A model generated the notes under the pieces. The model had not been told where the DNA came from and ran no database searches. It saw only the letters and a list, made by a program, of their open reading frames with translations. From positions 1 through 64,000 of the forward strand of contig JAHWKK010000009.1 of NCBI GenBank assembly GCA_019347945.1: a stretch of DNA of 64,000 bases, in the 5' to 3' direction. The position numbers were made by a program, and so were the translations under genes. The stretch's first letter is position 1, and every line of letters begins with the position of its first letter. Origin of the DNA: Acidobacteriota bacterium. Lineage in GTDB: Bacteria; Acidobacteriota; Thermoanaerobaculia; Gp7-AA8; JAHWKK01. Below are positions 1 through 64,000 of the stretch, piece by piece.

Positions 1-362
1 CGTGCAGCCAACCGGCGAGGAAGAGCAGGGCGGACCCCGGACGCCGGCGCGACAGCCGCCACGGAACCCGTGGTGCGCGCTTCACGACTTCCAGCCCGGT
101 CGTGCCCGACGGTCGTGGTCGAGACCGGCGCGCACGCACGCCGGGGACGACCGCCCAGCACTCCACCTCCCCCACGGCGCGCTGCAGGGCGCGAGCGTGG
201 TCCACCACGAAGGGGCGCGCGTGGGGGCGGGCCAATCGCGGGCGTTTGGTTGACCGCGGGGGGGGGGTGGGTATTTATATTTTATTTACAGTCGCTTTTT
301 TCTAAGGGTTGCGGGCCCACTTTTTTTTTTTACAATTTACCCCCCCGACCCCGCTTGTACTT
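1..362. other. anomalous left edge without a supported gene
   Basis: About 250 bases of very GC-rich sequence are followed by a run of G, an AT-rich patch (roughly 270-345) with long T runs, and a C run. Neither the composition nor the homopolymers match the rest of the window. On the minus strand a frame stays open from about 212 to the left edge, but GC-rich DNA does this by chance and I recognise no family. The stretch looks like a low-quality or chimeric assembly end, or a foreign junction. I see no convincing promoter or RNA in it. Confidence 0.4.
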
Positions 363-1100
363 CTACGGATTGAAACGCTGCGGCTGAATCGAGTCGTCGA
401 TGTCGAGGCTGAGCTCGGCACAGAGCCGGATCAATTTGCGCGTCTCGTCGTCGGCCTGCTGATAGACCTTGCAAAGCCGGTCGATCTGGTCCTGATCTTC
501 GTAAGCCCAGACCGTGAACCCGTGCTGAGGCTGATAGGCGGCCTGTGTTCGGACTTTTCTCCACCGACCATCTTCGAGCGAGACTCGAAGATAGCCTCGC
601 TTCCTGGCGATCCTGAGCCAGGGCAACAGGCTCAGCGACTTTTCATAGATCGACGACAGCTGCTTCTTGCTCTGCGTAAGAGTACCGCCGACGTTGAATA
701 TCGGCATCTCCTCGAGAATCACCGCCAGGTCTCCCCTCGCGTTCAGCTTCTGTTCCTCGATAGCACGCTCGAGTTGACGGGCGATGATCTCCCTCAACTG
801 CGGATGATGAAGGCTACCGTCCTTCGGGTCGAACCGGATCCCGGTGTTGTAGATCACCCCTTCGTCGCCGCTCGCGAACTTGCAGCGGACGACATCGCCC
901 CGAAGCGTCAACTCCTCGTCACCCCAGCTGAAATCGATCTCCACGCGCGCACCCGTCTTCAGGGCGAAATGACTCTCCACCCGGCAACCGAGCAGACTCA
1001 GATCCATCAGCGCCACCTCGGCGGAGTTGATCTTCGCCAGGATCGGTATGCTCAGCTGAATTCGCTCTACGGCTCGCTGTTTCGAATAGGACATTTGCAC
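363..1100 (-). CDS. PilZ domain protein
   Basis: This 245-residue soluble protein carries an N-terminal PilZ domain, the c-di-GMP receptor fold. The RxxxR motif is at residues 9-13 and the D-x-S-x-x-G motif at about 33-38, both as required for c-di-GMP binding. The part after residue 110 is mostly helical, with charged stretches and no domain I can name. It starts about 110 bases from the divergent mlaE-like gene. A GGDEF/EAL enzyme at 16.8-18.7 kb could supply or remove the ligand. Its output (motility, envelope or polysaccharide) cannot be read from the sequence. Confidence 0.8.
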   Translation of the reverse strand: MQMSYSKQRAVERIQLSIPILAKINSAEVALMDLSLLGCRVESHFALKTGARVEIDFSWGDEELTLRGDVVRCKFASGDEGVIYNTGIRFDPKDGSLHHPQLREIIARQLERAIEEQKLNARGDLAVILEEMPIFNVGGTLTQSKKQLSSIYEKSLSLLPWLRIARKRGYLRVSLEDGRWRKVRTQAAYQPQHGFTVWAYEDQDQIDRLCKVYQQADDETRKLIRLCAELSLDIDDSIQPQRFNP

Positions 1101-1213
1101 GCCTGACTCATCCCGAATGCCGGGACCAGCTACCAGTTTCGCTTTCGAAACCCATACCGGAGGACGTTAGATCAGGACCATAGTGTATCCACATCGGGTT
1201 ATGATCCGGCCCC

Positions 1214-1984
1214 GTGATGTCGATGATCGAGAGAATCGGAGCCTACTTCATCAGGTTCTTCGAAGAGACCGGGCTCTGGTTCCAGATGCTCGGTCGGACC
1301 GCCGTCTGGACCTTCAGACCTCCGTTCGCGATCGGCGAATGGTTCCGCCAGATGGTGCGAGTCGGTGTCGACTCGATCCCGGTCGTCGTGCTCACGACGA
1401 TGTTCACCGGGATGGTCATGGCGCTCCAGACTTTCACCGGCTTCCAGCGTGTGCACGCGACCGATTTCGTCGGAAGCGTCGTCGCACTGTCGATGCTCCG
1501 GGAGCTCTCGCCCGTCCTGGTCGGGTTGATGGTCACCGGACGGGTCGGGTCATCGATGGCCGCAGAGATCGGTACGATGCGGGTCACCGAGCAGCTCGAC
1601 GCTCTGGAAGCGCTCGCAACCGAACCGGTCCACTACCTGTTCGTCCCACGTGTCGTCGCCGGCATCGTCATGCTTCCGTTCCTCACCATTCTCGGAGATG
1701 GTCTCGGCATGCTCGGCGGGTACATCGTCGCGGTCAAGCTTCTCGGAGCGAACTCGGTCGTCTACATTCACAACAGCTTTCAGTTCCTCGAGCTGAACGA
1801 CCTCTGGAGTGGCCTGATCAAGGCCGCCTTTTTCGGTCTGATCCTGACCCTCACCGGCTGCGTTCGAGGCTATTTCACCCGAGGCGGGGCGGAGGGAGTC
1901 GGCCGGTCGACCACCGCGGCCGTGGTCAGCGCATCTCTGATCATCCTGCTCACGGACTTTTTCCTCACGAAACTCCTCTTTTGA
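1214..1984 (+). CDS. mlaE: MlaE-family ABC transporter permease
   Basis: A 256-residue integral membrane protein of the MlaE family, the permease that works with an MlaF ATPase and an MCE-domain MlaD protein to move phospholipids between the membranes of Gram-negative cells. There are about five hydrophobic segments, and the typical central block runs from LRELSPVLVGL through GRVGSSMAAEIGTM to EQLDALEAL. GTG at 1214 and ATG at 1217 are both possible starts. The usual partners are not next to it: a HolA-like gene follows after 6 bases, so mlaF and mlaD must lie elsewhere or outside the window. The family call is firm; the lipid substrate is inferred from homologues. Confidence 0.88.
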   Translation: MMSMIERIGAYFIRFFEETGLWFQMLGRTAVWTFRPPFAIGEWFRQMVRVGVDSIPVVVLTTMFTGMVMALQTFTGFQRVHATDFVGSVVALSMLRELSPVLVGLMVTGRVGSSMAAEIGTMRVTEQLDALEALATEPVHYLFVPRVVAGIVMLPFLTILGDGLGMLGGYIVAVKLLGANSVVYIHNSFQFLELNDLWSGLIKAAFFGLILTLTGCVRGYFTRGGAEGVGRSTTAAVVSASLIILLTDFFLTKLLF

Positions 1985-1990
1985 ACTTCA

Positions 1991-3415
1991 ATGGCCCCGA
2001 AAAAGAAGACCTCCCGTAAGACCAGGCCCGCAGCTTCCGCCTTCAACCTCGAAACCTCGCTCGAAAAGATCCGCAGCACGTTGCCCCCTGTGATTCTCGT
2101 CGGAGGAAACAACGACTTTCTAGTCACGAAGGCGTGGGCTCTTCTGACCGCGGCGATCGAGCAGAGTCATCCTGCCGTCCAAATCGAGCCCTGGCCCGAA
2201 GGTGCCGATCTCGCAAGGGTCGCCGAGTCCTACCGGACGTCGAGCCTCTTCTCCGCGAAGCGTGTCCTGCTCGTTCCCGAGGTGAATGCCTTCGTCACCG
2301 CCCGGGAGCTCGATCAGCTCGTCGACAAGGCGGCGAAAGGGTGGGACACCGCTCGAACGGATCGCAAGCGCAAGACCTCCTCCGCCCGGCTCATGCACGC
2401 ACTTGGACTCGCCGGGTTGACTCTGCAGCAATCCAACTCCGACATCATCGATGGCCTCGGCTCCGGCATCAGCAGAAAAACGATCGTAGAGATGCTCGAG
2501 TTCGCCAGACAGAGCGGGGGAACGGCCTCGCGAGGCGAAGCAGACGCCGCGATCCTCGGCGCGATGATCACCGAAGGAGGAGCTCCCGGCGCACACCTCG
2601 CCATCAGAACCGGCGAAATACCCGCTTCTTCGGCAACCGTCGATGCAATCGAAAAAGCAGGGGTCGTGATCCGATGCGACCTCTCCAGACAGACCTTCGA
2701 TCTGGCTCTCCAAAGCGCGATCGACGAAGTGACGGCAGAGTGGGAAGTCACTTTCGAGCCCCAGGCGCTTTCAGCAATCCGCGACCTCCTCCGGGTCGAC
2801 AGCGTTCTCCAGGACAAGTACTCGAGTGAAATTCCGGATCTGGCGCTCGTCGCATCGGAGATCAGACGACTTGCGGCCTTCGCGGGCGTCGGCGGCCGGG
2901 TCACGTCGTCAATCGTCACGAGTGAGCTTCATCGCCGCGAAGGGGGCGCGCGATTCGAGATGACTTCGCTCGTGTCGGAAGGCAAACCACTCGAAGCGAT
3001 CGAGAAGCTGAGAGATCTCGTGATCCAGGCAAAACGGGAGAAAACCTCTACCTCGGAAGAATTCGCTTTCGGGTCCTTCGTTCCGACTCTCGCCGACGAG
3101 ATTCGCGTCCTCGTTGCCATCGCGTCCTGGTGCCGGCTGAAAGGAATCCGGAGCACCGGAGGCTACAACCGATTCAGGGACACGATGGCAGACGCCCTGC
3201 TCGACGATCTCGAGTCTCGTGGATTGCTGAGAAAACGGATGCACCCTTTTCCCCTTTACAAGAAGTTCGAGACCGTCACTTCCGGCCGATATGGCGAGCG
3301 GACACTGCTCGAGTGTCTGCGAAGGCTGAGCGAGATCGAGATGGAGCGCAAATCGGGTGGCGTGCCGGTTCAGATCGGCATCGAGACGGCGCTGATCACC
3401 CTCGGAGCCCGATGA
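1991..3415 (+). CDS. holA: HolA-like DNA polymerase III delta subunit (divergent)
   Basis: A 474-residue protein with a Lys/Arg-rich N-terminus. Residues 30-105 resemble the start of the delta clamp-loader subunit: a PVILVGGNNDFL segment, then a LFSAKRVLLVPEV strand, matching the family pattern of a degenerate P-loop followed by a strand leading to the clamp-contact region. The C-terminal half is helical, as in the delta collar domain. At 474 residues it is well over the usual 340 or so, with an apparent insertion around residues 115-190. It lies 6 bases after the MlaE-like gene and is probably cotranscribed. The assignment rests on pattern and fold, so it is moderate; no other holA candidate is in the window. 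Confidence 0.55.
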   Translation: MAPKKKTSRKTRPAASAFNLETSLEKIRSTLPPVILVGGNNDFLVTKAWALLTAAIEQSHPAVQIEPWPEGADLARVAESYRTSSLFSAKRVLLVPEVNAFVTARELDQLVDKAAKGWDTARTDRKRKTSSARLMHALGLAGLTLQQSNSDIIDGLGSGISRKTIVEMLEFARQSGGTASRGEADAAILGAMITEGGAPGAHLAIRTGEIPASSATVDAIEKAGVVIRCDLSRQTFDLALQSAIDEVTAEWEVTFEPQALSAIRDLLRVDSVLQDKYSSEIPDLALVASEIRRLAAFAGVGGRVTSSIVTSELHRREGGARFEMTSLVSEGKPLEAIEKLRDLVIQAKREKTSTSEEFAFGSFVPTLADEIRVLVAIASWCRLKGIRSTGGYNRFRDTMADALLDDLESRGLLRKRMHPFPLYKKFETVTSGRYGERTLLECLRRLSEIEMERKSGGVPVQIGIETALITLGAR

Positions 3416-3446
3416 AAAAGAGGCGGCCCGTATGACGGAACGCCTC
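3415..3446 (-). terminator. intrinsic terminator of the PFK/enoyl-CoA hydratase unit
   Basis: Reading on the minus strand, GAGGCG (3446-3441) pairs with CGCCTC (3425-3420). An inner CCGT/ACGG pair shortens the loop, and a run of five T follows (3419-3415). It lies just downstream of the enoyl-CoA hydratase stop and overlaps the stop codon of the convergent HolA-like gene. Confidence 0.7.
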
Positions 3447-3468
3447 CTGAAATGGCCCGGGACTGAGA

Positions 3469-4266
3469 CTATTTGCCCGAAAAAGCGGCTTTTCGTTTCT
3501 GATTGTAGGCGCCGAGACCTTCCTTTGCATCCTCGCTCTGAAACAGCTGCTGTTGTAGCTCCCGCTCGAGGGCAAGCCCGGACTCCATCGGAAGCTCCCA
3601 CCCTGACTGTACCGCCCTCTTGATCCTTCCGACCGCCTTCGAGGCTTTGTTCGGAGGGCAGAAGTCGCGGGCGTACTCCATGACGCGATCCCACCAGCTC
3701 TTCTCGTCCGAGTCCTCCCAGACATAGTTGACCAGACCGAACTTCTCGGCATCCTCGAACTCCATCAGTCCACCTTCGGTCATCATCTGGATCGCCTGAG
3801 ACTTTCCGATCATTCGGGAGAGTCGCTGAGTCCCGCCCGTACCGGGAAGAACCCCGAGGCTGACCTCGGGCAGACCGATCTTGCCGGCACCCTTCTTCGC
3901 GATTCGGATGTCTGCGGCCATCGCGATCTCCAGCCCCCCACCGACCGTATGACCATTGAGCGCGGCAATGACGAGCTTCGGTGTGTGTTCGAGTCGCAGG
4001 AGGGTCTCGTTGGCGTGAAGGCAGAAGAAATACTTGAAGCCGGGAGTGACTTCACCCAGCATCTTGATGTTCGCTCCGGCCGAGAAGAATTTTTCTCCCG
4101 CGCCGCGAAGAACGATCACGTGGGCCGAATCCTCCATCCTGGCCTCCAGGATGGCCGCATCCAGCTCCTTGTTCATTTCGTACGTATAGGTATTGGCAGG
4201 GGGGTCATTGAGCTCGATGACGGCGACTCCATCTTCGAACCGGTAATCGACGAGGTTTCCACTCAT
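3469..4266 (-). CDS. enoyl-CoA hydratase/isomerase family protein
   Basis: A 265-residue crotonase-fold enzyme expected to hydrate 2-enoyl-CoA in fatty-acid or amino-acid degradation. The oxyanion-hole segment reads SAGANIKML. Both catalytic glutamates of true hydratases are present: one in GHTVGGGLEIAMA and one in LPEVSLGVLPGTGG. It is the second gene after phosphofructokinase (16-base gap), with its own terminator behind it. The 3-hydroxyacyl-CoA dehydrogenase at 6.5 kb and etfAB at 14-15.7 kb could serve the same degradation route. The chain-length or substrate preference cannot be told from sequence. Confidence 0.9.
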   Translation of the reverse strand: MSGNLVDYRFEDGVAVIELNDPPANTYTYEMNKELDAAILEARMEDSAHVIVLRGAGEKFFSAGANIKMLGEVTPGFKYFFCLHANETLLRLEHTPKLVIAALNGHTVGGGLEIAMAADIRIAKKGAGKIGLPEVSLGVLPGTGGTQRLSRMIGKSQAIQMMTEGGLMEFEDAEKFGLVNYVWEDSDEKSWWDRVMEYARDFCPPNKASKAVGRIKRAVQSGWELPMESGLALERELQQQLFQSEDAKEGLGAYNQKRKAAFSGK

Positions 4267-4282
4267 TTGCTAAGAATTCTCC

Positions 4283-5377
4283 TCATGTTTGGATTGCTCG
4301 GGAAGTGAGCCTTTCTTCATCTCCGAAACTGATCCCGAGGCTGCGAGCGATTCGTACGAGCGTCCCCTCGGGGTCGACGTGCTTCGGAGAAGCGACGGCG
4401 TCACGCAGCTCGACAGGCTGGATCGTGTCGCCTCGAAGAGCCACCATCTTACCAAATTCCTCATTCGCTGCCAGGCGGGCTGCAGCAACACCGAACCGCG
4501 TTGCCAGAAGGCGGTCCCAGGGGATGGGCGAGCCGCCCCGCTGAACGTGCCCGAGCACCGTGACCCGAACCTCCGGGTGCACCTTTCCCCGGATCTCCTC
4601 CGCCACCGTGTACGCCACACCGCCGAGCCGTCGGGTCGCGACGTCCCGATAGGTCTCGTCCCCGCCGACCCGGCGCGCTCCCTCAGCCACGACGATGATG
4701 TCGAACTGCGCGCCCCTTCGAGCCCTCTCCTCGATCCCCGCGATGACGCAGTCGGGGTCGTAGTCGATCTCCGGGATCAGGATGATGTCCGCACCTCCCG
4801 AGATTCCGGAGTGAAGGGCAATCCACCCCGCGTTCCGACCCATCACCTCGAGGATCATGACCCGGTTGTGACTTTCGGCCGTGGAGTGCAGGCGGTCGAT
4901 CGCTTCCGTCGCGATGCTCACCGCCGTCGCAAAACCGAAGGTGTAATCGGTCGCGGCGATGTCATTGTCGATCGTCTTCGGGACGCCGATGATCCGGGCG
5001 CCTTTCTCGCTGAGCCTGTTCGCAATCGTGAGGCTTCCGTCTCCACCGATGACGATCAGGCCGTCGAGATCCAGTTTCTCGAGATTTCGTACCGCCTGGC
5101 CTGAGCGGTCCGCCGGCTCCTCCCCTTTCGGGTTCCACGAAAAAGGGTCGCCGCGGTTCGAAGTCTTGAGAATCGTTCCACCGCGAGCCAGGATTCCCTT
5201 GATCGTTTCGGCGTCGAGAACGACCGTATCCATCTGCATCAGACCCTCGAATCCCCTCCGAAACCCCACGAATTGCAGCCCGTGATCGTTGATTCCCGCC
5301 TTCACGACCGCCCGAATTACCGCATTCAGCCCCGGACAGTCCCCTCCACCGGTCAATACTCCGATTCTTTTTTGCAC
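4283..5377 (-). CDS. pfkA: 6-phosphofructokinase, probably ATP-dependent
   Basis: A 364-residue group A phosphofructokinase, which phosphorylates fructose 6-phosphate in glycolysis. The N-terminal [14 protein letters not shown] loop, the GGDGS motif, PKTIDNDI (catalytic base Asp) and MGRNAGWIA are all present. The residue after GGD is Gly, which in this family goes with ATP rather than pyrophosphate. The Lys before TIDND is the residue seen in pyrophosphate enzymes and in the long clade of ATP enzymes known from actinomycetes. The start is GTG at 5377. The enoyl-CoA hydratase follows in the same unit. Confidence 0.92.
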
Positions 5378-5480
5378 GGCGCGATTCCTTGCAATTCAGC
5401 CGCCTCTGGCACCGTCGTTGCCAAGACACACCACGTTCGGCACGAATGCCGGACTCGTGACCAACGGAAGGAGACTCACC

Positions 5481-5732
5481 ATGAATATCATATGGATGTT
5501 GATACTCGGTCTGATCGCAGGCGTGATCGCCCGGTTCCTGATGCCTGGCAAGGATCCGATGGGATGGATCATGACAATTGTCCTCGGTATCGCAGGTTCG
5601 TTCCTCGGCGGCTTTCTGGGAAATATGCTTCTCGGAACCGAAGGGGGCCCGGCAGGTCTGATCGGTGCGGTGATCGGCGCGATCATTCTGCTTCTGATCT
5701 ACCGGATGGCGGTCGGGCGCAAAACGGTCTGA
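5481..5732 (+). CDS. GlsB/YeaQ/YmgE family small membrane protein
   Basis: An 83-residue protein with three hydrophobic segments. The family hallmarks are the opening [18 protein letters not shown] block and two Gly-rich membrane segments ([15 protein letters not shown] and [14 protein letters not shown]). The family is often annotated as transglycosylase-associated and is commonly linked to general stress, but its biochemical function is not established. ATG 5481 is chosen because a GGAAGGAG Shine-Dalgarno sits just upstream and the conserved block begins at residue 1. It is monocistronic, with a strong terminator immediately downstream. Confidence 0.9.
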
Positions 5733-5762
5733 CGACCATCACTGATGCAGCTCGAAAGGAAG

Positions 5763-5790
5763 GAGCGAGGCATATCACCTCGCTCTTTTT
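5763..5790 (+). terminator. intrinsic terminator after the GlsB-like gene
   Basis: A perfect 8-bp stem GAGCGAGG/CCTCGCTC (5763-5770 with 5778-5785), a 7-base loop, then five T (5786-5790) and a further CTT. The loop contains the stop codon of the convergent methyltransferase gene. Confidence 0.88.
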
Positions 5791-6518
5791 CTTGCTGCGT
5801 AAACCATCTTTGACGCGCCGAGCACGGAATCGGTTGCATAAGGATCGAAGCTCTCCTCGGCGATCAGCTCGAACCCTGCTTCCCGCAGTACCCGCCGCAC
5901 GCGCTCTGGATCATGGCACCATTGCCTCCGCGTTTCGCGGATCTCGACGGTTTTCCCTTCACGGTCCACCCGGCCGGCAATCGCGGCGATCGCAGTCCCT
6001 CCCTCCGGGTTCCAGCTGGTGATGATCTCGATCCGATGATGCGCTCCCCGGTCACACCACGGTTCCGGCGCACTCCAGACCTCCTCGTAGGCCTCACGAG
6101 TCGTGAGATCGAACACGAGCGTTCCGTTCGGGCCGAGAATACGTGCGGAATCCCGGACGGTCCTGGCGAATCCGGCTGCGTCGAGATGGTTGAGAGAATC
6201 GTAGAAGCACGTGACGGTGAGCATTTTCCCGCTTTGAATCGGGATACGCCGCATATCCGCGCGAACCAGCCGGCCGGTACGGGAACGGGCGAGATCGAGC
6301 ATTCGCCAGGAGAGATCCAGCCCGGAGGAGCTTGCGAGCCCGAGCCGCCCGAAAAGCCCGCCGGCGAGGGCCGTCCCGCACCCGAGATCGAGATGAGGAG
6401 CCTCGAGCCTGATCCCGTAGCGGGAAAGGAACTTCGGGACAAACTGCTCGAGCGAGCGGTGGAACCGGATTCCGAGCGATTCGTCGTACGCCAGGGCAAA
6501 ATTACCGTACGCTTCCAC
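5775..6518 (-). CDS. class I SAM-dependent methyltransferase
   Basis: A 247-residue protein with a Rossmann-type SAM site: motif I reads HLDLGCGTALAG (about residues 42-53), followed by GLDLSWRMLDLA and an acidic post-motif (RADMRRIP). The second half has a strand-rich region with a WNPEGG segment typical of small-molecule methyltransferases of the Methyltransf_11/25 type. It is the last gene of a minus-strand run with the hydroxyacyl-CoA dehydrogenase (18-base gap). A GTG start at 6518 is used. The substrate is unknown. Confidence 0.8.
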   Translation of the reverse strand: MEAYGNFALAYDESLGIRFHRSLEQFVPKFLSRYGIRLEAPHLDLGCGTALAGGLFGRLGLASSSGLDLSWRMLDLARSRTGRLVRADMRRIPIQSGKMLTVTCFYDSLNHLDAAGFARTVRDSARILGPNGTLVFDLTTREAYEEVWSAPEPWCDRGAHHRIEIITSWNPEGGTAIAAIAGRVDREGKTVEIRETRRQWCHDPERVRRVLREAGFELIAEESFDPYATDSVLGASKMVYAARKRAR

Positions 6519-6536
6519 TCTCAGCCGCCGAACCGG

Positions 6537-7388
6537 CTATTCGTCAGGCCAGTCGTAAAAGCCGGCGCCGGTCTTCTGTCCCAGCCGGCCCTCGGAGACG
6601 AGTTTGCGGAGCAACGGCGGCGGCTCGAACCTCTCGCCGAGCTGCTTCCTCAGGTATTCGGCAATGCCGAGCCGCACGTCGAGTCCAACCAGATCCGTCA
6701 ACTTCAGCGGGCCCATCGGGTGTCGGTAACCGAGCTCCATCGCCTTGTCGATGTCCTCAGCGGATGCAACTCCTTCTTCGAGCATTCGAATCGCCTCGAG
6801 ACCGATCGCCACCCCGAGCCGCGAGGTGGCGAATCCGGGGCTGTCCCTGACGACGATCGGCTCACGTCCGAGACTCCGGGCGAACTCGACCGCCTGGCGA
6901 GCCGTCGCGTCCGAGGTCCGTTCGCCGACCACGATCTCGAGAAGCTTCATCAGATGAGGGGGGTTGAAAAAGTGCAATCCGATGAACCGGTCCCGCCGCT
7001 CGACGTTCTTCGCGAGAAGCGTGATCGAGATTGACGAGGTGTTGCTGGCGAGGATCGATTCCGAGGGAGAGAAAAGGTCGATCTGCGCGAAAAGCTCCCG
7101 CTTGAGCTCGAGGTCTTCCGGCACTGCCTCGATGACGACGTCTGCGCCACTGACTCCCTCTTCGAGGCTGTCGAACCACCTCATCCTCTGCAGGGACGAC
7201 CTGCCGTCCTTCTCTTCGATCTTCCCTTTTTCGACCCCGGTTCGGAGCGCGCGTTCCGCCCAGGACCTCGCTTCATCGAGCCGGGCACTCTCGACGTCGT
7301 AAACGATCGTGTCGTAGCCCGACAGAGCGGAAAGCCAGGCGATTCCACGCCCCATCGTGCCACTGCCGACCACGCTCACCTGCGTCAC
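6537..7388 (-). CDS. 3-hydroxybutyryl-CoA / 3-hydroxyacyl-CoA dehydrogenase
   Basis: A 283-residue NAD-dependent enzyme of the Hbd/PaaH family, which oxidises 3-hydroxyacyl-CoA to the 3-keto form (or the reverse in butyrate synthesis). The N-terminal SVVGSGTMGRGIA dinucleotide loop, the IFSNTSS-type segment (ASNTSSISI), the catalytic HFFNPPHLMKLLEI block and the C-terminal GYRHPMGPLKLTDLVG signature are all intact. The start is GTG 7388, preceded by GGAGAAGG. It is cotranscribed with the downstream methyltransferase and probably with the hypothetical gene upstream. Together with the hydratase at 3.5 kb and etfAB it points to active fatty-acid oxidation. Confidence 0.92.
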   Translation of the reverse strand: MTQVSVVGSGTMGRGIAWLSALSGYDTIVYDVESARLDEARSWAERALRTGVEKGKIEEKDGRSSLQRMRWFDSLEEGVSGADVVIEAVPEDLELKRELFAQIDLFSPSESILASNTSSISITLLAKNVERRDRFIGLHFFNPPHLMKLLEIVVGERTSDATARQAVEFARSLGREPIVVRDSPGFATSRLGVAIGLEAIRMLEEGVASAEDIDKAMELGYRHPMGPLKLTDLVGLDVRLGIAEYLRKQLGERFEPPPLLRKLVSEGRLGQKTGAGFYDWPDE

Positions 7389-7398
7389 GACCTTCTCC

Positions 7399-8172
7399 TC
7401 AATCGATGGACTTCAACGCGAGCCCCATGATCTCGCGGTGCGTGAAGAAGTTCAGCCCCGGGTCGTCGAGATGAAAAGTGAACTCGGTCGGCTCTCCCTC
7501 GTCGCCGGTAAACCGGAACTTGAAATACCGCGACGGATCACCGCCGGGGAGCTCCTTGCAACGGTCGTCGTCGGGGTCTCCCGGCGCCACGTCGATCACG
7601 CGATAGAGGCGATTCGCCGAAAGTGGATAATCCTCCGGCGGAAAGTGGATGATCTGAAGGGCATGGACGTTCGCCGGATCGATCTCCCGTTGGGGATACG
7701 GCTCGAATGATCCCGTCGCATCCTCGTCGGTGAACCAGCTTTCGTCTTCCTTGAACAGAATCAGGTTCGCGGAAACATCGGTCATCGGTATCGCCCCGCG
7801 ATCGAGGTGGAAGTGCTCACCGGACGAATCGGAGTCTCTGAGACGTACCAAGAGATCGATCAGATACTGAATCCCTTCGCGTGTCCCCGTGACTGCGACC
7901 TCTTCGTCGATGTCGGAGATCCAGACGTCGAGCCAGGTCCCACGGGTGAGGCGTCTTCTGGCGAGGATCGCGTCGAATGACGTGGCGACGAACCCGAGCC
8001 GCTGCGCGGCCTGCGCGACGAACTCGTCTCGTTGCGGATGATCGATCAGGTTCTTGCGAGCGTAGTCGATCGACGCCTCGTACGCCTCCCTCCGGCCGAA
8101 ATCGTGGCTTACGTCGAATCCGGCAAGGATGTCGTCGAGAGCTCGAAAGATTGTCTTGTCGGGGCGGGACAT
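7399..8172 (-). CDS. hypothetical protein
   Basis: A 257-residue soluble protein I do not recognise. It is acidic, without signal peptide or membrane segment. The N-terminal 90 residues look helical. The middle carries a VRLRDSDSSGEHFHLDRG stretch followed by a strand-rich region, and the C-terminal half contains two IIHFPPEDYPLS/FRFTGDEGEP type strand segments rich in Asp and Pro. The stop is 10 bases before the hydroxyacyl-CoA dehydrogenase start, so the two are probably cotranscribed. No catalytic motif is obvious. Confidence 0.7.
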   Translation of the reverse strand: MSRPDKTIFRALDDILAGFDVSHDFGRREAYEASIDYARKNLIDHPQRDEFVAQAAQRLGFVATSFDAILARRRLTRGTWLDVWISDIDEEVAVTGTREGIQYLIDLLVRLRDSDSSGEHFHLDRGAIPMTDVSANLILFKEDESWFTDEDATGSFEPYPQREIDPANVHALQIIHFPPEDYPLSANRLYRVIDVAPGDPDDDRCKELPGGDPSRYFKFRFTGDEGEPTEFTFHLDDPGLNFFTHREIMGLALKSID

Positions 8173-8249
8173 GGGGTTTTTCTCAGGCGGCCGTGAGCTG
8201 GCCGTCAGCGGGCCTTCTCAGCCAAACTCGACCGGTAGAGGTTCAAATT

Positions 8250-8855
8250 TCAAGCCCTCCCGGGCCGTCTCCACTTATCGTCGATTCCCTCGAGCAGGCT
8301 CGCCAGATCGTCTGCATGCTCCTCCTCGTTCGCCAGGATCTCGACGAGCATGTGCCTGGTCACGGGATCATCGTCGCCGATGTAACGGATCATCTCGGAG
8401 TAGGTCTCGATCGCGATCCGCTCGGCGACGAGGTCCTCCTTCATCATCTCCACCAGATCATCTCCGGCGTGATAGTCGGAATGCGACCGGCTCGCCAGGC
8501 CATCCGGATCGAAATTCGGCTTGCCTCCGAGCTGAACGATTCTCGAGGCGATCGAGTCCGCATGCATCTGCTCTTCATTCGCATGCTCGAGAAACTCCGC
8601 CGCGACGGATTCGGCATGAATCCCCTTGGCGAGGTAATAATGACGCTTGTAACGAAGAATGCACACGAGCTCGGTCGCCAGCGCTTCGTTCAGCAGTCGC
8701 AGCACCGTCTCTCGATCGGCCTTGTAGGCGTCCGTCACGGAACCCTGGCCGATGTGCTGTCGCGCCCTCTTCCGAATCGCCTCGATATCTGCGAGAAAGG
8801 GCTTTGAGCGCTTCGAGTCGCTCGACGGCGTCACCTTATCTTTCTTCTTCGCCAA
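8250..8855 (-). CDS. ferritin-like (bacterioferritin/Dps-type) di-iron protein
   Basis: A 201-residue four-helix ferritin-like protein with a Lys-rich N-terminus. Metal-ligand signatures are in place: a first-helix Glu in NEALATELVCILRYKRHY, EHANEEQMHAD on helix 2, EDLVAERIAIETY on helix 3 and ILANEEEHADDL on helix 4. This is the pattern of bacterioferritin/YciE-like proteins that oxidise and store iron. TTG 8855 is taken as start because a GGAGG lies 4 bases upstream; a GTG at 8894 would add 13 residues that span that ribosome site. It sits between the antiporter and the hypothetical gene in the same orientation. Confidence 0.85.
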   Translation of the reverse strand: MAKKKDKVTPSSDSKRSKPFLADIEAIRKRARQHIGQGSVTDAYKADRETVLRLLNEALATELVCILRYKRHYYLAKGIHAESVAAEFLEHANEEQMHADSIASRIVQLGGKPNFDPDGLASRSHSDYHAGDDLVEMMKEDLVAERIAIETYSEMIRYIGDDDPVTRHMLVEILANEEEHADDLASLLEGIDDKWRRPGRA

Positions 8856-8909
8856 CTGACCTCCAAAAAGTAATGTGGAAGCCCTTACCTGCACCAGCCA
8901 TGCCGTGGA

Positions 8910-10214
8910 TCACCGCGGGTAGTCCTGTGGGGCGTCAGAGGTAATGCGGCTCAGATTTCCGGTTGGCGGCCCACTGGGCGGTTGGGCTCTGAGCAACTTC
9001 CGAAGCATCGGTGGCACGATGAATGTCGTCACGATCACCATCATGGCAACCGAGCTGTACAGGCCGGCGTTGAGAATGCCGACCGTCAGGCCGATCTGCG
9101 CGAAGATCAGTCCGACTTCTCCTCGCGGTACCATCCCGACTCCGATCACCAGCTTACGCAGCCCCTTACCGACCGCAGCCCAGCCGGAAATGACCTTTCC
9201 GAGGATCGCGACGAGCGTGAGAACGACGCCCACGACGACGAACTGCCTCATCTCAGGATTGAAGGGATTCATCGTCCTCAGGTCGATCGCCGCACCGACC
9301 GACACGAAGAAGATCGGAATGAAAAACTGCGCGAGGTCGTGTACTTCCCTTTCGATCTGTGGCGCCCTGTCGGTTTTTGCCAGAACCAGCCCGGCTGCAA
9401 ATGCCCCGATGATCAGCGCCGAACCCGCCAGCTCGGCGAGGTAGGCAAGTGCGAACGCGAACATGATCGACGCGAAGAACAGAGCCTTTGCAACCCGAAG
9501 CCTTGCAATCAACCGAATCAGAAACGGCGCAAGGAAGTTACCCAGCACGATCGCGACGATGACGAATCCGAACGCGATCAGCGTGATCCTGGTGACCGCG
9601 ACTGGGCCGAGATCCTCGCCGCGAGCCAGTGCGCTGACCACAGTCAGGATGATCAGGCCGAGAATGTCGTCGATGACCGCCGCCCCGAGAATGACCTGGC
9701 TCTCCCGGGCATGGAGGTGCCCCAGATCGGACAGCACCCGGGCCGTGATCCCCACCGACGTCGCCGTCAGCGCAGCACCCATGAAAACTGCAACCAGCGT
9801 CGGGAGACCGAGCGCGTGAGCGGTAAAGTATCCGGCAGCGAAGGGCGCTGCGACCCCCACGAGCGCGACGAGCGCCGACGAAACCCCTACTTCCAGGAGC
9901 TTCCCGAGATCCGTCTCGAGGCCGATCATGAAAAGAAGAAGAATGACTCCGAGCTCTGAGAGGAGATGGATCGTATGATCGGCAGGGTTGACCAGCCCCA
10001 GGCCGGAAATACCCACTACCAGCCCGGCCACCAGCTCTCCCAGCACCGCAGGCTGGCCGATTCGCTCGGCCAGCTCACCAAAGAGTTTTGCCGACGCATA
10101 AATCGCAATCAGAACCAGGAGAAACTGGCCCACTCCCATCGTTCCATTGGTTGCTTCGCCCTCGGTCACGGCTGCAAGGCCCGGCACGAAAAGGAATGAC
10201 TCTGGCAGTGTCAT
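8910..10214 (-). CDS. Kef/CPA2-type cation:proton antiporter
   Basis: A 434-residue integral membrane protein with about 12 hydrophobic segments and the Na/H exchanger fold of the CPA2 family. Recognisable blocks are the LFGELAERIGQPAVLGEL start, the core VILGAAVIDDILGLIIL with the paired transport aspartates, and VGMVPRGEVGLIFA near the C-terminus. There is no TrkA-N/RCK domain, so it is the short, membrane-only form and more likely a Na or K/proton exchanger than a glutathione-gated Kef channel. It is divergent from the LytTR gene. Confidence 0.9.
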   Translation of the reverse strand: MTLPESFLFVPGLAAVTEGEATNGTMGVGQFLLVLIAIYASAKLFGELAERIGQPAVLGELVAGLVVGISGLGLVNPADHTIHLLSELGVILLLFMIGLETDLGKLLEVGVSSALVALVGVAAPFAAGYFTAHALGLPTLVAVFMGAALTATSVGITARVLSDLGHLHARESQVILGAAVIDDILGLIILTVVSALARGEDLGPVAVTRITLIAFGFVIVAIVLGNFLAPFLIRLIARLRVAKALFFASIMFAFALAYLAELAGSALIIGAFAAGLVLAKTDRAPQIEREVHDLAQFFIPIFFVSVGAAIDLRTMNPFNPEMRQFVVVGVVLTLVAILGKVISGWAAVGKGLRKLVIGVGMVPRGEVGLIFAQIGLTVGILNAGLYSSVAMMVIVTTFIVPPMLRKLLRAQPPSGPPTGNLSRITSDAPQDYPR

Positions 10215-10247
10215 CGGGCCGGATTGTACAGCAGGGATCTTGCCGAA

Positions 10248-10682
10248 ATGAGAGAGCCCGGCCTATCTCCGCAGGTTCTCTCGTTTTCGAATCGAATATA
10301 CTTTTCCGCGAGCACGAACCTGAGGATGGACAGAGGACGACTGAAGTTTCTTGCGCACGTGAGTGATGGCTTGCGCCAGGCAATCGACGCGAATGACGTC
10401 GTCCTGGTCGAAGCGGAGGCGGATGAGACCCGCATCATTCTCGCCTCCGGTCCCGCCATCCGAGACGTCCGCTCGATCGCGGAGACCGAGGCGATTCTCG
10501 CCTCCGAAGCCAACTTTCTCCGCGTTCACCGGAGCTATCTCGTCAATCTCGATCACCTCCACCAGGTGCGGCGCCGGAATCAGGGCCGCGACTGGGAGTG
10601 CGTGATGTCGACCGACGGAGGCGCCGTCGTTCCCGTCAGCCGCGATCGCTATACCTCACTGCTCGAGCGCTTCCGAGGCTGA
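10248..10682 (+). CDS. stand-alone LytTR DNA-binding protein
   Basis: About 144 residues, essentially one LytTR DNA-binding domain: a [15 protein letters not shown] strand pair, [14 protein letters not shown], then the conserved [15 protein letters not shown] block and a C-terminal VPVSRDRY segment. It has no receiver domain, so it is not a classical response regulator; stand-alone LytTR proteins are often coupled to a small membrane regulator, which I do not see nearby. Starts at TTG 10224, ATG 10248 and ATG 10326 are all possible; the domain begins near residue 50 of this version. purL starts 14 bases later, and the pair may be cotranscribed. Confidence 0.75.
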
Positions 10683-10696
10683 ACCCGCAACGCACG

Positions 10697-12982
10697 ATGC
10701 AATCGACTTCGATCACAGCGGACACTGTCTCCGCCCACGGCCTCAGCTCCGCCGAGTACGACCGTATCCTTTCCATCCTCGGCCGCGAACCGAATCTGCT
10801 GGAGCTCGGCATCTTCTCCGTCATGTGGTCGGAACACTGCTCGTACAAATCATCCCGCGTCCACCTCCGGAACTTTCCAACCACCGGTCCCGCCGTCATC
10901 CACGGTCCCGGCGAGAATGCCGGAGTCGTCGACATCGGCGACGGAATGGTCGCAGCCTTCAAGATGGAATCACATAACCATCCGTCGTTCATCGAGCCAT
11001 ATCAGGGCGCCGCCACGGGTGTCGGCGGAATCCTGCGCGACATCTTCACGATGGGTGCACGTCCGATCGCATGCCTCGACTCGCTTCGCTTCGGTGAGAT
11101 CGACGCTCCCCGAATGCGCTACCTCGTCGACGGCGTGGTCCGCGGCATTTCCGGTTACGGCAACTGCATCGGCGTCCCGACAGTCGGAGGCGAGACGTCG
11201 TTCCACCCCGCCTACAACGGCAATATTCTCGTCAATGTCTTAGCCCTCGGCACCGCTCCCCGCGACCGAATCTTCCTCGGTTTCGCCTCGGGTGTCGGAA
11301 ACCCCGTCATCTATGTCGGCTCGAAGACCGGACGTGACGGAATTCACGGCGCCACGATGGCGAGCGCCGAGTTCGACAGCGAGTCCGAGCAGAAGCGACC
11401 GACGGTTCAGGTCGGGGATCCGTTCACCGAGAAGCTGCTGCTCGAGGCGTGTCTCGAGCTCATGCAGACCGACGCCATCGTCGGGATTCAGGACATGGGA
11501 GCCGCCGGTCTCACCTCTTCCTCGTTCGAGATGGCCGGAAGAGCGGGCACCGGAATCCGTCTCGATCTCGACAGGGTCCCGATGCGCGAGGAAGGGATGA
11601 CTCCGTACGAGCTGATGCTCTCCGAGTCCCAGGAGCGGATGCTGATCGTCGCCGGCAAGGGCCGCGAGGCCGAGGTGCTCGAGGTGTTCGCACGATGGGA
11701 GCTCGACGCAGCCGTGATCGGCGAGGTGACCGATGACGAGATGGTCCGGCTCTACTGGTTCGGGGAGCTCGCCGGCGAGATTCCGGTTCAGCCGATCTCG
11801 TCGCAGGCCCCCGTGTACGAGCGTCCGATCCAGCGGCCCGCCGGCGCCGACGATCTTCCCCCGACGTGGAGTACCGACCAGATCGAAGAAGATGCGACCA
11901 GGCTTCTCCTACGCCTGCTCGCTTCCCCGAATCTCTGCTCCCGGCGCTGGATCTACGAGCAATACGACACGAGCGTCCGGACCAACACGATTTACGGTCC
12001 GGAACGCTCCGATGCCGCCATCATCCGGATCAAGGAGAACGGGCGGGCACTCGCTCTCACCGCCGACGTCAATCCGGTCTACTGCGCGCTCGATCCCTAT
12101 GAAGGAGGAAAGCAGGCAGTCGCCGAGGCCGCCCGAAACGTCGCGTGCTCCGGCGCGACTCCGCTTGCGATCACGGATTGCCTGAACTTCGGCTCTCCGG
12201 AGCGACCGGAGATCATGTGGCAGTTCGCCGAGGCCATCCGCGGAATCTCGGAAGCCTGTATCGCGCTCGAGGCGCCGGTGGTTTCGGGTAACGTCTCGTT
12301 CTACAACGAAACTGAGGGGATCGCCGTTCTTCCGACCCCATCGATCGGGATGGTCGGCCTCCTCGAGAGTCCGGAGCTCGCCGTCCCGTCAGCATTCCGC
12401 GAGGACGAAGAGGTGATCGTCCTTCTCGGCGAATCGAGAGACGAGCTCGGAGGGTCGGAGCTTCTGCAGCTGCTCGATCCCGATTTCAGTGCCCGGCCTC
12501 CGGCTGTCGATCTCGATCACGAACGGCGTCTCGTCAGACTTCTGAACGAGCTGGCCGCGGAGCGGCTCCTCTCCTCCGCGCATGACATCTCGAATGGCGG
12601 ACTCGCGATCGCGCTCGCGGAATCATCGATGGAAGGAATCGGCTGCAGGATCGACCTGACCGGGTATGGCGACGATCTCGACGATCTTGCGCTTCTCTTC
12701 AGCGAGACTCAGGGCCGGGTCGTTCTCTCCCTTCCGGCCGCAAATCTCGACCGGGTCCTAGCGATCTCAGCCAGTCATCGAATCGCGGCGAGGACGGTTG
12801 GGACCACGCTGCATGGTCTGTTCGAGATCGACAGGAGTGGATCGAGGCTCATCCGGACAACCGTCCCTTCGATGAAGCGGATCTGGTCGGAAGCGCTGTC
12901 CGATCATCTCGCGGGCGCAACCCCGGATGACATCCTCACCGGCCGGGCGGACGGCGTCGAGCTGGTCGCGCACTCGGATTAA
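10697..12982 (+). CDS. purL: phosphoribosylformylglycinamidine synthase subunit PurL
   Basis: A 761-residue protein, the length of the small PurL that works with PurS and PurQ in the fourth step of de novo purine synthesis. Early [32 protein letters not shown] (active-site His and ATP region), [15 protein letters not shown] and the C-terminal [14 protein letters not shown] block are all present. ATG 10697 is used because the family block begins soon after it; an upstream in-frame extension overlaps the LytTR gene. purS and purQ are not in the window; purB lies at 26.7-28.1 kb. The TAA stop overlaps the stop of the convergent SET-domain gene. Confidence 0.95.
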
Positions 12983-13482
12983 GAGCCGAGATCGAACCGA
13001 TCCTGGATGTAGCGCGAAAAATAGCCCGCATACTTCCGCTGAAGGTCCGGATGTTTCCAGTCGTTACCGGTGATCACTTTGCGGCAATTCGCGGAGCCGC
13101 ACGTGCAGTCCATCCGCTCCGATGGATCGCCATCGATCATCGCGTAATCGATCGTCAGTTCCGCACCGCCCGGGACATCACTCATCGCGACGAACGTGAT
13201 CTGTCCGCGAACGCCGACATTCGGATCGCAGGAGTGGTTCAGACAGAGAATGTTCGACTCCACCCCGGCGGCTCCTCTCGGAGCGATGTAGAGGTCGTCC
13301 TCGATCTGGATTTCGGCGGGCGTCACCTCTGATCTGATGAGTGCGAGCTCGTCCGCGCTCATGATCGCACCCCCTTTCACCGCGACGATCTCGCCCGCCG
13401 GGATGTCGGCTTTCGCGAAAAGTCCCCTTCCCTGAATCCCGCTCAGCCGCTTTTCGGTCTTCGGACTGAACCAGCTCGTCAA
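12979..13482 (-). CDS. SET domain protein (putative lysine methyltransferase)
   Basis: A 167-residue single-domain SET protein. The SAM-binding SET-N segment [10 protein letters not shown] is at about 15-24, [11 protein letters not shown] (SAM and pseudoknot) at about 80-90, [10 protein letters not shown] with the catalytic Tyr at about 108-117, and a post-SET zinc cluster CTCGSANC at about 125-132. All the signatures of an active enzyme are present, which is uncommon in bacteria outside pathogens. Its natural target is unknown. It follows the DUF488 gene by 3 bases, so the two form one unit, and its stop overlaps that of purL on the other strand. Confidence 0.88.
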
Positions 13483-13485
13483 CGC

Positions 13486-13881
13486 CTATCCTTCTTTCTC
13501 TACAGCCGCACCTTGCTCTTCGAGGAGTCTCCGCAGCACCGAGCGATGACACCGTGTCTCGGAGTCGCAATAGCAGCCGATCGAAAAATCCGTCTGCCGC
13601 GACAGCGCTGCCAGCAGCCTGATCAGCCGCGCGTTGTCCGCGCTCTTCATCTCCGTTTCGTACTTTTTCTCGAACGTGCGCCACTCGGAGGACGACGTTG
13701 CCGCCTGCGCCTGCTTCACGAGCTCGGGAGCGGGAGCAAGCTGAGGAAGCCAGACGTCGTACCAGTTGTCGAGGGAAAAGCGCTCCTTCGGGACCCCTCG
13801 CGGAGGGCGGCGGACCGCCCCGATCCGAAGCCCTTCTCCCGGTTGCCGGTCCGAGCCGAGCTGCAACACGCGGATACTCAC
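13486..13881 (-). CDS. DUF488 family protein
   Basis: A 131-residue protein matching DUF488: RRPPRGVPKERFSLDNWYDVWLPQLAP near the start, then an alternating helix region and the Cys-rich end CYCDSETRCHRSVL. The Cys and His residues are conserved in the family. The function is not established; a nucleic-acid-related or DNA-repair role has been suggested from domain neighbours but not shown here. It is directly upstream of the SET-domain gene. Confidence 0.85.
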   Translation of the reverse strand: MSIRVLQLGSDRQPGEGLRIGAVRRPPRGVPKERFSLDNWYDVWLPQLAPAPELVKQAQAATSSSEWRTFEKKYETEMKSADNARLIRLLAALSRQTDFSIGCYCDSETRCHRSVLRRLLEEQGAAVEKEG

Positions 13882-13946
13882 GAGCTCACCTCCCAGACGG
13901 AGACTTGATCATTCCTGTCCCGCGGCCGGATCCTCCATCTTCGACA

Positions 13947-14918
13947 CTAGCGCCGCGCCTTTTTAACTTCCTCGGTCAGCACCGGGACAATCTCGAAGAG
14001 GTCCCCGACCACCCCGAGGTCCGCGATCTTGAAGATCGGAGCTTCCGCGTCCTTGTTGATCGCGACGATGTGCTTCGACGAGCGCATCCCTGCGAGATGC
14101 TGGATCGCGCCCGAAATGCCGCATGCGATGTAGAGATTCGGCCCGACGACCCTTCCCGTCTGGCCGACCTGATGCTGATGGTCGATCCACCCGGCGTCGA
14201 CGGTCGCGCGCGAGGCTCCCACCGCCCCCCCCAGCGCATGCGCGAGATCGCGGATCAGCTTGAAGTTGTCGGCTTCCTTCAGTCCTCGCCCTCCCGACAC
14301 GATGATGTCCGCTTCGGCGATCGAAAGCTCGCCAGCTTCTGGTTGCTCGACCGAGGTGACTCGGGCCTTTGGAGTCACGACGTCGTGGTCGACTGTGACG
14401 ACCTCGGCCGGCCCCGAACCTGATTCGTTTGCCGGAACCGCGTTCATCCGAACCGTCGCGATGGCCGGTTTGCATTCGACCTCCACTGTGGCGATCGCCT
14501 TCCCGGAGTACACCGGACGACGGACGACGAGCTTGCCTTCGTTCCACTCGAGCGCCGTGACGTCGGATGCAACGCCGCAGTCGAGCCGCGCCGCGAGCCG
14601 CGGAGCCAGATCCCGTCCGGAAGAGGCTGCAGCCACCAGAACGACGTCGGGAGACGCCTGTTCGATCACCGCCGCCGTAGCCGCGGTCCACGTCTCGGTC
14701 TGGTATTGATCGAGCGCGCCGTCGCCCACCACGAAGAGTTTCGTGGCGCCGTAGCTTCCGGCTGCGGAGGCCAGGCTCTCGGCCGCCGAACCGAATGCAG
14801 TGGCGTGCAGCTCACCCCCCATCGCCTGGGCGAGCTCGCGCCCCGCGGTGAGACATTGGGCGGAGGACTTCTGCAACTCTCCGTCTTTGGTTTCGCAGAT
14901 GACCAGTACGTTACCCAT
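13947..14918 (-). CDS. etfA: electron transfer flavoprotein subunit alpha
   Basis: A 323-residue FAD-binding ETF subunit. The C-terminal FAD site is complete: [49 protein letters not shown] and the closing [11 protein letters not shown]. It accepts electrons from acyl-CoA dehydrogenases and passes them to the quinone pool through ETF:quinone oxidoreductase. The second gene of an etfB-etfA operon with an 8-base gap. This is the plain housekeeping type, without N-terminal ferredoxin domains. Confidence 0.96.
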
Positions 14919-14926
14919 ATCGAACC

Positions 14927-15706
14927 TCAGATCGCCTTCGCCTGGTTTCGGATGAAATCGAGAATTTCCTTTGCAGCCGCTGCCGGATCCTCTGGCTCGA
15001 TCCGGCGACCGGCAGACTTCTCCGGAGGCAATTCGAAGCGTGTAAACCTCACCCGGGTGTCGTAAACGTCGCTCTCGTCGAGACCGAGATCACCCAGGGA
15101 CTTCGTTTCGATCGGTTTCTTCTTGGCGGCCATGATCCCCTTGAGCGAGGCATATCGCGGCTCGTTCAGACCTTTCTGCGCGGTCACGAGCGCCGGCAGC
15201 GAGGACTCGATGATCTCCTCCGCTCCCTCCACTTCGCGATGGCCGATGATTTTTCCATCGCCCGCCTCGAGTTTGGTCACGACGTTGAGCTGGGGAAGGT
15301 CGAGAAGCTCCGCCAGCATCGGTCCCACGAGCGAGTTGTCCGTGCCGACGCCCTGCTTCCCGAGGAAGACGAGATCATGCGGAACGTCGCGGATTGCGGC
15401 GGCGAGAACTTTCGCGATTCCGAGCGAGTCGGCTCGCGAAACTTCGCCTTTTATGTGAATCGCTTTCGTCGCGCCACGAGCCAGACACTCGCGAAGTGCC
15501 TGCTGTGCCCGGTCGGGTCCGAAGGTGACGACGGTCACCTCCCCCTCGCCCGATTCCATCCGTTTGACGGCTTCCTCGAGCGCGAACTCGTCGTACGGAG
15601 AGACGATGAACTTGAGGCCGCTCTCCTCGATTCGTGTACCATCGGCGGAGATCGAGATCTTCGATTCCGTATCCGGAACGTGTGTGATGCAAACGACAGA
15701 ATTCAA
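14927..15706 (-). CDS. etfB: electron transfer flavoprotein subunit beta
   Basis: A 259-residue ETF beta subunit, the AMP-binding partner of EtfA. Family segments include the SPYDEFALEEAVK motif, VTFGPDRAQQALRECLARGA, FLGKQGVGTDNSLVGPMLAELLDLP, and a final LPPEKSAGR region. The start is TTG 15706, supported by a strong GAGGAGGAA 5 bases upstream. It is transcribed away from the divergent pdxA, with a 77-base shared control region. Confidence 0.95.
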   Translation of the reverse strand: MNSVVCITHVPDTESKISISADGTRIEESGLKFIVSPYDEFALEEAVKRMESGEGEVTVVTFGPDRAQQALRECLARGATKAIHIKGEVSRADSLGIAKVLAAAIRDVPHDLVFLGKQGVGTDNSLVGPMLAELLDLPQLNVVTKLEAGDGKIIGHREVEGAEEIIESSLPALVTAQKGLNEPRYASLKGIMAAKKKPIETKSLGDLGLDESDVYDTRVRFTRFELPPEKSAGRRIEPEDPAAAAKEILDFIRNQAKAI

Positions 15707-15783
15707 GGGGGTTCCTCCTCGCGAGCAGACCGCCCACGCATGAAAGGGTTCGCTCTCAGAGCGTTCAACGCGGCTCCAACCGG

Positions 15784-16779
15784 ATGAAGCCTCTCATCAT
15801 TTCCGCCGGCGATCCGGCCGGAATCGGCCCGGAGATCATATCCCTCGCTCTGGAGAGCATCGAGGCTGAATGCCCGATCCGGATCGTCTGCGACTGGAAC
15901 CTGACCCGGCAGAGCCTCGAGGCCTGCGGGATCGAGCCGTGGGCGGTGCAGCCGCGGCGCATCGATGAGCTCCCGCGCTCGGACGAAGCGTTTGCGGTCA
16001 TCGACGTTGCAACGTCCGGCAAGCACCGGCTCGAGCCGGGCGTTCACGACGGTACGACCGGTCTCGCGGCGCTCCGCTCCATCGAGCTCGCCGCGACGCT
16101 GGCCGCCGACTCCCGGGCGCTCGTTACGGGACCGATCTCCAAAGCCGCGATTCGCGAGGTTGCGCCTGACTTTACCGGCCACACCGAGCTGCTCGCGAAA
16201 CGAGCCGGGCTCGCGCGATACGGTCGCGATTTCGCGATGTTCTTCGATTCCCCGACCCTTCGAGTCGTCCTTCTGACGGTGCACGAGCCGCTCGCCGATG
16301 CGATCCGGTCGATATCGGCCGCGTCAATCGTCGATCTCGCCCGCCTTACGACCCGCGAGATCTCGAGGCTCTTCGGAAAAAACCCTCGTATCGCGGTCGC
16401 AGCTCTGAACCCGCACGCCGGAGAGGGTGGAGCATTCGGGCGGGAGGAGACGATCATCCGCGAAGGGGTGGAGATGGCGCGGGACGCCGGCATGGATGTG
16501 AGCGGCCCGTTTCCGGCGGACACTGTGTTTCATCTCGTGCGACTGCGGCGGTACGACGTGGTCATGGCGATGTTCCACGACCAGGGGTTGATTCCCGTCA
16601 AGACGCTTCACTTCGACGACGCCGTCAATGTCACGCTCGGGCTTCCCTACCTCCGCGCCTCTCCCGATCACGGTACGGCGCCCGACATCGCAGGGAAGGG
16701 AATCGCCGACGCCGGCCCGATGCGCTACGCCATCGAGTGGGCGCTGGCTCGCAGCCGGGAGCTCGAGGCTGAACGGTGA
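15784..16779 (+). CDS. pdxA: 4-hydroxythreonine-4-phosphate dehydrogenase PdxA
   Basis: A 331-residue enzyme of the deoxyxylulose-5-phosphate-dependent pyridoxal phosphate pathway, which oxidises 4-phosphohydroxy-threonine. The start SAGDPAGIGPEI, TGPISKAAI, FTGHTELLA (metal His), MFHDQGLIPVK (second metal His) and SPDHGTAPDIAGKG (third metal His) are all intact. It is 19 bases from the stop of the convergent GGDEF/EAL gene. No other B6 gene is in the window, but dxr at 21.9 kb acts on the same deoxyxylulose phosphate pool. Confidence 0.95.
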   Translation: MKPLIISAGDPAGIGPEIISLALESIEAECPIRIVCDWNLTRQSLEACGIEPWAVQPRRIDELPRSDEAFAVIDVATSGKHRLEPGVHDGTTGLAALRSIELAATLAADSRALVTGPISKAAIREVAPDFTGHTELLAKRAGLARYGRDFAMFFDSPTLRVVLLTVHEPLADAIRSISAASIVDLARLTTREISRLFGKNPRIAVAALNPHAGEGGAFGREETIIREGVEMARDAGMDVSGPFPADTVFHLVRLRRYDVVMAMFHDQGLIPVKTLHFDDAVNVTLGLPYLRASPDHGTAPDIAGKGIADAGPMRYAIEWALARSRELEAER

Positions 16780-16798
16780 AAACCGCGGCTCCGAAAGC

Positions 16799-18694
16799 TC
16801 AATCGAACACGCGGTCGTGCGATGAGCCGGGACGCATGTTCCTCTCCCACGAGTCCTTCCCCCAGTTGGTCTCCTCGAGCCATTCCTCGAGCCGGGCGGG
16901 AGGTAAGGGCGGAGTGAAGCAGTATCCCTGGGCGACGTCGACACCGATCTCGGCCACCCTGCGGCAGAGATTCGCGTCGGCGACTCCCTCGGCCACCACC
17001 TGCCGTCCGAGGCTGTGCGCCAGATCCACCATCGCCCTCACGATCGCGGCGTCGGCCTCGCTCGACGCCATCCCCATCACGAAGCTCTTGTCGATCTTGA
17101 TCTCGTCGACGGGAAGCTGTCTCAGATGAGTCAGCGACGAATACCCCGTCCCGAAATCATCGAGCGAAATCCGCAGTCCGAGCGAACGGAGCAGAGAGAG
17201 TATCGCCAGCGCCTGGGGAGGGTCTGCGAGAATGTTGCTCTCGGTAATCTCGAGCTTGAAGAGCTGGGGTTCCAGCCCGAGTCGCTGCAGCTTGTCGAAG
17301 ATCTTCTGCGGCAGAATGTGCTCGTGAAAACTGCGTCCTGAAACATTGACCGCGACCGAGAGCGGCTTGCCGAGCTTCTTCCACGTCGCGCATTGATCGA
17401 GCACGGAATCGATCGCCCACTCGGTGAGACTGCCGATCATTCCGGTTTTCTCGGCGAGGCGTATGAAGACGTCCGGCAGGATGTAGCCATCGCGTCGCCG
17501 CCAGCGCGCGAGCGCTTCGACGCCCACGACCACTCCGGTCCGGAGGTGGACCTTCGGCTGATAGAACATTTCGAGCGATCTGTTCCGAATCGCCTCCCGG
17601 AGCTCGACGGCGAGCGACATCGAGGCGGGATCTTCCTTCTCGAGGTCCGCGGTGAAGAGACTGAAGCCGATGCCTTCACGCTTCGCCTTGTACATCGCAG
17701 CATCAGCCCGCCTGAGAAGAGTCGAAGCATCGTCGCCGTGATCCGGATAGACGGCGATCCCGACGCTCGCTCCGACTTCGAAGCGGTACTCTTCGACCTC
17801 GAACGGATATTCGAGCGCGTTAGTCACCTTCCGCGCGATCCGGATGGCTTCGCCGGGATCCGACATCGTCGGCACAACGAGGGCGAACTCGTCTCCACCC
17901 ATGCGGGCGATCGTCTGGGTCTCATCGGCCTCGTCGCGAAGTCGCCGCGCGACCTCGTTCAGCAGCGCGTCTCCATAGTGATGCCCGAAGGTGTCATTGA
18001 CCTCCTTGAAACGGTCGAGGTCCATGATCAGGAGCCCGGTCTTCTCTCCGAGCTCTCGCGCCCTTTCGATCGCTCCGCCGAGCCGGTTGAACAGAAGAGC
18101 TCGATTCGGAAGACCCGTCAGGTCATCGTGCGTTGCCTGGTGCTCCAGCGTCTGAACCTGCGCCCTCTCCTCGGAAACATCCCGGAGATATGCGACCCAC
18201 AGGCGGACGGAACTTTCATCGTCGTCGTGGTGAATCGGAACGAGAAGGAGCCGCAGCAGATAGGAAGTTCCATTCGCCCTCACGGCCTCGGCTTCCGCCT
18301 CGAACGACCGGCGCTGACAGAGTGGATGCATCATCGCATCGATCAGCGCCTCGTCGCTCTGGCCCACTCCAAAAATGGTGAGCGGGCGACCCAAAGCGTC
18401 GTCCGAGGCCATCCCGGTGATTCGAGTGAATGCCTGATTCACATACTTCGCGCGCGGACTGCGCGCAAGGTCTGGTGGGGTGATGATCGCAATTCCATCC
18501 GCCGCGTGCTCGATCGCCATCTGCACCAGCGCATCGCGGCCGAGCTCGTCGGTCCGAAGCTGCGACAGCTCGATCGCCACGGTCTTTCCGGCGTCCCAAT
18601 GCGTCGGTTCAGAGACATTCAGGACTTCCCTGATCGATACCGGCAGCTCCGGCACGTCCGAGTTCCAATTGTGGGCTGTGTGCCTCTCACTCAT
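16799..18694 (-). CDS. PAS-GGDEF-EAL c-di-GMP turnover protein
   Basis: A 631-residue cytoplasmic protein with an N-terminal PAS domain (about 55-175), GGDEF (about 190-350) and EAL (about 370-620). The GGDEF motif is intact (RMGGDEFALV). The EAL domain keeps its catalytic set: EALARW, NVSGRSF, LEITESN, DDFGTGYSSL, KIDKSF and AEGV. It could therefore both make and break c-di-GMP, with the PAS domain sensing the signal. There is no membrane segment. The PilZ protein at the left end is a candidate receptor. It is monocistronic and convergent with pdxA. Confidence 0.93.
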   Translation of the reverse strand: MSERHTAHNWNSDVPELPVSIREVLNVSEPTHWDAGKTVAIELSQLRTDELGRDALVQMAIEHAADGIAIITPPDLARSPRAKYVNQAFTRITGMASDDALGRPLTIFGVGQSDEALIDAMMHPLCQRRSFEAEAEAVRANGTSYLLRLLLVPIHHDDDESSVRLWVAYLRDVSEERAQVQTLEHQATHDDLTGLPNRALLFNRLGGAIERARELGEKTGLLIMDLDRFKEVNDTFGHHYGDALLNEVARRLRDEADETQTIARMGGDEFALVVPTMSDPGEAIRIARKVTNALEYPFEVEEYRFEVGASVGIAVYPDHGDDASTLLRRADAAMYKAKREGIGFSLFTADLEKEDPASMSLAVELREAIRNRSLEMFYQPKVHLRTGVVVGVEALARWRRRDGYILPDVFIRLAEKTGMIGSLTEWAIDSVLDQCATWKKLGKPLSVAVNVSGRSFHEHILPQKIFDKLQRLGLEPQLFKLEITESNILADPPQALAILSLLRSLGLRISLDDFGTGYSSLTHLRQLPVDEIKIDKSFVMGMASSEADAAIVRAMVDLAHSLGRQVVAEGVADANLCRRVAEIGVDVAQGYCFTPPLPPARLEEWLEETNWGKDSWERNMRPGSSHDRVFD

Positions 18695-18871
18695 CAGCTA
18701 AGTCCCTGTACGATACAGCAATCGGGCGAGCCGCGATCAAGGATCCTCGACGCCCCTCCCTTCGGAATCTCATGCGTACGGCCTGCCCCGCAGGGTAAGA
18801 GGTGAAATCTCGATTGCCGGAAGCGACCCCTCCCCGCTCGGGATGGCAGTAAGCTCGCATTCACCGGGGCC

Positions 18872-19339
18872 ATGAACATCGACAAAGGCCTTCAGGAGCT
18901 CGTCGCTGCCGCGCTCGAACGCGGATTCGAAGAGTACGGCAACGGCAAACACGACCTCGTACCATTCGCAATGACCGAAGATGACGACGGAAGCATCGGA
19001 AGTCACACGTTCGCGAGCGACACGCTGGACGAGGCCATTCATCTCGCCCGGAACCACGTTCGTCGTCACGCGGGAGGCATTTCGCGCTACGCGATCGTGA
19101 CCACCGGTTTCGTTTCGATCAACGGCAAACGTCGCAGCGCAATGCTGGTCGAGGCGGGGGAAGTGGGTGGTGAGATCGTGATCACCGCTGCCCAGCCGTT
19201 CAAGCGGAAGGGCGTCATCCGAAAGCGGATCAAGCGCTTCAGCGATCTGGCAATTTTCGGGCGGAGTGAAACTCCTCTCGGTTCCGAGGAAGAGGACTTC
19301 GACGACGACGACGAGGAATTCGCCGGGGACGACGACTGA
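18872..19339 (+). CDS. hypothetical protein with very acidic C-terminus
   Basis: A 155-residue protein with no family I recognise. It begins with a helix (LQELVAAALERGFEEYG), then an alternating alpha/beta core that includes DTLDEAIHLARNHVRRH and RYAIVTTGFVSINGKR. It ends in a run of Asp and Glu after residue 140. No signal peptide or membrane segment is seen. It is convergent with ssb across a GC-rich hairpin. The core looks like a real conserved fold. Confidence 0.7.
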   Translation: MNIDKGLQELVAAALERGFEEYGNGKHDLVPFAMTEDDDGSIGSHTFASDTLDEAIHLARNHVRRHAGGISRYAIVTTGFVSINGKRRSAMLVEAGEVGGEIVITAAQPFKRKGVIRKRIKRFSDLAIFGRSETPLGSEEEDFDDDDEEFAGDDD

Positions 19340-19345
19340 GCACGA

Positions 19346-19370
19346 GCGGCCGCCCTTTCGGGACGGCCGC
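19346..19370. terminator. GC-rich hairpin between convergent genes
   Basis: GCGGCCG (19346-19352) pairs with CGGCCGC (19364-19370). An additional CCC/GGG pair and a one-base bulge leave a 4-base loop. It lies between the acidic hypothetical gene and ssb. There is no T run on either side, so it may stop transcription only weakly or need Rho. Confidence 0.5.
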
Positions 19371-19378
19371 CCAGAGTG

Positions 19379-19804
19379 TCAGAACGGTACGTTGTCGTCG
19401 TCGGGACCGTCGTTGCCGACGCCGACCGGCTCGTAGGAATCCTGAGATCCCGAGCCTCCTCCGTCGCTCTTGCTACCGAGCATCTGCATCTCCCTGGCGT
19501 GGATCTCGGTTCGGTACTTCTTCTGCCCGGTCTCCTTGTCGTCCCAGGAATCATGTCGGATCTGCCCTTCGATGTAGACGAGCTTTCCTTTCCTCAGATA
19601 CTGCCCGCAGATCTCCGCGAGGCGTCCGAACGCAACGATGTTGTGCCAGTCGGTCCGTTCCTGCTTCTGACCCTCACGATCGGTGTACCTGTCGTCCGTC
19701 GCAATCGAGAATTTGGCGACTGTGGTTCCGGACGGGGTCGACCGAATCTCCGGATCACGACCGAGACGGCCAACCAGAATGGCTTTGTTCACTGAACCTG
19801 ACAT
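19379..19804 (-). CDS. ssb: single-stranded DNA-binding protein
   Basis: A 141-residue SSB with the OB fold start NKAILVGRLGRDPEIR, the strand segment VAKFSIATDD, the WHNIVAFGRLAEI block and KGKLVYIEGQIR. The C-terminal tail is disordered and ends in the acidic DDDNVPF peptide, which recruits repair and replication partners in the family. It is monocistronic. The upstream 287 bases up to dtd hold the GATCAGG tandem array. Confidence 0.95.
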   Translation of the reverse strand: MSGSVNKAILVGRLGRDPEIRSTPSGTTVAKFSIATDDRYTDREGQKQERTDWHNIVAFGRLAEICGQYLRKGKLVYIEGQIRHDSWDDKETGQKKYRTEIHAREMQMLGSKSDGGGSGSQDSYEPVGVGNDGPDDDNVPF

Positions 19805-19974
19805 ATTGAAATCTCCTTGCCGCCGTCAGTGACGGCGATCTCTTCAAAAAAGTTTCGGGATTTCTGCCGGACGTCCACCGATCGAGTCAGATCCGGTGCG
19901 TGTAGCCGGGCGCCGGCAGGGTGTAGGGAATGTGCGCGAGCTGGCATCGCGAGTGGATCGCGGGGATTATATAC

Positions 19975-20078
19975 GATCAGGGATCAGGGATCAGGGATCA
20001 GGGATCAGGGATCAGGGATCGGGGATCAGGATCAGGGATCAGGGATCAGGGGTCAGGGGTCAGGGATCAGGGATCAGG
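19975..20078 (+). repeat. GATCAGG heptamer tandem array
   Basis: Fifteen head-to-tail units of the 7-base word GATCAGG, one of them 6 bases long and a few with single changes (GATCGGG, GGTCAGG). The array fills the space between the divergent ssb and dtd and ends 13 bases before the dtd start. A shorter copy in the opposite orientation follows dtd. Confidence 0.97.
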
Positions 20079-20091
20079 TAGCCGGAGTCGA

Positions 20092-20535
20092 ATGATCAGT
20101 GTGATTCAACGCGTTCGAAAAGCGTCGGTGTCGGTCGATGGCCATGTGGTCGGCAGCATCGACGGAGGAATGATGATTCTCGCAGCCGTCGAGAAGGGTG
20201 ACGACGAGAGCCTCATCGAGCGCTGTGCCCGCAAACTGGTGTCGTTGAGGATCTTCCCGGACGAGGAAGGGCGGATGAATCGCTCGATCGAGGAGAGCGG
20301 CGGATCGATCCTCGCGGTGTCGCAGTTCACCCTCGCGGGGTCGATTCGAAAGGGTCGGCGGCCGAGCTTCGAGAACGCCGAAGAGCCGGAGCGCGCCCGT
20401 ACTCTGTTCGATCTCTTCGTCCGAACGCTCCGAAGCGAAGGGATCCACGTCGAGACCGGCGAGTTCGGCGCTATGATGATCGTGAGCCTCGAAAATGACG
20501 GTCCGGTCACATTCGTCCTGCGGTTGCCGGAGTAG
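20092..20535 (+). CDS. dtd: D-aminoacyl-tRNA deacylase
   Basis: A 147-residue DTD enzyme that removes D-amino acids (and glycine wrongly attached to tRNA-Ala) from tRNA. The active-site signatures are SQFTLAGSIRKGRRPSF and the Gly-Pro motif in DGPVTFVL. The family start MISVIQRVRKASV fits ATG 20092, with GGAG 7 bases upstream; longer in-frame versions run through the tandem repeat and are not used. Complementary repeat arrays flank the gene on both sides, so its transcript could fold end to end. It is convergent with rseP. Confidence 0.95.
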   Translation: MISVIQRVRKASVSVDGHVVGSIDGGMMILAAVEKGDDESLIERCARKLVSLRIFPDEEGRMNRSIEESGGSILAVSQFTLAGSIRKGRRPSFENAEEPERARTLFDLFVRTLRSEGIHVETGEFGAMMIVSLENDGPVTFVLRLPE

Positions 20536-20539
20536 CAGG

Positions 20540-20563
20540 AAAAACAGGGATCACTGATCCCTG
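20540..20563 (-). terminator. intrinsic terminator of the cdsA-dxr-rseP operon
   Basis: Read on the minus strand, a perfect 9-bp stem CAGGGATCA/TGATCCCTG with a one-base centre (20563-20545) is followed by five T (20544-20540). The stem is built from the edge of the inverted heptamer array, so the repeat doubles as the terminator. A loop of one base means the innermost pairs must open. Confidence 0.65.
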
Positions 20564-20584
20564 ATCCCTGCTCCCTGATCCCTG
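20552..20584 (-). repeat. inverted partner of the GATCAGG array
   Basis: About four units of TGATCCC (one reads TGCTCCC), the reverse complement of the array that precedes dtd. It separates the dtd stop from the rseP stop and overlaps the terminator hairpin. Confidence 0.9.
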
Positions 20585-20586
20585 CG

Positions 20587-21897
20587 TCATCCAGCCATGA
20601 GCCGGAAACTTCGGATGACGTCGTTGAGAATGATTGCCGCCATCAATGCCACGATCAGAAAGAAACCGGCGTATTGAATGAAGGTTCGCGCCCTGAGCGA
20701 AATATCCCTCCGCATGACCCCTTCGACCAGGAGAATCGCCATCTGCCCTCCGTCGAGCACCGGGACGGGAACGAGGTTCAGGATCGCGAGATTGAGCGAG
20801 ATTACTGCGAGCAGATAGATCATCGGCTGCACGCCCGCACGGAACATCTGTCCCGATATCCGGGCAATCTCGATCGGTCCGCTGAAATCCTGGACGCTCG
20901 GTCGGACGACGAGCCGCTTGAGCGTCACGAAGATGACCATTGTCATCCGCCAGTTCCTGTCGAGACTCTCGTCAAAAGCTTCACCAAAGCCGGGAGTGTG
21001 AGTGACGTAGGGCTGGGCAAAACCCGGCCAGATTTCCTCCTCACCCGATCGCGGAGGGAGCGTCAGCTCGAGCGTGTCGGTGCCGCGGCGAACGCTCATT
21101 CGGATGCCCGTCGCGGCCCCCTCCTCCATCGCGGCCTCGAAGTCGAGAAGCTGTTCGACCTCCCGGTTCCCGGCGCGGACGATCACATCACCCTCGCGCA
21201 GACCGGCGCGATCCGCCGCGGAGCCCGGCAGAACCTCCCCGATCTCAGCAGGGAACCACGGCCGGATTCCGATCTGCCCGGCCGATCCGAGCTCGGTCAG
21301 CACGCGCTCCGGAATGACGGTCGTCCGCAGAGTCCCACCTTCGCGAAGATACTCGACCTCGATGGGGGTCTCGGAATTGATCCCGATCGCGATTCGCAGA
21401 TCTTCCCATGTCTCGATCGGGCGTCCGTCGACTGCCGTGACCAGGTCACCCGGCCGCAAACCGGCCTCAGCGGCCGGCCTGCCCTCGACGACTTGACCGA
21501 TGCGCGGCTCGTCGTCGCGAAGCTGCTGGGTTCCCATCATCAGAAACCACATCATGAACACAATGGCGAGAATGACATTCGCAACCGGTCCTGCAGCGAG
21601 AATCAGAAACCGCTGCCATCGCGGCTTCGATGTAACCTCGTCCGGAGCACCTGCCGGTTCCTCATCGGTCATATCACCCGCCAGACGGACGTAGCCTCCC
21701 AGGGGCAGCAGCGAAATGCGGTAGTCGGTCCCGTTCCTGACGAAACCCGCGATCCGCTTCCCGAACCCGAACGAATAGGTCAGAACCCTGACACCAAAGG
21801 CACGAGCGGCCAGAAAATGCGCGGTCTCGTGAGCGAAGACGAGAATTCCCAGAACGATGACGAACCCGAAGATGTTGGTCGGTATGTTCTGAAGCAT
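20587..21897 (-). CDS. rseP: RIP metalloprotease RseP (site-2 protease)
   Basis: A 436-residue membrane-embedded zinc protease that cuts anti-sigma factors or signal-peptide remnants within the inner membrane. The zinc site HETAH is in the first membrane segment (residues 24-28), and the third ligand motif NLVPVPVLDGG is near the C-terminus. Two PDZ domains lie in between, each with the A-x-x-A-G-L-R-x-G-D pattern (AAEAGLRPGD and AADRAGLREGD). It is the last gene of a cdsA-dxr-rseP operon, a common arrangement for envelope and isoprenoid genes; uppS and bamA are not adjacent here. Confidence 0.95.
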   Translation of the reverse strand: MLQNIPTNIFGFVIVLGILVFAHETAHFLAARAFGVRVLTYSFGFGKRIAGFVRNGTDYRISLLPLGGYVRLAGDMTDEEPAGAPDEVTSKPRWQRFLILAAGPVANVILAIVFMMWFLMMGTQQLRDDEPRIGQVVEGRPAAEAGLRPGDLVTAVDGRPIETWEDLRIAIGINSETPIEVEYLREGGTLRTTVIPERVLTELGSAGQIGIRPWFPAEIGEVLPGSAADRAGLREGDVIVRAGNREVEQLLDFEAAMEEGAATGIRMSVRRGTDTLELTLPPRSGEEEIWPGFAQPYVTHTPGFGEAFDESLDRNWRMTMVIFVTLKRLVVRPSVQDFSGPIEIARISGQMFRAGVQPMIYLLAVISLNLAILNLVPVPVLDGGQMAILLVEGVMRRDISLRARTFIQYAGFFLIVALMAAIILNDVIRSFRLMAG

Positions 21898-21903
21898 CGT
21901 TCG

Positions 21904-23073
21904 CTAATCAACCAATGAAGCACCCGCTTCATTGCGTGCCCAGCGATCCCACTCGAGGGCTTCCTCCACCGAGCTCACCCGAGCGACGACACGGGACTCG
22001 TGCGCGTCCATGGTCCGCCGGACGACCTCGACGATTCCCCGAAAGGGGAGCCCGCCGGCGAGAAATCTCTCGACGGCGACTTCGTTCGCGGCATTCAGCA
22101 CAGCCGGCATCGAGCCCCCCGTTCGGCACGCCCTGTATGCGAGAGCGACCGCCGGAAACCTCTCGGCTTCAACCTCGAGGAACTCCAGCCGGGCGACCTG
22201 CGCGAGATCGAGCCGCGCATAAGGAGCCTCGATCCTGTCGGGCCACGTCAGACAATACTGGATCGGGAACTTCATGTCGGTCGTCGAGAGCTGGGCGATG
22301 ATCGACCCGTCGATGTACTCGACCATGGAATGCACGATCGACTGTGGATGGATGATGATGCCGATCTGGTTCGCGTCGAAACCGAACAGGTGATGCGCTT
22401 CGATCACCTCGAGTCCCTTGTTCATCATCGTTGCGGAATCGATCGAGATCTTGTTCCCCATCTGCCAGGTCGGGTGCGCGAGTGCTTCATCGACCGTGAC
22501 CGAATCGAGCTCGGACAGCTTTCGCGACAACAAAGGTCCTCCCGACGCGGTGAGCACGATGCGACGCACCTCGCGCTGGTGACCGCAGACGAGCGCCTGA
22601 TGGACCGCGCAATGCTCGGAGTCGATCGGGAGGATCATCCCGCCCCCCTCCCTCGCCGCTCGCATCATCACCTCGCCGGCCGCAACGAGCACCTCCTTGT
22701 TGGCGATCCCGACCCGTTTGCCCTTTTTCAGCGCCGCATGGACTGGTGGGATCCCCGCGGCCCCGACGATTCCGGCCACGACGATGTCCGCCTCGCTCAT
22801 CGTCGCCACCTGCGAGGCCCCGTCTGCTCCGTGAACGATCTCGAGCGATCCGCGATCGTCTCCCAGCAATTCGCGCAACTTCTCGACGCTCTCCGGTTTC
22901 CGAACCGAGACGAGTGACGGTCGGACGCGGCGTATCTGGTCGGCGAGCAACTCGAGATTACCGCCGGCCGCGAGACCGGTCACTTCGAACCGGTCGGCAA
23001 ACTCGTCGATCACTTCCAGCGTGCTGCGCCCGATCGATCCCGTGCTCCCCAGGATGGCCACGCCTTTCGTCAT
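21904..23073 (-). CDS. dxr: 1-deoxy-D-xylulose 5-phosphate reductoisomerase
   Basis: A 389-residue enzyme that converts deoxyxylulose phosphate to methylerythritol phosphate with NADPH, the committed step of bacterial isoprenoid synthesis. It shows GSTGSIGRSTLEVI (NADPH loop), ANKEVLVAAGE, PIDSEHCAVHQ (metal Asp/Glu), ATMMNKGLEVIEAHHLF and the C-terminal helical domain. Its start overlaps the cdsA stop by 4 bases (ATGA), and 6 bases separate its end from rseP. Confidence 0.97.
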   Translation of the reverse strand: MTKGVAILGSTGSIGRSTLEVIDEFADRFEVTGLAAGGNLELLADQIRRVRPSLVSVRKPESVEKLRELLGDDRGSLEIVHGADGASQVATMSEADIVVAGIVGAAGIPPVHAALKKGKRVGIANKEVLVAAGEVMMRAAREGGGMILPIDSEHCAVHQALVCGHQREVRRIVLTASGGPLLSRKLSELDSVTVDEALAHPTWQMGNKISIDSATMMNKGLEVIEAHHLFGFDANQIGIIIHPQSIVHSMVEYIDGSIIAQLSTTDMKFPIQYCLTWPDRIEAPYARLDLAQVARLEFLEVEAERFPAVALAYRACRTGGSMPAVLNAANEVAVERFLAGGLPFRGIVEVVRRTMDAHESRVVARVSSVEEALEWDRWARNEAGASLVD

Positions 23074-23915
23074 CCCGGAATCCCTCCGGCACCGCTGAGC
23101 AACGCCCAGTAGGTGTAGAGAACGGGAGCAGCGAAAAGAAGCGAATCGATCCGATCCAGAATCCCCCCATGTCCCGGCAGAAGACCTCCCGAATCCTTCA
23201 CCGCCGCTGAACGCTTCCAGGCGGATTCGACCAGGTCCCCTACGACGCCGACGAGCGAGAGCAGCGCTCCGCAGAGGAGGGCATGAAACATCGGGATCTC
23301 CGGAAAGAAAGTCGTCTGTGCGACCGCTGCGCCGACGACCGCACCAGCCAGACCCCCGACCAGCCCTTCGACCGTCTTCTTCGGACTGACCTTCGGGAGG
23401 AGCTTGGTTTTTCCGAAGGCTCTTCCCGTGTAATAGGCAGCGGTGTCACCCGCCCAGACCGAGGCGAGGAGAAAGAAAATGAGCTCGGGACCAACAGGGA
23501 AATCGAGCCTCGTCCGGATCAACGCGCCGACCGTCATTCCGATGTAGAGCGTCGCGAGCGTCGTCACGGCGGTCCCGGGCAGCGCGGTCTCGAGATCTGC
23601 CCGGGAGATGAGCCAGATCGCGGGAAGCACGAGAAGAACTGCATAAATACCCGTCTCGACGGAGATTCGGTCGTCGACGAAAGTTGCCAGGATCATCAAG
23701 AGCAAAAGTTCGGATGCAACCTTATGAACGACGTATCCCTTGGCTGCTCCAAAGGAGAGAAACTCCCACAGGGCGAATGCACCCACAAGAGCCATGAAGA
23801 CCACGAATACGAGAGGGTGCCCCCACCCGACGATCCAGATCAGAATGGGCAACCCGATCAGAGCCGTCAGCTCACGCGCCCAACCTCTTTTCTCACCCGT
23901 TTCCGGTACGGACAT
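23070..23915 (-). CDS. cdsA: phosphatidate cytidylyltransferase
   Basis: A roughly 281-residue membrane enzyme that makes CDP-diacylglycerol from phosphatidate and CTP, the branch point of phospholipid synthesis. It has about eight hydrophobic segments. The family signature near the C-terminus is complete (KRSAAVKDSGGLLPGHGGIL followed by DRIDSL), with the catalytic metal Asp residues. ATG 23915 gives the usual length and follows a GGCGGAG; ATG 23948 and GTG 24011 would lengthen the cytoplasmic tail. It is the first gene of the cdsA-dxr-rseP operon. Confidence 0.93.
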   Translation of the reverse strand: MSVPETGEKRGWARELTALIGLPILIWIVGWGHPLVFVVFMALVGAFALWEFLSFGAAKGYVVHKVASELLLLMILATFVDDRISVETGIYAVLLVLPAIWLISRADLETALPGTAVTTLATLYIGMTVGALIRTRLDFPVGPELIFFLLASVWAGDTAAYYTGRAFGKTKLLPKVSPKKTVEGLVGGLAGAVVGAAVAQTTFFPEIPMFHALLCGALLSLVGVVGDLVESAWKRSAAVKDSGGLLPGHGGILDRIDSLLFAAPVLYTYWALLSGAGGIPG

Positions 23916-24221
23916 CTCCGCCACGTTACCCTCGGCCTGTTCGCGCATCACGGTCGATCTTATCCGATGCAGCAGGGCCACATCCGATGAGCGTAAGTCA
24001 GTCAGAAACACACCCCGATCAGGATCTCGGGTTGCTATTGTTCACCCGGTGGCCAGCGCAGTCGTGTCGTGAACAGCCCGCGGTCGCGAAAAATGAGGAG
24101 CACCTCGCGGAGATCGCGGCGCCTCCCTGGCCAGGACTGATCGGCATCCTCGATTCCGGCAAAGTTACCAAAACGAGTTTACTCAGGCGGGCGCAGCGAA
24201 GAGACCAATTGCTCTGAGAGC
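23916..24221. other. intergenic region without a recognised feature
   Basis: About 300 bases lie between the cdsA start and the TetR stop. Part may encode an N-terminal extension of CdsA. I see no convincing gene, hairpin terminator or RNA in the rest; an AT-richer patch near 24165-24185 could be promoter DNA for cdsA. Confidence 0.4.
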
Positions 24222-24857
24222 TCACCCCAGCCCGTCAAGAAGCGCCTCCATCACGGCTGCGACCTGATCACGGGAAAACGGGAGAGCCTGACCGAGCCGG
24301 TCCGCGATCAGCCGCTCCCGGATCATTCCTTCCGCGGCCCCGATCAGCGCGGTGGTGAGGGCGTTGTTCTCCAGCGCAGGGCGGATCGAAGCTTCGGTCT
24401 TGGCACGTTGAATCAGTGTAGTCAGCAGCTTTCGGAACCTGATGAAGCCTTCGGAGATGAAAATTTCGTGCGTTGCGCCCCTGATCCGTCGTCCTTCGAA
24501 CAGGAAGATCGTCGCAAGATCGTGATCCTCGCGGAACGAGTCCATCAGGATCTCGAGAACAGTCAGTATGGCCTGCCGTCCCGTGGCCGCCCCGATGACC
24601 CGGTCCTGGATCGCCGGGTTGATCGCCTCCCAGCTCTCATTAAAGATCGCCTCGAGCACTCCCGCCTTTCCTCCGAAATAGCGCACGAGTTGCGATTCCG
24701 AGGTCTGAGCCGCGCGGGCGATTGACGCCGTGGAGGTTGCTTCATAGCCGTTCTGTGCGAACAGAGTCTTCGCGGCATTGAGGAGCCGCAGGCGGGAGCT
24801 GAGGGTCGAGTCGGGACCGGGATTCATGAGTCGATTCTGAGGTGGTAGGCGTATCAC
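24222..24857 (-). CDS. TetR family transcriptional regulator
   Basis: A 211-residue regulator with an N-terminal helix-turn-helix: LLNAAKTLFAQNGYEATSTASIARAAQTSESQLVRYFGGKAGVLEA carries the TetR pattern, with the recognition helix around SESQLVRYF. The helical C-terminal part would bind an unknown small ligand. GTG 24857 or ATG 24827 may be the start. It is not next to an obvious transporter or enzyme target: cdsA lies downstream in the same direction about 300 bases away, and tRNA-Asn lies upstream. Confidence 0.88.
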   Translation of the reverse strand: MIRLPPQNRLMNPGPDSTLSSRLRLLNAAKTLFAQNGYEATSTASIARAAQTSESQLVRYFGGKAGVLEAIFNESWEAINPAIQDRVIGAATGRQAILTVLEILMDSFREDHDLATIFLFEGRRIRGATHEIFISEGFIRFRKLLTTLIQRAKTEASIRPALENNALTTALIGAAEGMIRERLIADRLGQALPFSRDQVAAVMEALLDGLG

Positions 24858-24979
24858 TTCCAGTATATCGCGCCCTCGAGCGCTGCGGGATCGGCCCGTA
24901 AACCGGCAGCGAGAGGGGAACCTCGATTACGAACGAGACGACACGGAGAAACCGAGCTCGTCTCCGACCGAAGGTTCAT

Positions 24980-25055
24980 TGGCTGGGGCGGCAGGACTCG
25001 AACCTGCGATCTCCCGGTTAACAGCCGGGCGCGATACCAGCTACGCCACACCCCA
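24980..25055 (-). tRNA. tRNA-Asn (anticodon GTT)
   Basis: A full cloverleaf on the minus strand. The acceptor stem TGGGGTG pairs with CGCCCCA (one G-T), the anticodon stem CCCGG/CCGGG closes the loop CTGTTAA with anticodon GTT, and the T stem GCAGG/CCTGC encloses TTCGAGT. The discriminator base is G and the CCA end is encoded. The total is 76 bases with CCA. Confidence 0.95.
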
Positions 25056-25115
25056 ACTATCGGAGCCAAACGGCTCGCACCGCACCGTTGATTCCAGATG
25101 CCGTCTGCCCGGGGA

Positions 25116-25157
25116 GGCGGTTGCGGGTTACCGGTAGCCAGTTGCGAGTTGGCGGTT
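25116..25157 (+). repeat. degenerate GGCGGTT-type heptamer array
   Basis: Six consecutive 7-base units, mostly ending in GTT (GGCGGTT, GCGGGTT, ACCGGTA, GCCAGTT, GCGAGTT, GGCGGTT). It lies between tRNA-Asn and ndk; an inverted counterpart follows ndk. Confidence 0.7.
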
Positions 25158-25259
25158 GCGCGGGAATGAGCGCGAGGCGCAAGGGATTGTTGGCGGTCGA
25201 AAACCGGCCGTCCACGGCCACTCGATCCGACCAGACTGGTCGCTCCCTGAAAGGACATC

Positions 25260-25676
25260 ATGTCGAACAGAACCTTTACCATCATCAAGCCGGACTCCGT
25301 CGAAAAGAAGAACGTCGGAAAGATCATCAGCCGCCTCGAGAGCGAGGGCTTTGAGATTCTGGGGCTTCGAAAGCTGCGACTCAGCGAGACGAACGCCCGC
25401 GAGTTCTACGCAATCCATCGGGAACGGCCCTTCTTCGAGGATCTGGTTGCCTACATGACATCCGGACCCGTCTATGTCGCAGCACTCGAAAAGGAGGACG
25501 CCGTCGCGTCGCTCCGGAAGCTCATGGGTGCGACTGATCCGGCGAAGGCGGAGCCCGGTACGATCCGGAGCGAGCTCGGTGAGTCGATCGAGCGTAATGC
25601 GATCCATGGCTCGGACTCGGACGAAAATGCGAAAAACGAGATTGCGTTTTTTTTCGAGGAAACCGATCTGAGCTGA
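25260..25676 (+). CDS. ndk: nucleoside diphosphate kinase
   Basis: A 138-residue enzyme that transfers the gamma phosphate from ATP to other NDPs through a phosphohistidine. The N-terminal [14 protein letters not shown] block, the substrate Arg/Thr region and the active-site NAIHGSDS (His at about 115) are present, with the final FFFEE. ATG 25260 is preceded by AAAGGA. The coding sequence contains a run of eight T near its end, but the frame is intact. It is monocistronic, with heptamer arrays on both sides. Confidence 0.96.
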
Positions 25677-25762
25677 TTTCCACCCCCGAGCGGAATGTGG
25701 TGACACTGCGCGTTCGGAAAAAATGGGATTCACCGCTCCACGCACTCGCAATGCGATTTCGT

Positions 25763-25801
25763 CAACCGGAAACTGGCAACGGCAACCGGCCCCGGCAACC
25801 G
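25763..25801 (-). repeat. inverted heptamer array after ndk
   Basis: On the minus strand the sequence reads as GGTTGCC-like units of 7 or 6 bases (GGTTGCC, GGGGCC, GGTTGCC, GTTGCC, AGTTTCC, GGTTGAC). It is opposite in orientation to the array before ndk and sits against the rlpA stop. Confidence 0.65.
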
Positions 25802-25811
25802 ATAAGGGTCA

Positions 25812-26690
25812 TCAGTCGTCGTGGCGGAGAACGATCGTCTCCAGTCCGGCGGCTTCGAGTCGCTCTCGAACCTCGATTGCCCGGACACGGGACGGCCACG
25901 GACCAACCCGTACGACAATAAGCCCCGTGTCACTGGATACCGTGGTCACGTCGCTGACGAATCTCGAAGCCCTCTCCCGCAGCGTTTCCGCGTTGGCAGG
26001 ATCCCGAAACGCACCGAGCTGAACGATCCATCTCGCACCCGCTTCCTCCGTCCCGACGGGTACCGTTTCGATCTCCTCGATCCGGCTTCCCGATGGGTCG
26101 ACCTGGCGAACGACCTCCCGTCCCCCTCGAACCACCGTGACATCCACCCGATCCACGACAGCCTCCGACGATTCGCTCGCCGACGGTCGCATCGGAAGAT
26201 CGGACTCGCCAATCGTGTCCGGCAGCGGAAAGGCGACCGACGGTGGGCGCACAGGAATTCTGGGAACCTCGAATTTGACCGCGGGCTCCTCGATCCGGAC
26301 GACCACGGGTCGTGGAGCGTCGGACGCTCCCCCCTGCCCCACGACCTCGAGAACCACTGGAGCAACGCCGGCTTGGACCATCCCGATCTCTTCAGCCGCC
26401 GCCCACGAGAGGTCGATGATGCGGCCCTCGACGAACGGACCGCGGTCGTTGATCCGAACCACGACCTTTCTCCCGTTGGCGGGATTGAGGACTTCGACGA
26501 GAGTGCCGAAGGGGAGCGTCCGGTGAGCTGCCGTGAGGCCCCTCGGGTCGAATATCTCCCCGTTCGCGGTCGACCTCCCTGCCAGCTCCTCGCCGTACCA
26601 GCTCGCCAGCCCTCTCACCGGATCGTCCGCCGGGGTTCCGCTGGCACAGCCGAGCACTGCCAGCAGAAGCAGCGCTCCGCCCCTTCTCAT
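25812..26690 (-). CDS. rlpA: RlpA-like septal lipoprotein with SPOR domain
   Basis: A 292-residue lipoprotein: signal peptide with lipobox VLGC (Cys 15), then a double-psi beta-barrel RlpA domain (ASWYGEELAGRSTANGEIFD, AAHRTLPFGTLVEV, VVRINDRGPFVEGRIIDLS). A Pro/Val-rich linker follows, and then a C-terminal SPOR domain (RWIVQLGAFRDPANAETL to the end) that binds glycan strands lacking peptides at the septum. RlpA homologues are lytic transglycosylases or division-site peptidoglycan proteins. The start overlaps the purB stop by 4 bases, an unusual partner but clear translational coupling. Confidence 0.93.
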   Translation of the reverse strand: MRRGGALLLLAVLGCASGTPADDPVRGLASWYGEELAGRSTANGEIFDPRGLTAAHRTLPFGTLVEVLNPANGRKVVVRINDRGPFVEGRIIDLSWAAAEEIGMVQAGVAPVVLEVVGQGGASDAPRPVVVRIEEPAVKFEVPRIPVRPPSVAFPLPDTIGESDLPMRPSASESSEAVVDRVDVTVVRGGREVVRQVDPSGSRIEEIETVPVGTEEAGARWIVQLGAFRDPANAETLRERASRFVSDVTTVSSDTGLIVVRVGPWPSRVRAIEVRERLEAAGLETIVLRHDD

Positions 26691-28126
26691 ACTCTCACCT
26701 CCGAGCTCTCTTCGCGAACCAGCTTCCTTCGAGAATCGAGAATCGGATCGATGACTTCGCGAACGTATTTCTCGGTCTGATGCTCGGAAAGACCGGTGAA
26801 CCTCTCCGGCTCCGCCCCGCTCTCCAGCTCTTCGAGATTCTGACCGAAGGCAGGGTCGTCCGCGATCCTCCGAAGCAGATCGTTGTTCATCCCCCCCGAA
26901 TGAATCGCATCCGCCGCCGCTCTCGCATGCATCCGTACGCGCTCGTGAAGCTCCTGCCTGTCTCCACCGCGCCGGACTCCCTCCATCATCAGATTCTCGG
27001 TCATCATGAAAGGAAGCTCCCGCTCCACGTTCGAGCGGATCACGTCTTCGTGCACGACCAGTCCGCTCGTGACGTTGTCGTAAAGGATGGCGATCGCATC
27101 AGCCGCCAGAAATGCCTCGGGAATCGCGATCCGGCGATTCGCGGAATCGTCGAGCGTGCGCTCGAACCATTGCGTTGCCGCCGTGAACGCAGGATTCTGG
27201 CGGTTCACGATGAGATGTCTCGCGAGCGCGTCCATTCTCTCGGTTCGCATCGGATTGCGTTTGTACGCCATGGCGGACGAGCCGATCTGCTGCTCCTCGA
27301 AAGGTTCCTCGATCTCGTGGAGATGCTGCAGGAGCCGGATGTCGTACGCGAACTTGGAGGCCGACTGGGCGAACTGCGCGAGCGCATCGACGACCAGTGA
27401 GTCCTGCTTGCGAGTGTACGTCTGTCCGGAGACCGCGACGACGTTCTCGAATCCCAGTTTTTCGGCGAACTTCTTCTCGAGCGCGTCGACTTTCTCTCGG
27501 TCGCCATCAAACAATCGGAGAAATGAGGCCTGCGTCCCCGTCGCCCCTTTCACTCCCAGCAGTGCGAGAGTCCGGCGCCGGCGCGTCAGCTCCTCCCAGT
27601 CGATGACGAGATCCTGAAGCCAGAGCGTCGCGCGCTTGCCCACGGTCGTGAGCTGAGCGGGCTGGAAATGCGTGAATGCGAGTGTCGGAAGCGCTCGATG
27701 TTTCCAGGCGAAGTCCCTGAGCCTGGCGATGATCGTGATCAATCCCTGCTCGAGAAGATCGAGCGCATCCGCCATCTGCAGCACGTCGGTGTTGTCCGTC
27801 ACGTAGGCCGATGTAGCGCCGAGATGAATGATCCCTCGCGCTTCAGGTGCCTGTTCCCCGAACGCATGGACGTGGGCCATGACATCGTGTAGGACTTCCC
27901 GCTCGCGCTTTTCGGCCAGCTCGTAGTCGATGTCGTTCTGCACTCCACGCATCGCGGCGATCTGCGCTTCGCTGATCGGAAGGCCCAGCTCGCGCTCGGC
28001 CTCGGCGAGAACGATCCAGAGTCTCCTCCATGAGCGAAAACGATACTCCTGAGAAAAAATGTAGGACATCCGCTCGGAGGCATAACGCTCGGTCAGTGGC
28101 TGAACGGCTTTCGTTCGGTCCGTCAT
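26687..28126 (-). CDS. purB: adenylosuccinate lyase
   Basis: A 479-residue member of the fumarase/aspartase superfamily that acts twice in purine synthesis, releasing fumarate from SAICAR and from adenylosuccinate. The signature loop SSAMAYKRNPMRTERM is present with the catalytic Ser, along with HLGATSAYVTDN and AFTHFQPAQLTT (catalytic His). It is at the long end of the family. It heads a two-gene unit with rlpA and is divergent from the HEAT-repeat gene. Confidence 0.96.
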   Translation of the reverse strand: MTDRTKAVQPLTERYASERMSYIFSQEYRFRSWRRLWIVLAEAERELGLPISEAQIAAMRGVQNDIDYELAEKREREVLHDVMAHVHAFGEQAPEARGIIHLGATSAYVTDNTDVLQMADALDLLEQGLITIIARLRDFAWKHRALPTLAFTHFQPAQLTTVGKRATLWLQDLVIDWEELTRRRRTLALLGVKGATGTQASFLRLFDGDREKVDALEKKFAEKLGFENVVAVSGQTYTRKQDSLVVDALAQFAQSASKFAYDIRLLQHLHEIEEPFEEQQIGSSAMAYKRNPMRTERMDALARHLIVNRQNPAFTAATQWFERTLDDSANRRIAIPEAFLAADAIAILYDNVTSGLVVHEDVIRSNVERELPFMMTENLMMEGVRRGGDRQELHERVRMHARAAADAIHSGGMNNDLLRRIADDPAFGQNLEELESGAEPERFTGLSEHQTEKYVREVIDPILDSRRKLVREESSEVRV

Positions 28127-28254
28127 CTCGAGATCATTTTCTCACGTTGCGAAAATACCGGCCGTCGACGGGGTCGAAAACCTTGCGGCCCGCAACCGGG
28201 CGTGCCGGCCACCTTCGCCACCGGGCGCTTCCCCTCCCGCTCCGCCTGGGTGAG

Positions 28255-28285
28255 CTTCACTTCACCCTTCGCCCTTCACTCTTCA
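28255..28285 (+). repeat. TCACCCT heptamer array
   Basis: Three to four units with a 7-base period (TCACCCT, TCGCCCT, TCACTCT and a partial), directly upstream of the HEAT-repeat gene. Weaker than the arrays at dtd and corA but the same unit length. Confidence 0.55.
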
Positions 28286-28298
28286 GTAGACTTGGATC

Positions 28299-30809
28299 AT
28301 GAAACATACATTCATCGCCGTCGTAGCCGCGGTCTCGATCTACGGTTGTATCTCCACGCCTCCTCCTTCCAATCAGGCTCCTGAACCGGCAGCCGATGTC
28401 GGCATTTCGCTACGCGAGGAGGCGATCGTCCTCGAGCTCGAGGACAGGCGCGAGTGGAACGAGCCCACCGCGGCGCAGTGGATGCGCCATCCATCCTTCC
28501 GTCATCGAGTACGGATGGCCCTCGCGCTCGGCCGGATCGGAACCGCGACCTTCGCTGATTCCAATGGTGATGGACTAAGAAGTCCCGGCGAGCGGATGGC
28601 CGGAGTGGATCTTCTGATCGAAGCTCTCAGCGACTCGAGGGCAGAAGTCCGGACCGCGGCGGCCTTCGCTCTCGGCGAGATCGGAGACGAGGCCGGTTCC
28701 GAAGCGCTGATCCGGACCGCGAGAACAGACTCGGACGCCAGGGTTCGGTCCGAAGCGGTCGAGGCTTTCTCGAAGATGGCTGCGGCGGTCCCCCCCGAGG
28801 TCTGGAGCGAGCTCGCTTCAGCAGATCAACCCGCGGCAGTCCGCTCGACGGCCCTCCGGTTTCTTTTCCGCTCCGAGAACGAAGAAGCGCTCTCGAATGC
28901 CCTCGATGCGCTCGACGACGCCGATCTCGAGATCAGGCGCGCGGCCTCATATGCTTTTTCCCGCCGTCCGTACGAGCCTGCGCGAACGGCACTCGAGGCA
29001 GCCGCCGCGGACTCCGATTTTCTGGTTCGCTCTTATGCAATCCGAGGACTCGAACGGATCGGAAGCACCACTTCCCGTGAGGTCATCGTCGAGGCGCTTG
29101 CCGACATTCATCCATGGATGAGAGTCAACGCCGTTCGCGCGCTGTCAACGCTCGCGACGAACAATCCCGCCATCACTGAGGACGAGCAGGCCAGTCGTGA
29201 TCTCATCGCGCTCAGCACGGCGAGCAGGGATCCCGATCCCGGTACGCGAGCGGAGGCGATCGAGACTCTCGGTCACTATGCGGACACATTCTCGAATGCC
29301 CGCACGCGACTCGAAGAGACGCTCGACGATCCCGAGCCATGGTTTCGAGAGCAGGCGATGGCCGCGCTTTCCCGAATCGGAGTCAACCTTCTCAACGTAG
29401 CGACCACCCGGGGCGAGAAGCTGGCCATCCTTCGCGGAGGCGGTGGCACGATGCCACTCCTTCGGACCGAGCTGGCAAACGATCCAGATGCCGCCGTCAG
29501 GTTCAGTGCCCTCGGCGCGATCCCCGACGACCAGGCTGATGCCGGAGCTGCGCTGATCCTCGAGGGGCTGAATGATCCCGACGTGGCCGTTCGCTCGGTC
29601 GCGATCGACAGAGCCGGACATCTGAGCAACGCCGGCGAGCTCATCGACCGGGTACGTGCGATGGAGCTGACGGAGCGTCAGGTAGAAGCGAACGACGCTC
29701 GTCTCTCGGCGATCTCATTTCTCTCGGCGAGGGATTTTCCCGGCCGCGACGAATGGCTGCGGTCGCTGATCGAGGACTCCGATCCCATCGTCAGACGCAC
29801 CGCGGCGGATCTCATCGCCGGGGACGATCCGACGCTCAGGGTCCAGTACACTCCCCTCCCGCTCCGGCGGGAGCCGGGCTGGTATGAAAAGGTCGCCCGC
29901 TGGGCGGCAGAGCCGCGCACGGCCGTGATCGAGTCGGCCCGCGGTGAGATCGCACTGGCGCTGCTCACCGCCGACGCTCCAATTACTACATGGAACTTTG
30001 CACAGCTTGCGAACCAGGGCTATTTCGACGGGACCTCCTTCATGCGCGTCGTGCCGAATTTCGTCATTCAGGGAGGCGACCCCCGTCGCGATCAGACCGG
30101 CGGCCCTGGCTATTCGATCCGCGATGAAATCAACATGCAGCGATATACCCGCGGTGCCGTCGGCATGGCGCTCTCGGGTCCGGACACCGGTGGCTCCCAG
30201 TTCTTCATCACCCATTCTCCCCAGCCCCACCTGGATGGCGGCTACACCGTTTTCGCCCGCGTCGTCGACGGCATGACACAAGGGGTTGATCAGATGCATC
30301 GTGACGATCTCGTACGAACGATCCGTATCGACCCGGGAAGCGTCGACGCGAGCGATGAAGAGATTCAGTCTGCGCAACGCCTCGCGCTTCCTCTGGAAAT
30401 CGGAAGGATCAGCGAGGACCGCCTTCTTGGCGGCGTGCCCGAGTATGAAGCGCGGAAGGCCGCCTACTCTCCGGACAGGGACGTCCTTTCGGCCATCGCT
30501 TCCCTCGTGCGACCTGGGGATTCGATGACGATCGTCCTCGGGACCTGGTGCACGGACTCCCAGCAGCAGGTTCCGAAGATGCTCTCGGTGCTCGAAACAC
30601 TGAGGCAGGAGTTCGGCACCGAGATCGAAACGATCACGATCGCCGTCGACCGGCCCAAACGGCAACCCGAATCGCTGATCTCAGGTCTCGACATCACGAA
30701 AGTCGCGACATTCATCTACATCCGCGACGGGGAGGAGATCGGAAGAATCGTCGAGACCCCTCGCGCGCTCGTGGAAGACGACCTCTTCGCGATCGTCGCG
30801 ACACCATGA
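28299..30809 (+). CDS. lipoprotein with HEAT repeats, cyclophilin and thioredoxin-like domains
   Basis: An 836-residue exported protein with an unusual order of parts. A signal peptide ends at a lipobox-like IYGC (Cys 17). A canonical 12-residue EF-hand loop (DSNGDGLRSPGE) lies at about 86-97. HEAT repeats fill about 100-530, with repeated AAFALGEIGD-type helices. A cyclophilin-type peptidyl-prolyl isomerase domain runs at about 538-660 (GYFDGTSFMRVVPNFVIQGG, MALSGPDTGGSQFFIT). A C-terminal thioredoxin-like domain starts at about 740; its active site reads WCTDS, with only one Cys. It is probably an envelope folding factor using the HEAT array as a docking platform. It overlaps the next gene by 4 bases. 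Confidence 0.85.
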   Translation: MKHTFIAVVAAVSIYGCISTPPPSNQAPEPAADVGISLREEAIVLELEDRREWNEPTAAQWMRHPSFRHRVRMALALGRIGTATFADSNGDGLRSPGERMAGVDLLIEALSDSRAEVRTAAAFALGEIGDEAGSEALIRTARTDSDARVRSEAVEAFSKMAAAVPPEVWSELASADQPAAVRSTALRFLFRSENEEALSNALDALDDADLEIRRAASYAFSRRPYEPARTALEAAAADSDFLVRSYAIRGLERIGSTTSREVIVEALADIHPWMRVNAVRALSTLATNNPAITEDEQASRDLIALSTASRDPDPGTRAEAIETLGHYADTFSNARTRLEETLDDPEPWFREQAMAALSRIGVNLLNVATTRGEKLAILRGGGGTMPLLRTELANDPDAAVRFSALGAIPDDQADAGAALILEGLNDPDVAVRSVAIDRAGHLSNAGELIDRVRAMELTERQVEANDARLSAISFLSARDFPGRDEWLRSLIEDSDPIVRRTAADLIAGDDPTLRVQYTPLPLRREPGWYEKVARWAAEPRTAVIESARGEIALALLTADAPITTWNFAQLANQGYFDGTSFMRVVPNFVIQGGDPRRDQTGGPGYSIRDEINMQRYTRGAVGMALSGPDTGGSQFFITHSPQPHLDGGYTVFARVVDGMTQGVDQMHRDDLVRTIRIDPGSVDASDEEIQSAQRLALPLEIGRISEDRLLGGVPEYEARKAAYSPDRDVLSAIASLVRPGDSMTIVLGTWCTDSQQQVPKMLSVLETLRQEFGTEIETITIAVDRPKRQPESLISGLDITKVATFIYIRDGEEIGRIVETPRALVEDDLFAIVATP

Positions 30810-31747
30810 CGGCGCCCACAGTCGTCATCACCTCCCACCTCCCCGGTCCGGCGCTCGACATTCTCCAGGACTTCAACGTGCGGATCCCGCCGTCTCCTCC
30901 GGCCGGAGAAGAAGATCTTCTCAATCTTCTCCGAGGCGCCGACGGCGCCATCACGCTCCTGTCGGATCCCGTGACGGATTCAGTGCTCGCCGAATGTCCC
31001 AACCTCAGAATCGTCGCAAACTACGCGGTGGGATTCGACAACATCGATGTCGAAGCTGCGCGACGCCGCGGCATCATCGTGACCAATACGCCGGGAGCTC
31101 TCACGAATGCCACCGCCGATCTGACCATGGCGCTCATCCTTGCGGTGACCCGGCGCGTCCTCGAAGGACATCAGCTCGTCGTGACAGGAGGTTTCACGGG
31201 GTGGGCGCCGTCGCTGCTTCTCGGTGCGTCGATCAGCGGCAAGCGACTCGGTATCGTCGGAATGGGAAGGATCGGGAACGAGGTGGCACGGCGTGCCGAA
31301 GTGTTCGGGATGGATGTCGTCTACAGCAGCCGCTCGGGTGCAAAGACCGGAGCTCCAGGTGAGCTCGTGACGATCGACGAGTTGACGCGTACCTCCGACA
31401 TCATCACGATCCACTGTCCCCTCACCGAGCAGACCCGGGGGCTGTTCGGGCGAGCACGACTGCGGGCCATGAAACGAGGCGCCTATCTGATAAACACCGC
31501 GAGAGGCCCGATCGTAAACGAGGCAGAGCTCGCGGACGCGCTGATCGAGGGGCATCTGGCGGGCGCAGGGCTGGATGTATTCGAGAACGAGCCGGCGATC
31601 CACCCGCAACTGAGGAGGCTGCGCAATGCAGTCCTGCTACCCCACCTCGGGTCGGCAACGCTCGAGACAAGATCGGCGATGGCGGCGATCGTGGCCACCG
31701 ACGTTGCCAGGGTGCTCAACGGCAAGCCACCCCTTCATCCCGTCTAA
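30806..31747 (+). CDS. D-2-hydroxyacid dehydrogenase (glyoxylate/hydroxypyruvate reductase type)
   Basis: A 313-residue NAD(P)-dependent dehydrogenase of the GyaR/SerA-like family. It has NYAVGFDNID, GKRLGIVGMGRIGNEVARR (nucleotide loop), the catalytic Arg in LINTARGPIVNE, the Glu in FENEP and the catalytic His in LLPHLGSAT. It lacks the ACT domain of long SerA enzymes, so glyoxylate, hydroxypyruvate or a related 2-oxoacid is the likely substrate. The ATG 30806 start overlaps the stop of the HEAT-cyclophilin gene (ATGA); longer in-frame versions lie inside that gene and are not used. Confidence 0.92.
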   Translation: MTAPTVVITSHLPGPALDILQDFNVRIPPSPPAGEEDLLNLLRGADGAITLLSDPVTDSVLAECPNLRIVANYAVGFDNIDVEAARRRGIIVTNTPGALTNATADLTMALILAVTRRVLEGHQLVVTGGFTGWAPSLLLGASISGKRLGIVGMGRIGNEVARRAEVFGMDVVYSSRSGAKTGAPGELVTIDELTRTSDIITIHCPLTEQTRGLFGRARLRAMKRGAYLINTARGPIVNEAELADALIEGHLAGAGLDVFENEPAIHPQLRRLRNAVLLPHLGSATLETRSAMAAIVATDVARVLNGKPPLHPV

Positions 31748-31755
31748 AGCTGAGC

Positions 31756-32205
31756 CTAGAACTCCAGGTTGTAGAACTCCCGAAACTCGACGCCATCATC
31801 CGTGCTGAACCAGGCGGCGATCCGCAGGGTGACAGGCCCGCCTGCACCCGTGATCGTCTGCTGCTGCACCTGGGTGGCAATCCAGCGCTCGAAGGGGACG
31901 GTGTCGCGTGATGGAACCTGCAGATCGAGCGGGATGATCGTGTTCGGAACGAAAACGCCGCCGTAGCCGACCGATCGGACCTCGATCCGATCGAGAACGA
32001 GATCGACGTCACTCCTGTTGAGAACCTCACCCCTCAGAAGGAGCGACAGCCCTCCATCGATCATTCTGTTGCCGCTCGAAGCCGAGGGGCCGCTTCCACG
32101 TCCGATTCTGAGATCGGGAGCTGCGATTCCGCTCGGCCGGTCCACGGCCGAAGAAGCACAGCCGCACAAGAGCACCACCAGCAGCGCGAGACCGCGAACA
32201 TCCAT
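31756..32205 (-). CDS. small lipoprotein, LEA14-like beta fold
   Basis: A 149-residue lipoprotein. The signal peptide has lipobox LCGC, giving a mature N-terminus at Cys 16. The body is strand-rich (LLLRGEVLNRSDVDLVLDRI, VPSRDTVPFERWIA), with the spacing of LEA2/water-stress-type immunoglobulin-like domains; that family link is tentative. Its ATG overlaps the TGA of the upstream TPR gene by one base (TGATG), so the two are translationally coupled. Confidence 0.7.
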   Translation of the reverse strand: MDVRGLALLVVLLCGCASSAVDRPSGIAAPDLRIGRGSGPSASSGNRMIDGGLSLLLRGEVLNRSDVDLVLDRIEVRSVGYGGVFVPNTIIPLDLQVPSRDTVPFERWIATQVQQQTITGAGGPVTLRIAAWFSTDDGVEFREFYNLEF

Positions 32206-33113
32206 CAGCTGAGATACTTCAGCAGGTCGCGAGCAAAGGCGGCGTTCTCCCCCTCCGGCTCGAGCTCGAGATACCTCGTGAGGTGCTTCCTCGCCTCGCT
32301 GTTCTTTCCCTGTCGCGCGTACAGACTCCCGAGCTCGTAATGGGCTTTGGCGAAGGTATCGTCCATTTCGACCGCGCGCTTCAAGAGCTTCTCAGCCTCG
32401 ACGTCGTTGTTGTCGTTGAGGAAAGGGACGGCCTGATTGAACAGCGCGGCGGGATTCGCGGGAGCCAGGCGCTTGTATTCGGCAGCCTTTTCGTTGTTCC
32501 CGAGTTTGGTATAGGCGTCGGCGAGAATGGAGTTCAGGACCTCATCGTCCTCGCCCAGTTCCCGAGCCTTCTCTCCGGCCTCAGCAGCCTTCGCCCAGTT
32601 GTCGGTCCGTGCATGTAGCCGCGCCAGAGCGCTCCACCCGGCGATCAGAGTCGGGTCGACTGTGACCGCCTCCTGAATCTTTGCGACCGCTTCCGCGTCC
32701 TTCCCCTCGTTGGCCAGCTGCACCCCTTCGTTGAAAATAGCAAAGGCCGGGTTCTCGACGGGGGCATCCCCCATCTGCGAGCCGACCTTGGCGAGCTTCA
32801 CTTCCTTTTCGTTCTTCTGTGGAAGGAGGTTCAGCTTCCAGACCGCCTGCAACGGCAGGTATCCATCTTTCGAAAATGTGAACTCGTAAGGAATGGTCCC
32901 GTCGACGAGAAACACGGTGAACTTCCCCTCCTCGTCGGTCTCGACCGTACGCTCGATGCTTCGCTTCTCGGTTGCAACGAGATGAACCGTGACGCCGGCC
33001 AGGGGATTACCGTCGGTGTCGGTCACGACGCCGGTCAATCTCGCCTCGCCGATTCCGAGCGCCATCGGAGCTGCAAGCGCGAACACCGTCAGAATCAGAA
33101 TGAGTTTCTTCAT
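32205..33113 (-). CDS. secreted TPR protein with carboxypeptidase-regulatory-like domain
   Basis: A 302-residue exported protein: signal peptide 1-20 (KKLILILTVFALAAPMALG), then a transthyretin-like carboxypeptidase-regulatory domain (about 22-105: LTGVVTDTDGNPLAGVTVHL), a linker, and tetratricopeptide repeats in the C-terminal 170 residues (AHYELGSLYARQGKNSEARKHL and others). ATG 33113 is chosen for the typical signal peptide and the GGAGGGAAAAGGA ribosome site; an upstream in-frame start would add residues lacking signal-peptide character. It is divergent from hemW and coupled to the small lipoprotein. Confidence 0.88.
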   Translation of the reverse strand: MKKLILILTVFALAAPMALGIGEARLTGVVTDTDGNPLAGVTVHLVATEKRSIERTVETDEEGKFTVFLVDGTIPYEFTFSKDGYLPLQAVWKLNLLPQKNEKEVKLAKVGSQMGDAPVENPAFAIFNEGVQLANEGKDAEAVAKIQEAVTVDPTLIAGWSALARLHARTDNWAKAAEAGEKARELGEDDEVLNSILADAYTKLGNNEKAAEYKRLAPANPAALFNQAVPFLNDNNDVEAEKLLKRAVEMDDTFAKAHYELGSLYARQGKNSEARKHLTRYLELEPEGENAAFARDLLKYLS

Positions 33114-33211
33114 TGTCCTTTTCCCTCCTCGGGAAGTTTCCATCTCTGAAAATGCGAACGTCAGAGGACGCATTCCTCCCGGCTCGCCCCGGCCGGTTCT
33201 ATGATGCCCCC

Positions 33212-34333
33212 GTGGGAACCTCGGCTGAACCTGGAACCGGCCTCTACGTTCATCTCCCCTTTTGTGCCCGCCGCTGCACCTACTGCGCCTTCGCGATATC
33301 TACAGACCCCGCTCTGGAGGACGCCTACACGCGAGCCCTGAACAACGAGATCGATCTGCGCAGCGGGGACTGGAGCCGCACGCTGCGAACTCTCTATCTC
33401 GGAGGCGGTACCCCGTCGCGATCGTCCCGCCGGAGTCTCGAGCTGATTTTCACCGCGATCCGTAACCAGTTCGACACCGGTTCGCTCCGCGAAGTCACGA
33501 TCGAAGCGAACCCGGAAGACATTTCCGAGGAAGCCCTCAGCCTTTGGACTTCGCTCGGAATCGACCGAGTCAGTCTCGGAGTGCAGTCGTTTCACGATCG
33601 GGAGCTCCAGCCGATCGGCCGGCTGCACGGTCGAGCAGGCGCGCTGAACGCTGTTCGGATCATCTCATCGGCTGACGTTCGGCTCAGCATCGACCTCATC
33701 GCCGGCCTTCCAGACCAGACACCCGATTCGTTCTCGGAAAGCATCGATCTCCTCCTCCAGGCCGAGCCGGATCACGCTTCGATCTACATGCTGGACCTCG
33801 AGCCGGGTTCCCCGCTCGAGACGATGGTGTCGAGTCGACGAATCGACATTCCCCCCGATTCCGAAGTCGCCGACTGCTATCGTCTTGCCGTTTCCCGGCT
33901 CGATGAGGCCGGCCTTCGTCAGTACGAGATCAGCAACTTCGCCAGCGAGGGAAACAGGGCCGTTCACAACACGTCGTACTGGGAAGGTTTCCCTTACCTC
34001 GGCGTCGGTCTTTCGGCCCATTCCTTCGATGGTCGTGCCCGCTATGCGAATTCCAGAAACATGCGAAGATACATCGAGCTCGCTTCGGCCTCCGGATCGG
34101 CGGTCGAGTTCCGGGAAGAGATCGATGAGACCGCGCGGCGAAGAGAGCGACTGCTCCTCTCGCTTCGACGCATCGAGGGGCTCGACGACGAGGAGTTCGA
34201 AGCATTGACGGGTGAAAAGGGGAGCGAATGGCTGGATCGCGGACGGGAAAATGGCTGGGTTCGAATCGATCGCATCGCATTGACCGTGGAGGGTTTCCTT
34301 CTGAGCAACGAGCTCATTGGAGAGCTCTTTTAG
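33212..34333 (+). CDS. hemW: HemW-like radical SAM protein
   Basis: About 373 residues. The radical SAM cluster motif appears as HLPFCARRCTYCAF, followed by the GGGTPS SAM motif, EANPEDIS and SLGVQSFHDRELQPIGRLH. The length and the lack of the HemN N-terminal extension fit HemW, a heme-binding chaperone often misnamed coproporphyrinogen oxidase. GTG 33212 is taken as start because the family begins just ahead of LYVHLPFC; ATG 33152 would add 20 residues. The last 106 bases overlap the next gene. Confidence 0.88.
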   Translation: MGTSAEPGTGLYVHLPFCARRCTYCAFAISTDPALEDAYTRALNNEIDLRSGDWSRTLRTLYLGGGTPSRSSRRSLELIFTAIRNQFDTGSLREVTIEANPEDISEEALSLWTSLGIDRVSLGVQSFHDRELQPIGRLHGRAGALNAVRIISSADVRLSIDLIAGLPDQTPDSFSESIDLLLQAEPDHASIYMLDLEPGSPLETMVSSRRIDIPPDSEVADCYRLAVSRLDEAGLRQYEISNFASEGNRAVHNTSYWEGFPYLGVGLSAHSFDGRARYANSRNMRRYIELASASGSAVEFREEIDETARRRERLLLSLRRIEGLDDEEFEALTGEKGSEWLDRGRENGWVRIDRIALTVEGFLLSNELIGELF

Positions 34334-35058
34334 CGATCCTCCTCCTGGCAGCGGGTGCGGCACCGTCGACGCTCGCCCAGGATTTCGCGTTCGATCCCTC
34401 GATCACGCAGGAGCAATTCGAGGAGTTCAGCCTCGCTCTCGGTCAGGCAATCTACCCGTCTCCGGTAGCACCCGCGGATGGGGCCGGTCTTCTGGCGCTC
34501 GATATCGGCGTCGCCGTTTCCGCCCTCGAGATCGACGAGTCCGCACCGTACTGGCAGTTGTCGATCAGCGAAGACATCCTTCAGGACGGCTATCTCTTCG
34601 TCCCGCGCCTGGTCGTGTCGAAATCCTTCGGAAGGTTCAACATCAGCGGCAGTTACATGACGATTCCGGAAACCGAGATCGACGTGATCGGAGCGACACT
34701 CGATCTCACCCTGAGCAGGGATGGCCTCGTACGGCCGGCCGTCGGAATTCGGGGAGCATGGTCCGAGCTCCGGGGTGTGGACGATCTCGAGATGACCGTC
34801 ATGGGACTCGAGGCCATCATCAGCAAAAAAGTGGGGCCCTTGACCCCTTATGGAGCCTGGGGCCGGGAGATGATCGAGTCGAGCGGCCGGATTCTCCTTC
34901 CGATTCCCGAAGACGAGTTGATTCTCGAAGCCGAATTGGAGGGCAACCGTCTGACCGTCGGGGCAAGGTTCAGCTTTTTTCTGTTCGAGATCGCAGCGGA
35001 GGCCGTTCGCCATGACAACGACACCACCTACGGGGCACGGGCGAGTCTGAGCCTCTGA
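34228..35058 (+). CDS. putative outer-membrane beta-barrel protein
   Basis: A 276-residue protein with an N-terminal extension, a hydrophobic signal-like segment (LLAILLLAAGAAPSTLAQ at about 34-51) and a body of amphipathic strands with alternating polar and hydrophobic residues (LFVPRLVVSKSF, FNISGSYMTI, RLTVGARFSFFLFEIAAEAV) ending in SLSL. This looks like a small 8-10 strand barrel. No ATG, GTG or TTG is available close to the signal segment; ATG 34228 has GGGGAG just upstream, so the gene starts deep inside hemW. It is probably coexpressed with the halogenase-like gene. Confidence 0.65.
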   Translation: MAGSRTGKWLGSNRSHRIDRGGFPSEQRAHWRALLAILLLAAGAAPSTLAQDFAFDPSITQEQFEEFSLALGQAIYPSPVAPADGAGLLALDIGVAVSALEIDESAPYWQLSISEDILQDGYLFVPRLVVSKSFGRFNISGSYMTIPETEIDVIGATLDLTLSRDGLVRPAVGIRGAWSELRGVDDLEMTVMGLEAIISKKVGPLTPYGAWGREMIESSGRILLPIPEDELILEAELEGNRLTVGARFSFFLFEIAAEAVRHDNDTTYGARASLSL

Positions 35059-35098
35059 TTCAGCAATGAACCCGCCGACGGCGGCGTTGGAGAGCGAT

Positions 35099-36691
35099 AT
35101 GGGTGAAACGATCAAGATGTCGAGTGAACGATCCGACGCCGATGTCGTCATACTCGGGGGTGCGTTCAGCGGTTCCGCAACCGCGACGCTGCTGCTCCGG
35201 GAACGTCCGGGCCTCCGCGTCGTCATCGTCGAGAAGACCGAGGCCTTCGACGCAAAGGTAGGCGAAGCGACCACCGAAATGTCAGCGATGTTCCTCACCC
35301 GGCGCCTCGCCTTGTGGGAGCATCTGGAGCGCGAGCACCTTCCGAAGGAAGGGCTGCGTTACTGGTTCGGCAACGGACGCGTCACCGGTCATTCGAGCTC
35401 GAGCGAGACAGGCGGAGTCGTGAGGAGCACCGTGCCCTCCTTCCAGCTTCGCCGTGACGTGCTCGATGAGCACGTAGCGACTCTCGCCATGAAGGAAGGG
35501 GCGGAGATCCTTCGTCCGGCGCGCGCGACCGAGGTCCGCATCGGCGATTTCGAGCATGAGGTCGACGTTCTCATCGGGCGCGAAACTTCCACGATTCGAA
35601 CACGCTGGGTCATTGACGCGACGGGCCGGTCATCGCATCTGGGACGCGCGCTCAGGCTGATCGAGCCGAACGAGCGGCACCCCATCTCCGCGGTCTGGGG
35701 TCGCTGGAAGGAAGTTCGTCACATCGACGACATCGCCGCGCGCAATGGAAAGCTCGGTGAGGGAAATGTGGGATCACGGAGACTCTCGACGAATCATTAC
35801 CCCGGATACGGATTCTGGATCTGGGTTATCCCGCTCGGAAACGGCGAAACATCCGTCGGCATCGTGTGGGACCAGAGAAAGTACGATTTCCGATCCCGTG
35901 GAGCCAACACCGAGGCCGCCTACCGGGCCGCTCTCGCCGAGCACCCTCCGCTTCGCGAGCTGCTCGACGGAGCGGAGCTCCGGACCGATGATCTCCGATC
36001 GCTGCAGAATCTGGCCTACCGGACGAATCAGTACATGGGGGCGGGCTGGGCACTCGTGGGCGATGCGGCCATCTTCCTCGATCCCTACTATTCTCCCGGC
36101 CTGGATCACGCGTCGTTTTCCGTGGAAGCCACAGTGGCGATCGTTCTGGAGGATCTGGCCGGCTCGGATGTTTCCAAAAATATCGCGGAGCACAATGAGG
36201 TTTTTCTTCGCTCTCACGATCGCTTCTTCGAGGCAGTCTACCTCGAAAAATACGCCTACATGGGAGAGCACGACCTCCTGTCGGCCGCCATGCTCCTCGA
36301 TACGGCGCAGTACTACATCTTCGTCGTCATTCCGGCCTATCGATTCCACAGGCGTTTTCACTGGATGCCCGTCCTCGGGCCGAGGCCGGCCTTCATCAGC
36401 TATCACATGATGAGGGTCTACAACCGTCGGTTCGCGAGGCTCGCTGACCTACGGCGCGCAGCCGGAGAAGCCGGAGCTCGCAACGACGGCCGGCGGATCA
36501 GTGCGTACTTCAACCTTCATTTTGCCCCGCTGCGCATGGCTTTTCGAGGAGTCGGGATCTGGATGCGCGCCGAGCTCGATGGCGTCCGGCTTCGATTGAA
36601 GATGCTTTTCCGCTCGTCTGAAACGAAGACGGCGCGGGAGGACGCGCCGGAGCCCGCCGCGATGAAGGGCGGCTCGGCCGCACGCCGCTGA
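35099..36691 (+). CDS. flavin-dependent halogenase-like FAD oxidoreductase
   Basis: A 530-residue FAD protein. The N-terminal nucleotide loop reads ILGGAFSGSA, followed by GEATTE. A Lys in PKEGLRYWF (about 83) sits where halogenases carry the catalytic Lys. The halogenase hallmark WxWxIP appears as WIWVIP at about 239-244, and the FAD-binding GDAAIFLDPYYSPGLDHAS block follows. This is the set seen in the tryptophan/phenol halogenase superfamily, which also has members of other function. ATG 35099 is chosen because GGAG lies 7 bases upstream; ATG 35066 lacks a site. No polyketide or peptide synthetase gene is near. Confidence 0.72.
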   Translation: MGETIKMSSERSDADVVILGGAFSGSATATLLLRERPGLRVVIVEKTEAFDAKVGEATTEMSAMFLTRRLALWEHLEREHLPKEGLRYWFGNGRVTGHSSSSETGGVVRSTVPSFQLRRDVLDEHVATLAMKEGAEILRPARATEVRIGDFEHEVDVLIGRETSTIRTRWVIDATGRSSHLGRALRLIEPNERHPISAVWGRWKEVRHIDDIAARNGKLGEGNVGSRRLSTNHYPGYGFWIWVIPLGNGETSVGIVWDQRKYDFRSRGANTEAAYRAALAEHPPLRELLDGAELRTDDLRSLQNLAYRTNQYMGAGWALVGDAAIFLDPYYSPGLDHASFSVEATVAIVLEDLAGSDVSKNIAEHNEVFLRSHDRFFEAVYLEKYAYMGEHDLLSAAMLLDTAQYYIFVVIPAYRFHRRFHWMPVLGPRPAFISYHMMRVYNRRFARLADLRRAAGEAGARNDGRRISAYFNLHFAPLRMAFRGVGIWMRAELDGVRLRLKMLFRSSETKTAREDAPEPAAMKGGSAARR

Positions 36692-36715
36692 TCCCGTCCG
36701 ATTTGTTCGAGGCGG

Positions 36716-38146
36716 CTAGTCTCCGTCTCCGCGGGAAACTCCGCGCCGTCGTCCTTCCGGCTGCTTCGGCGCGGTCTTGCCTTCCGGAACGAGCGTTGCG
36801 GTCCAGCTCTCGGCGGTACCGCATGCGTTGCTGACGAGAACCCAGAACTGGCTGACCCGCTGAATCGGGGGAGTCACGTATGTCGGTCCGGTCGCATCCA
36901 GAATCGGAAATTTCGTCGAACCGGCTGGTCCCCAGTACCACTGGTATCGATACGGCTCGCTTCCGCCCGTGACTTGTACGCTGAGCGTCACGACTTCGCC
37001 GTCGGCGACGTTCATGCTCTTCGGCTGATGATCTGCCAGGCTCAGAATCAGTGGAGGATCACACACGATCTCGACCGTCATGAGACCAAACGTCTCGAGC
37101 TCGAGAAAGTCGCCGTTCTCGATCGACCCCCTCTCTCCGAACCCACGAACCTGGACCGTGTAGGGTCTTGGAAACGAATTCGGATCGGGTGTGACGGTCA
37201 AAGTCGTCGTCAGTACGGATTCATCCTCGTTGCCGACCACGGACGAATCACCGAGTACCGCCGTCCATCCCTCCGGAAGGTCGAAGGGCTCGAGATTGAG
37301 CACGAAGTCTTCCGGAACACCGAAGATCTCGAGATCGAAATGGGCCGACTCGGCAGCCGTGACCTGCCGCAGTGCCGGAGTCGGAACGATCTGAGCCGCC
37401 CCTCCGGTAATGCCACCCGCAGCCAGAATGACCGCGGAATCGAGCACCGTATCGGAGGTATCCGCGATCGCCAGCTTCACGTGATGAACCACCCCCGGAG
37501 TGATTGCGGTCGTTGCCAGAAGCTGCCTCGTGAATCCGTCGAACTGCGTGTTCGCGTTCCCTGAACCGACCGGGTTGTCGACGTAGAACTCGGAGTTGCT
37601 CTCGTGATTGATCGAGTTGATCGAAACCGTTTTCCCGGGGTCTCCCAGCACGAAGGCGATGTTCTGGCCATCGACGAAGAATCCAAAGACATCGTTGAAC
37701 GAGCTCCCGACGAACTCCTTGTATTCTTCGGAGGCAAAGACGTAGAGGATTGCCAGCTCGGGCGTCGATGTAACGACGTCGAACTCGAGGATCGCCGCGT
37801 CCCGTGTGGTCAGTGGACTCACCAGTCCGTCGAGATCCGGATCGCCTGCAGTCGAATGCGAAGTCGTCTTTCCCTCGTCGTCGTTCGGGCCGGCGATGTC
37901 GGAGATGTTCCCGGTACTGAGGATGACGCCGCTTTCCAGTCCGAGATTCGCGCTGGTGCCTCCACTGAAGGTTCCCGCCGCTACGTCGGCACCGGTGAAC
38001 GTCACGTTGGTGATCGTGGCGCCGGATCCGGCGAGTAGTGCCCCGAGGGCCTGCGGGGTCGTTCCGCTCAGATCCGTAGTGATGATCTGGCCTGCCGCCG
38101 GCACGGCCAGCAGGAGCACTGCAATCAGCTTCGCTGTTCTCTTCAT
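36716..38146 (-). CDS. secreted choice-of-anchor L protein with Ig-like domain
   Basis: A 476-residue exported protein: signal peptide (LIAVLLLAVPAAG), then a choice-of-anchor L domain (about 20-230) with the typical ASEEYKEFVGSSFNDVFGFFVDG and SNSEFYVDN segments. A strand-rich region and a C-terminal immunoglobulin-like domain follow (YRYQWYWGPAGST...SNACGTAES). The C-terminal basic tail (GRRRGVSRGDGD) carries no clear sorting signal. ATG 38146 follows GGAGG. It is probably cell-surface or released; its partner is unknown. It is convergent with the halogenase-like gene. Confidence 0.85.
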   Translation of the reverse strand: MKRTAKLIAVLLLAVPAAGQIITTDLSGTTPQALGALLAGSGATITNVTFTGADVAAGTFSGGTSANLGLESGVILSTGNISDIAGPNDDEGKTTSHSTAGDPDLDGLVSPLTTRDAAILEFDVVTSTPELAILYVFASEEYKEFVGSSFNDVFGFFVDGQNIAFVLGDPGKTVSINSINHESNSEFYVDNPVGSGNANTQFDGFTRQLLATTAITPGVVHHVKLAIADTSDTVLDSAVILAAGGITGGAAQIVPTPALRQVTAAESAHFDLEIFGVPEDFVLNLEPFDLPEGWTAVLGDSSVVGNEDESVLTTTLTVTPDPNSFPRPYTVQVRGFGERGSIENGDFLELETFGLMTVEIVCDPPLILSLADHQPKSMNVADGEVVTLSVQVTGGSEPYRYQWYWGPAGSTKFPILDATGPTYVTPPIQRVSQFWVLVSNACGTAESWTATLVPEGKTAPKQPEGRRRGVSRGDGD

Positions 38147-38277
38147 TCCGAGCCTCCGCCTGTTCCTTCGTCGCCACCGCGCCCGAGCGGTCCCTGTCCA
38201 TGAAAGAATACACAAGTTCCGACCGGCGATTAGCTATCGATCGATATCCTTCGACCCTGAGCTCCATAATCGAGCGA

Positions 38278-39900
38278 TCAGCGCGTCTTGAGGAGCAAAA
38301 TGGTCTGATCGTCCTTCTGGGGTGCCCCTCCGACGAAGCCGTCGATCGCGTCGATGATCGCCTTGCGAAGCGCGACGAGCCCGAGACTGTGGTTGTCCCG
38401 AACCAGCGCGACGAGCCGGTCGTGGCCGTACTCCTCGTCCCGGCTGTTCTCGGCCTCGGTCAGGCCGTCGCTGTAGAGAACCAGCAGCGAGCCAGGTAGA
38501 AAATCTTCTTCCTGTGTCTCGTAGATCGAGCCCGGCATGATGCCGATCGGCATTCCGTTGGAAGCGAGAAAACTGATGTCGCCACCTCGAACCAGAAAGC
38601 CGGGATTGTGGCCCGCATTGACGTAGCGGACGCGCGCGGCATCGCGATCGACCGTCGCCAGAAGGAGAGTGATGAACTTGTTCTGGGACGACCACTTGTG
38701 AATGTGACGGTTGAGCTCGGTCGCGATCTCGCCAAGGTCCCGTTCCTCACCGAAAAGAACGTGAAGTCCCGCGTGAAATGCGCTGACCAGAATCGCCGCG
38801 GGCGTCGACTTGCCCGAGACGTCGGCGACACAAAGGCTGAGTGATCCGTCGCCGACCAGAACGGTGTGATAGTCGCCTCCGAGCTGCCGCGCGGAGCGCA
38901 TCCACACCTCGGTTTCGAATCCCGTGTCGGGGTCGACCCGGACATTCGGGAGAATGTCCTGCTGGATCGTGGCGGCGAGTTGCAGCTCTCTTTCCATCGC
39001 CTGCTTCTCGAGCGCCTGACGGTGAAGACGCGCGTTTTCGAGGGCGATCGCGGCCTGGGAGGCAAAAAGGGAGAGGGTCCTGATGTCCCCCTTCTCGAAC
39101 TCCCCGACGCCTCCTCGAACCTCCCGGTCGGCGGCCGCAAGAACACCGATCGTTCCTCGTTCGCTTCGAATGGGAACCATGACCGCGCTTTGGCATTCGG
39201 GAAACACTCTCACTGCAACGCTGCAGTCGCTCAAATTTTCGTTTTCGTCGACGAGCGCTGCCATCGATTCTTCGCCGAGGAGGTCTTCGAGGTCCTCGCG
39301 CGATACTTCACCGAATGAGCGATGAAGCTCGAATGAACGGGCGCGCCGCAGAAACAAAGCAGCGCGTCGAGCATTGAGTAGCGTCACGGTTCGCATCAGG
39401 ATTTCCTCACTGAGCTCATCGAGGTTCAGCGTGGATGCGATCGACAGTCCGATCTCGTGAAGCGATTCGAGCTCGAGCAGCTGCATTTTCGACTGGAAAT
39501 CGCCCTCTCGCATCTGGGACGCCATCCGCTTGTTCGCGATCATGACTGCGATCGGCGCAGCGATAGCATGCAGTGTGGCTCCGAAGCCTGCATCAACAGA
39601 CCGGGCAGCAATCGCTCCGAATACCGATCCTTCGCGAGCGATCTGAGCGACCCCGGCATCGAGGGTTTCGGCTTCCGCCATCTGTTCGGGAGGATTCCAT
39701 TCGGGGGATGCCGCGACGAGCACCGGTGCGGAGTCGACCGAGCCGAGCCAGACGGCCGCATCCGATGCGCCGAGCAGACGAGTCAGCAGATCGACGATGG
39801 CTTCCCCGAGGGCGCGACGGCTGGTCTCGTCATCGAGGGTGATCCGATCCAGCTGATTGAGGTGGCCGACGAGCTCGACAGCAGCGCTGGAAAAGCTCAT
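38278..39900 (-). CDS. GAF-PP2C (RsbU-like) serine phosphatase
   Basis: About 540 residues: a GAF domain (about 140-320) behind a short coiled coil, then a SpoIIE/PP2C phosphatase domain with ADVSGKSTPAAILVSAFHA and LVLYSDGLTEAEN (metal-binding Asp residues). Such enzymes dephosphorylate a STAS anti-sigma antagonist on sensing a signal. The directly upstream genes encode exactly that STAS protein and its kinase. ATG 39900 is used; GTG 39933 would overlap the STAS gene. It is the last gene of a minus-strand operon behind a sigma-54 promoter. Confidence 0.9.
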   Translation of the reverse strand: MSFSSAAVELVGHLNQLDRITLDDETSRRALGEAIVDLLTRLLGASDAAVWLGSVDSAPVLVAASPEWNPPEQMAEAETLDAGVAQIAREGSVFGAIAARSVDAGFGATLHAIAAPIAVMIANKRMASQMREGDFQSKMQLLELESLHEIGLSIASTLNLDELSEEILMRTVTLLNARRAALFLRRARSFELHRSFGEVSREDLEDLLGEESMAALVDENENLSDCSVAVRVFPECQSAVMVPIRSERGTIGVLAAADREVRGGVGEFEKGDIRTLSLFASQAAIALENARLHRQALEKQAMERELQLAATIQQDILPNVRVDPDTGFETEVWMRSARQLGGDYHTVLVGDGSLSLCVADVSGKSTPAAILVSAFHAGLHVLFGEERDLGEIATELNRHIHKWSSQNKFITLLLATVDRDAARVRYVNAGHNPGFLVRGGDISFLASNGMPIGIMPGSIYETQEEDFLPGSLLVLYSDGLTEAENSRDEEYGHDRLVALVRDNHSLGLVALRKAIIDAIDGFVGGAPQKDDQTILLLKTR

Positions 39901-39913
39901 CCGAAAGGAGCTC

Positions 39914-40264
39914 TCAGATCGACAGCTCTCCACGCGCCGAGTCCTCGTCTTCGAAGATCGATGCGTATTGAGCCAGACCCATGATCTGAAACGTTTTGTG
40001 GATGACGGGTGTCAGCGAACAGAACGCCACTCTGCCATCTTTCTCGAGCATTTTTTCCACAATTTCGATCAGAATGCTGATTCCGATCGAGTTCACGATC
40101 CGAGTCTGCCGCAGGTCGAGCAGCAGCGTCCGGACACCGTCGTCCATCAGCTGGTATGCACATCTGGCGATCTCCTCGCCACCGACGTTGTTGATGTAGC
40201 CCTGCGTGTGGAGAACCGCCCCGGCCCCGGAGCGATCGACCAATACCTTGCACGCCTCACTCAT
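39914..40264 (-). CDS. STAS domain anti-sigma factor antagonist
   Basis: A 116-residue STAS protein. The conserved segment LLLDLRQTRIVNSIGISIL carries the Ser (within NSIGI) that is phosphorylated by RsbW/SpoIIAB-type kinases. The unphosphorylated form binds the kinase and frees its partner, usually a sigma factor. It starts at ATG 40264, overlapping the kinase stop by 4 bases; a longer in-frame version inside the kinase is rejected. The GAF-PP2C gene follows after 13 bases. Confidence 0.93.
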   Translation of the reverse strand: MSEACKVLVDRSGAGAVLHTQGYINNVGGEEIARCAYQLMDDGVRTLLLDLRQTRIVNSIGISILIEIVEKMLEKDGRVAFCSLTPVIHKTFQIMGLAQYASIFEDEDSARGELSI

Positions 40265-40698
40265 CGTCCTGCCTCCGTGCTCGTCTTCACCATGTGTACC
40301 GTCGTTCCATCGGAGCCCGAAAGGATTTCGATCTCGTCCATGTGCGCTTCCATGATCTGGAGACCCCACCCCCTCTTCCGGGGACCTGCGGGAAGTTTCG
40401 CCCTCCGAGCCCGAACCTCGTCAGGATTGAAACCCTTTCCATGATCAGTAATCCAGATGTCCAGTCGAACGTCCGTGGCAGTCGACGAGCCATTGAATCT
40501 TAAATAGATGCGCCCATCCTCGCAACAGGAGTGTTCCCGAACGTTGATGCAGGCCTCGATCAGAGCGTGGGCAATCTCGTCCACTTCTTCTTCGCTCATC
40601 CCGAGCTCACGAGCCAACTCCATCGCGGCGTCAGCCGCGGTCAGCTCGAAGTCGGGAACCAGCGGAAGCGCCAGCTCCATCTCACGTTCACTCACCAT
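40261..40698 (-). CDS. RsbW/SpoIIAB-like anti-sigma kinase (HATPase)
   Basis: A 145-residue GHKL ATPase of the anti-sigma kinase type: N-box EACINVREHS, G1 box DHGKGF and G2 box GWGLQIMEAH, with no transmitter or sensor part. It would phosphorylate the adjacent STAS protein and, when that is modified, hold another partner. No sigma factor gene lies in this block, so the partner may be a sigma factor elsewhere or something else. ATG 40698 fits the family start. It overlaps the STAS gene by 4 bases. Confidence 0.9.
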   Translation of the reverse strand: MVSEREMELALPLVPDFELTAADAAMELARELGMSEEEVDEIAHALIEACINVREHSCCEDGRIYLRFNGSSTATDVRLDIWITDHGKGFNPDEVRARRAKLPAGPRKRGWGLQIMEAHMDEIEILSGSDGTTVHMVKTSTEAGR

Positions 40699-40727
40699 GG
40701 TCGTATTCGGTGCCCTGCACCGGCAAT

Positions 40728-40895
40728 TCAGAACATCAGCAGGAGCGTGACCGCCCCCTCGAGCCACGCAGGCACGGCATCATGCCACTGCATCACGCCC
40801 AGAAACAACACGTTCGCCGACAGCAGACCCGCCAGTCCCCATCGGTCGCTCACTGCATCCTGAACCCTTTCCAACGACCTGACCATTGCGCTCAT
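40728..40895 (-). CDS. 55-residue putative membrane microprotein
   Basis: A short gene with an exceptionally good ribosome site (GGAGGAGG, 6 bases before ATG 40895). The product has a charged N-terminal 20 residues, then two hydrophobic stretches (LAGLLSANVLFLGVM and PAWLEGAVTLLLMF) separated by QWHD. It could be a one- or two-pass membrane peptide. It is the first gene behind a sigma-54-type promoter and lies 29 bases before the RsbW-like kinase, so it belongs to the partner-switching operon. No family is recognised. Confidence 0.7.
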   Translation of the reverse strand: MSAMVRSLERVQDAVSDRWGLAGLLSANVLFLGVMQWHDAVPAWLEGAVTLLLMF

Positions 40896-40927
40896 CTGGA
40901 TCCTCCTCCGTTCGAGGCCAGTCCAGG

Positions 40928-40943
40928 AGCAACGGCACTGCCA
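40928..40943 (-). promoter_or_regulatory. sigma-54 (-24/-12) promoter
   Basis: On the minus strand the sequence is TGGCAGTGCCGTTGCT: the -24 GG and the -12 GC are separated by exactly 10 bases, and six flanking positions match the consensus TGGCAC-N5-TTGCW. Transcription would start about 12 bases downstream, near 40917, giving a short leader ahead of the GGAGGAGG of the 55-residue gene. Confidence 0.75.
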
Positions 40944-41019
40944 CGCATCCGCATGGCAACTCAGAGAGCTCAAACATCTGAATCTACAGGATTTAGTTAG
41001 TAACGACCCAAAATCAGCG

Positions 41020-41055
41020 CCGTGTCAAAAATCCCCATTGTTGGCATCGACACGG
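41020..41055. promoter_or_regulatory. possible activator binding site (inverted repeat)
   Basis: CCGTGTC (41020-41026) and GACACGG (41049-41055) form a 7-bp inverted repeat with a 22-base spacer, about 80-110 bases upstream of the sigma-54 promoter, the usual distance of an enhancer for an NtrC-type activator. Two CAATGAG copies lie just beyond it. This is inference from position and symmetry only. Confidence 0.35.
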
Positions 41056-41128
41056 GGCAATGAGCGGCCAAGTGCCCTGTAAACAATGAGTTAGCGCCGC
41101 TTGGTCCGAAATGGCCCAATGTGGGGTT

Positions 41129-42619
41129 TCAAGCCCCACTAATCTTCCGGTAAACCGTCTTTCGATCCACCCCGAGCTGTCGCGCCGCTTCGGAAACGTT
41201 TCCATTGACTCGATCGAGCACTCTCTTCACGTAGCGTCGTTCCATCTCCTCGAGAGGAAGGATCTCGGCTCCCGCCTCGAGACCGCTCGGCGAGGGATCG
41301 GGCGCCCCCCCGTCGCTGGCGAAGGGGAGATCGTTCTCGTCGATCAGAGGATCGAGCGTCAGAGCGAGAGCGCCTTCGATGAGATTCTCGAGCTCCCTGA
41401 CGTTGCCCCTGAAATCGTGATGCATCAGCTTCTGCAGCGCTTCCTGAGAGATTCGGACCCCGTGCAGGCCTTCTCTTTCGCCATACTTGTCGAGAAAGTA
41501 TCGGACCAGCGCCGGAATGTCCTCCCGGCGATCCCGCAGAGGTGGAAGCTCGATCTCCACGACTCGGAGACGGTAATACAGATCCTGACGGAACTGCCCG
41601 CTCTCGACGAGCTCCTCGAGGTTCCGATGAGTCGCCGCGAGAATCCGGACATCGACCTCCACGCGGCGGCGCGCGCCGAGCTTCTCGATCTCCCGTTCCT
41701 GGAGCACCCTCAGAAGCTTCGCCTGGAGAGTCAAAGGGATGTCGCCAATCTCGTCGAGAAAGACCGTCCCTCCTGATGCGACCTCGAACCGCCCAGGGCG
41801 ACCCTCGACTCCGGTCGCCACCCCCTTTTCAATTCCGAACAACTCCGCCTCGAGGAGTGACTCCGGGAGAGCGGCGCAGTTGATCGCCATAAAAGGCCGG
41901 TGACTGCGAGGCGAGTTGACGTGAATGAGCCGCGCGACCATCTCCTTGCCCGTTCCGGACTCGCCCCTGATCAGGACGCTGACCGGGCTCTCGGCAACGC
42001 GCGCGATCAGGTCGATCACACGCTGCATCGACGGAGAGTCCCCGATCATCAGCCGGTCGCGGTACTCCCGCTGCATCCGGCGCTTCAGCGCTCGGTTCTC
42101 ATCCTCGAGTGACTCCCGGACCATCTCGAGCTTGTGAAAGTTACGTGAGTTGTCGAGCGCCGCGGCACCGATCGCGGCGACGGACTCGATGAATCGTCTG
42201 TCGTCATCGTTGAATCCTCCCGCTTCGCTCCCTCGCCTCTCCTTCCCCAGCAGGCCGATCGCACCCAGAATCATCTCTCCCGAGACCAGCGGAGCGACCA
42301 GAAGTCCACCCTCGATCTCGAACGGGTGAACCGGCGAGCTCACGCTCTCCTTGAGGACCATCGATCTCCGAACGGGCTCGAGCTCCATCCAATCGCTCTC
42401 GGGAATCCGAACGCCAGACCCCTTCGCATACTGCAGCCGCATCTGCTCGTCGATCGAAAAGACGAATCCAGCCATCGCATCGAGCGTCGACATCGCGCGC
42501 AGCATCAACTCCTCGAGCAGCTCCTCCTCCGGCTGAAGCGTGTTGAGCGCCCGGCCGATGTCGTGCAGCGCCTCGAGCTGCAGAAGTTTCTGACGCGTTT
42601 CGAAACGGGTTTCGCTCAT
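41129..42619 (-). CDS. GAF-AAA+-Fis sigma-54-dependent activator
   Basis: A 496-residue enhancer-binding protein: GAF domain (about 10-165), coiled linker, AAA+ core (about 190-420) and a C-terminal Fis-type helix-turn-helix (RVNGNVSEAARQLGVDRKTVYRKI). Walker A is GESGTGKE, Walker B is GGTVFLDEIGDI, and the R-finger region is intact. The sigma-54 contact loop reads GVATGV instead of GAFTGA, a variant occurring in part of the family. There is no receiver domain, so the GAF senses the signal directly. It starts at ATG 42619 with GAGGGG upstream and overlaps the preceding gene by 4 bases. The next gene downstream has a sigma-54 promoter. Confidence 0.93.
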   Translation of the reverse strand: MSETRFETRQKLLQLEALHDIGRALNTLQPEEELLEELMLRAMSTLDAMAGFVFSIDEQMRLQYAKGSGVRIPESDWMELEPVRRSMVLKESVSSPVHPFEIEGGLLVAPLVSGEMILGAIGLLGKERRGSEAGGFNDDDRRFIESVAAIGAAALDNSRNFHKLEMVRESLEDENRALKRRMQREYRDRLMIGDSPSMQRVIDLIARVAESPVSVLIRGESGTGKEMVARLIHVNSPRSHRPFMAINCAALPESLLEAELFGIEKGVATGVEGRPGRFEVASGGTVFLDEIGDIPLTLQAKLLRVLQEREIEKLGARRRVEVDVRILAATHRNLEELVESGQFRQDLYYRLRVVEIELPPLRDRREDIPALVRYFLDKYGEREGLHGVRISQEALQKLMHHDFRGNVRELENLIEGALALTLDPLIDENDLPFASDGGAPDPSPSGLEAGAEILPLEEMERRYVKRVLDRVNGNVSEAARQLGVDRKTVYRKISGA

Positions 42620-42960
42620 TCGCCCCTCGCTCGACACACACCGAGCAGGTAATCACAGTTCCACAGCCGGTAAAACGGAGGCGACACCGAAAACAGCTCG
42701 ATCCACACCTTTTGTGCTTCCTCCCACCGCTGCAACTTCATCAGGCTCCGCCCCTTGAAGTACATCGCTTTCGGCCTGAGGGGGCCGCTGTTCCCCGCCG
42801 TAATCACCTCGTCGAGGACGCCGATCGCCGCCTCCGGCTCCCCCTCTGAATAAAGACACACCCCCTTCGCGTACCCCTCCTTCTCGTTACATGGAGTCGC
42901 CGAGGCATAAAGGGGCACCATGAGGAAAATGGTGAGGAGAGTCGCCACATTTCGCATCAC
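42616..42960 (-). CDS. small secreted TPR-like protein
   Basis: A 114-residue protein with an N-terminal signal sequence (NVATLLTIFLMVPLYASA) and a tetratricopeptide-like pair of helices (AIGVLDEVI, AMYFKGRSLMKLQRWEEAQKVW). Four Cys residues in the mature part, two near each end, could form disulfides. It is translationally coupled (ATGA) to the sigma-54 activator. It might be a periplasmic accessory to that regulator; this is inference from position. Confidence 0.75.
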   Translation of the reverse strand: MMRNVATLLTIFLMVPLYASATPCNEKEGYAKGVCLYSEGEPEAAIGVLDEVITAGNSGPLRPKAMYFKGRSLMKLQRWEEAQKVWIELFSVSPPFYRLWNCDYLLGVCRARGE

Positions 42961-42989
42961 GTGCCCATGATACCCTCGACGCGACGGCG

Positions 42990-43841
42990 ATGAAACTGAC
43001 CATTCTCGGCTCAGGGCGGGGCGCTGGAGCGATCGGCGGACTTTTCAGCGCCTCCGGAGAGATCGAGCGGATCGGCTCGAGGCATCCGGAGACCGCGACC
43101 TCCCCCTTTCCCGGCGCCCCGCTGGTCACACTGGAGGAGGCCACGCGTCAGGCCTCGGAGCTCCTTCTGTTCGCCGTTCCCGACGACTCGATCCAACCAA
43201 TCTACGAGGCTTTCCAGGACACGATTCCCGCGCGGACGGTGCTCTTCCACCTCAGCGGCTCACTGACGAGTGGCGTCTTTCACCGTCATCGCGGCTTCTC
43301 CCTTCACCCGCTCCGCGCGCTTCCCCCGGCCGGGAAGCGAGCCGATCTCGCCGACGCGCTCTTCGTATGGGAAGGCCACTCGGTCACGGAGGGGATCGCA
43401 CGCGAGATCGTCTCGATGGCGGAGGGGCGCTTCGCCCCGATCGAGCCGACCCTGAAGACCCTCTACCATTCCGCAGCGGTCTTCGGAGCAAACTACGTGG
43501 CCGTCCTCGTCGAAGAGGCGAACCGGCTGATGGGCCAGGCCGGAATCGGCGACGCGCGGGGACCCGTCGGGGAGCTCGCGATCTCGGCGATCCGGAACTG
43601 GATGACCAGGCCGGAAGCGCCCTTTACCGGGCCTGTCGTCAGGGGCGACTCGGGAACGATCGAGGGGAATCTGGCTGCTCTCGAGCAACACCCCGAGTCC
43701 AACGAGCTCTATCGGCTCCTTGGTGCTCGCCTGATCGCTTTCATCGAGCAGGATGCACGGGACTCGCGATTGCAGTCCATCAGGGAACTTTTCCGTAGCG
43801 AGGGTGCGAGACCGCTGGCAGAGAGGGAAGAACCTCGCTAA
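42990..43841 (+). CDS. Rossmann-like/DUF2520 oxidoreductase-family protein
   Basis: A 283-residue protein with an N-terminal Rossmann loop (LTILGSGRGAGAIG) and a C-terminal DUF2520 helical domain (TLKTLYHSAAVFGANYVAVLVEEANRLM, then TGPVVRGDSGTIEGNLAAL). The layout resembles 6-phosphogluconate-dehydrogenase-type and F420-dependent NADP oxidoreductases and is commonly found beside pantothenate or peptidoglycan genes. The substrate is unknown. It starts 29 bases from the divergent small TPR-like gene; MglA follows after 16 bases. Confidence 0.88.
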   Translation: MKLTILGSGRGAGAIGGLFSASGEIERIGSRHPETATSPFPGAPLVTLEEATRQASELLLFAVPDDSIQPIYEAFQDTIPARTVLFHLSGSLTSGVFHRHRGFSLHPLRALPPAGKRADLADALFVWEGHSVTEGIAREIVSMAEGRFAPIEPTLKTLYHSAAVFGANYVAVLVEEANRLMGQAGIGDARGPVGELAISAIRNWMTRPEAPFTGPVVRGDSGTIEGNLAALEQHPESNELYRLLGARLIAFIEQDARDSRLQSIRELFRSEGARPLAEREEPR

Positions 43842-43857
43842 CATTGGGCGAACGAAA

Positions 43858-45045
43858 ATGGTCTTCTTCAACTACGCAACGATGCAGATGGCTGCCAAGA
43901 TCGTTTTTTACGGTCCTGGTCTCTGCGGCAAGACCACCAATCTTCAGCACATCTACAACAAGACGTCTCCTCACAGTCGCGGCGAGATGGTCTCACTCGA
44001 GACTGAAACGGACCGAACGCTGTTCTTCGACCTCCTTCCGATCGATGTTGGCGTGATCGGTGGCTTCAAGACCCGGCTTCAGCTCTACACGGTTCCGGGA
44101 CAGGTCTTCTACAACACGACGAGAAAGCTCGTTCTGAAAGGCGCCGACGGGATCGTTTTCGTCGCAGACTCTCAGGCTCCGATGCTCGAAGCTAACGTGC
44201 AGTCGCTCCGCAACCTCAAGGCGAATCTCGAGGAGTTGGGGCTCGACCTCGACCGCATGCCGATGGTGATTCAGCTGAACAAGCGGGATCTCCCGAACGT
44301 TCTGGAACGGCAGTCGATGGTCGATGCGCTCGATCCCGAGCACCGTTTCGAGATCACCGAGGCCTCCGCGATCAAAGGCGAGGGAGTGTTCGAGACACTC
44401 AAGCTGATCTCGAAGCTGACCCTTCGAGCTTTGAAGGAGAAGATGAGCGGGCATGAGGAGCCGCTGGCAAAAGCATCCCGGCTCAACATCCGGGACTCGG
44501 GCAGATCCGGTCACGTTCCCGCCCCGGTGCCTCCACCGGCTCCCACGGTCGATCCTCGAAAAACGATGTCAGCACCCATCCCTCCTTCCGAGGCGAGCGA
44601 GGCCGCAGTCTCGAGCTCGCAATCGCTGGCTGCGGTCGAGGTCATGGAAGCGGAACCACCGCCAGAGGAGCTCAGACACGAACAGGAGCCTGTACACACC
44701 GAGCCCACGCCGGAACCGGAGCACGCTCCGGAAGCCGCCGAGCCTGTCAAGCGGATGAAAGTCCGATCTTCGGTCGACATCATGGCCGAGCTGGAAAGCC
44801 TTCGCCGAAAGGCGACCGAAGGTCTCGGCAGGCCGGGAACGTCGGCAACACGGCGAAGGGAGTCGAGGCAAAGTTTCGAAGGCTCCGTTCCGCCCGACGC
44901 AACAAGCCGCCTGGCGAGCGTCGAGGTCTCCTGGGTCGCAAAGGATGCCGACGGCAACCCGATCGAATCCGCCACGAAGAACTTTGAAGTCTCGCCGGAC
45001 GAAGCCAGCCGCGTGATCGTGAACCTCGACATCAAGCTCGACTGA
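43858..45045 (+). CDS. MglA-family GTPase with long C-terminal extension
   Basis: A 395-residue protein. Residues 1-195 are a Ras-like GTPase very close to Myxococcus MglA: MVFFNYATMQMAAKIV start, P-loop GPGLCGKTTNL, LETETDRTLFFDLLPI, TVPGQVFYNTTRKLVLKGADG and LNKRDLPN. MglA sets cell polarity for gliding and twitching motility with its GAP MglB, which is not in the window. Unlike MglA proper (about 195 residues), this one continues with a Pro/Glu-rich linker (about 205-310) and a small strand-rich end (DATSRLASVEVSWV...). ATG 43858 fits the family start. Confidence 0.9.
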   Translation: MVFFNYATMQMAAKIVFYGPGLCGKTTNLQHIYNKTSPHSRGEMVSLETETDRTLFFDLLPIDVGVIGGFKTRLQLYTVPGQVFYNTTRKLVLKGADGIVFVADSQAPMLEANVQSLRNLKANLEELGLDLDRMPMVIQLNKRDLPNVLERQSMVDALDPEHRFEITEASAIKGEGVFETLKLISKLTLRALKEKMSGHEEPLAKASRLNIRDSGRSGHVPAPVPPPAPTVDPRKTMSAPIPPSEASEAAVSSSQSLAAVEVMEAEPPPEELRHEQEPVHTEPTPEPEHAPEAAEPVKRMKVRSSVDIMAELESLRRKATEGLGRPGTSATRRRESRQSFEGSVPPDATSRLASVEVSWVAKDADGNPIESATKNFEVSPDEASRVIVNLDIKLD

Positions 45046-45126
45046 TACTCGCGTGTCGGCAACGGTTCGCGCTAAACTGACCAGAGGGTCTCGGCAGTGA
45101 AGAGGAGGGAGAGGGGAACACCGTCG

Positions 45127-46458
45127 ATGGATCGTCGCTACCGTTATTTCGATTTCTGTTTTTTCATTGCTCTGGTTCTGGGATCCGCGTGCTCGTCGAG
45201 TCGGCCGACGGAGCCTTCTCCGAGCAATGACCCCGACACTTTCGCGGCTCTGAGCGAAGACCTCGTCTCTGCGCACGCGAAACTCGATTCCGTCGCTGAC
45301 ACGGTTCCAATGCAATCCCCGATTCCCCGGTCAATTCCGCTTCCGACGCATCCGAGCGTGGAAGCGGCCGTTCGATACTTCGCCGGGGAACGCCGTTCGA
45401 CGATCCAGGCCTCATTCGAGCGCTCTGCCGCGTACCGTGCAATGATCGACGCGGAGCTCCGCCGCCAGGGACTTCCTCCGGAGCTCGCCTTTCTTCCCGT
45501 GATCGAGAGCGGGTTCCGGCCCGATCTGACCTCGAGAGCCGGCGCGCACGGTCTGTGGCAGTTCATGCCGGCCACCGCGAGGGAGTACGGGCTGCGGGTC
45601 GACTGGTGGGCCGATGAGCGGACCGATCCGGTGCTCTCGACGCGCGCTGCGGCAACGTATCTTCGCGATCTCCATCGAATGTTCGGCGACTGGCCTCTGG
45701 CGCTCGCTGCATACAACTGTGGGCCTGGCCGGGTCCGCCGCACGATGGAGCGGGTTGGAGCCGATTCTTTCTGGGAGCTGATGGATGCCGGGGAGCTTCC
45801 GAAAGAGACTCGAGGATACGTCCCGACGTTCTTTGCCACTGCGATTCTCGCTTCGAGCCCGGATGACTGGAACTTTTTCGTACCCTCACCATCTGAAACA
45901 CCAACGACCCCTTCGGTCGTCATTACCGGCCCTGTGTCGCTCGAGTTCCTCGGGCGTGAAGCGGGAATCGAGCCCGCGCAACTGAGGAAGCTCAATCTCG
46001 CTTTCCGGCGGGGCATCGTGCCTCCCGGCGACCATCCCCTTCGCGTACCGGGTTTCGCAGCCGCCACGGTCGCTTCGCGCGCCGGAAGCTGGCACCTTGC
46101 GGATCCGAATCTCGGAGTCTCAACCTACTCCCTGAGAAGTGGTGAATCGATCTCGTCGCTGGCGGTAAAACTGGGGCTGAACAGAGAGGAAGTTCAGGAA
46201 ATGAATCAGTCGGTGAGCGGGAGAACGGTCTACCTTCCGATCGATCAACGGACGCTGAGCGCGACCCTGACGAGCGCCGCGCCTGTCCCCTCTCAAGCCC
46301 ATGTCGTCGAGCCCGGAGACACGCTCTATTCGATTGCGCGCGCGAACGAACTTTCAGTCGAAGAGCTTCTCGAGATCAACGGGCTCGAGGAAAGCCACGT
46401 CATTCGGCCAGGTGATCTTCTCATCGTGGCTCTCATCGGAGCGATCTCGGGTCGGTGA
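45127..46458 (+). CDS. MltD-like lytic transglycosylase lipoprotein with LysM
   Basis: A 443-residue lipoprotein (GTG 45097 would give 453): lipobox LGSAC, then an SLT transglycosylase domain with LPVIESGFRPDLTSRAGAHG (catalytic Glu in the ES pair), LWQFMPATAREYGL and ALAAYNCGPGRV. The C-terminal part has two LysM-type repeats (TYSLRSGESISSLAVKLGL and VVEPGDTLYSIARANELS). It cuts glycan strands of peptidoglycan and anchors to them through LysM. The stop overlaps the start of the TldD-like gene by 4 bases. Confidence 0.93.
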   Translation: MDRRYRYFDFCFFIALVLGSACSSSRPTEPSPSNDPDTFAALSEDLVSAHAKLDSVADTVPMQSPIPRSIPLPTHPSVEAAVRYFAGERRSTIQASFERSAAYRAMIDAELRRQGLPPELAFLPVIESGFRPDLTSRAGAHGLWQFMPATAREYGLRVDWWADERTDPVLSTRAAATYLRDLHRMFGDWPLALAAYNCGPGRVRRTMERVGADSFWELMDAGELPKETRGYVPTFFATAILASSPDDWNFFVPSPSETPTTPSVVITGPVSLEFLGREAGIEPAQLRKLNLAFRRGIVPPGDHPLRVPGFAAATVASRAGSWHLADPNLGVSTYSLRSGESISSLAVKLGLNREEVQEMNQSVSGRTVYLPIDQRTLSATLTSAAPVPSQAHVVEPGDTLYSIARANELSVEELLEINGLEESHVIRPGDLLIVALIGAISGR

Positions 46459-47489
46459 CCAGGCCGTCCGCCGGCTCCGCGCTCGACCCGGAGCTCGACC
46501 CGCCCCACGAGGTCCTCGAGATATCCGTCGAGCAGCTCTGGCGGCGAGCTTCGAGGCACCCTGAGGATCTCCGCGTAACCGCAGGGCGCTGCGTTTCGGA
46601 AGGCCGGAGTATCCGCGCGGAATCCCTCGATCCCCGTCACGTCACGCTCGATTCTGCCATCCCGCCACCGGGCGAGATCGCCGGGCTGATGTCGAACCAG
46701 CCGGGAGTCGAGGCGCTCTCGATTCACACTGTCGCCAGAAGAGTCTCGTCATCTTCCGGAGAGCACGAATCCCATTCCTCGACTGTGCTGGCGCGTACAG
46801 AGGACGGCGCGACGTTGGTCGCTGATCTCGACGATATCGGTGCCGCGCTGTCGATCGCCGGACCTCGCACCGGGAAAACCATTTCGGCGGAAAGGCTCGA
46901 GGGGCTTCCGCTTCTCTTTCTCTTCGGCTCCGGCGGAGTTCTGATTCACGAGATTGCCGGGCATCCCCTCATTGCGGGCCACAAACTCCCCAATCTTCCC
47001 GACTGGCTGACGATAACCGACGATCCGTCGATCCCCGGACTCGGCTTCCTCGGTGCCCGCGACGACTGCGGCCGGCCGACCCGAGCGGCCCAGATCCACC
47101 GCGGGGAGATCCCCGCTGCGCTGCGCCGCTCCTCGTTTCGCGATGTTCCACTCCCCAGGATGAGCAGTCTCGTCGTCGAGGGGAACGCGCCCTTCGAGAT
47201 TCCTGACGATCGCATCGAGATCCATCTGATCGAGCATGGAGCCTGGGATCCCGATCGCGACGTCATCACTCTGAATGTTCAGCGCGCCGACGTTTTCACG
47301 CGAGCCGTTCATAAACCAGCGCCTCGCTTCACCATCGAGGCGTCCCGCAACGTACTCGCTGGAGCGCTGTCGGGAGCCCGAGGCCGCCCCGTCAGATATC
47401 CCGGGGTCATCTGTTCCGAGGAAGGGCAGCGCGTGCCGGTGGGAACTCGATCGGTTGATCTGCTCCTCGAAGGAGCTCCCATCCGATGA
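46455..47489 (+). CDS. short TldD-like metalloprotease homologue
   Basis: A 344-residue protein related to TldD of the modulator-of-gyrase/PmbA family. The zinc motif HExxxH appears as LIHEIAGHPL (about 171-180). The Cys-containing C-terminal segment ICSEEGQRVPVG resembles the TldD ending that carries the third ligand. TldD proteins are usually 450-480 residues, so about a quarter is missing, mainly from the N-terminal half. TldD/TldE pairs degrade unfolded peptides and mature RiPP-type peptides. It is coupled by 4 bases both to the lytic transglycosylase upstream and to the TldE-like gene downstream. Confidence 0.72.
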   Translation: MTRPSAGSALDPELDPPHEVLEISVEQLWRRASRHPEDLRVTAGRCVSEGRSIRAESLDPRHVTLDSAIPPPGEIAGLMSNQPGVEALSIHTVARRVSSSSGEHESHSSTVLARTEDGATLVADLDDIGAALSIAGPRTGKTISAERLEGLPLLFLFGSGGVLIHEIAGHPLIAGHKLPNLPDWLTITDDPSIPGLGFLGARDDCGRPTRAAQIHRGEIPAALRRSSFRDVPLPRMSSLVVEGNAPFEIPDDRIEIHLIEHGAWDPDRDVITLNVQRADVFTRAVHKPAPRFTIEASRNVLAGALSGARGRPVRYPGVICSEEGQRVPVGTRSVDLLLEGAPIR

Positions 47490-48463
47490 AAGGTCGGTAC
47501 GAAAAAACGGGTACTGCGACCCGTGTCGAGCACAGCCGATTCGGAACATGGATCGTGCAGACCTCCGAGTCGGGTTCCTCCCACTTTGAAGGCGAGCGGT
47601 TCGTCTCGTCGAGTCACGGACCTCGAGATGCGGCGCCTATCGACTATTCGATACTGGCCACTCAGGCTTCGGAGCTGATCGAGACCCTTCCGGACGGTGT
47701 CAGCCTGCAACGGCTCGTCTTCTCATCCGGCACGGCTGATCATCGATATGACGATGGGACCGAATCGAGATCCTGGCGGGAAACTTCGTGGCGCGCGATC
47801 GCAGAGATGGGCAATGAGCGGCTCGGGCTCCAGCTCACGATTCACGTCGGTGGGGAGGGGGAGCCGGGCGCGTGGAGCGACGAGCTGCTGAGTTGCGCCC
47901 GGGAGCTCGCGAGACTCGAACCGCATGAGGGCCGCCCGGACCGCCCAATTCTGCTTCATCCCCGGGCAGCGGCCGGGCTTCTAGCAGCGCTCGGACAAGC
48001 CCACGGCGAGATCACCGTCGACGGCTTCCAGCAGGTTCCCTCGGAAAGACGGGATGGAATCGGTCGTCCGGTCGAGCCCTTCCGGCTGTCGGGCGGATCG
48101 GGATCCTTTCCCAACATTTTTCGCCCGAGCTACCGGTCGCGGCCGATGCCATATCCGATCGACGTCGGTTTCGATTCCGGAAGGTCAGTCGACCGCGAAG
48201 ATCTCGCCGAAGCGGACGTGGCGGAAGCGATCGCTGGAGATGCCCGGCGCGACGATCGAATTTTTCTGACGGTGATGACCAGCGGAAGATCAGGCTCGGC
48301 CCTGTTCACACTTTCCGCCATGGCCGACGACTGGCTCCGATCGATCACTGCAAACGTCGGCCCGCTTCGCTGGTTTCCGGAGGGCACCGGCGTCTGGGCG
48401 GGTGGCCTGCTCGTCGATTCAGCTGAGCTCGACGTCCATCCGGCGCGTTCCGGGGTCGAATGA
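47486..48463 (+). CDS. possible TldE/PmbA-like partner
   Basis: A 325-residue protein with no metal motif, placed directly after the TldD-like gene (4-base overlap). Its strand-rich C-terminal half, with repeated FxxP and GGLLVDSAEL segments, fits the catalytically inactive TldE/PmbA subunit by position and size, but sequence recognition is weak. TldE proteins normally have about 450 residues. The last 45 bases run into the convergent kinase gene. I regard the TldE call as plausible, not proven. Confidence 0.5.
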   Translation: MKGRYEKTGTATRVEHSRFGTWIVQTSESGSSHFEGERFVSSSHGPRDAAPIDYSILATQASELIETLPDGVSLQRLVFSSGTADHRYDDGTESRSWRETSWRAIAEMGNERLGLQLTIHVGGEGEPGAWSDELLSCARELARLEPHEGRPDRPILLHPRAAAGLLAALGQAHGEITVDGFQQVPSERRDGIGRPVEPFRLSGGSGSFPNIFRPSYRSRPMPYPIDVGFDSGRSVDREDLAEADVAEAIAGDARRDDRIFLTVMTSGRSGSALFTLSAMADDWLRSITANVGPLRWFPEGTGVWAGGLLVDSAELDVHPARSGVE

Positions 48464-50302
48464 GATGATCAGTCGATGGACCTCGCCAGCGGCGAGGGTG
48501 GGCGGCTCGATCGATCGCCTCTCCTGAATACCCATCGACTCGACGACGATCCAGACCTCGATCTCCCGAATTCGTCTGTCGACCTGAGCGTAAGCTGCCA
48601 CCTCGCGCGGCGAGCGTCGTTTGAGAAACCCCCAGCTCTCCGTGTAGAGATTCTCGTGAACGATCGTCTCCCCGTCGACCGAAACGACGAGGTAGCCGTC
48701 CGATACCGGACTGTTGAACAGCGTCAGGAGGGTTGCCTGGCCTTCCGTGCCGTTCGCAGAACCGCTACCCACGGCGGATCCGGACGGCGGAGGCGCTTCC
48801 CGGTTCCGCGCCTGTTCGACCTGGCGGTTGAGTCTGTCCTGGGTGAGCTGCAGATAGTTCACCGCTGCGGCCATCTCGGGATCGAGACTGAACGCCGCTT
48901 CGAAGTGGGGGATCGCCTTGGCGTAATCCCCGCTTTCGTAGAACTCCCTGCCGCTCTCGAATTCGATCCTCGCCTGGCTGAGTCGTTGCTCGTAGGAAAG
49001 GCGCGTCGCTCGAATGGTCTCGAGATCCCGCAGCCTCTTGGCGACTTCGCGGCTGTTCGGTGCGAGCTGGCGCAGTTCGAAGTACTTCTCCCAGGCGCCG
49101 TCGACGTTTCCACCCCGAAGCAGCTCCTCCGCCTCGGTTTGGAGCTTCCTCTGCTTCTGGACCAAGTTTTCGCGAGCCGTATCGACCGGCGGTACATCGA
49201 CGCGTTGCAAGGTGATGGCTCCAACGGTGATTGCAATGGCAGCGAGAATTCCGGCGACGATCGACCAGAACAGGGCCGGCGGAATCTTTTCGCGAAATAC
49301 CGGAGGAATGAGCTCGCGCGCTTTTTTTCGCATGCGCGGCGCGGTCGTCTTCCGTCCGTCGTCTTCGGCTGCTTCCTCGGGTGTTTCCATCTCGACCGTC
49401 GCCGCGGCCGAAGCGTCGCTCATGATCGTGTCATCGTCGAAGACGTTCTCGTCTTCCGACGTGCGCGCCGGCGCAGCCTTCCCGCTCACGAGCGCTCGCA
49501 GATCTTCGGCGATGAGCGAGGCGCGCTGGTAGCGATCCTCGGGCCTCTTTGCCAGACATCTCTCCACGACGCCGTCGAAGGACTCGGGAATTCGAGAATC
49601 CACGTTGCTCGGAGGCGTGTATTCCTCATGGACGATCTTGTACGAGATCGTCGTCAGCGAGTCTCCACCGAAGGGCTTCTGCCGTGTAAGCGCCTCGTAG
49701 AGACAGACTCCGAGGGAGAAGATGTCCGACCGGCCATCGACCTTGCCGCCCTTGACCTGCTCCGGAGCCATGTAGTTTGGCGTACCGAGAAACTGTCCGG
49801 TCATCGTGAGATTCGCCACGCTCGTCGCGATCTTCGCAATCCCGAAATCGGTAATCTTGGCGACGTTGTTGTCTCGGATGATGATGTTGGCGGGCTTGAC
49901 GTCGCGATGAATGATTCCGCGTTCGTGGGCGAAATCGAGGGCCTCGGCGATCTGCATCATCACCCTGGCGACGTCCGTATGCGAAAGAGGCCTTCCCTGC
50001 GCGAGGATCTCCTTCAGATTCCTCCCCTCCATGTACTCCATCGCGATGAAGGAGCCCCCGTCCTCCGCCGTTCCGATGTCGTACACCGACACGATGTTCG
50101 GATGCGTGAGAATTCCGGCGGCCTGCGCTTCGCGAACGAAGCGCTCCTGGAATTCCTTGACGTCTTCTTCATCGGCGTGGGCGGCCGCCCGCAACGTCTT
50201 GAGCGCAACCAGACGCCCGATCACCGGATCCTTTGCAAGGTAGACGACCCCCATCGCGCCCTTGCCCAGGTCGCGGATGATCTCGTACCTTCCGTATTTC
50301 AA
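48419..50302 (-). CDS. PknB-type serine/threonine kinase with TPR
   Basis: About 627 residues. The kinase domain (1-270) has the Gly loop LGKGAMGVVYLA, catalytic Lys in VALKTL, HRDVKPANI, DFGIAK and YMAPEQV, so it is an active eukaryotic-like kinase. A membrane segment (ALFWSIVAGILAAIAITVGAI, about 330-350) leads to an outer part with tetratricopeptide-like repeats (about 380-470) and a strand-rich end. TTG 50302 is used because AAAGGAAA lies just upstream and YGRYEI is the usual start; GTG 50326 would add 8 residues. The signal may be sensed outside the membrane. Confidence 0.92.
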   Translation of the reverse strand: MKYGRYEIIRDLGKGAMGVVYLAKDPVIGRLVALKTLRAAAHADEEDVKEFQERFVREAQAAGILTHPNIVSVYDIGTAEDGGSFIAMEYMEGRNLKEILAQGRPLSHTDVARVMMQIAEALDFAHERGIIHRDVKPANIIIRDNNVAKITDFGIAKIATSVANLTMTGQFLGTPNYMAPEQVKGGKVDGRSDIFSLGVCLYEALTRQKPFGGDSLTTISYKIVHEEYTPPSNVDSRIPESFDGVVERCLAKRPEDRYQRASLIAEDLRALVSGKAAPARTSEDENVFDDDTIMSDASAAATVEMETPEEAAEDDGRKTTAPRMRKKARELIPPVFREKIPPALFWSIVAGILAAIAITVGAITLQRVDVPPVDTARENLVQKQRKLQTEAEELLRGGNVDGAWEKYFELRQLAPNSREVAKRLRDLETIRATRLSYEQRLSQARIEFESGREFYESGDYAKAIPHFEAAFSLDPEMAAAVNYLQLTQDRLNRQVEQARNREAPPPSGSAVGSGSANGTEGQATLLTLFNSPVSDGYLVVSVDGETIVHENLYTESWGFLKRRSPREVAAYAQVDRRIREIEVWIVVESMGIQERRSIEPPTLAAGEVHRLIISFDPGTRRMDVELS

Positions 50303-50457
50303 GTCATTTCCTTTCCGAGTACGCACACTCCCAGCCGACAGGGCCCCGGGCGCCGGAATTCAATTATCTTCGCTCCGCCGTCGCCCGGCAAATGACTGCA
50401 AGGAGACGGCCGCTTTCCACTATGATTCACACCACACCCGCGGAAGGAGGAACCTGA

Positions 50458-52515
50458 ATGAAAGAGTACCCCACCGAGAAAATCCGCAACATCGCCTTCG
50501 CCGGTCACAGCGATACGGGAAAGACCACGCTCGTTTCCCTGCTACTTTTCAACGCCGGAGCGACCACCCGGGCCGGCTCGATCGACGACGGAACGACGGT
50601 CACCGATTTCGACGAAGACGAGATCCAGATGAAACATTCGGTCTCGGCTGCGACCGCCTGGGCCGAGCACGAGGACACCAAGCTGAACCTGCTCGATACT
50701 CCCGGCTACGGCGTCTTCCTCAATGAGGCCAGATGCGCGATTCGAGTCGCTGATACGGTCGCGATCACGGTCTCGGCAGTCAACGGACCCGAGATCAACA
50801 CCGAGCGCGTCTGGAAGATCGCCAATTCGATGGAAACTCCCGTCGCCTTCGTCGCGACCAAGATGGACCGCGACCGTGCAAACGCCGAATCGCTGATCGC
50901 CGCGCTCCAGGAGAAGTTCGGCAAGAGCGTCGTCGCCGCGCAAATGCCGATTGGAGCCGAGCGCGACTTCAGGGGCGTCGTCGATCTCGTGGAGATGCAG
51001 GCATGGGTTTATGAAACCGACGGCTCCGGCAATTATGAAAAAGTGCCGATCCCGGACGATCTCAGGGATCAGGCGAACGCCTGGAGAGAAACGCTCGTCG
51101 AGAAGATCGCCGAAAGCGATGACTCTCTGATGGAACGATTCTTCGAGGAGGGGACCCTCACACAGCAGGAGATCGAGGACGGCATCCGCCGGGAAATGAT
51201 CGCCCGTTCGATCAATCCCCTCTTCTTCGTATCCCCTTCTGCCAACATCGGCGGTCATGCTCTCCTCGAAGCATTCGTCCGTACCTTCCCCTCTCCCGAC
51301 CAGCTTCCAGTTCGAATGGTCAGGGAAGGTTCGCTCGACGACAAACCGGTCGCACTCATCTTCAAAACCATCTCCGATCCGTTCAGCGGCAGGATCTCGG
51401 TTTTCCGCGTTTACAGCGGAACACTGAGCTCGGACACCCCCTACTTCAACTCCACGCGGGACCACGATGAACGATTCGGCAAGCTCCAGATCGTTCAGGG
51501 AAAACAGCAGGAACCCGTCGGCTCACTGCACGCCGGCGACATCGGCGCAGTCGCCAAACTCAAGGATTCCCACACCGGCGACACGATCACCGGCAAAGGC
51601 GCCGGAGTGATCCTCGATTTCGTCGACATACCCGAGTCGACCATCTCCTTCGCGATCGAGCCTAAATCGAAAGGTGATGAAGACAAACTTTCGACCGCAA
51701 TCAGCCGGATCATCGAAGAGGACCCGTCAATTCGCTTCCGGAGAGACGAGCAGACGCACGAGTTTCTGCTTTCCGGACAGGGGCAGCTCCACGTCGAAAC
51801 GGCGGTCAACCGGCTCCGGAACCGTTACGGGGTCGACGTCATACTCCACCCTCCAAAAGTTCCCTACCTCGAAACTGTCCGAGCAAAGGTCAATGCCCAC
51901 GGCCGCCACAAAAAGCAGTCCGGAGGACACGGCCAGTTCGCTGACTGCAAAATCACACTCGAGCCACTACCGAGAGGGAGCGATTTCGAGTTCGTCGACG
52001 AGATCTTCGGCGGCTCGATTCCTCGCCAGTACATCCCTGCCGTGGAAAAGGGAATTCAGGAAGTCAGAACTCAGGGTTATCTTGCCGGTTTTCCCGTCGT
52101 CGATTTCCGGGTACGGCTCACCGATGGACAGTTCCACGCCGTCGACTCCTCCGAGCTGGCGTTCAAGATCGCCGGAGCGATGGCGTTCAAGGACGCGATG
52201 AGCCGCGCCAAACCGACGTTGCTCGAACCGATCATGCACATCGAGGTCACTTCTCCCTCTGAATACATCGGCGACCTCATGGGCGATCTCACCTCCCGGC
52301 GAGGCCGCATGGAAGGAATGGAGACCGAGGGCGAAACCCAGATCATCCGCGCCCACATCCCGATGGCCGAAGTCCTCACCTACGGATCGACCCTCCGATC
52401 CATTACACAGGGGCGGGGATCGTTCCACATCGAGTTCTCCCACTACGAAGAGGTCCCAAAAAACCTTCAGCAGAAGATCATCGCGGAAGCCCAGGCACCG
52501 GCTCACTCCGAGTAG
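50458..52515 (+). CDS. EF-G-like translation GTPase (EF-G 2 type)
   Basis: A 685-residue translation factor with all five EF-G domains. The G domain reads GHSDTGKTTL (P-loop), DTPGYGVF and TKMDRD. The catalytic His of EF-G (DTPGH) is replaced by Tyr, as in EF-G 2 of Thermus and several phyla; the domain IV glycine loop and the C-terminal MEGMETEGETQII segment are present. It is not the main EF-G of a ribosomal protein operon; the role may be ribosome recycling, a stress state or other. ATG 50458 follows a perfect GGAAGGAGG. It is convergent with the PIN toxin gene, overlapping it by 38 bases. Confidence 0.93.
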   Translation: MKEYPTEKIRNIAFAGHSDTGKTTLVSLLLFNAGATTRAGSIDDGTTVTDFDEDEIQMKHSVSAATAWAEHEDTKLNLLDTPGYGVFLNEARCAIRVADTVAITVSAVNGPEINTERVWKIANSMETPVAFVATKMDRDRANAESLIAALQEKFGKSVVAAQMPIGAERDFRGVVDLVEMQAWVYETDGSGNYEKVPIPDDLRDQANAWRETLVEKIAESDDSLMERFFEEGTLTQQEIEDGIRREMIARSINPLFFVSPSANIGGHALLEAFVRTFPSPDQLPVRMVREGSLDDKPVALIFKTISDPFSGRISVFRVYSGTLSSDTPYFNSTRDHDERFGKLQIVQGKQQEPVGSLHAGDIGAVAKLKDSHTGDTITGKGAGVILDFVDIPESTISFAIEPKSKGDEDKLSTAISRIIEEDPSIRFRRDEQTHEFLLSGQGQLHVETAVNRLRNRYGVDVILHPPKVPYLETVRAKVNAHGRHKKQSGGHGQFADCKITLEPLPRGSDFEFVDEIFGGSIPRQYIPAVEKGIQEVRTQGYLAGFPVVDFRVRLTDGQFHAVDSSELAFKIAGAMAFKDAMSRAKPTLLEPIMHIEVTSPSEYIGDLMGDLTSRRGRMEGMETEGETQIIRAHIPMAEVLTYGSTLRSITQGRGSFHIEFSHYEEVPKNLQQKIIAEAQAPAHSE

Positions 52516-52942
52516 TGTCAGCTCCGAGCACGCGGAAACCTTCGCGCTCCGCAGCAACGGCGAGCCGTCGATCGAGGCAGACGAACTCGAGAGAACGCGG
52601 CTCGTCCTCGGAAACGATGAGCGCCGCACCGAGCTGCGCTGAGTCGGCCGCTCGCAGATCCTGACGCGCCAGAACCGTCATCGCTCTCGACCGAACCGCG
52701 GAAACTTCGATCACTTCATCCCATGACGATGCCAGGGTCTCGAGGTTGCCGAGGATCTCGAGGCGCTGAGCTCTGCTGATCACTTCTTCGCGCACTCTTC
52801 GTTCGACCGCGCTCACAATCTCGACTCTGCTCCAGGCCCAGGTTGCAATGCGGTCGTCTTCTGCTCTCAACTCGAGCATGCGCGCGGTTTCCGGCTCGGT
52901 CACGATCAAAGGAACGAGTGCCGACGCGTCCCAGTACCTCAG
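52478..52942 (-). CDS. VapC-like PIN domain toxin
   Basis: About 154 residues. It has the PIN fold signature YWDASALVPLIVTEP (first Asp), an acidic middle motif and DLRAADSAQLGAAL (later Asp residues), ending in a DRRLAVAAEREGF strand; the catalytic acid set looks complete. PIN toxins cleave RNA. It is placed right after an antitoxin. No ATG, GTG or TTG suits the family start; the CTG at 52942 overlaps the antitoxin stop (CTGA), and a GTG at 53023 inside the antitoxin would add 27 residues. The start is therefore uncertain. Confidence 0.82.
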   Translation of the reverse strand: MRYWDASALVPLIVTEPETARMLELRAEDDRIATWAWSRVEIVSAVERRVREEVISRAQRLEILGNLETLASSWDEVIEVSAVRSRAMTVLARQDLRAADSAQLGAALIVSEDEPRSLEFVCLDRRLAVAAEREGFRVLGADTTRSEPVPGLPR

Positions 52943-53217
52943 AACCGGTCCTCGCGATCGTCGACCAACGCCGAAAGAATCCCGCCTGCGACTTCCGCCG
53001 GCGGATGATCGTCCGGTTTCCACGAGCCCGAGCCCGGTCGCAGCAGACCGAGCCTCACGAGCCGCTCCCTCTTCGAATCATCACGATCGGCGCTCGGAAT
53101 CGGGGTGATCCGGGCGATCGGAACCCCGCGCTCCACAATCCGCACTTCTCCGCCGCGTTTGACTCTTCTCAGGTAACGAGAGAGGTGCGCTTTGAGCTCG
53201 GAAATCGAGACGGTCAC
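52939..53217 (-). CDS. Phd/YefM-type antitoxin
   Basis: A 92-residue protein with the Phd/YefM start TVSISELKAHLSRYLRRVKRGGEVRIVERG, the DNA-binding part that autorepresses these operons, and a variable C-terminal tail that wraps the toxin. The start is GTG 53217. It is directly upstream of the PIN toxin and 193 bases from the divergent clpB. Confidence 0.86.
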   Translation of the reverse strand: MTVSISELKAHLSRYLRRVKRGGEVRIVERGVPIARITPIPSADRDDSKRERLVRLGLLRPGSGSWKPDDHPPAEVAGGILSALVDDREDRF

Positions 53218-53335
53218 GATATGACTAATTTAGTCCTGACCTCGAGACTCGTCAAGACACATCCAGCCGGCCGCCGATCCGCCCGCTCAAGGCGAGGGGA
53301 TTGCAGTCTCGCCGAAGAAGTGAAATAGGGTGCGC

Positions 53336-53367
53336 CTTCGAGACCGTTAATATGAGCGTCTCATTAT
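53336..53367 (+). promoter_or_regulatory. sigma-32-like promoter with palindrome upstream of clpB
   Basis: CTTCGA (53336-53341) and CTCATTAT (53360-53367) are spaced like the -35 and -10 of a heat-shock sigma promoter. A 5-bp inverted repeat ATGAG/CTCAT (53352-53356 and 53360-53364) lies over the -10 region and could be an operator. No CIRCE or HAIR element is seen. The fit is moderate. Confidence 0.35.
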
Positions 53368-53410
53368 AAGATTTTGTTCTTCGGCATTCTTCAGAGAAAA
53401 AGGTAAGCCA

Positions 53411-56035
53411 TTGGATATCAACAGATTGACGATCAAAGGGCAGGAAGCCGTCGTCGCCGCGCAAGCGCTGGCGCGCAACTCCGGTCACTCCGAGCTCTCC
53501 CCCGAACATCTGCTTCTCGCCCTAATCCAGCAGGACGAGGGAATCGTCGCGCCCATCCTCGGAAAGCTGGGAGTCAATGCCTCCCAGATCGAGATCCAGC
53601 TCACGACCGAGCTCGCGAAGCGGGCGAAGATGTCGGGGTCCGGCGCCGATCCGCGCATTTCGGCCAACGCGCGCAGAGTGTTCGACGCCGCCTTCGAGAT
53701 CGCGGAAAATTTCAAGGACGAGTACGTCTCCACCGAGCACCTCCTTCTGGCGATCGCTCGCGAGAAAGAAACGACCGCGCAGCAGATTCTCGCAGCGGCG
53801 GGGGCGAGCTCGGACGATCTGATCAAAGCCGTCCAGTCGGTGCGGGGCTCTCAGCGGGTCACCGATCAGAACCCGGAAGGCCGCTACCAGGCGCTCGAGA
53901 AATACGCGCGCGATCTGACCGCGCTGGCCCGCCGAGGAAAACTCGATCCGGTCATCGGTCGCGACGAGGAGATCCGCCGCGTGATTCAGGTTCTCTCCCG
54001 GCGGACCAAGAACAATCCGGTGCTGATCGGGGAGCCGGGAGTCGGGAAAACTGCCATCGTCGAGGGCCTCGCTCGTCGGATCGTCGAGGGTGATGTTCCG
54101 GAAGGGCTCAAAAACAAGCGTGTGATCTCACTCGACCTGGGCGCTCTGATCGCGGGCGCCAAGTATCGCGGCGAGTTCGAGGATCGACTCAAGGCGGTGA
54201 TCAAGGAAGTCGAGGAGGCGGAAGGGACGGTCGTCCTCTTCATCGACGAGCTTCACACGCTGGTCGGAGCAGGGGCGTCGGAAGGAGCGATGGATGCCTC
54301 CAATCTTCTCAAGCCTGCATTGGCCCGTGGTGAGCTCCGGGCCGTCGGGGCGACGACCCTTTCCGAGTACCAGAAACACATCGAGAAGGATGCGGCGCTG
54401 GAGCGCCGGTTCCAGCCCGTCTACGTCGGCGAGCCGAGCGTCGAGGACACGATCGCCATTCTTCGCGGCCTCAAGGAGCGGTACGAGGTTCACCACGGCG
54501 TGAAGATTCTCGATTCGGCGATCGTGGCGGCCGCGACGCTTTCGGATCGCTACATCAGCGACCGGTTCCTGCCGGACAAGGCGATCGATCTGATCGACGA
54601 ATCCGCCTCACGTCTCCGGATCGAGATCGACTCGATGCCGACCGAGATCGACGAGATCGAGCGCCGGATCGTCCAGCTCCAGATCGAGAAGCAGGCTCTG
54701 GCGAAGGAAAATGACCCGGCGTCGAAAGGCCGCCTCGACATCATCGAGGAACAGCTAGCCGAGCTGCAGGAAAAGTCATCCGGTCTCAAAGCGCAGTGGG
54801 AGACCGAAAAAGCGGCAATTCAGCAGATGCGGGACCTGAAAGAGCGGATCGAGCAGACTCGCGACGAGGCGCAGCGAGCCGAGCGCGAGGGCGACCTCAC
54901 CCGCGCCGCCGAACTGCGCTATGGTGAGATGCCGAAGCTGAATGCCGAGCTCGAGGAGGCATCCGGCAAGCTGCTGGAGCTTCGCCAGCGGGGAAGCCTT
55001 CTCAAGGAACAGGTCGACGGCGACGACATCGCCGAGGTCGTGGCGAAGTGGACCGGTGTACCGGTGAGCCGGCTGATGGAGTCCGAGATCCAGAAACTCG
55101 TGAAGATGGAGGACCGGCTCCAGCTCCGCGTGATCGGGCAGGAGGACGCGATTCGCGCCGTCTCGAACGCGATCCGTCGCTCGCGAGCCGGGCTTCAGGA
55201 CCCCCAGCGCCCGATCGGCTCGTTCATCTTCATGGGGCCGACCGGAGTCGGCAAGACCGAGCTCGCGCGGGCCGTCGCCGAGTTCCTCTTCGATGACGAG
55301 ACCGCGATGGTGCGGATCGACATGTCGGAGTACATGGAGCGGCACGCGGTGGCCCGGCTCATCGGTGCACCTCCGGGCTATGTCGGCTACGACGAGGGCG
55401 GACAGCTCACCGAAGCGGTGCGACGGCGTCCTTACTCGGTGATCCTGTTCGACGAGATCGAGAAGGCGCATCCGGAGGTCTTCAACGTGATGCTGCAGAT
55501 CCTCGACGACGGCAGACTCACCGACTCCAAGGGACGCACGGTCGACTTCCGCAACACCGTCATCATCATGACCTCGAACATCGGATCGCATCACATTCAC
55601 GAATATCAGCAGTCGGTGAAATCGCCCGCTCAGGAAGAGGAGATGCGAAAGAAGGTCGAAGAGGAGCTCCACCGGCAGTTCCGTCCCGAGTTTCTCAATC
55701 GGATCGACGACATCATCATCTTTCACTCGCTCTCCCAGGAACAGATCGAGAGCATCGTCGAGATCCAGTTGAAGAGGCTGACGGGCATGCTCAGCGAGAG
55801 AGACCTCTCGATCGAAGTCACTCCTGCGGCACGAAAGCTCCTGGCCCGCGAAGGCTTCGACCCTGCGTTCGGCGCGAGACCGCTGAAACGGGCGATTCAG
55901 AGGCTCGTCGTCGATGCGCTGGCAATCGAGATTCTGGAGGGACGGTTCGAGCCGGGCTCTACAATCGTGGTGGATGCAGAGGAAGACGGGATCACTCTCG
56001 AAGCTCGAAGGAGTCCGACGGCTGAAACGGCCTGA
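53411..56035 (+). CDS. clpB: ATP-dependent disaggregase ClpB
   Basis: An 874-residue Hsp100 chaperone. It has the N domain (1-145), two AAA+ modules with Walker A at about 205 (GEPGVGKT) and 610 (GPTGVGKT), the coiled-coil middle domain (about 410-530) that distinguishes ClpB from ClpA/C, and the C-terminal D2-small domain. It works with DnaK to rescue aggregated protein. The start is TTG 53411, with AAAGGT 8 bases upstream. No IGF-type ClpP loop is needed and none is seen. Confidence 0.96.
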
Positions 56036-56087
56036 AACGTGCTCGGACCTCCCTCGATTGAGGTTGTACCAATTACAGGAGGAGAAA

Positions 56088-56588
56088 ATGATGACCACGA
56101 ATTCGAAGCACAACAGTTTTTTACCTACGCTGCTGGCTCTGGCCCTGACCGCCGGATTCGTCGCGTGTGCGCCGGAAACTGAGGTCGATACGGAGGATGC
56201 AACCTCCGACACGGCGATGACCGAGACGACCGACACATCGCTGACGGATATCGAGCTTTCGGGCGAGGAGCCGTATCTGGCGACGATCACCGATGATGGC
56301 ATTTCCATGCCCGCTACGATTCCAGCGGGTCCGCAGATGATCACGGTGGAAAATCAGGGCTCTTCGAATCACGGTTTCGCCGTCTCGGGCCCGGGCGTTG
56401 AAGCATCGGTCGGCCGCGAGCTGCAGCCCGAGGAAGTCGCGACGCTCGCAGTGGAGCTCCAGCCCGGCGAATATCGCGCCTATTGCACGATCCACCCGAC
56501 GATGGAGACGACCTTCACCGTCACGCCGATCGCCGAAGCCGATCCGGTGGCAGCGGATCCGATGACAACGACCGCGTCGGACTACTGA
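56088..56588 (+). CDS. cupredoxin-domain lipoprotein
   Basis: A 166-residue exported protein with a signal peptide ending in FVAC, a lipobox-like site, followed by an acidic Thr/Asp-rich linker (about 28-55). The C-terminal half is a cupredoxin fold: the His in NQGSSNHGFAV and the YCTIHPTM segment provide the type I copper set (Cys, His, Met). It could be an electron carrier or copper-handling protein. AGGAGGAG lies just before ATG 56088/56091. corA follows after 14 bases, and the two are probably cotranscribed. Confidence 0.85.
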   Translation: MMTTNSKHNSFLPTLLALALTAGFVACAPETEVDTEDATSDTAMTETTDTSLTDIELSGEEPYLATITDDGISMPATIPAGPQMITVENQGSSNHGFAVSGPGVEASVGRELQPEEVATLAVELQPGEYRAYCTIHPTMETTFTVTPIAEADPVAADPMTTTASDY

Positions 56589-56602
56589 GTTTCGCAGCCT
56601 GA

Positions 56603-57706
56603 ATGACGTTCGTTCTCCGGAAGAAGCATCCCCCCGCGGGCTCGAGACCGGGGACATTCACCGTTCCCGCAGACTCGGTTCCCCCCCGTCTTCACCTGTT
56701 CGAATACGGGGGGGATCTGATCCGCGAATCGGAAGTCGATCAGGCCAGCGACCTTGTCGCCCCTCGAGATGATGGTCTCAACTGCTGGCTGGACGTCACC
56801 GGCATCGGCGATGAAGTTGCGCTGCGCACCATCGGTGAGACTTTCAACATCCACCCTCTCGCCCTCGGTGACGTCGTCAACGTTCCCCAGCGTCCCAAGT
56901 CCGACGGCTATGAACACAATCACCTCCTCATTTTCAGAATGTTCCGCGTCCTCGACGACGGCTCGATCGATTCCGAGCAGATCTCCCTGGTCGTCGGCGA
57001 CGACTGGCTGGTGACATTTCAGGAGCGCGAAGGCGATGTTCTCGATCCGGTCCGAAACCGCCTGCGCGGGGGTGCCGGCCCGATGCGGACGTCCGGACCC
57101 GCATACCTCGCATACGCCATCGTCGATACAATCGTCGATGGCTACTACCCCGTGGTCGAGCTGATCGGCGATCGGCTCGAAGCGCTCGAGATCGAGGTCC
57201 TCCGGAGCGACTCCATCGAACGCACCCTCGGGAAAATCAATGATCTGAAGCGCGACCTTCTCTCGCTGAGGCGAGCCATCTGGCCTCAGCGCGACGCCAT
57301 CGCGTCGCTGCTCCGCGAAGAGAGCAAATTTTTCTCCGGCCCTGTGAAGACATATCTGAGGGATACGCTCGACCACTGCACCCAGCTCGCCGATGTCGTC
57401 GAGACGTATCGCGAGATGGCGACCTCTCTTTTTCAGACTTATCTCTCAGTCGTCGGCAATCGCACGAACGACGTGATGAAAGTTCTCACGATCATGGCGA
57501 GTATCTTCATCCCCCTGACGTTCATCGCCGGGATCTACGGGATGAACTTCGATCACATGCCGGAGCTCCACTGGGTGTTCGGCTATCCGATGGCACTCGG
57601 GTTGATGCTCGCCATCAGCGTCGTCCTGCTTTACTGGTTTCGAAGGAAGGGCTGGCTGGGGGGAAACCGAAGGGAAGTCAGTCGCGGCCGGCGCCTGTCG
57701 GACTGA
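56603..57706 (+). CDS. corA: CorA-family magnesium/cobalt channel
   Basis: A 367-residue member of the CorA family, which forms pentameric Mg2+ channels in the inner membrane. The large N-terminal cytoplasmic domain is followed by a long helix and two C-terminal membrane segments, with the selectivity motif YGMN (about 312-315) between them. ATG 56603 and its position after the cupredoxin gene are clear. Substrate (Mg2+, Co2+ or Zn2+) cannot be told from sequence. Confidence 0.93.
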   Translation: MTFVLRKKHPPAGSRPGTFTVPADSVPPRLHLFEYGGDLIRESEVDQASDLVAPRDDGLNCWLDVTGIGDEVALRTIGETFNIHPLALGDVVNVPQRPKSDGYEHNHLLIFRMFRVLDDGSIDSEQISLVVGDDWLVTFQEREGDVLDPVRNRLRGGAGPMRTSGPAYLAYAIVDTIVDGYYPVVELIGDRLEALEIEVLRSDSIERTLGKINDLKRDLLSLRRAIWPQRDAIASLLREESKFFSGPVKTYLRDTLDHCTQLADVVETYREMATSLFQTYLSVVGNRTNDVMKVLTIMASIFIPLTFIAGIYGMNFDHMPELHWVFGYPMALGLMLAISVVLLYWFRRKGWLGGNRREVSRGRRLSD

Positions 57707-57719
57707 AACGAGCTGGATG

Positions 57720-57774
57720 GAGGTTCGAGGTTCGACGTTAGAGGTTCGAGTTTCGAGGTTGAGGTTCCGGTTTC
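57720..57774 (+). repeat. GAGGTTC heptamer array
   Basis: Eight units of a 7-base word (GAGGTTC three to four times, with GACGTTA, GAGTTTC, CGGTTTC variants and one 6-base unit) begin 13 bases after the corA stop. Two more units of the same type (GAGGTTG, GAGTTTG) appear at 57973-57986, beyond the inverted-repeat element. Confidence 0.85.
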
Positions 57775-57804
57775 GGCGAAATGACCTCGCGCGATTCAAA
57801 CCCA

Positions 57805-57938
57805 CGTCATCCTGAGCCGCCGAAGGACGGCGAAGGATCTGGGGGACGGTCGTAAGTCGACCTGACCAGCCTCCTGAAGCATTCATTCACGAGCCCCCGC
57901 CCAGATCCTTCGCCGTCCTTCGGCGGCTCAGGATGACG
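57805..57938. repeat. 134-bp element with 39-bp perfect terminal inverted repeats
   Basis: The left arm (57805-57843) and the right arm (57900-57938) are perfect reverse complements over 39 bases, separated by 56 bases. Each arm holds its own short palindrome (CGCCG-AAGGA-CGGCG). There is no open frame. It fits a MITE- or REP-type non-autonomous element; transcripts would form a long hairpin, which could also act as a terminator for corA. I see no target-site duplication that I can be sure of. Confidence 0.85.
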
Positions 57939-58042
57939 AGTGAAGGGGTGTGGCGAGCGCAAACCGCGGCTGGAGGTTGGAGTTTGGGCGGGGCTGAGAG
58001 ACGGGTCGACTTTTCTGATACTGAGCCGACCTCCACATCAGT
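57939..58042. other. remainder of the corA-cystathionine intergenic region
   Basis: Between the inverted-repeat element and the stop of the trans-sulfuration gene there are two further heptamer-like units (57973-57986) and no gene or terminator hairpin I can support. Confidence 0.4.
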
Positions 58043-59194
58043 TCAACCCATCGCCTGCAGAAAATCCTCGATCAGATCGTCCGCCGACTCGATCCCGACC
58101 GATACCCGGATCAGCGAGTCGGTGATCCCGGCTTCCCGTCGATCCTCGGGCGAAACTCCCGCATGTGACGAGACCGCCGGTCGCGACACGAGAGTCTCGA
58201 CGCCACCGAGGCTCGGTGCGGGAATCGCGATCTCGAGCCGGTCGATCAGCCGTTTCGAAACTTCCACTCCCCCCTTCACATCGAAACTGAGCATTCCGCC
58301 GAATCCATCGAAGAGGGCTGCCGCACGTTCATGCTGCGGGTGCGAGCCGAGGCCCGGATAGTTAACGACAGTCACCCGATCATCCGATTGGAGGGCTTTC
58401 GCCAGCGCGAGAGCGTTCTCGTTCTGCTTTCTGATTCTTAGCGCGAGCGTCTTCAGGCCCCGATGCATCATGTGGCAGTCGAAGCCATTGAGGCTTCCTC
58501 CCAGAAGAACGAGCTTGTGCCGGATGGGCACCATCAGTGCCCGGCTCGTGATGATCGCACCGGCGATCAGATCCGTGTGGCCGTTGAGATACTTCGTGGC
58601 GCTGTGGAGCGAGATGTCGTAGCCGAGCTCGAGCGGCCGGAAGTTGACCGGGCTGGCAAACGTATTGTCGATCGCGGTCGTGATCCCGCGCTCCCGGGCG
58701 ATCCTGACGACGGCCTCGTGATCGGTCACCTCGAGCAGCGGATTCGTCGCCGTCTCGGAGTAGATCAGCTTCGTCTCCGGACGGATCAGATCGGTGATCA
58801 TCTCTGCTTCGTTCCCGTTGAACCGCTCGACGGAGATCCCGAGCTCCGGCAGATCCCTGGTCACGAAGTCCCACGTTCCGCCGTAAAGCGTGTTCTGAAA
58901 AATCGCATGATCTCCCGGCTTCAGAAGCCCGAGGATCGTCGAGGTGATCGCAGCCATACCGCTCGACGTCACCAGCGCCGTTTCCCCACTCTCGGCGGCC
59001 GCCAGCACGTCGTGCAGGAGGTCGTGGGTGGGTGAGTTGCTCATCCGGCCATAGCGGATTTCCTCGTAGGCCTTGTCCCCGCTCAGCTCGAACGTGGAGG
59101 AGGTGAAGATCGGAGGGACGACGGCACCGAGGTTCCGAGCGTGCGACGAGCTGCCGTGGACGATTCGAGTCTCCAGATCGCGCTTTTTGTTCAT
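58043..59194 (-). CDS. PLP-dependent trans-sulfuration enzyme (MetB/MetC/MGL family)
   Basis: A 383-residue enzyme of the Cys/Met metabolism family, fold type I. The PLP lysine lies in SLHSATKYLNGH; upstream are YSETATNPLLEV and DNTFASP with the ring-binding Asp. Members make cystathionine, cleave it, or act as methionine gamma-lyase or O-acylhomoserine sulfhydrylase; sequence alone does not settle which. ATG 59194 is preferred because conservation starts at residue 7; a longer frame is not supported. It ends at the repeat-rich gap and follows the large secreted protein gene. Confidence 0.9.
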   Translation of the reverse strand: MNKKRDLETRIVHGSSSHARNLGAVVPPIFTSSTFELSGDKAYEEIRYGRMSNSPTHDLLHDVLAAAESGETALVTSSGMAAITSTILGLLKPGDHAIFQNTLYGGTWDFVTRDLPELGISVERFNGNEAEMITDLIRPETKLIYSETATNPLLEVTDHEAVVRIARERGITTAIDNTFASPVNFRPLELGYDISLHSATKYLNGHTDLIAGAIITSRALMVPIRHKLVLLGGSLNGFDCHMMHRGLKTLALRIRKQNENALALAKALQSDDRVTVVNYPGLGSHPQHERAAALFDGFGGMLSFDVKGGVEVSKRLIDRLEIAIPAPSLGGVETLVSRPAVSSHAGVSPEDRREAGITDSLIRVSVGIESADDLIEDFLQAMG

Positions 59195-59267
59195 GCCCGA
59201 ATCATACGCCGGACGCGCGCCGGCTCCAGCGTTGGCGCGGAAAACGTTCGAAAAACCCGGGGCGCCG

Positions 59268-61412
59268 CTACCGGTGCCTGATTGTTCTCGCGCGCCCCGC
59301 TTCGATGATCTGCACGAAGAGCCGAGTGGCATCGAAGTGCGCGCGGTCGACGAGCCGCCGGGCCCTGACGAGCAGGAGTCGATCGGGGGCGAGCAGGACC
59401 GCCGCTTTGACGTCTCCCGGTGAAGCCGAGTAAAGGACCTCGACGCCTCTGGTGACCGGATCGAAATCGACGATCGACAGGACGCCGGGTTTCGTCCATG
59501 CCAGCCCTCTCAGGCCGGAACCGAACGGAACGAGTGCAAACGGCCGGGGCCAGATCGGCCACCCTTGCCAGTCGAACTCGGCGCCATCGATCGAGTGTCC
59601 TTCTCTGGTCAGTCGTGCACCTCGAAACTCGAAGATCAGACGCGTCTCGTCCGACGACCAGTCCGACCAGAAGATCAGATATTCGCTGCCCGTCCATGTG
59701 GCGCTCGCACCCGAGAGAATCCTCGGAGCCGCGGCAAACTGGGACGACCGAATCGTCCAGTCCGGCTCGACCGAGATGATCGATGAATGGAGAATCGTGC
59801 CCCCCGGGTGTGGATCTTCGGACCAGACCACGAGAAATCTTTCGCCATCTGAGGACACATCCTCGAGATCAATCGGATGATCGGAAGTCGTGACCAGCAC
59901 GCCGCCAACATCCAGCACGCTTCCGCCCGATATCCGGAGTGCACGTATTGAGCTCTGCTTCTGATCGGACACTTCCTCGAGCCAGGCCAGAAGGCAAAGG
60001 GTCTGGCTGCAGCTCGCGTCGAAGCTGGTGACCTCATTGGGAATCATCAGCGGGATCGGAGCGGGATCGAGGAGCTCTCCGTCGAGTGAGATCCGATAGA
60101 AGACGTAGCCGACATCCCCAGCTCGCTCCAGCACGCCGAACGAATCGGTGAGGGGGAAGACGTCGAAGACGTTAGGGTTCAGGCGGAATCGCGCGACATC
60201 CTGCCCGAGCTCGTCGAGGATTGCCGCGTGACGTGGCTCGCGATAGAACCTGTCTTCCAGCCACACCAACAGGGTTCGGCCTTCTACCGATGCAATGTGG
60301 TCAAGTACCTCCGAACGAACGCTCGTGAACACGACGTTTTCTTTACCGAGACGCAACTGATCCGGATCGAGGACAGCCGTTCGAATGTGAGCCGCAAGAG
60401 TCGGAGCGGTCGAACCCGACTGCCAGAGGACGATAGGCGTCTCGCCGTCAGACTCGATCGAAATCTTCCGCCGTCCTCCCCAGCGCCCGAACGCATAGAT
60501 GCCCTCACTGATTTTTTCGGGCTGACTCACGCCGCTGGCAGGACCAATCGACGCTGCCCAGAGATCAGCCTCGTCCAAGTAAACGTGCACCGAGCGCCAC
60601 TCCTGCCAGATCATGAGGATCTCTTCTCTCACCCATTCGATCTGCGGCCAGTGCAGCTTCGTCTCCGGCCTGGAAACCGTCGCAAACTCCATCAGCCCGC
60701 CAGCACTCTGCTTCCAGATCTCGACCCCCGCTGGTGCGTCGAGCGCCACGTAGACCTCTCCATTTCGGGCGGTGACGTCCTTCCCGAGTCGCGATTCGGG
60801 GAACGCGATCGTTTCGAGGTTGCCCGAGTCATCAATCAATACGAGCGCGGTGTCGGACAGAACTACGAAATGCCCACCTCCCAGGCCGATCACTTCGAGA
60901 ACCGGTTGCGGAAGAATCACGTCCGAGACGATGTCGTCACCCTCGAGGATCAGGAGTCGCGTTCCTGATGCACTCGACCCGGTAACGGCAATGAGCCGTC
61001 CCGAGGCGGCCATGCTGATAGGACCGCCGAGGCCCTCGAGCTGTCGATCGAACGTTACGACCGCCGCTTCGGAAACAGTAGCAAGGTGGACGATTCCCCC
61101 GCTGGTCAGGGCCAGCACCCAGGTTCCGTCGGACCGGGCAGCAACTTCGCTTTGTCCGAAGCGGAGGCCGTCAGGAAACGGAATGGCCGGCTCGTCGATC
61201 GGTCTGCCGAGGCCGTCGAGCCGGACAATCCCCTGGAATCCGTTGGCCACGGCGAGATACTGCCGCCCGTTCCAGGCGATTTCCGGAGCACCGATGCCGG
61301 GAATCATCTGCAGCGCAATCTCGCCCAGGGGGCGCTCCGGGTGCGCGACCCAGCCGCCAGCCGGGCCGGCCAAAGCCAACATCCCGAAAAGAATGATCAA
61401 ACAACGTTTCAT
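59268..61412 (-). CDS. large secreted protein, beta-propeller-like, unknown function
   Basis: A 714-residue exported protein with a clear signal peptide (CLIILFGMLALAGPAGG). The rest is a long series of strand-rich units of about 45-60 residues with recurring patterns such as WNGRQYLAVA, WTGSEYLIFWSDW and GERFLVVWSE, i.e. Gly-x-x-[FYW]-L-x-V-W repeats. This resembles the propeller-like proteins common in Acidobacteriota and Myxococcota. I cannot name a family or substrate. It is not cotranscribed with clear functional partners. Confidence 0.7.
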   Translation of the reverse strand: MKRCLIILFGMLALAGPAGGWVAHPERPLGEIALQMIPGIGAPEIAWNGRQYLAVANGFQGIVRLDGLGRPIDEPAIPFPDGLRFGQSEVAARSDGTWVLALTSGGIVHLATVSEAAVVTFDRQLEGLGGPISMAASGRLIAVTGSSASGTRLLILEGDDIVSDVILPQPVLEVIGLGGGHFVVLSDTALVLIDDSGNLETIAFPESRLGKDVTARNGEVYVALDAPAGVEIWKQSAGGLMEFATVSRPETKLHWPQIEWVREEILMIWQEWRSVHVYLDEADLWAASIGPASGVSQPEKISEGIYAFGRWGGRRKISIESDGETPIVLWQSGSTAPTLAAHIRTAVLDPDQLRLGKENVVFTSVRSEVLDHIASVEGRTLLVWLEDRFYREPRHAAILDELGQDVARFRLNPNVFDVFPLTDSFGVLERAGDVGYVFYRISLDGELLDPAPIPLMIPNEVTSFDASCSQTLCLLAWLEEVSDQKQSSIRALRISGGSVLDVGGVLVTTSDHPIDLEDVSSDGERFLVVWSEDPHPGGTILHSSIISVEPDWTIRSSQFAAAPRILSGASATWTGSEYLIFWSDWSSDETRLIFEFRGARLTREGHSIDGAEFDWQGWPIWPRPFALVPFGSGLRGLAWTKPGVLSIVDFDPVTRGVEVLYSASPGDVKAAVLLAPDRLLLVRARRLVDRAHFDATRLFVQIIEAGRARTIRHR

Positions 61413-61460
61413 CGTCTGTTCGTACGGGAACAGGCAAAGTATCGTCTAAATTTGGAACCT

Positions 61461-63206
61461 TCAGATTTCGAGCTGTTCGATCCGGCTCGAGAGCGTTCGC
61501 GCCTGGTCGTCGATGGCGCGAAGCTTCGTCGAGAGGCGCTCGATCTTTTCGTTCTCGGTCCGGAAGAAGCGGAGGTAGGGCTCGAACGCCTCCCTGACGG
61601 CATCGATCGCCCGATCGATCTCGATCTTGCTCTGCCGTTCGAGAGACTCGTGCATCTGTTCACGGAGCCGCTCGATCTTGTCGCGGAACTCGGTCTTTGC
61701 CTTGCTCCGCTTGTAGGGAAGAATGAGGAAGCTCGAGACGAGCAGCATCGTCGCCGCGGTGAAGCCGGTGACGTCGACCGCCGCGCTCGTGATCAGAGTC
61801 GTGAGATAACCGAGTCCGATCGCCCCGGCACCGAGCCCCAGTGACTGCACCACACCGCGGACGGCGTCGTCGATCACGTGCCGGCTCTCGGTCGCGATGT
61901 CGTAGCCCTGCATCCGTCGCTCCGCCTCCGCCTTGATTCTGCTGTAGATCTGGTCACGCGTGTAGACGAACTGCCGGCCCGCGACGTCGGCGATGTCGCC
62001 TGGCGCAGTCTCGAACGCGCTCTTCCGATCGAACGTGGCGACCGTCGACTCCCACAGCTTCATGTTCTGTCTGACGAGCCAGTCCACTGCCTCCTGAATC
62101 GTCCGGTCGACCGAGCCCTCCCAGTCGTGGAAGACCTGCCGCTGGAACTCTTCGCGGAAGCGCGATGCATCTCTCAGCATCATCAGATGATTGACCCGGA
62201 TGTATCGATCGAGGAAATCGATGCCACGCTTTTCGAGCTCGTGAATGAGATTGTCGATTCTCGTAATGAACCGCGAGAAGTTGTCTGTCAGATCCGCACG
62301 GGCTGCTTCGAGGCGTCCGACGATCTCGTCGATCTTCTTCATGTCCTGCTGAAGAATCGTTCCACGCGACTCGATCATCGACACCTGACGCTCGAGAATC
62401 GCGAGGACGGTATCCAGCGGCGCCATCAGCTTCAGCCTCAGCTTTTCCTTTTCGGAGAGCACCCGCAGGATGTAGTCCTCGAGCGCCTCGAAGCGGCTCT
62501 GTGTCCATGCACGCGGCCCCTCTTCCCCGAGCTTCGCGGCGAGTGCCGGCTTCGCCGCAACCGGGAAGATCACCGGATCGACGTCGAACAGCGACTTGAT
62601 GTTCGAGCGGAGATAATCGAGCACTTCATCGACTTCCTGAGGCGTCTTCGAATCGATCTTGTTGACGATGAAGACGATCTTTTTTCGCCATTCGCCGATG
62701 TAGGAGAGAAACGCTCTCTCCGACTCGGACAGCGGGCGATCGATCGACGTCACGAAGAGGATCAGATCCGCACGAGGAATGTAGTCCTCGGTGATCTCCT
62801 GATGACGCTTGATGATCGAGTTCGTGCCGGGGGTGTCGACGAGGCGGATCGTTTTCAGGAGGTCGACCGGATACGTCTGCTCGATGATCCAGTCGGAGGC
62901 CTCCCGGCGCCCCTCCTTTTCGCCCCATCGGAGGATCGAGATCTGATCGTCGACCGGTACCGGGCCTTCCTTTCTCAGCCTTTTTCCGAAGAGCGCGTTG
63001 ATGAGTGAGGATTTTCCGGCGTTGAACTCACCGACGATCACGATTGTGAAGAGCTCCCCCAGGCCGTCGAGCAGGTCGTTGATCCGGCGCTTTTCCGGCT
63101 CCTGCTCGTCCTCGAGAGTCTCGCGGAGCGACACGAGAAGCTCGCGCTCCTCGTCGAGCAGCTTCCGTGTTTCCCCCGAAACGACATTCTCGAGTTGTTC
63201 GGCCAT
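61461..63206 (-). CDS. bacterial dynamin-like GTPase
   Basis: A 581-residue GTPase with P-loop GEFNAGKSS, switch motif DTPGTNS, and base-specific motif NKID. Long helices follow, and two adjacent hydrophobic segments (about 450-500: LGLGAGAIGLGYLTTLI, FTAATMLLVSSFLIL) would insert in the membrane, with coiled coil at both ends (about 1-50 and 505-580). This matches the bacterial dynamin-like proteins that shape or fuse membranes. No tandem second copy is seen, although such proteins often come in pairs; the gene is 9 bases after the metallopeptidase-like gene. Confidence 0.9.
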   Translation of the reverse strand: MAEQLENVVSGETRKLLDEERELLVSLRETLEDEQEPEKRRINDLLDGLGELFTIVIVGEFNAGKSSLINALFGKRLRKEGPVPVDDQISILRWGEKEGRREASDWIIEQTYPVDLLKTIRLVDTPGTNSIIKRHQEITEDYIPRADLILFVTSIDRPLSESERAFLSYIGEWRKKIVFIVNKIDSKTPQEVDEVLDYLRSNIKSLFDVDPVIFPVAAKPALAAKLGEEGPRAWTQSRFEALEDYILRVLSEKEKLRLKLMAPLDTVLAILERQVSMIESRGTILQQDMKKIDEIVGRLEAARADLTDNFSRFITRIDNLIHELEKRGIDFLDRYIRVNHLMMLRDASRFREEFQRQVFHDWEGSVDRTIQEAVDWLVRQNMKLWESTVATFDRKSAFETAPGDIADVAGRQFVYTRDQIYSRIKAEAERRMQGYDIATESRHVIDDAVRGVVQSLGLGAGAIGLGYLTTLITSAAVDVTGFTAATMLLVSSFLILPYKRSKAKTEFRDKIERLREQMHESLERQSKIEIDRAIDAVREAFEPYLRFFRTENEKIERLSTKLRAIDDQARTLSSRIEQLEI

Positions 63207-63215
63207 GTTTGGGCG

Positions 63216-64000
63216 TCAGTCGCCGGTCTCCAGGTTCAACCCCCGTACCACGAAAGTATCGATCATTTCTTCGGACGCACCCCATCCGGTCCTCACCGTC
63301 GAACCATCGATCACGATTTCCAGAAAGGGCTCGCTGCCGCTCAGCGCCGCTTCGAGCGCTTCTGCGAATTCTCGCGCTTCGTCCTGATCCTCCCACCGCG
63401 TATCCGCAATCACCGTGAGCTTCAAGCCGTCTTCGATGACCGCGAAACGGTCGCCACGCCATCCCGCCGCCGCGCCGGCCCCGACCAGAAGCGCCCAGTG
63501 AAACTCGCCGAACGTCGACTCCACGAGCGCTCCGTCGACACCAGGCAGATCGACGGCGACCGGCGGTGGCTCGTCGTGATGCAGAAGCTGCGAGGTCGAT
63601 AGCGGCGGTGCCGCGTAAAGGCTGTCGATCGCAGACCAGCCACCGTCCTCGTAGGCCTTCGCCATCACTTCCAGTCCCCGGGCATAAGGAAAAATCATCG
63701 TTTCAATGAAGTAATCGGGAACGTCGTCGAGACCGAGAGCCGCCGCTGCAGGCCCGAGCGTCCCCATCATTTTCAAAAGCTCGTCGTTGGACACGATCTG
63801 ATCGATGTCGGCAACCGATCCGAGCATCACGAGCATCGCCTCCCCCTCCAGCAGAGCGTGATATGCAAGGCTCGAATCCCAGTCGTCCCCACGGGATTCC
63901 AGAATCGTCCCGGCGTCGTAGCGCTGATCCTGAAGCGCGTGGACGAGCTCGTGAACGATCACAACATCTTCCATCCCGGCCAGCTCCACGAGCGGTCCGC
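63216..64000 (-). CDS. zinc-metallopeptidase-like protein, N-terminus outside the window
   Basis: At least 261 residues, with the frame open to the right edge, so the real start lies beyond it. Near the visible N-terminus sits VIVHELVHALQDQRYD, an HExxH zinc motif seen in uncharacterised bacterial peptidase-like proteins with the HALQDQ continuation. A later Glu in the LLEGEAML segment could be the third ligand. The C-terminal half is strand-rich. It is followed by the dynamin-like gene after 9 bases. GTG 63989 is an internal alternative rather than the likely start. Confidence 0.75.
   Translation of the reverse strand, partial: GPLVELAGMEDVVIVHELVHALQDQRYDAGTILESRGDDWDSSLAYHALLEGEAMLVMLGSVADIDQIVSNDELLKMMGTLGPAAAALGLDDVPDYFIETMIFPYARGLEVMAKAYEDGGWSAIDSLYAAPPLSTSQLLHHDEPPPVAVDLPGVDGALVESTFGEFHWALLVGAGAAAGWRGDRFAVIEDGLKLTVIADTRWEDQDEAREFAEALEAALSGSEPFLEIVIDGSTVRTGWGASEEMIDTFVVRGLNLETGD

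Follow-up and report, generated by a model that had tools for sequence, protein, structure and literature searches.

The central question raised by this locus is what a halogenase-like FAD enzyme acts on when no polyketide or peptide assembly line is encoded nearby. It arises in the window, the whole stretch of 64,000 nucleotides that was analysed, taken from contig JAHWKK010000009.1 (here C9) of an Acidobacteriota bacterium. The original prediction answered that a free-standing substrate was implied and that an adjacent outer-membrane-like barrel was the partner of the enzyme. The two ORFs, the halogenase motif and the Lys on which this prediction was built have held, but neither the barrel as a partner nor the absence of an assembly system has withstood comparison with related genomes.

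Identity of the flavoenzyme

The enzyme is encoded on the plus strand at 35066..36691, an ORF of 541 aa when counted from the first ATG and characterized by means of the ORF list, Pfam, phmmer, an AlphaFold2 model and a multiple alignment. By eye, an alternative start appears likelier, namely the ATG at 35099 (residue 12), which lies behind GGAGAG. The product passes the Pfam model Trp_halogenase PF04820 (54.2 bits against a cut-off of 21), and the nearest solved structure retrieved by phmmer is CmlS (3i3l, E 2.7e-21). It is an intact and real FAD enzyme with a halogenase fold. A scan of positions 32900-37000 was uninformative, with no promoter-like site and with two terminator-like sites, both on the minus strand, where 3.0 would be expected.

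The motifs were counted in a 135-sequence alignment that includes 89 members of the family, 34 second-type flavoproteins (FAD2) and nine reference halogenases. The dinucleotide-binding motif GGAFSG (35156..35173, residues 31-36) reads GxAxxG, with Ala at the third position of GxGxxG, which is occupied in the family by Ala (57), Gly (30) or Ser (2). The WxWxIP motif announced by the original prediction is found as WIWVIP (35816..35833, residues 251-256), its two W and its I being kept in 89/89 members and its P in 87/89. The Fx.Px.Sx.G motif follows as FLDPYYSPG (36074..36100, residues 337-345), with F in 86/89 and P, S and G each in 87/89, where the two remaining sequences have gaps. A Lys in the halogenase position had also been predicted, with no residue being named, and two candidates were considered. 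Lys64, within KVGEAT (35255..35272), was rejected as the catalytic residue, being Lys in all 89 members of the family and in 0/43 of the FAD2 and reference halogenases, and it constitutes a family signature. Lys94 (codon 35345..35347, within PKEGLRYW) falls in a column that is Lys in 88/89 members (one gap), 34/34 FAD2 and 9/9 reference halogenases. By this alignment Lys94 occupies the catalytic-Lys position of halogenases; an earlier profile alignment had placed the residue one position off.

Phylogeny and predicted structure agree with these motifs on a halogenase-like FAD enzyme. In the tree, the family forms one clade located beside, and not within, the clade of reference halogenases, with the reductases outside. 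The FastTree support for the sister clade is 0.991 with seven reference halogenases and 0.993 with nine, in trees that leave out PltM, CtcP, MalA and the tryptophan halogenases and in which the sister relation of the family to the halogenases depends on the outgroup. Placement among reductases and loss of the active-site Lys, the two outcomes that the original prediction had set against itself, were not seen. The AlphaFold2 model of the enzyme (pLDDT 90.8) recovers halogenases and 3nix at Foldseek ranks 1-45, and VIA-align gives Z scores of 36.0 for Bmp2 and 34.8 over 438 residues for PltM, which is the best full-length structural match, compared with 29.3 for the monooxygenase PqsL and 27.7 for the reductase 3oz2. 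The predicted fold thus matches halogenases best. PltM, CmlS, PltA, CndH, Bmp2, FasV and CtcP all have the fold, both motifs and the catalytic-Lys column in common with the enzyme, and PltM and CtcP also align with its C-terminal helices, up to model residue 498. It differs from them in its separate clade (apart from nine references, in a tree without PltM and CtcP), in the KVGE signature with Lys64 and in the frequent Ala of the dinucleotide motif, and halogenation by its clade is a predicted reaction. The family is large. At least 575 relatives were confirmed among at least 594 pattern matches in one scan, some relatives are 60-66% identical to the enzyme, and clade members come from records whose titles name Acidobacteriota, Planctomycetota, Verrucomicrobiota, Myxococcota, Proteobacteria, Bacteroidota or Streptomyces. 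No description of this subfamily was seen in listings of open-licence papers on aryl polyenes and halogenases. The enzyme is no mystery, being related to a known kind, though it has been little studied.

Neighbouring genes and putative pathway genes elsewhere

On C9 the enzyme lies behind a pair of genes on the same strand. The first (33113..34333) matches Pfam Radical_SAM, and we take it to be a HemW-like gene. The second (34228..35058) encodes a predicted secreted barrel-like protein of 276 aa, as judged from its sequence and from the loci of relatives, with a signal-peptide-like start and a strand-like alternating sequence. It passes the cut-off of no Pfam family (best DUF6588, 17.0 bits against 27), so that the term beta-barrel is drawn from its sequence. 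Barrel homologues are present in 16/18 relatives within the order, adjoining the HemW-like gene in 14/14 loci and in 16/16 larger loci, whereas a halogenase stands beside this pair in none of 16 relatives. With the HemW-like gene as its constant neighbour and the halogenase adjoining it in none of these relatives, the barrel is not supported as the partner of the enzyme and was rejected in that role.

The gene context of the enzyme in relatives is more informative. In 9/12 order relatives that possess it, the enzyme adjoins the AMP-ligase of a KS/CLF/ACP/dehydratase/glycosyltransferase cluster resembling aryl-polyene clusters, whose product would be a pigment-like polyene lipid and which was annotated by Pfam in one relative (locus L043). 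In aligned cluster members, the Cys of the KS is found in 22/22 and the Gln of the CLF in 13/14. Two or more cluster genes were detected in 23/80 wider loci versus 0/16 control loci, under stricter thresholds chosen after the control had been seen, and none of the counted genes in 42/80. A first count, which gave KS/CLF in 32/80 loci, was inflated because control loci carry a KS as well; in 7/16 of them a KS scores 321-401 bits and is probably FabF, a housekeeping enzyme, so that KS alone was rejected as a cluster marker. Gene calls in these loci come from simple G+C scoring, which can err where ORFs overlap, and the locus set overlaps in part with the set of order-relative genomes, so that their counts are not independent. 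The association is not universal, as the enzyme is unlinked from the cluster in three order relatives (G003, G014 and G017), the cluster is present without a strong match to the enzyme in 6/18, and in some relatives the neighbour is a type I PKS, hpaB or a gene for an FG-GAP/UnbV protein.

The same parts are dispersed in the present genome. In agreement with the original prediction that no assembly line is near, no ketosynthase domain was found on C9. NRPS condensation domains are absent from the whole genome by the same kind of search, and ketosynthase matches are present on C6, C10, C13, C21, C30, C31, C35 and C47. Contig C47 carries a KS/CLF/ACP/dehydratase/AMP-ligase/glycosyltransferase cluster, in which no ketoreductase was found, together with a second halogenase-like enzyme of the FAD2 type. 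Contig C21 carries an acyltransferase and a polysaccharide deacetylase that are 39% and 43% identical, respectively, to the two corresponding proteins encoded next to the enzyme in a relative (locus L142), and MMPL proteins are encoded elsewhere. No ketoreductase or LolA linked to the pathway was found in this genome; genes of the acyltransferase/exporter/LolA/ketoreductase kind lie around a distant relative (locus L162). The step from the lack of a synthetase to a free-standing substrate consequently fails, because relatives adjoin a dissociated (type II) KS/CLF cluster and C47 carries that cluster here. The accompanying guess of a lipid, aromatic or envelope compound does fit an aryl-polyene-like lipid.

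A halogenase gene is part of published aryl-polyene clusters, and these can be spread over unlinked loci (PMC3691225, PMC3949708). The xanthomonadin and arcuflavin (arcA) clusters offer a similar neighbourhood of KS, CLF-like protein, ACP, AMP-ligase, glycosyltransferase, acyltransferase and deacetylase (PMC3691225, PMC3949708), a likeness judged at the level of gene neighbourhood. In Proteobacterial plasmid loci of aryl-polyene type, the flavoprotein is of the FAD2 type in 5/5 by HMM score, a type that this genome has as a second enzyme on C47; the label of these loci is backed by annotation for L177 and L178 and by HMM matches for L174-L176, the flavoprotein being the only match in L174.

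Proposed function and alternative readings

It is proposed, with a probability of about 0.5, that an aryl-polyene-like type II FAS/PKS pathway makes an envelope-bound aromatic polyene lipid and that the enzyme serves this pathway as a flavin-dependent tailoring enzyme of halogenase type. This reading is supported by the motifs, the conserved Lys, the clade, the predicted fold and the linkage in relatives. Counting against it are the wider loci that show none of the cluster genes, the unlinked copies of the enzyme, the order relatives that have the cluster without a strong match to the enzyme, the FAD2 type carried by known aryl-polyene plasmid loci and the lack of a ketoreductase in the C47 cluster. 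The tailoring is probably a halogenation: by analogy with known halogenases, FADH2 bound by the enzyme would react with O2 and halide to form hypohalous acid, which would travel through a tunnel lined by FLDPYYSPG to Lys94, where an electron-rich (phenolic) part of the pathway substrate would be halogenated. We infer this reaction, its substrate, for which the aryl starter and the completed aryl polyene are the two candidates, and the joint working of parts that lie scattered over C9 (the enzyme), C47 (the cluster and the second halogenase-like enzyme) and C21 (the acyltransferase and deacetylase).

Fold and motif do not by themselves prove halogenation, because QhpG, a hydroxylase that modifies protein-bound Trp, shares a halogenase-like fold and the WxW residues with CmlS (PMC7876137). 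The enzyme could thus be a flavin monooxygenase of this pathway, acting on its aryl or polyene portion by hydroxylation or another oxidation. The position of the family outside the reference halogenases is consistent with this option, as are matches to the NCBIfam models of QhpG, LodB and GoxB, each weak and below its cut-off. These three are flavoproteins of quinone-cofactor maturation, and no cofactor-maturation genes were seen beside the enzyme in the loci read. Retention of Lys94 and both halogenase motifs in nearly all 89 members, and the lower structural score of PqsL-like monooxygenases compared with halogenases, make such an oxidation a serious but rather unlikely option.

A halogenase acting on an unrelated free-standing small molecule, with the KS/CLF link of relatives having no bearing on its function here, would account for the enzyme being unlinked in this genome and in three relatives and for the alternative neighbours in others, and PltM itself acts on free phenolics. 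Recurrence of the AMP-ligase neighbourhood and conservation of the cluster in this genome render it improbable. Least credible is a geranylgeranyl-reductase-type enzyme saturating polyene or isoprenoid double bonds, a very improbable identity that was rejected: the match to NCBIfam TIGR02032 (86.8 bits) stays under the cut-off of 158.8, reductases fall outside in the tree and score lower in fold, and reductase-type sequences lack the leading W and the I in WxWxIP as well as the F and S in Fx.Px.Sx.G.

A broader and tentative proposal, against which the odds lie, is that this uncharacterized halogenase clade performs a second halogenation on envelope lipids of the aryl-polyene-like kind. Uncultured soil bacteria would then make doubly tailored organohalogen pigments through a two-halogenase pathway whose genes may scatter over the chromosome. 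If the enzyme halogenates, a large branch with a predicted kind of substrate would be opened beside the known flavin halogenases, and it would seem that uncultured Acidobacteriota, Planctomycetota and Verrucomicrobiota carry halogens on their aryl-polyene-like lipids. An apparently orphan halogenase-like gene can in this way belong to a dissociated pathway encoded elsewhere in the genome.

Identity and fold of the enzyme

Both reading frames that the original prediction placed at 34228-36691 are present there, namely a barrel-like ORF of 276 aa (34228-35058, + strand) and a halogenase-type FAD protein of 541 aa (35066-36691, + strand), hereafter the enzyme. Its halogenase-like character with a WxWxIP motif was borne out, as the product passes the Pfam models Trp_halogenase (54.2 bits, cut-off 21) and FAD_binding_3 and carries WIWVIP at residues 251-256 and FLDPYYSPG at residues 337-345. 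The closest solved proteins by sequence are CmlS, PltA, 8zop and 3nix. The suggested phylogenetic comparison of halogenases with reductases went against a place among the reductases and set the enzyme beside the reference halogenases. By FastTree (370 columns, 133 sequences), the enzyme and its homologues form one clade (0.991) whose sister (0.998) contains seven reference halogenases and all members of a second flavoprotein type, FAD2; the family remained one clade (0.993) after adding RadH and the halogenase of the C-1027 plasmid. No reference enzyme fell inside the family clade in these trees, which were built without PltM, CtcP, MalA, tryptophan halogenases and QhpG. An AlphaFold2 model of the enzyme (pLDDT 90.8, built from 33 sequences) retrieved PltM as its top Foldseek match, with halogenases and 3nix occupying ranks 1-45 and the reductase 3oz2 at rank 46. 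VIA-align gave Z scores of 36.0 for Bmp2 (385 residues, 3.0 A), 34.8 for PltM (438 residues, 2.9 A), 34.0 for CtcP, 29.3 for PqsL and 27.7 for 3oz2.

The presence of a lysine in the halogenase position was upheld for Lys94, one of two candidates, the other being Lys64. Across 135 aligned sequences (89 family members, 34 FAD2, nine reference halogenases and three reductase-type), Lys94 occupies the catalytic-Lys column, which holds Lys in 88 of the 89 family members (one gap), so the loss of this residue considered by the original prediction is not seen, and in 34/34 FAD2 and 9/9 reference halogenases. Reductase-type sequences have Lys (2/3) or Arg (1/3) in the same column, where the alignment is gappy; judged from this alignment, the column alone does not separate them from halogenase types. 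What sets them apart is W and I of the WxWxIP motif together with F and S of the Fx.Px.Sx.G motif. Lys64, within KVGE, is invariant across the family and absent from FAD2 and the reference halogenases, and is therefore a family signature. The family profile by itself placed Lys94 one residue off; the larger alignment and the variability of residue 95, next to a constant Lys94, favor the register with Lys94 in the catalytic-Lys column. In PltM, the lysine at the corresponding step, Lys87, is essential and K87A is inactive (PMC6424973).

The barrel ORF and other features of the window

The barrel ORF had been proposed as the partner of the enzyme, a pairing that its relatives contradict. Homologues (36-44% identity) occur in 16 of 18 order relatives, and in all 16 loci the barrel gene adjoins the HemW-like radical-SAM gene and never the halogenase. 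The radical-SAM gene is therefore the companion of the barrel, and the halogenase in this genome is a third gene added to the pair, starting 8 bases after the barrel stop when counted from its first ATG.

Elsewhere in the window, a run at 38278-42637 (- strand) resembles, by eye, a partner-switching module, with a putative phosphatase (GAF-like region included), anti-sigma antagonist, anti-sigma kinase and NtrC-type activator. An ORF at 19930-20535 (+) consists mostly of a short GSGIRDQ-like repeated unit and is probably a tandem repeat, not a gene. Two tRNA-Asn genes (anticodon gtt) lie on opposite strands 8 kb apart, at 17207-17288 (+) and 24980-25055 (-).

Association with a KS/CLF cluster

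The step from the lack of a nearby assembly line to a free-standing substrate was not supported by comparison with relatives. Strong matches (58-66% identity) are found in 12 of 18 order relatives, and in nine of these 12 the AMP-ligase of an aryl-polyene-like KS/CLF cluster lies near or next to the enzyme gene; seven of the nine have the KS on the same contig, and in two the contig ends inside the AMP-ligase. The enzyme is unlinked from the cluster in G003, G014 and G017. Locus L043 reads GT2, CLF, KS, small hot-dog-like dehydratase, ACP, FAD2 and AMP-ligase, followed by the enzyme. The 123-aa dehydratase has no Pfam match, and its counterpart in the genome of the window (G000) matches NCBIfam FabZ models below cut-off. 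The KS Cys is present in 22/22 aligned members and the CLF Gln in 13/14. The cluster KS was found in G000 and in 18/18 order relatives, and was not found in genome G019.

In G000 the cluster sits on another contig, C47 (8,933 bases). On its own contig, C9, the enzyme gene is preceded by 35 kb of sequence, which puts the two loci at least that distance apart unless the assembly is wrong. C47 begins inside a short tandem repeat (1-100) and closes with an ORF that is REP-associated transposase-like by eye (8554-8933), elements that may be the reason for the assembly break. A PLP-dependent decarboxylase follows the AMP-ligase there (6717-8165, +); no homologue is labelled in the loci of relatives.

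A wider sample took the best 80 of at least 575 confirmed relatives from one genome scan, counting AMP-ligase, CLF, GT2, FAD2 and strong KS genes within the fetched stretches. At least one was present in 38/80 loci and at least two in 23/80; among the 51 loci of at least 15 kb, the figures were 27 and 19. Sixteen HemW-barrel loci from the order served as a control and gave 0/16; the thresholds were chosen after this control was known. In the Verrucomicrobiota loci L142 and L146, which have no KS, a lipid-A-type acyltransferase and a polysaccharide deacetylase follow the enzyme, and contig C21 of G000 carries such a pair, 39% and 43% identical to that of L142. Around a distant relative in the gammaproteobacterial locus L162 lie ACP, a KS (368 bits, within the housekeeping-KS range), an acyltransferase, LolA, an MMPL-like protein (slightly below the Pfam cut-off) and a ketoreductase. 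Family members also stand beside a type I PKS in Janthinobacterium and beside hpaB in Gloeothece.

Other neighbors include an FG-GAP/UnbV_ASPIC protein immediately upstream of the enzyme (L054, 1745-4003, +), with homologues at six loci, all within one family-level group, and an NMT1-type binding protein with an ABC importer permease upstream (L057, 4321-6088, +). Streptomyces calidiresistens (L156) has three family members in tandem (9887, 11727 and 13073, +).

A putative aryl-polyene-like substrate

In place of the free-standing substrate first proposed, gene neighborhoods in relatives point to an aryl-polyene-like one, and we give a probability of about one half to the enzyme halogenating the aromatic part of such a lipid. 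In G000 the scattered genes on C9, C47 and C21 would act together in this pathway. Halogenation itself we only infer, because in QhpG a halogenase-like fold with the two W can serve hydroxylation (PMC7876137).

Known systems offer a parallel. Xanthomonadin is an aryl polyene with a halogenated head group (PMC8253772); Xanthomonas xanthomonadin clusters include a halogenase gene, and in a recurring combination a halogenase accompanies KS, a CLF-like protein and a dolichyl-phosphate-mannose-synthase-like gene (PMC3691225). Besides a halogenase, the two arcuflavin (arc) loci, which lack physical linkage, encode AMP-ligase, ACP, KS, dehydratases, glycosyltransferase, acyltransferases, polysaccharide deacetylase, LolA, an exporter and an outer-membrane protein (PMC3949708). 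The flavoprotein of five proteobacterial plasmid loci scores as FAD2 and not as the enzyme family. On this evidence, the enzyme therefore shares the kind of gene setting of aryl-polyene halogenases but belongs to a different branch.
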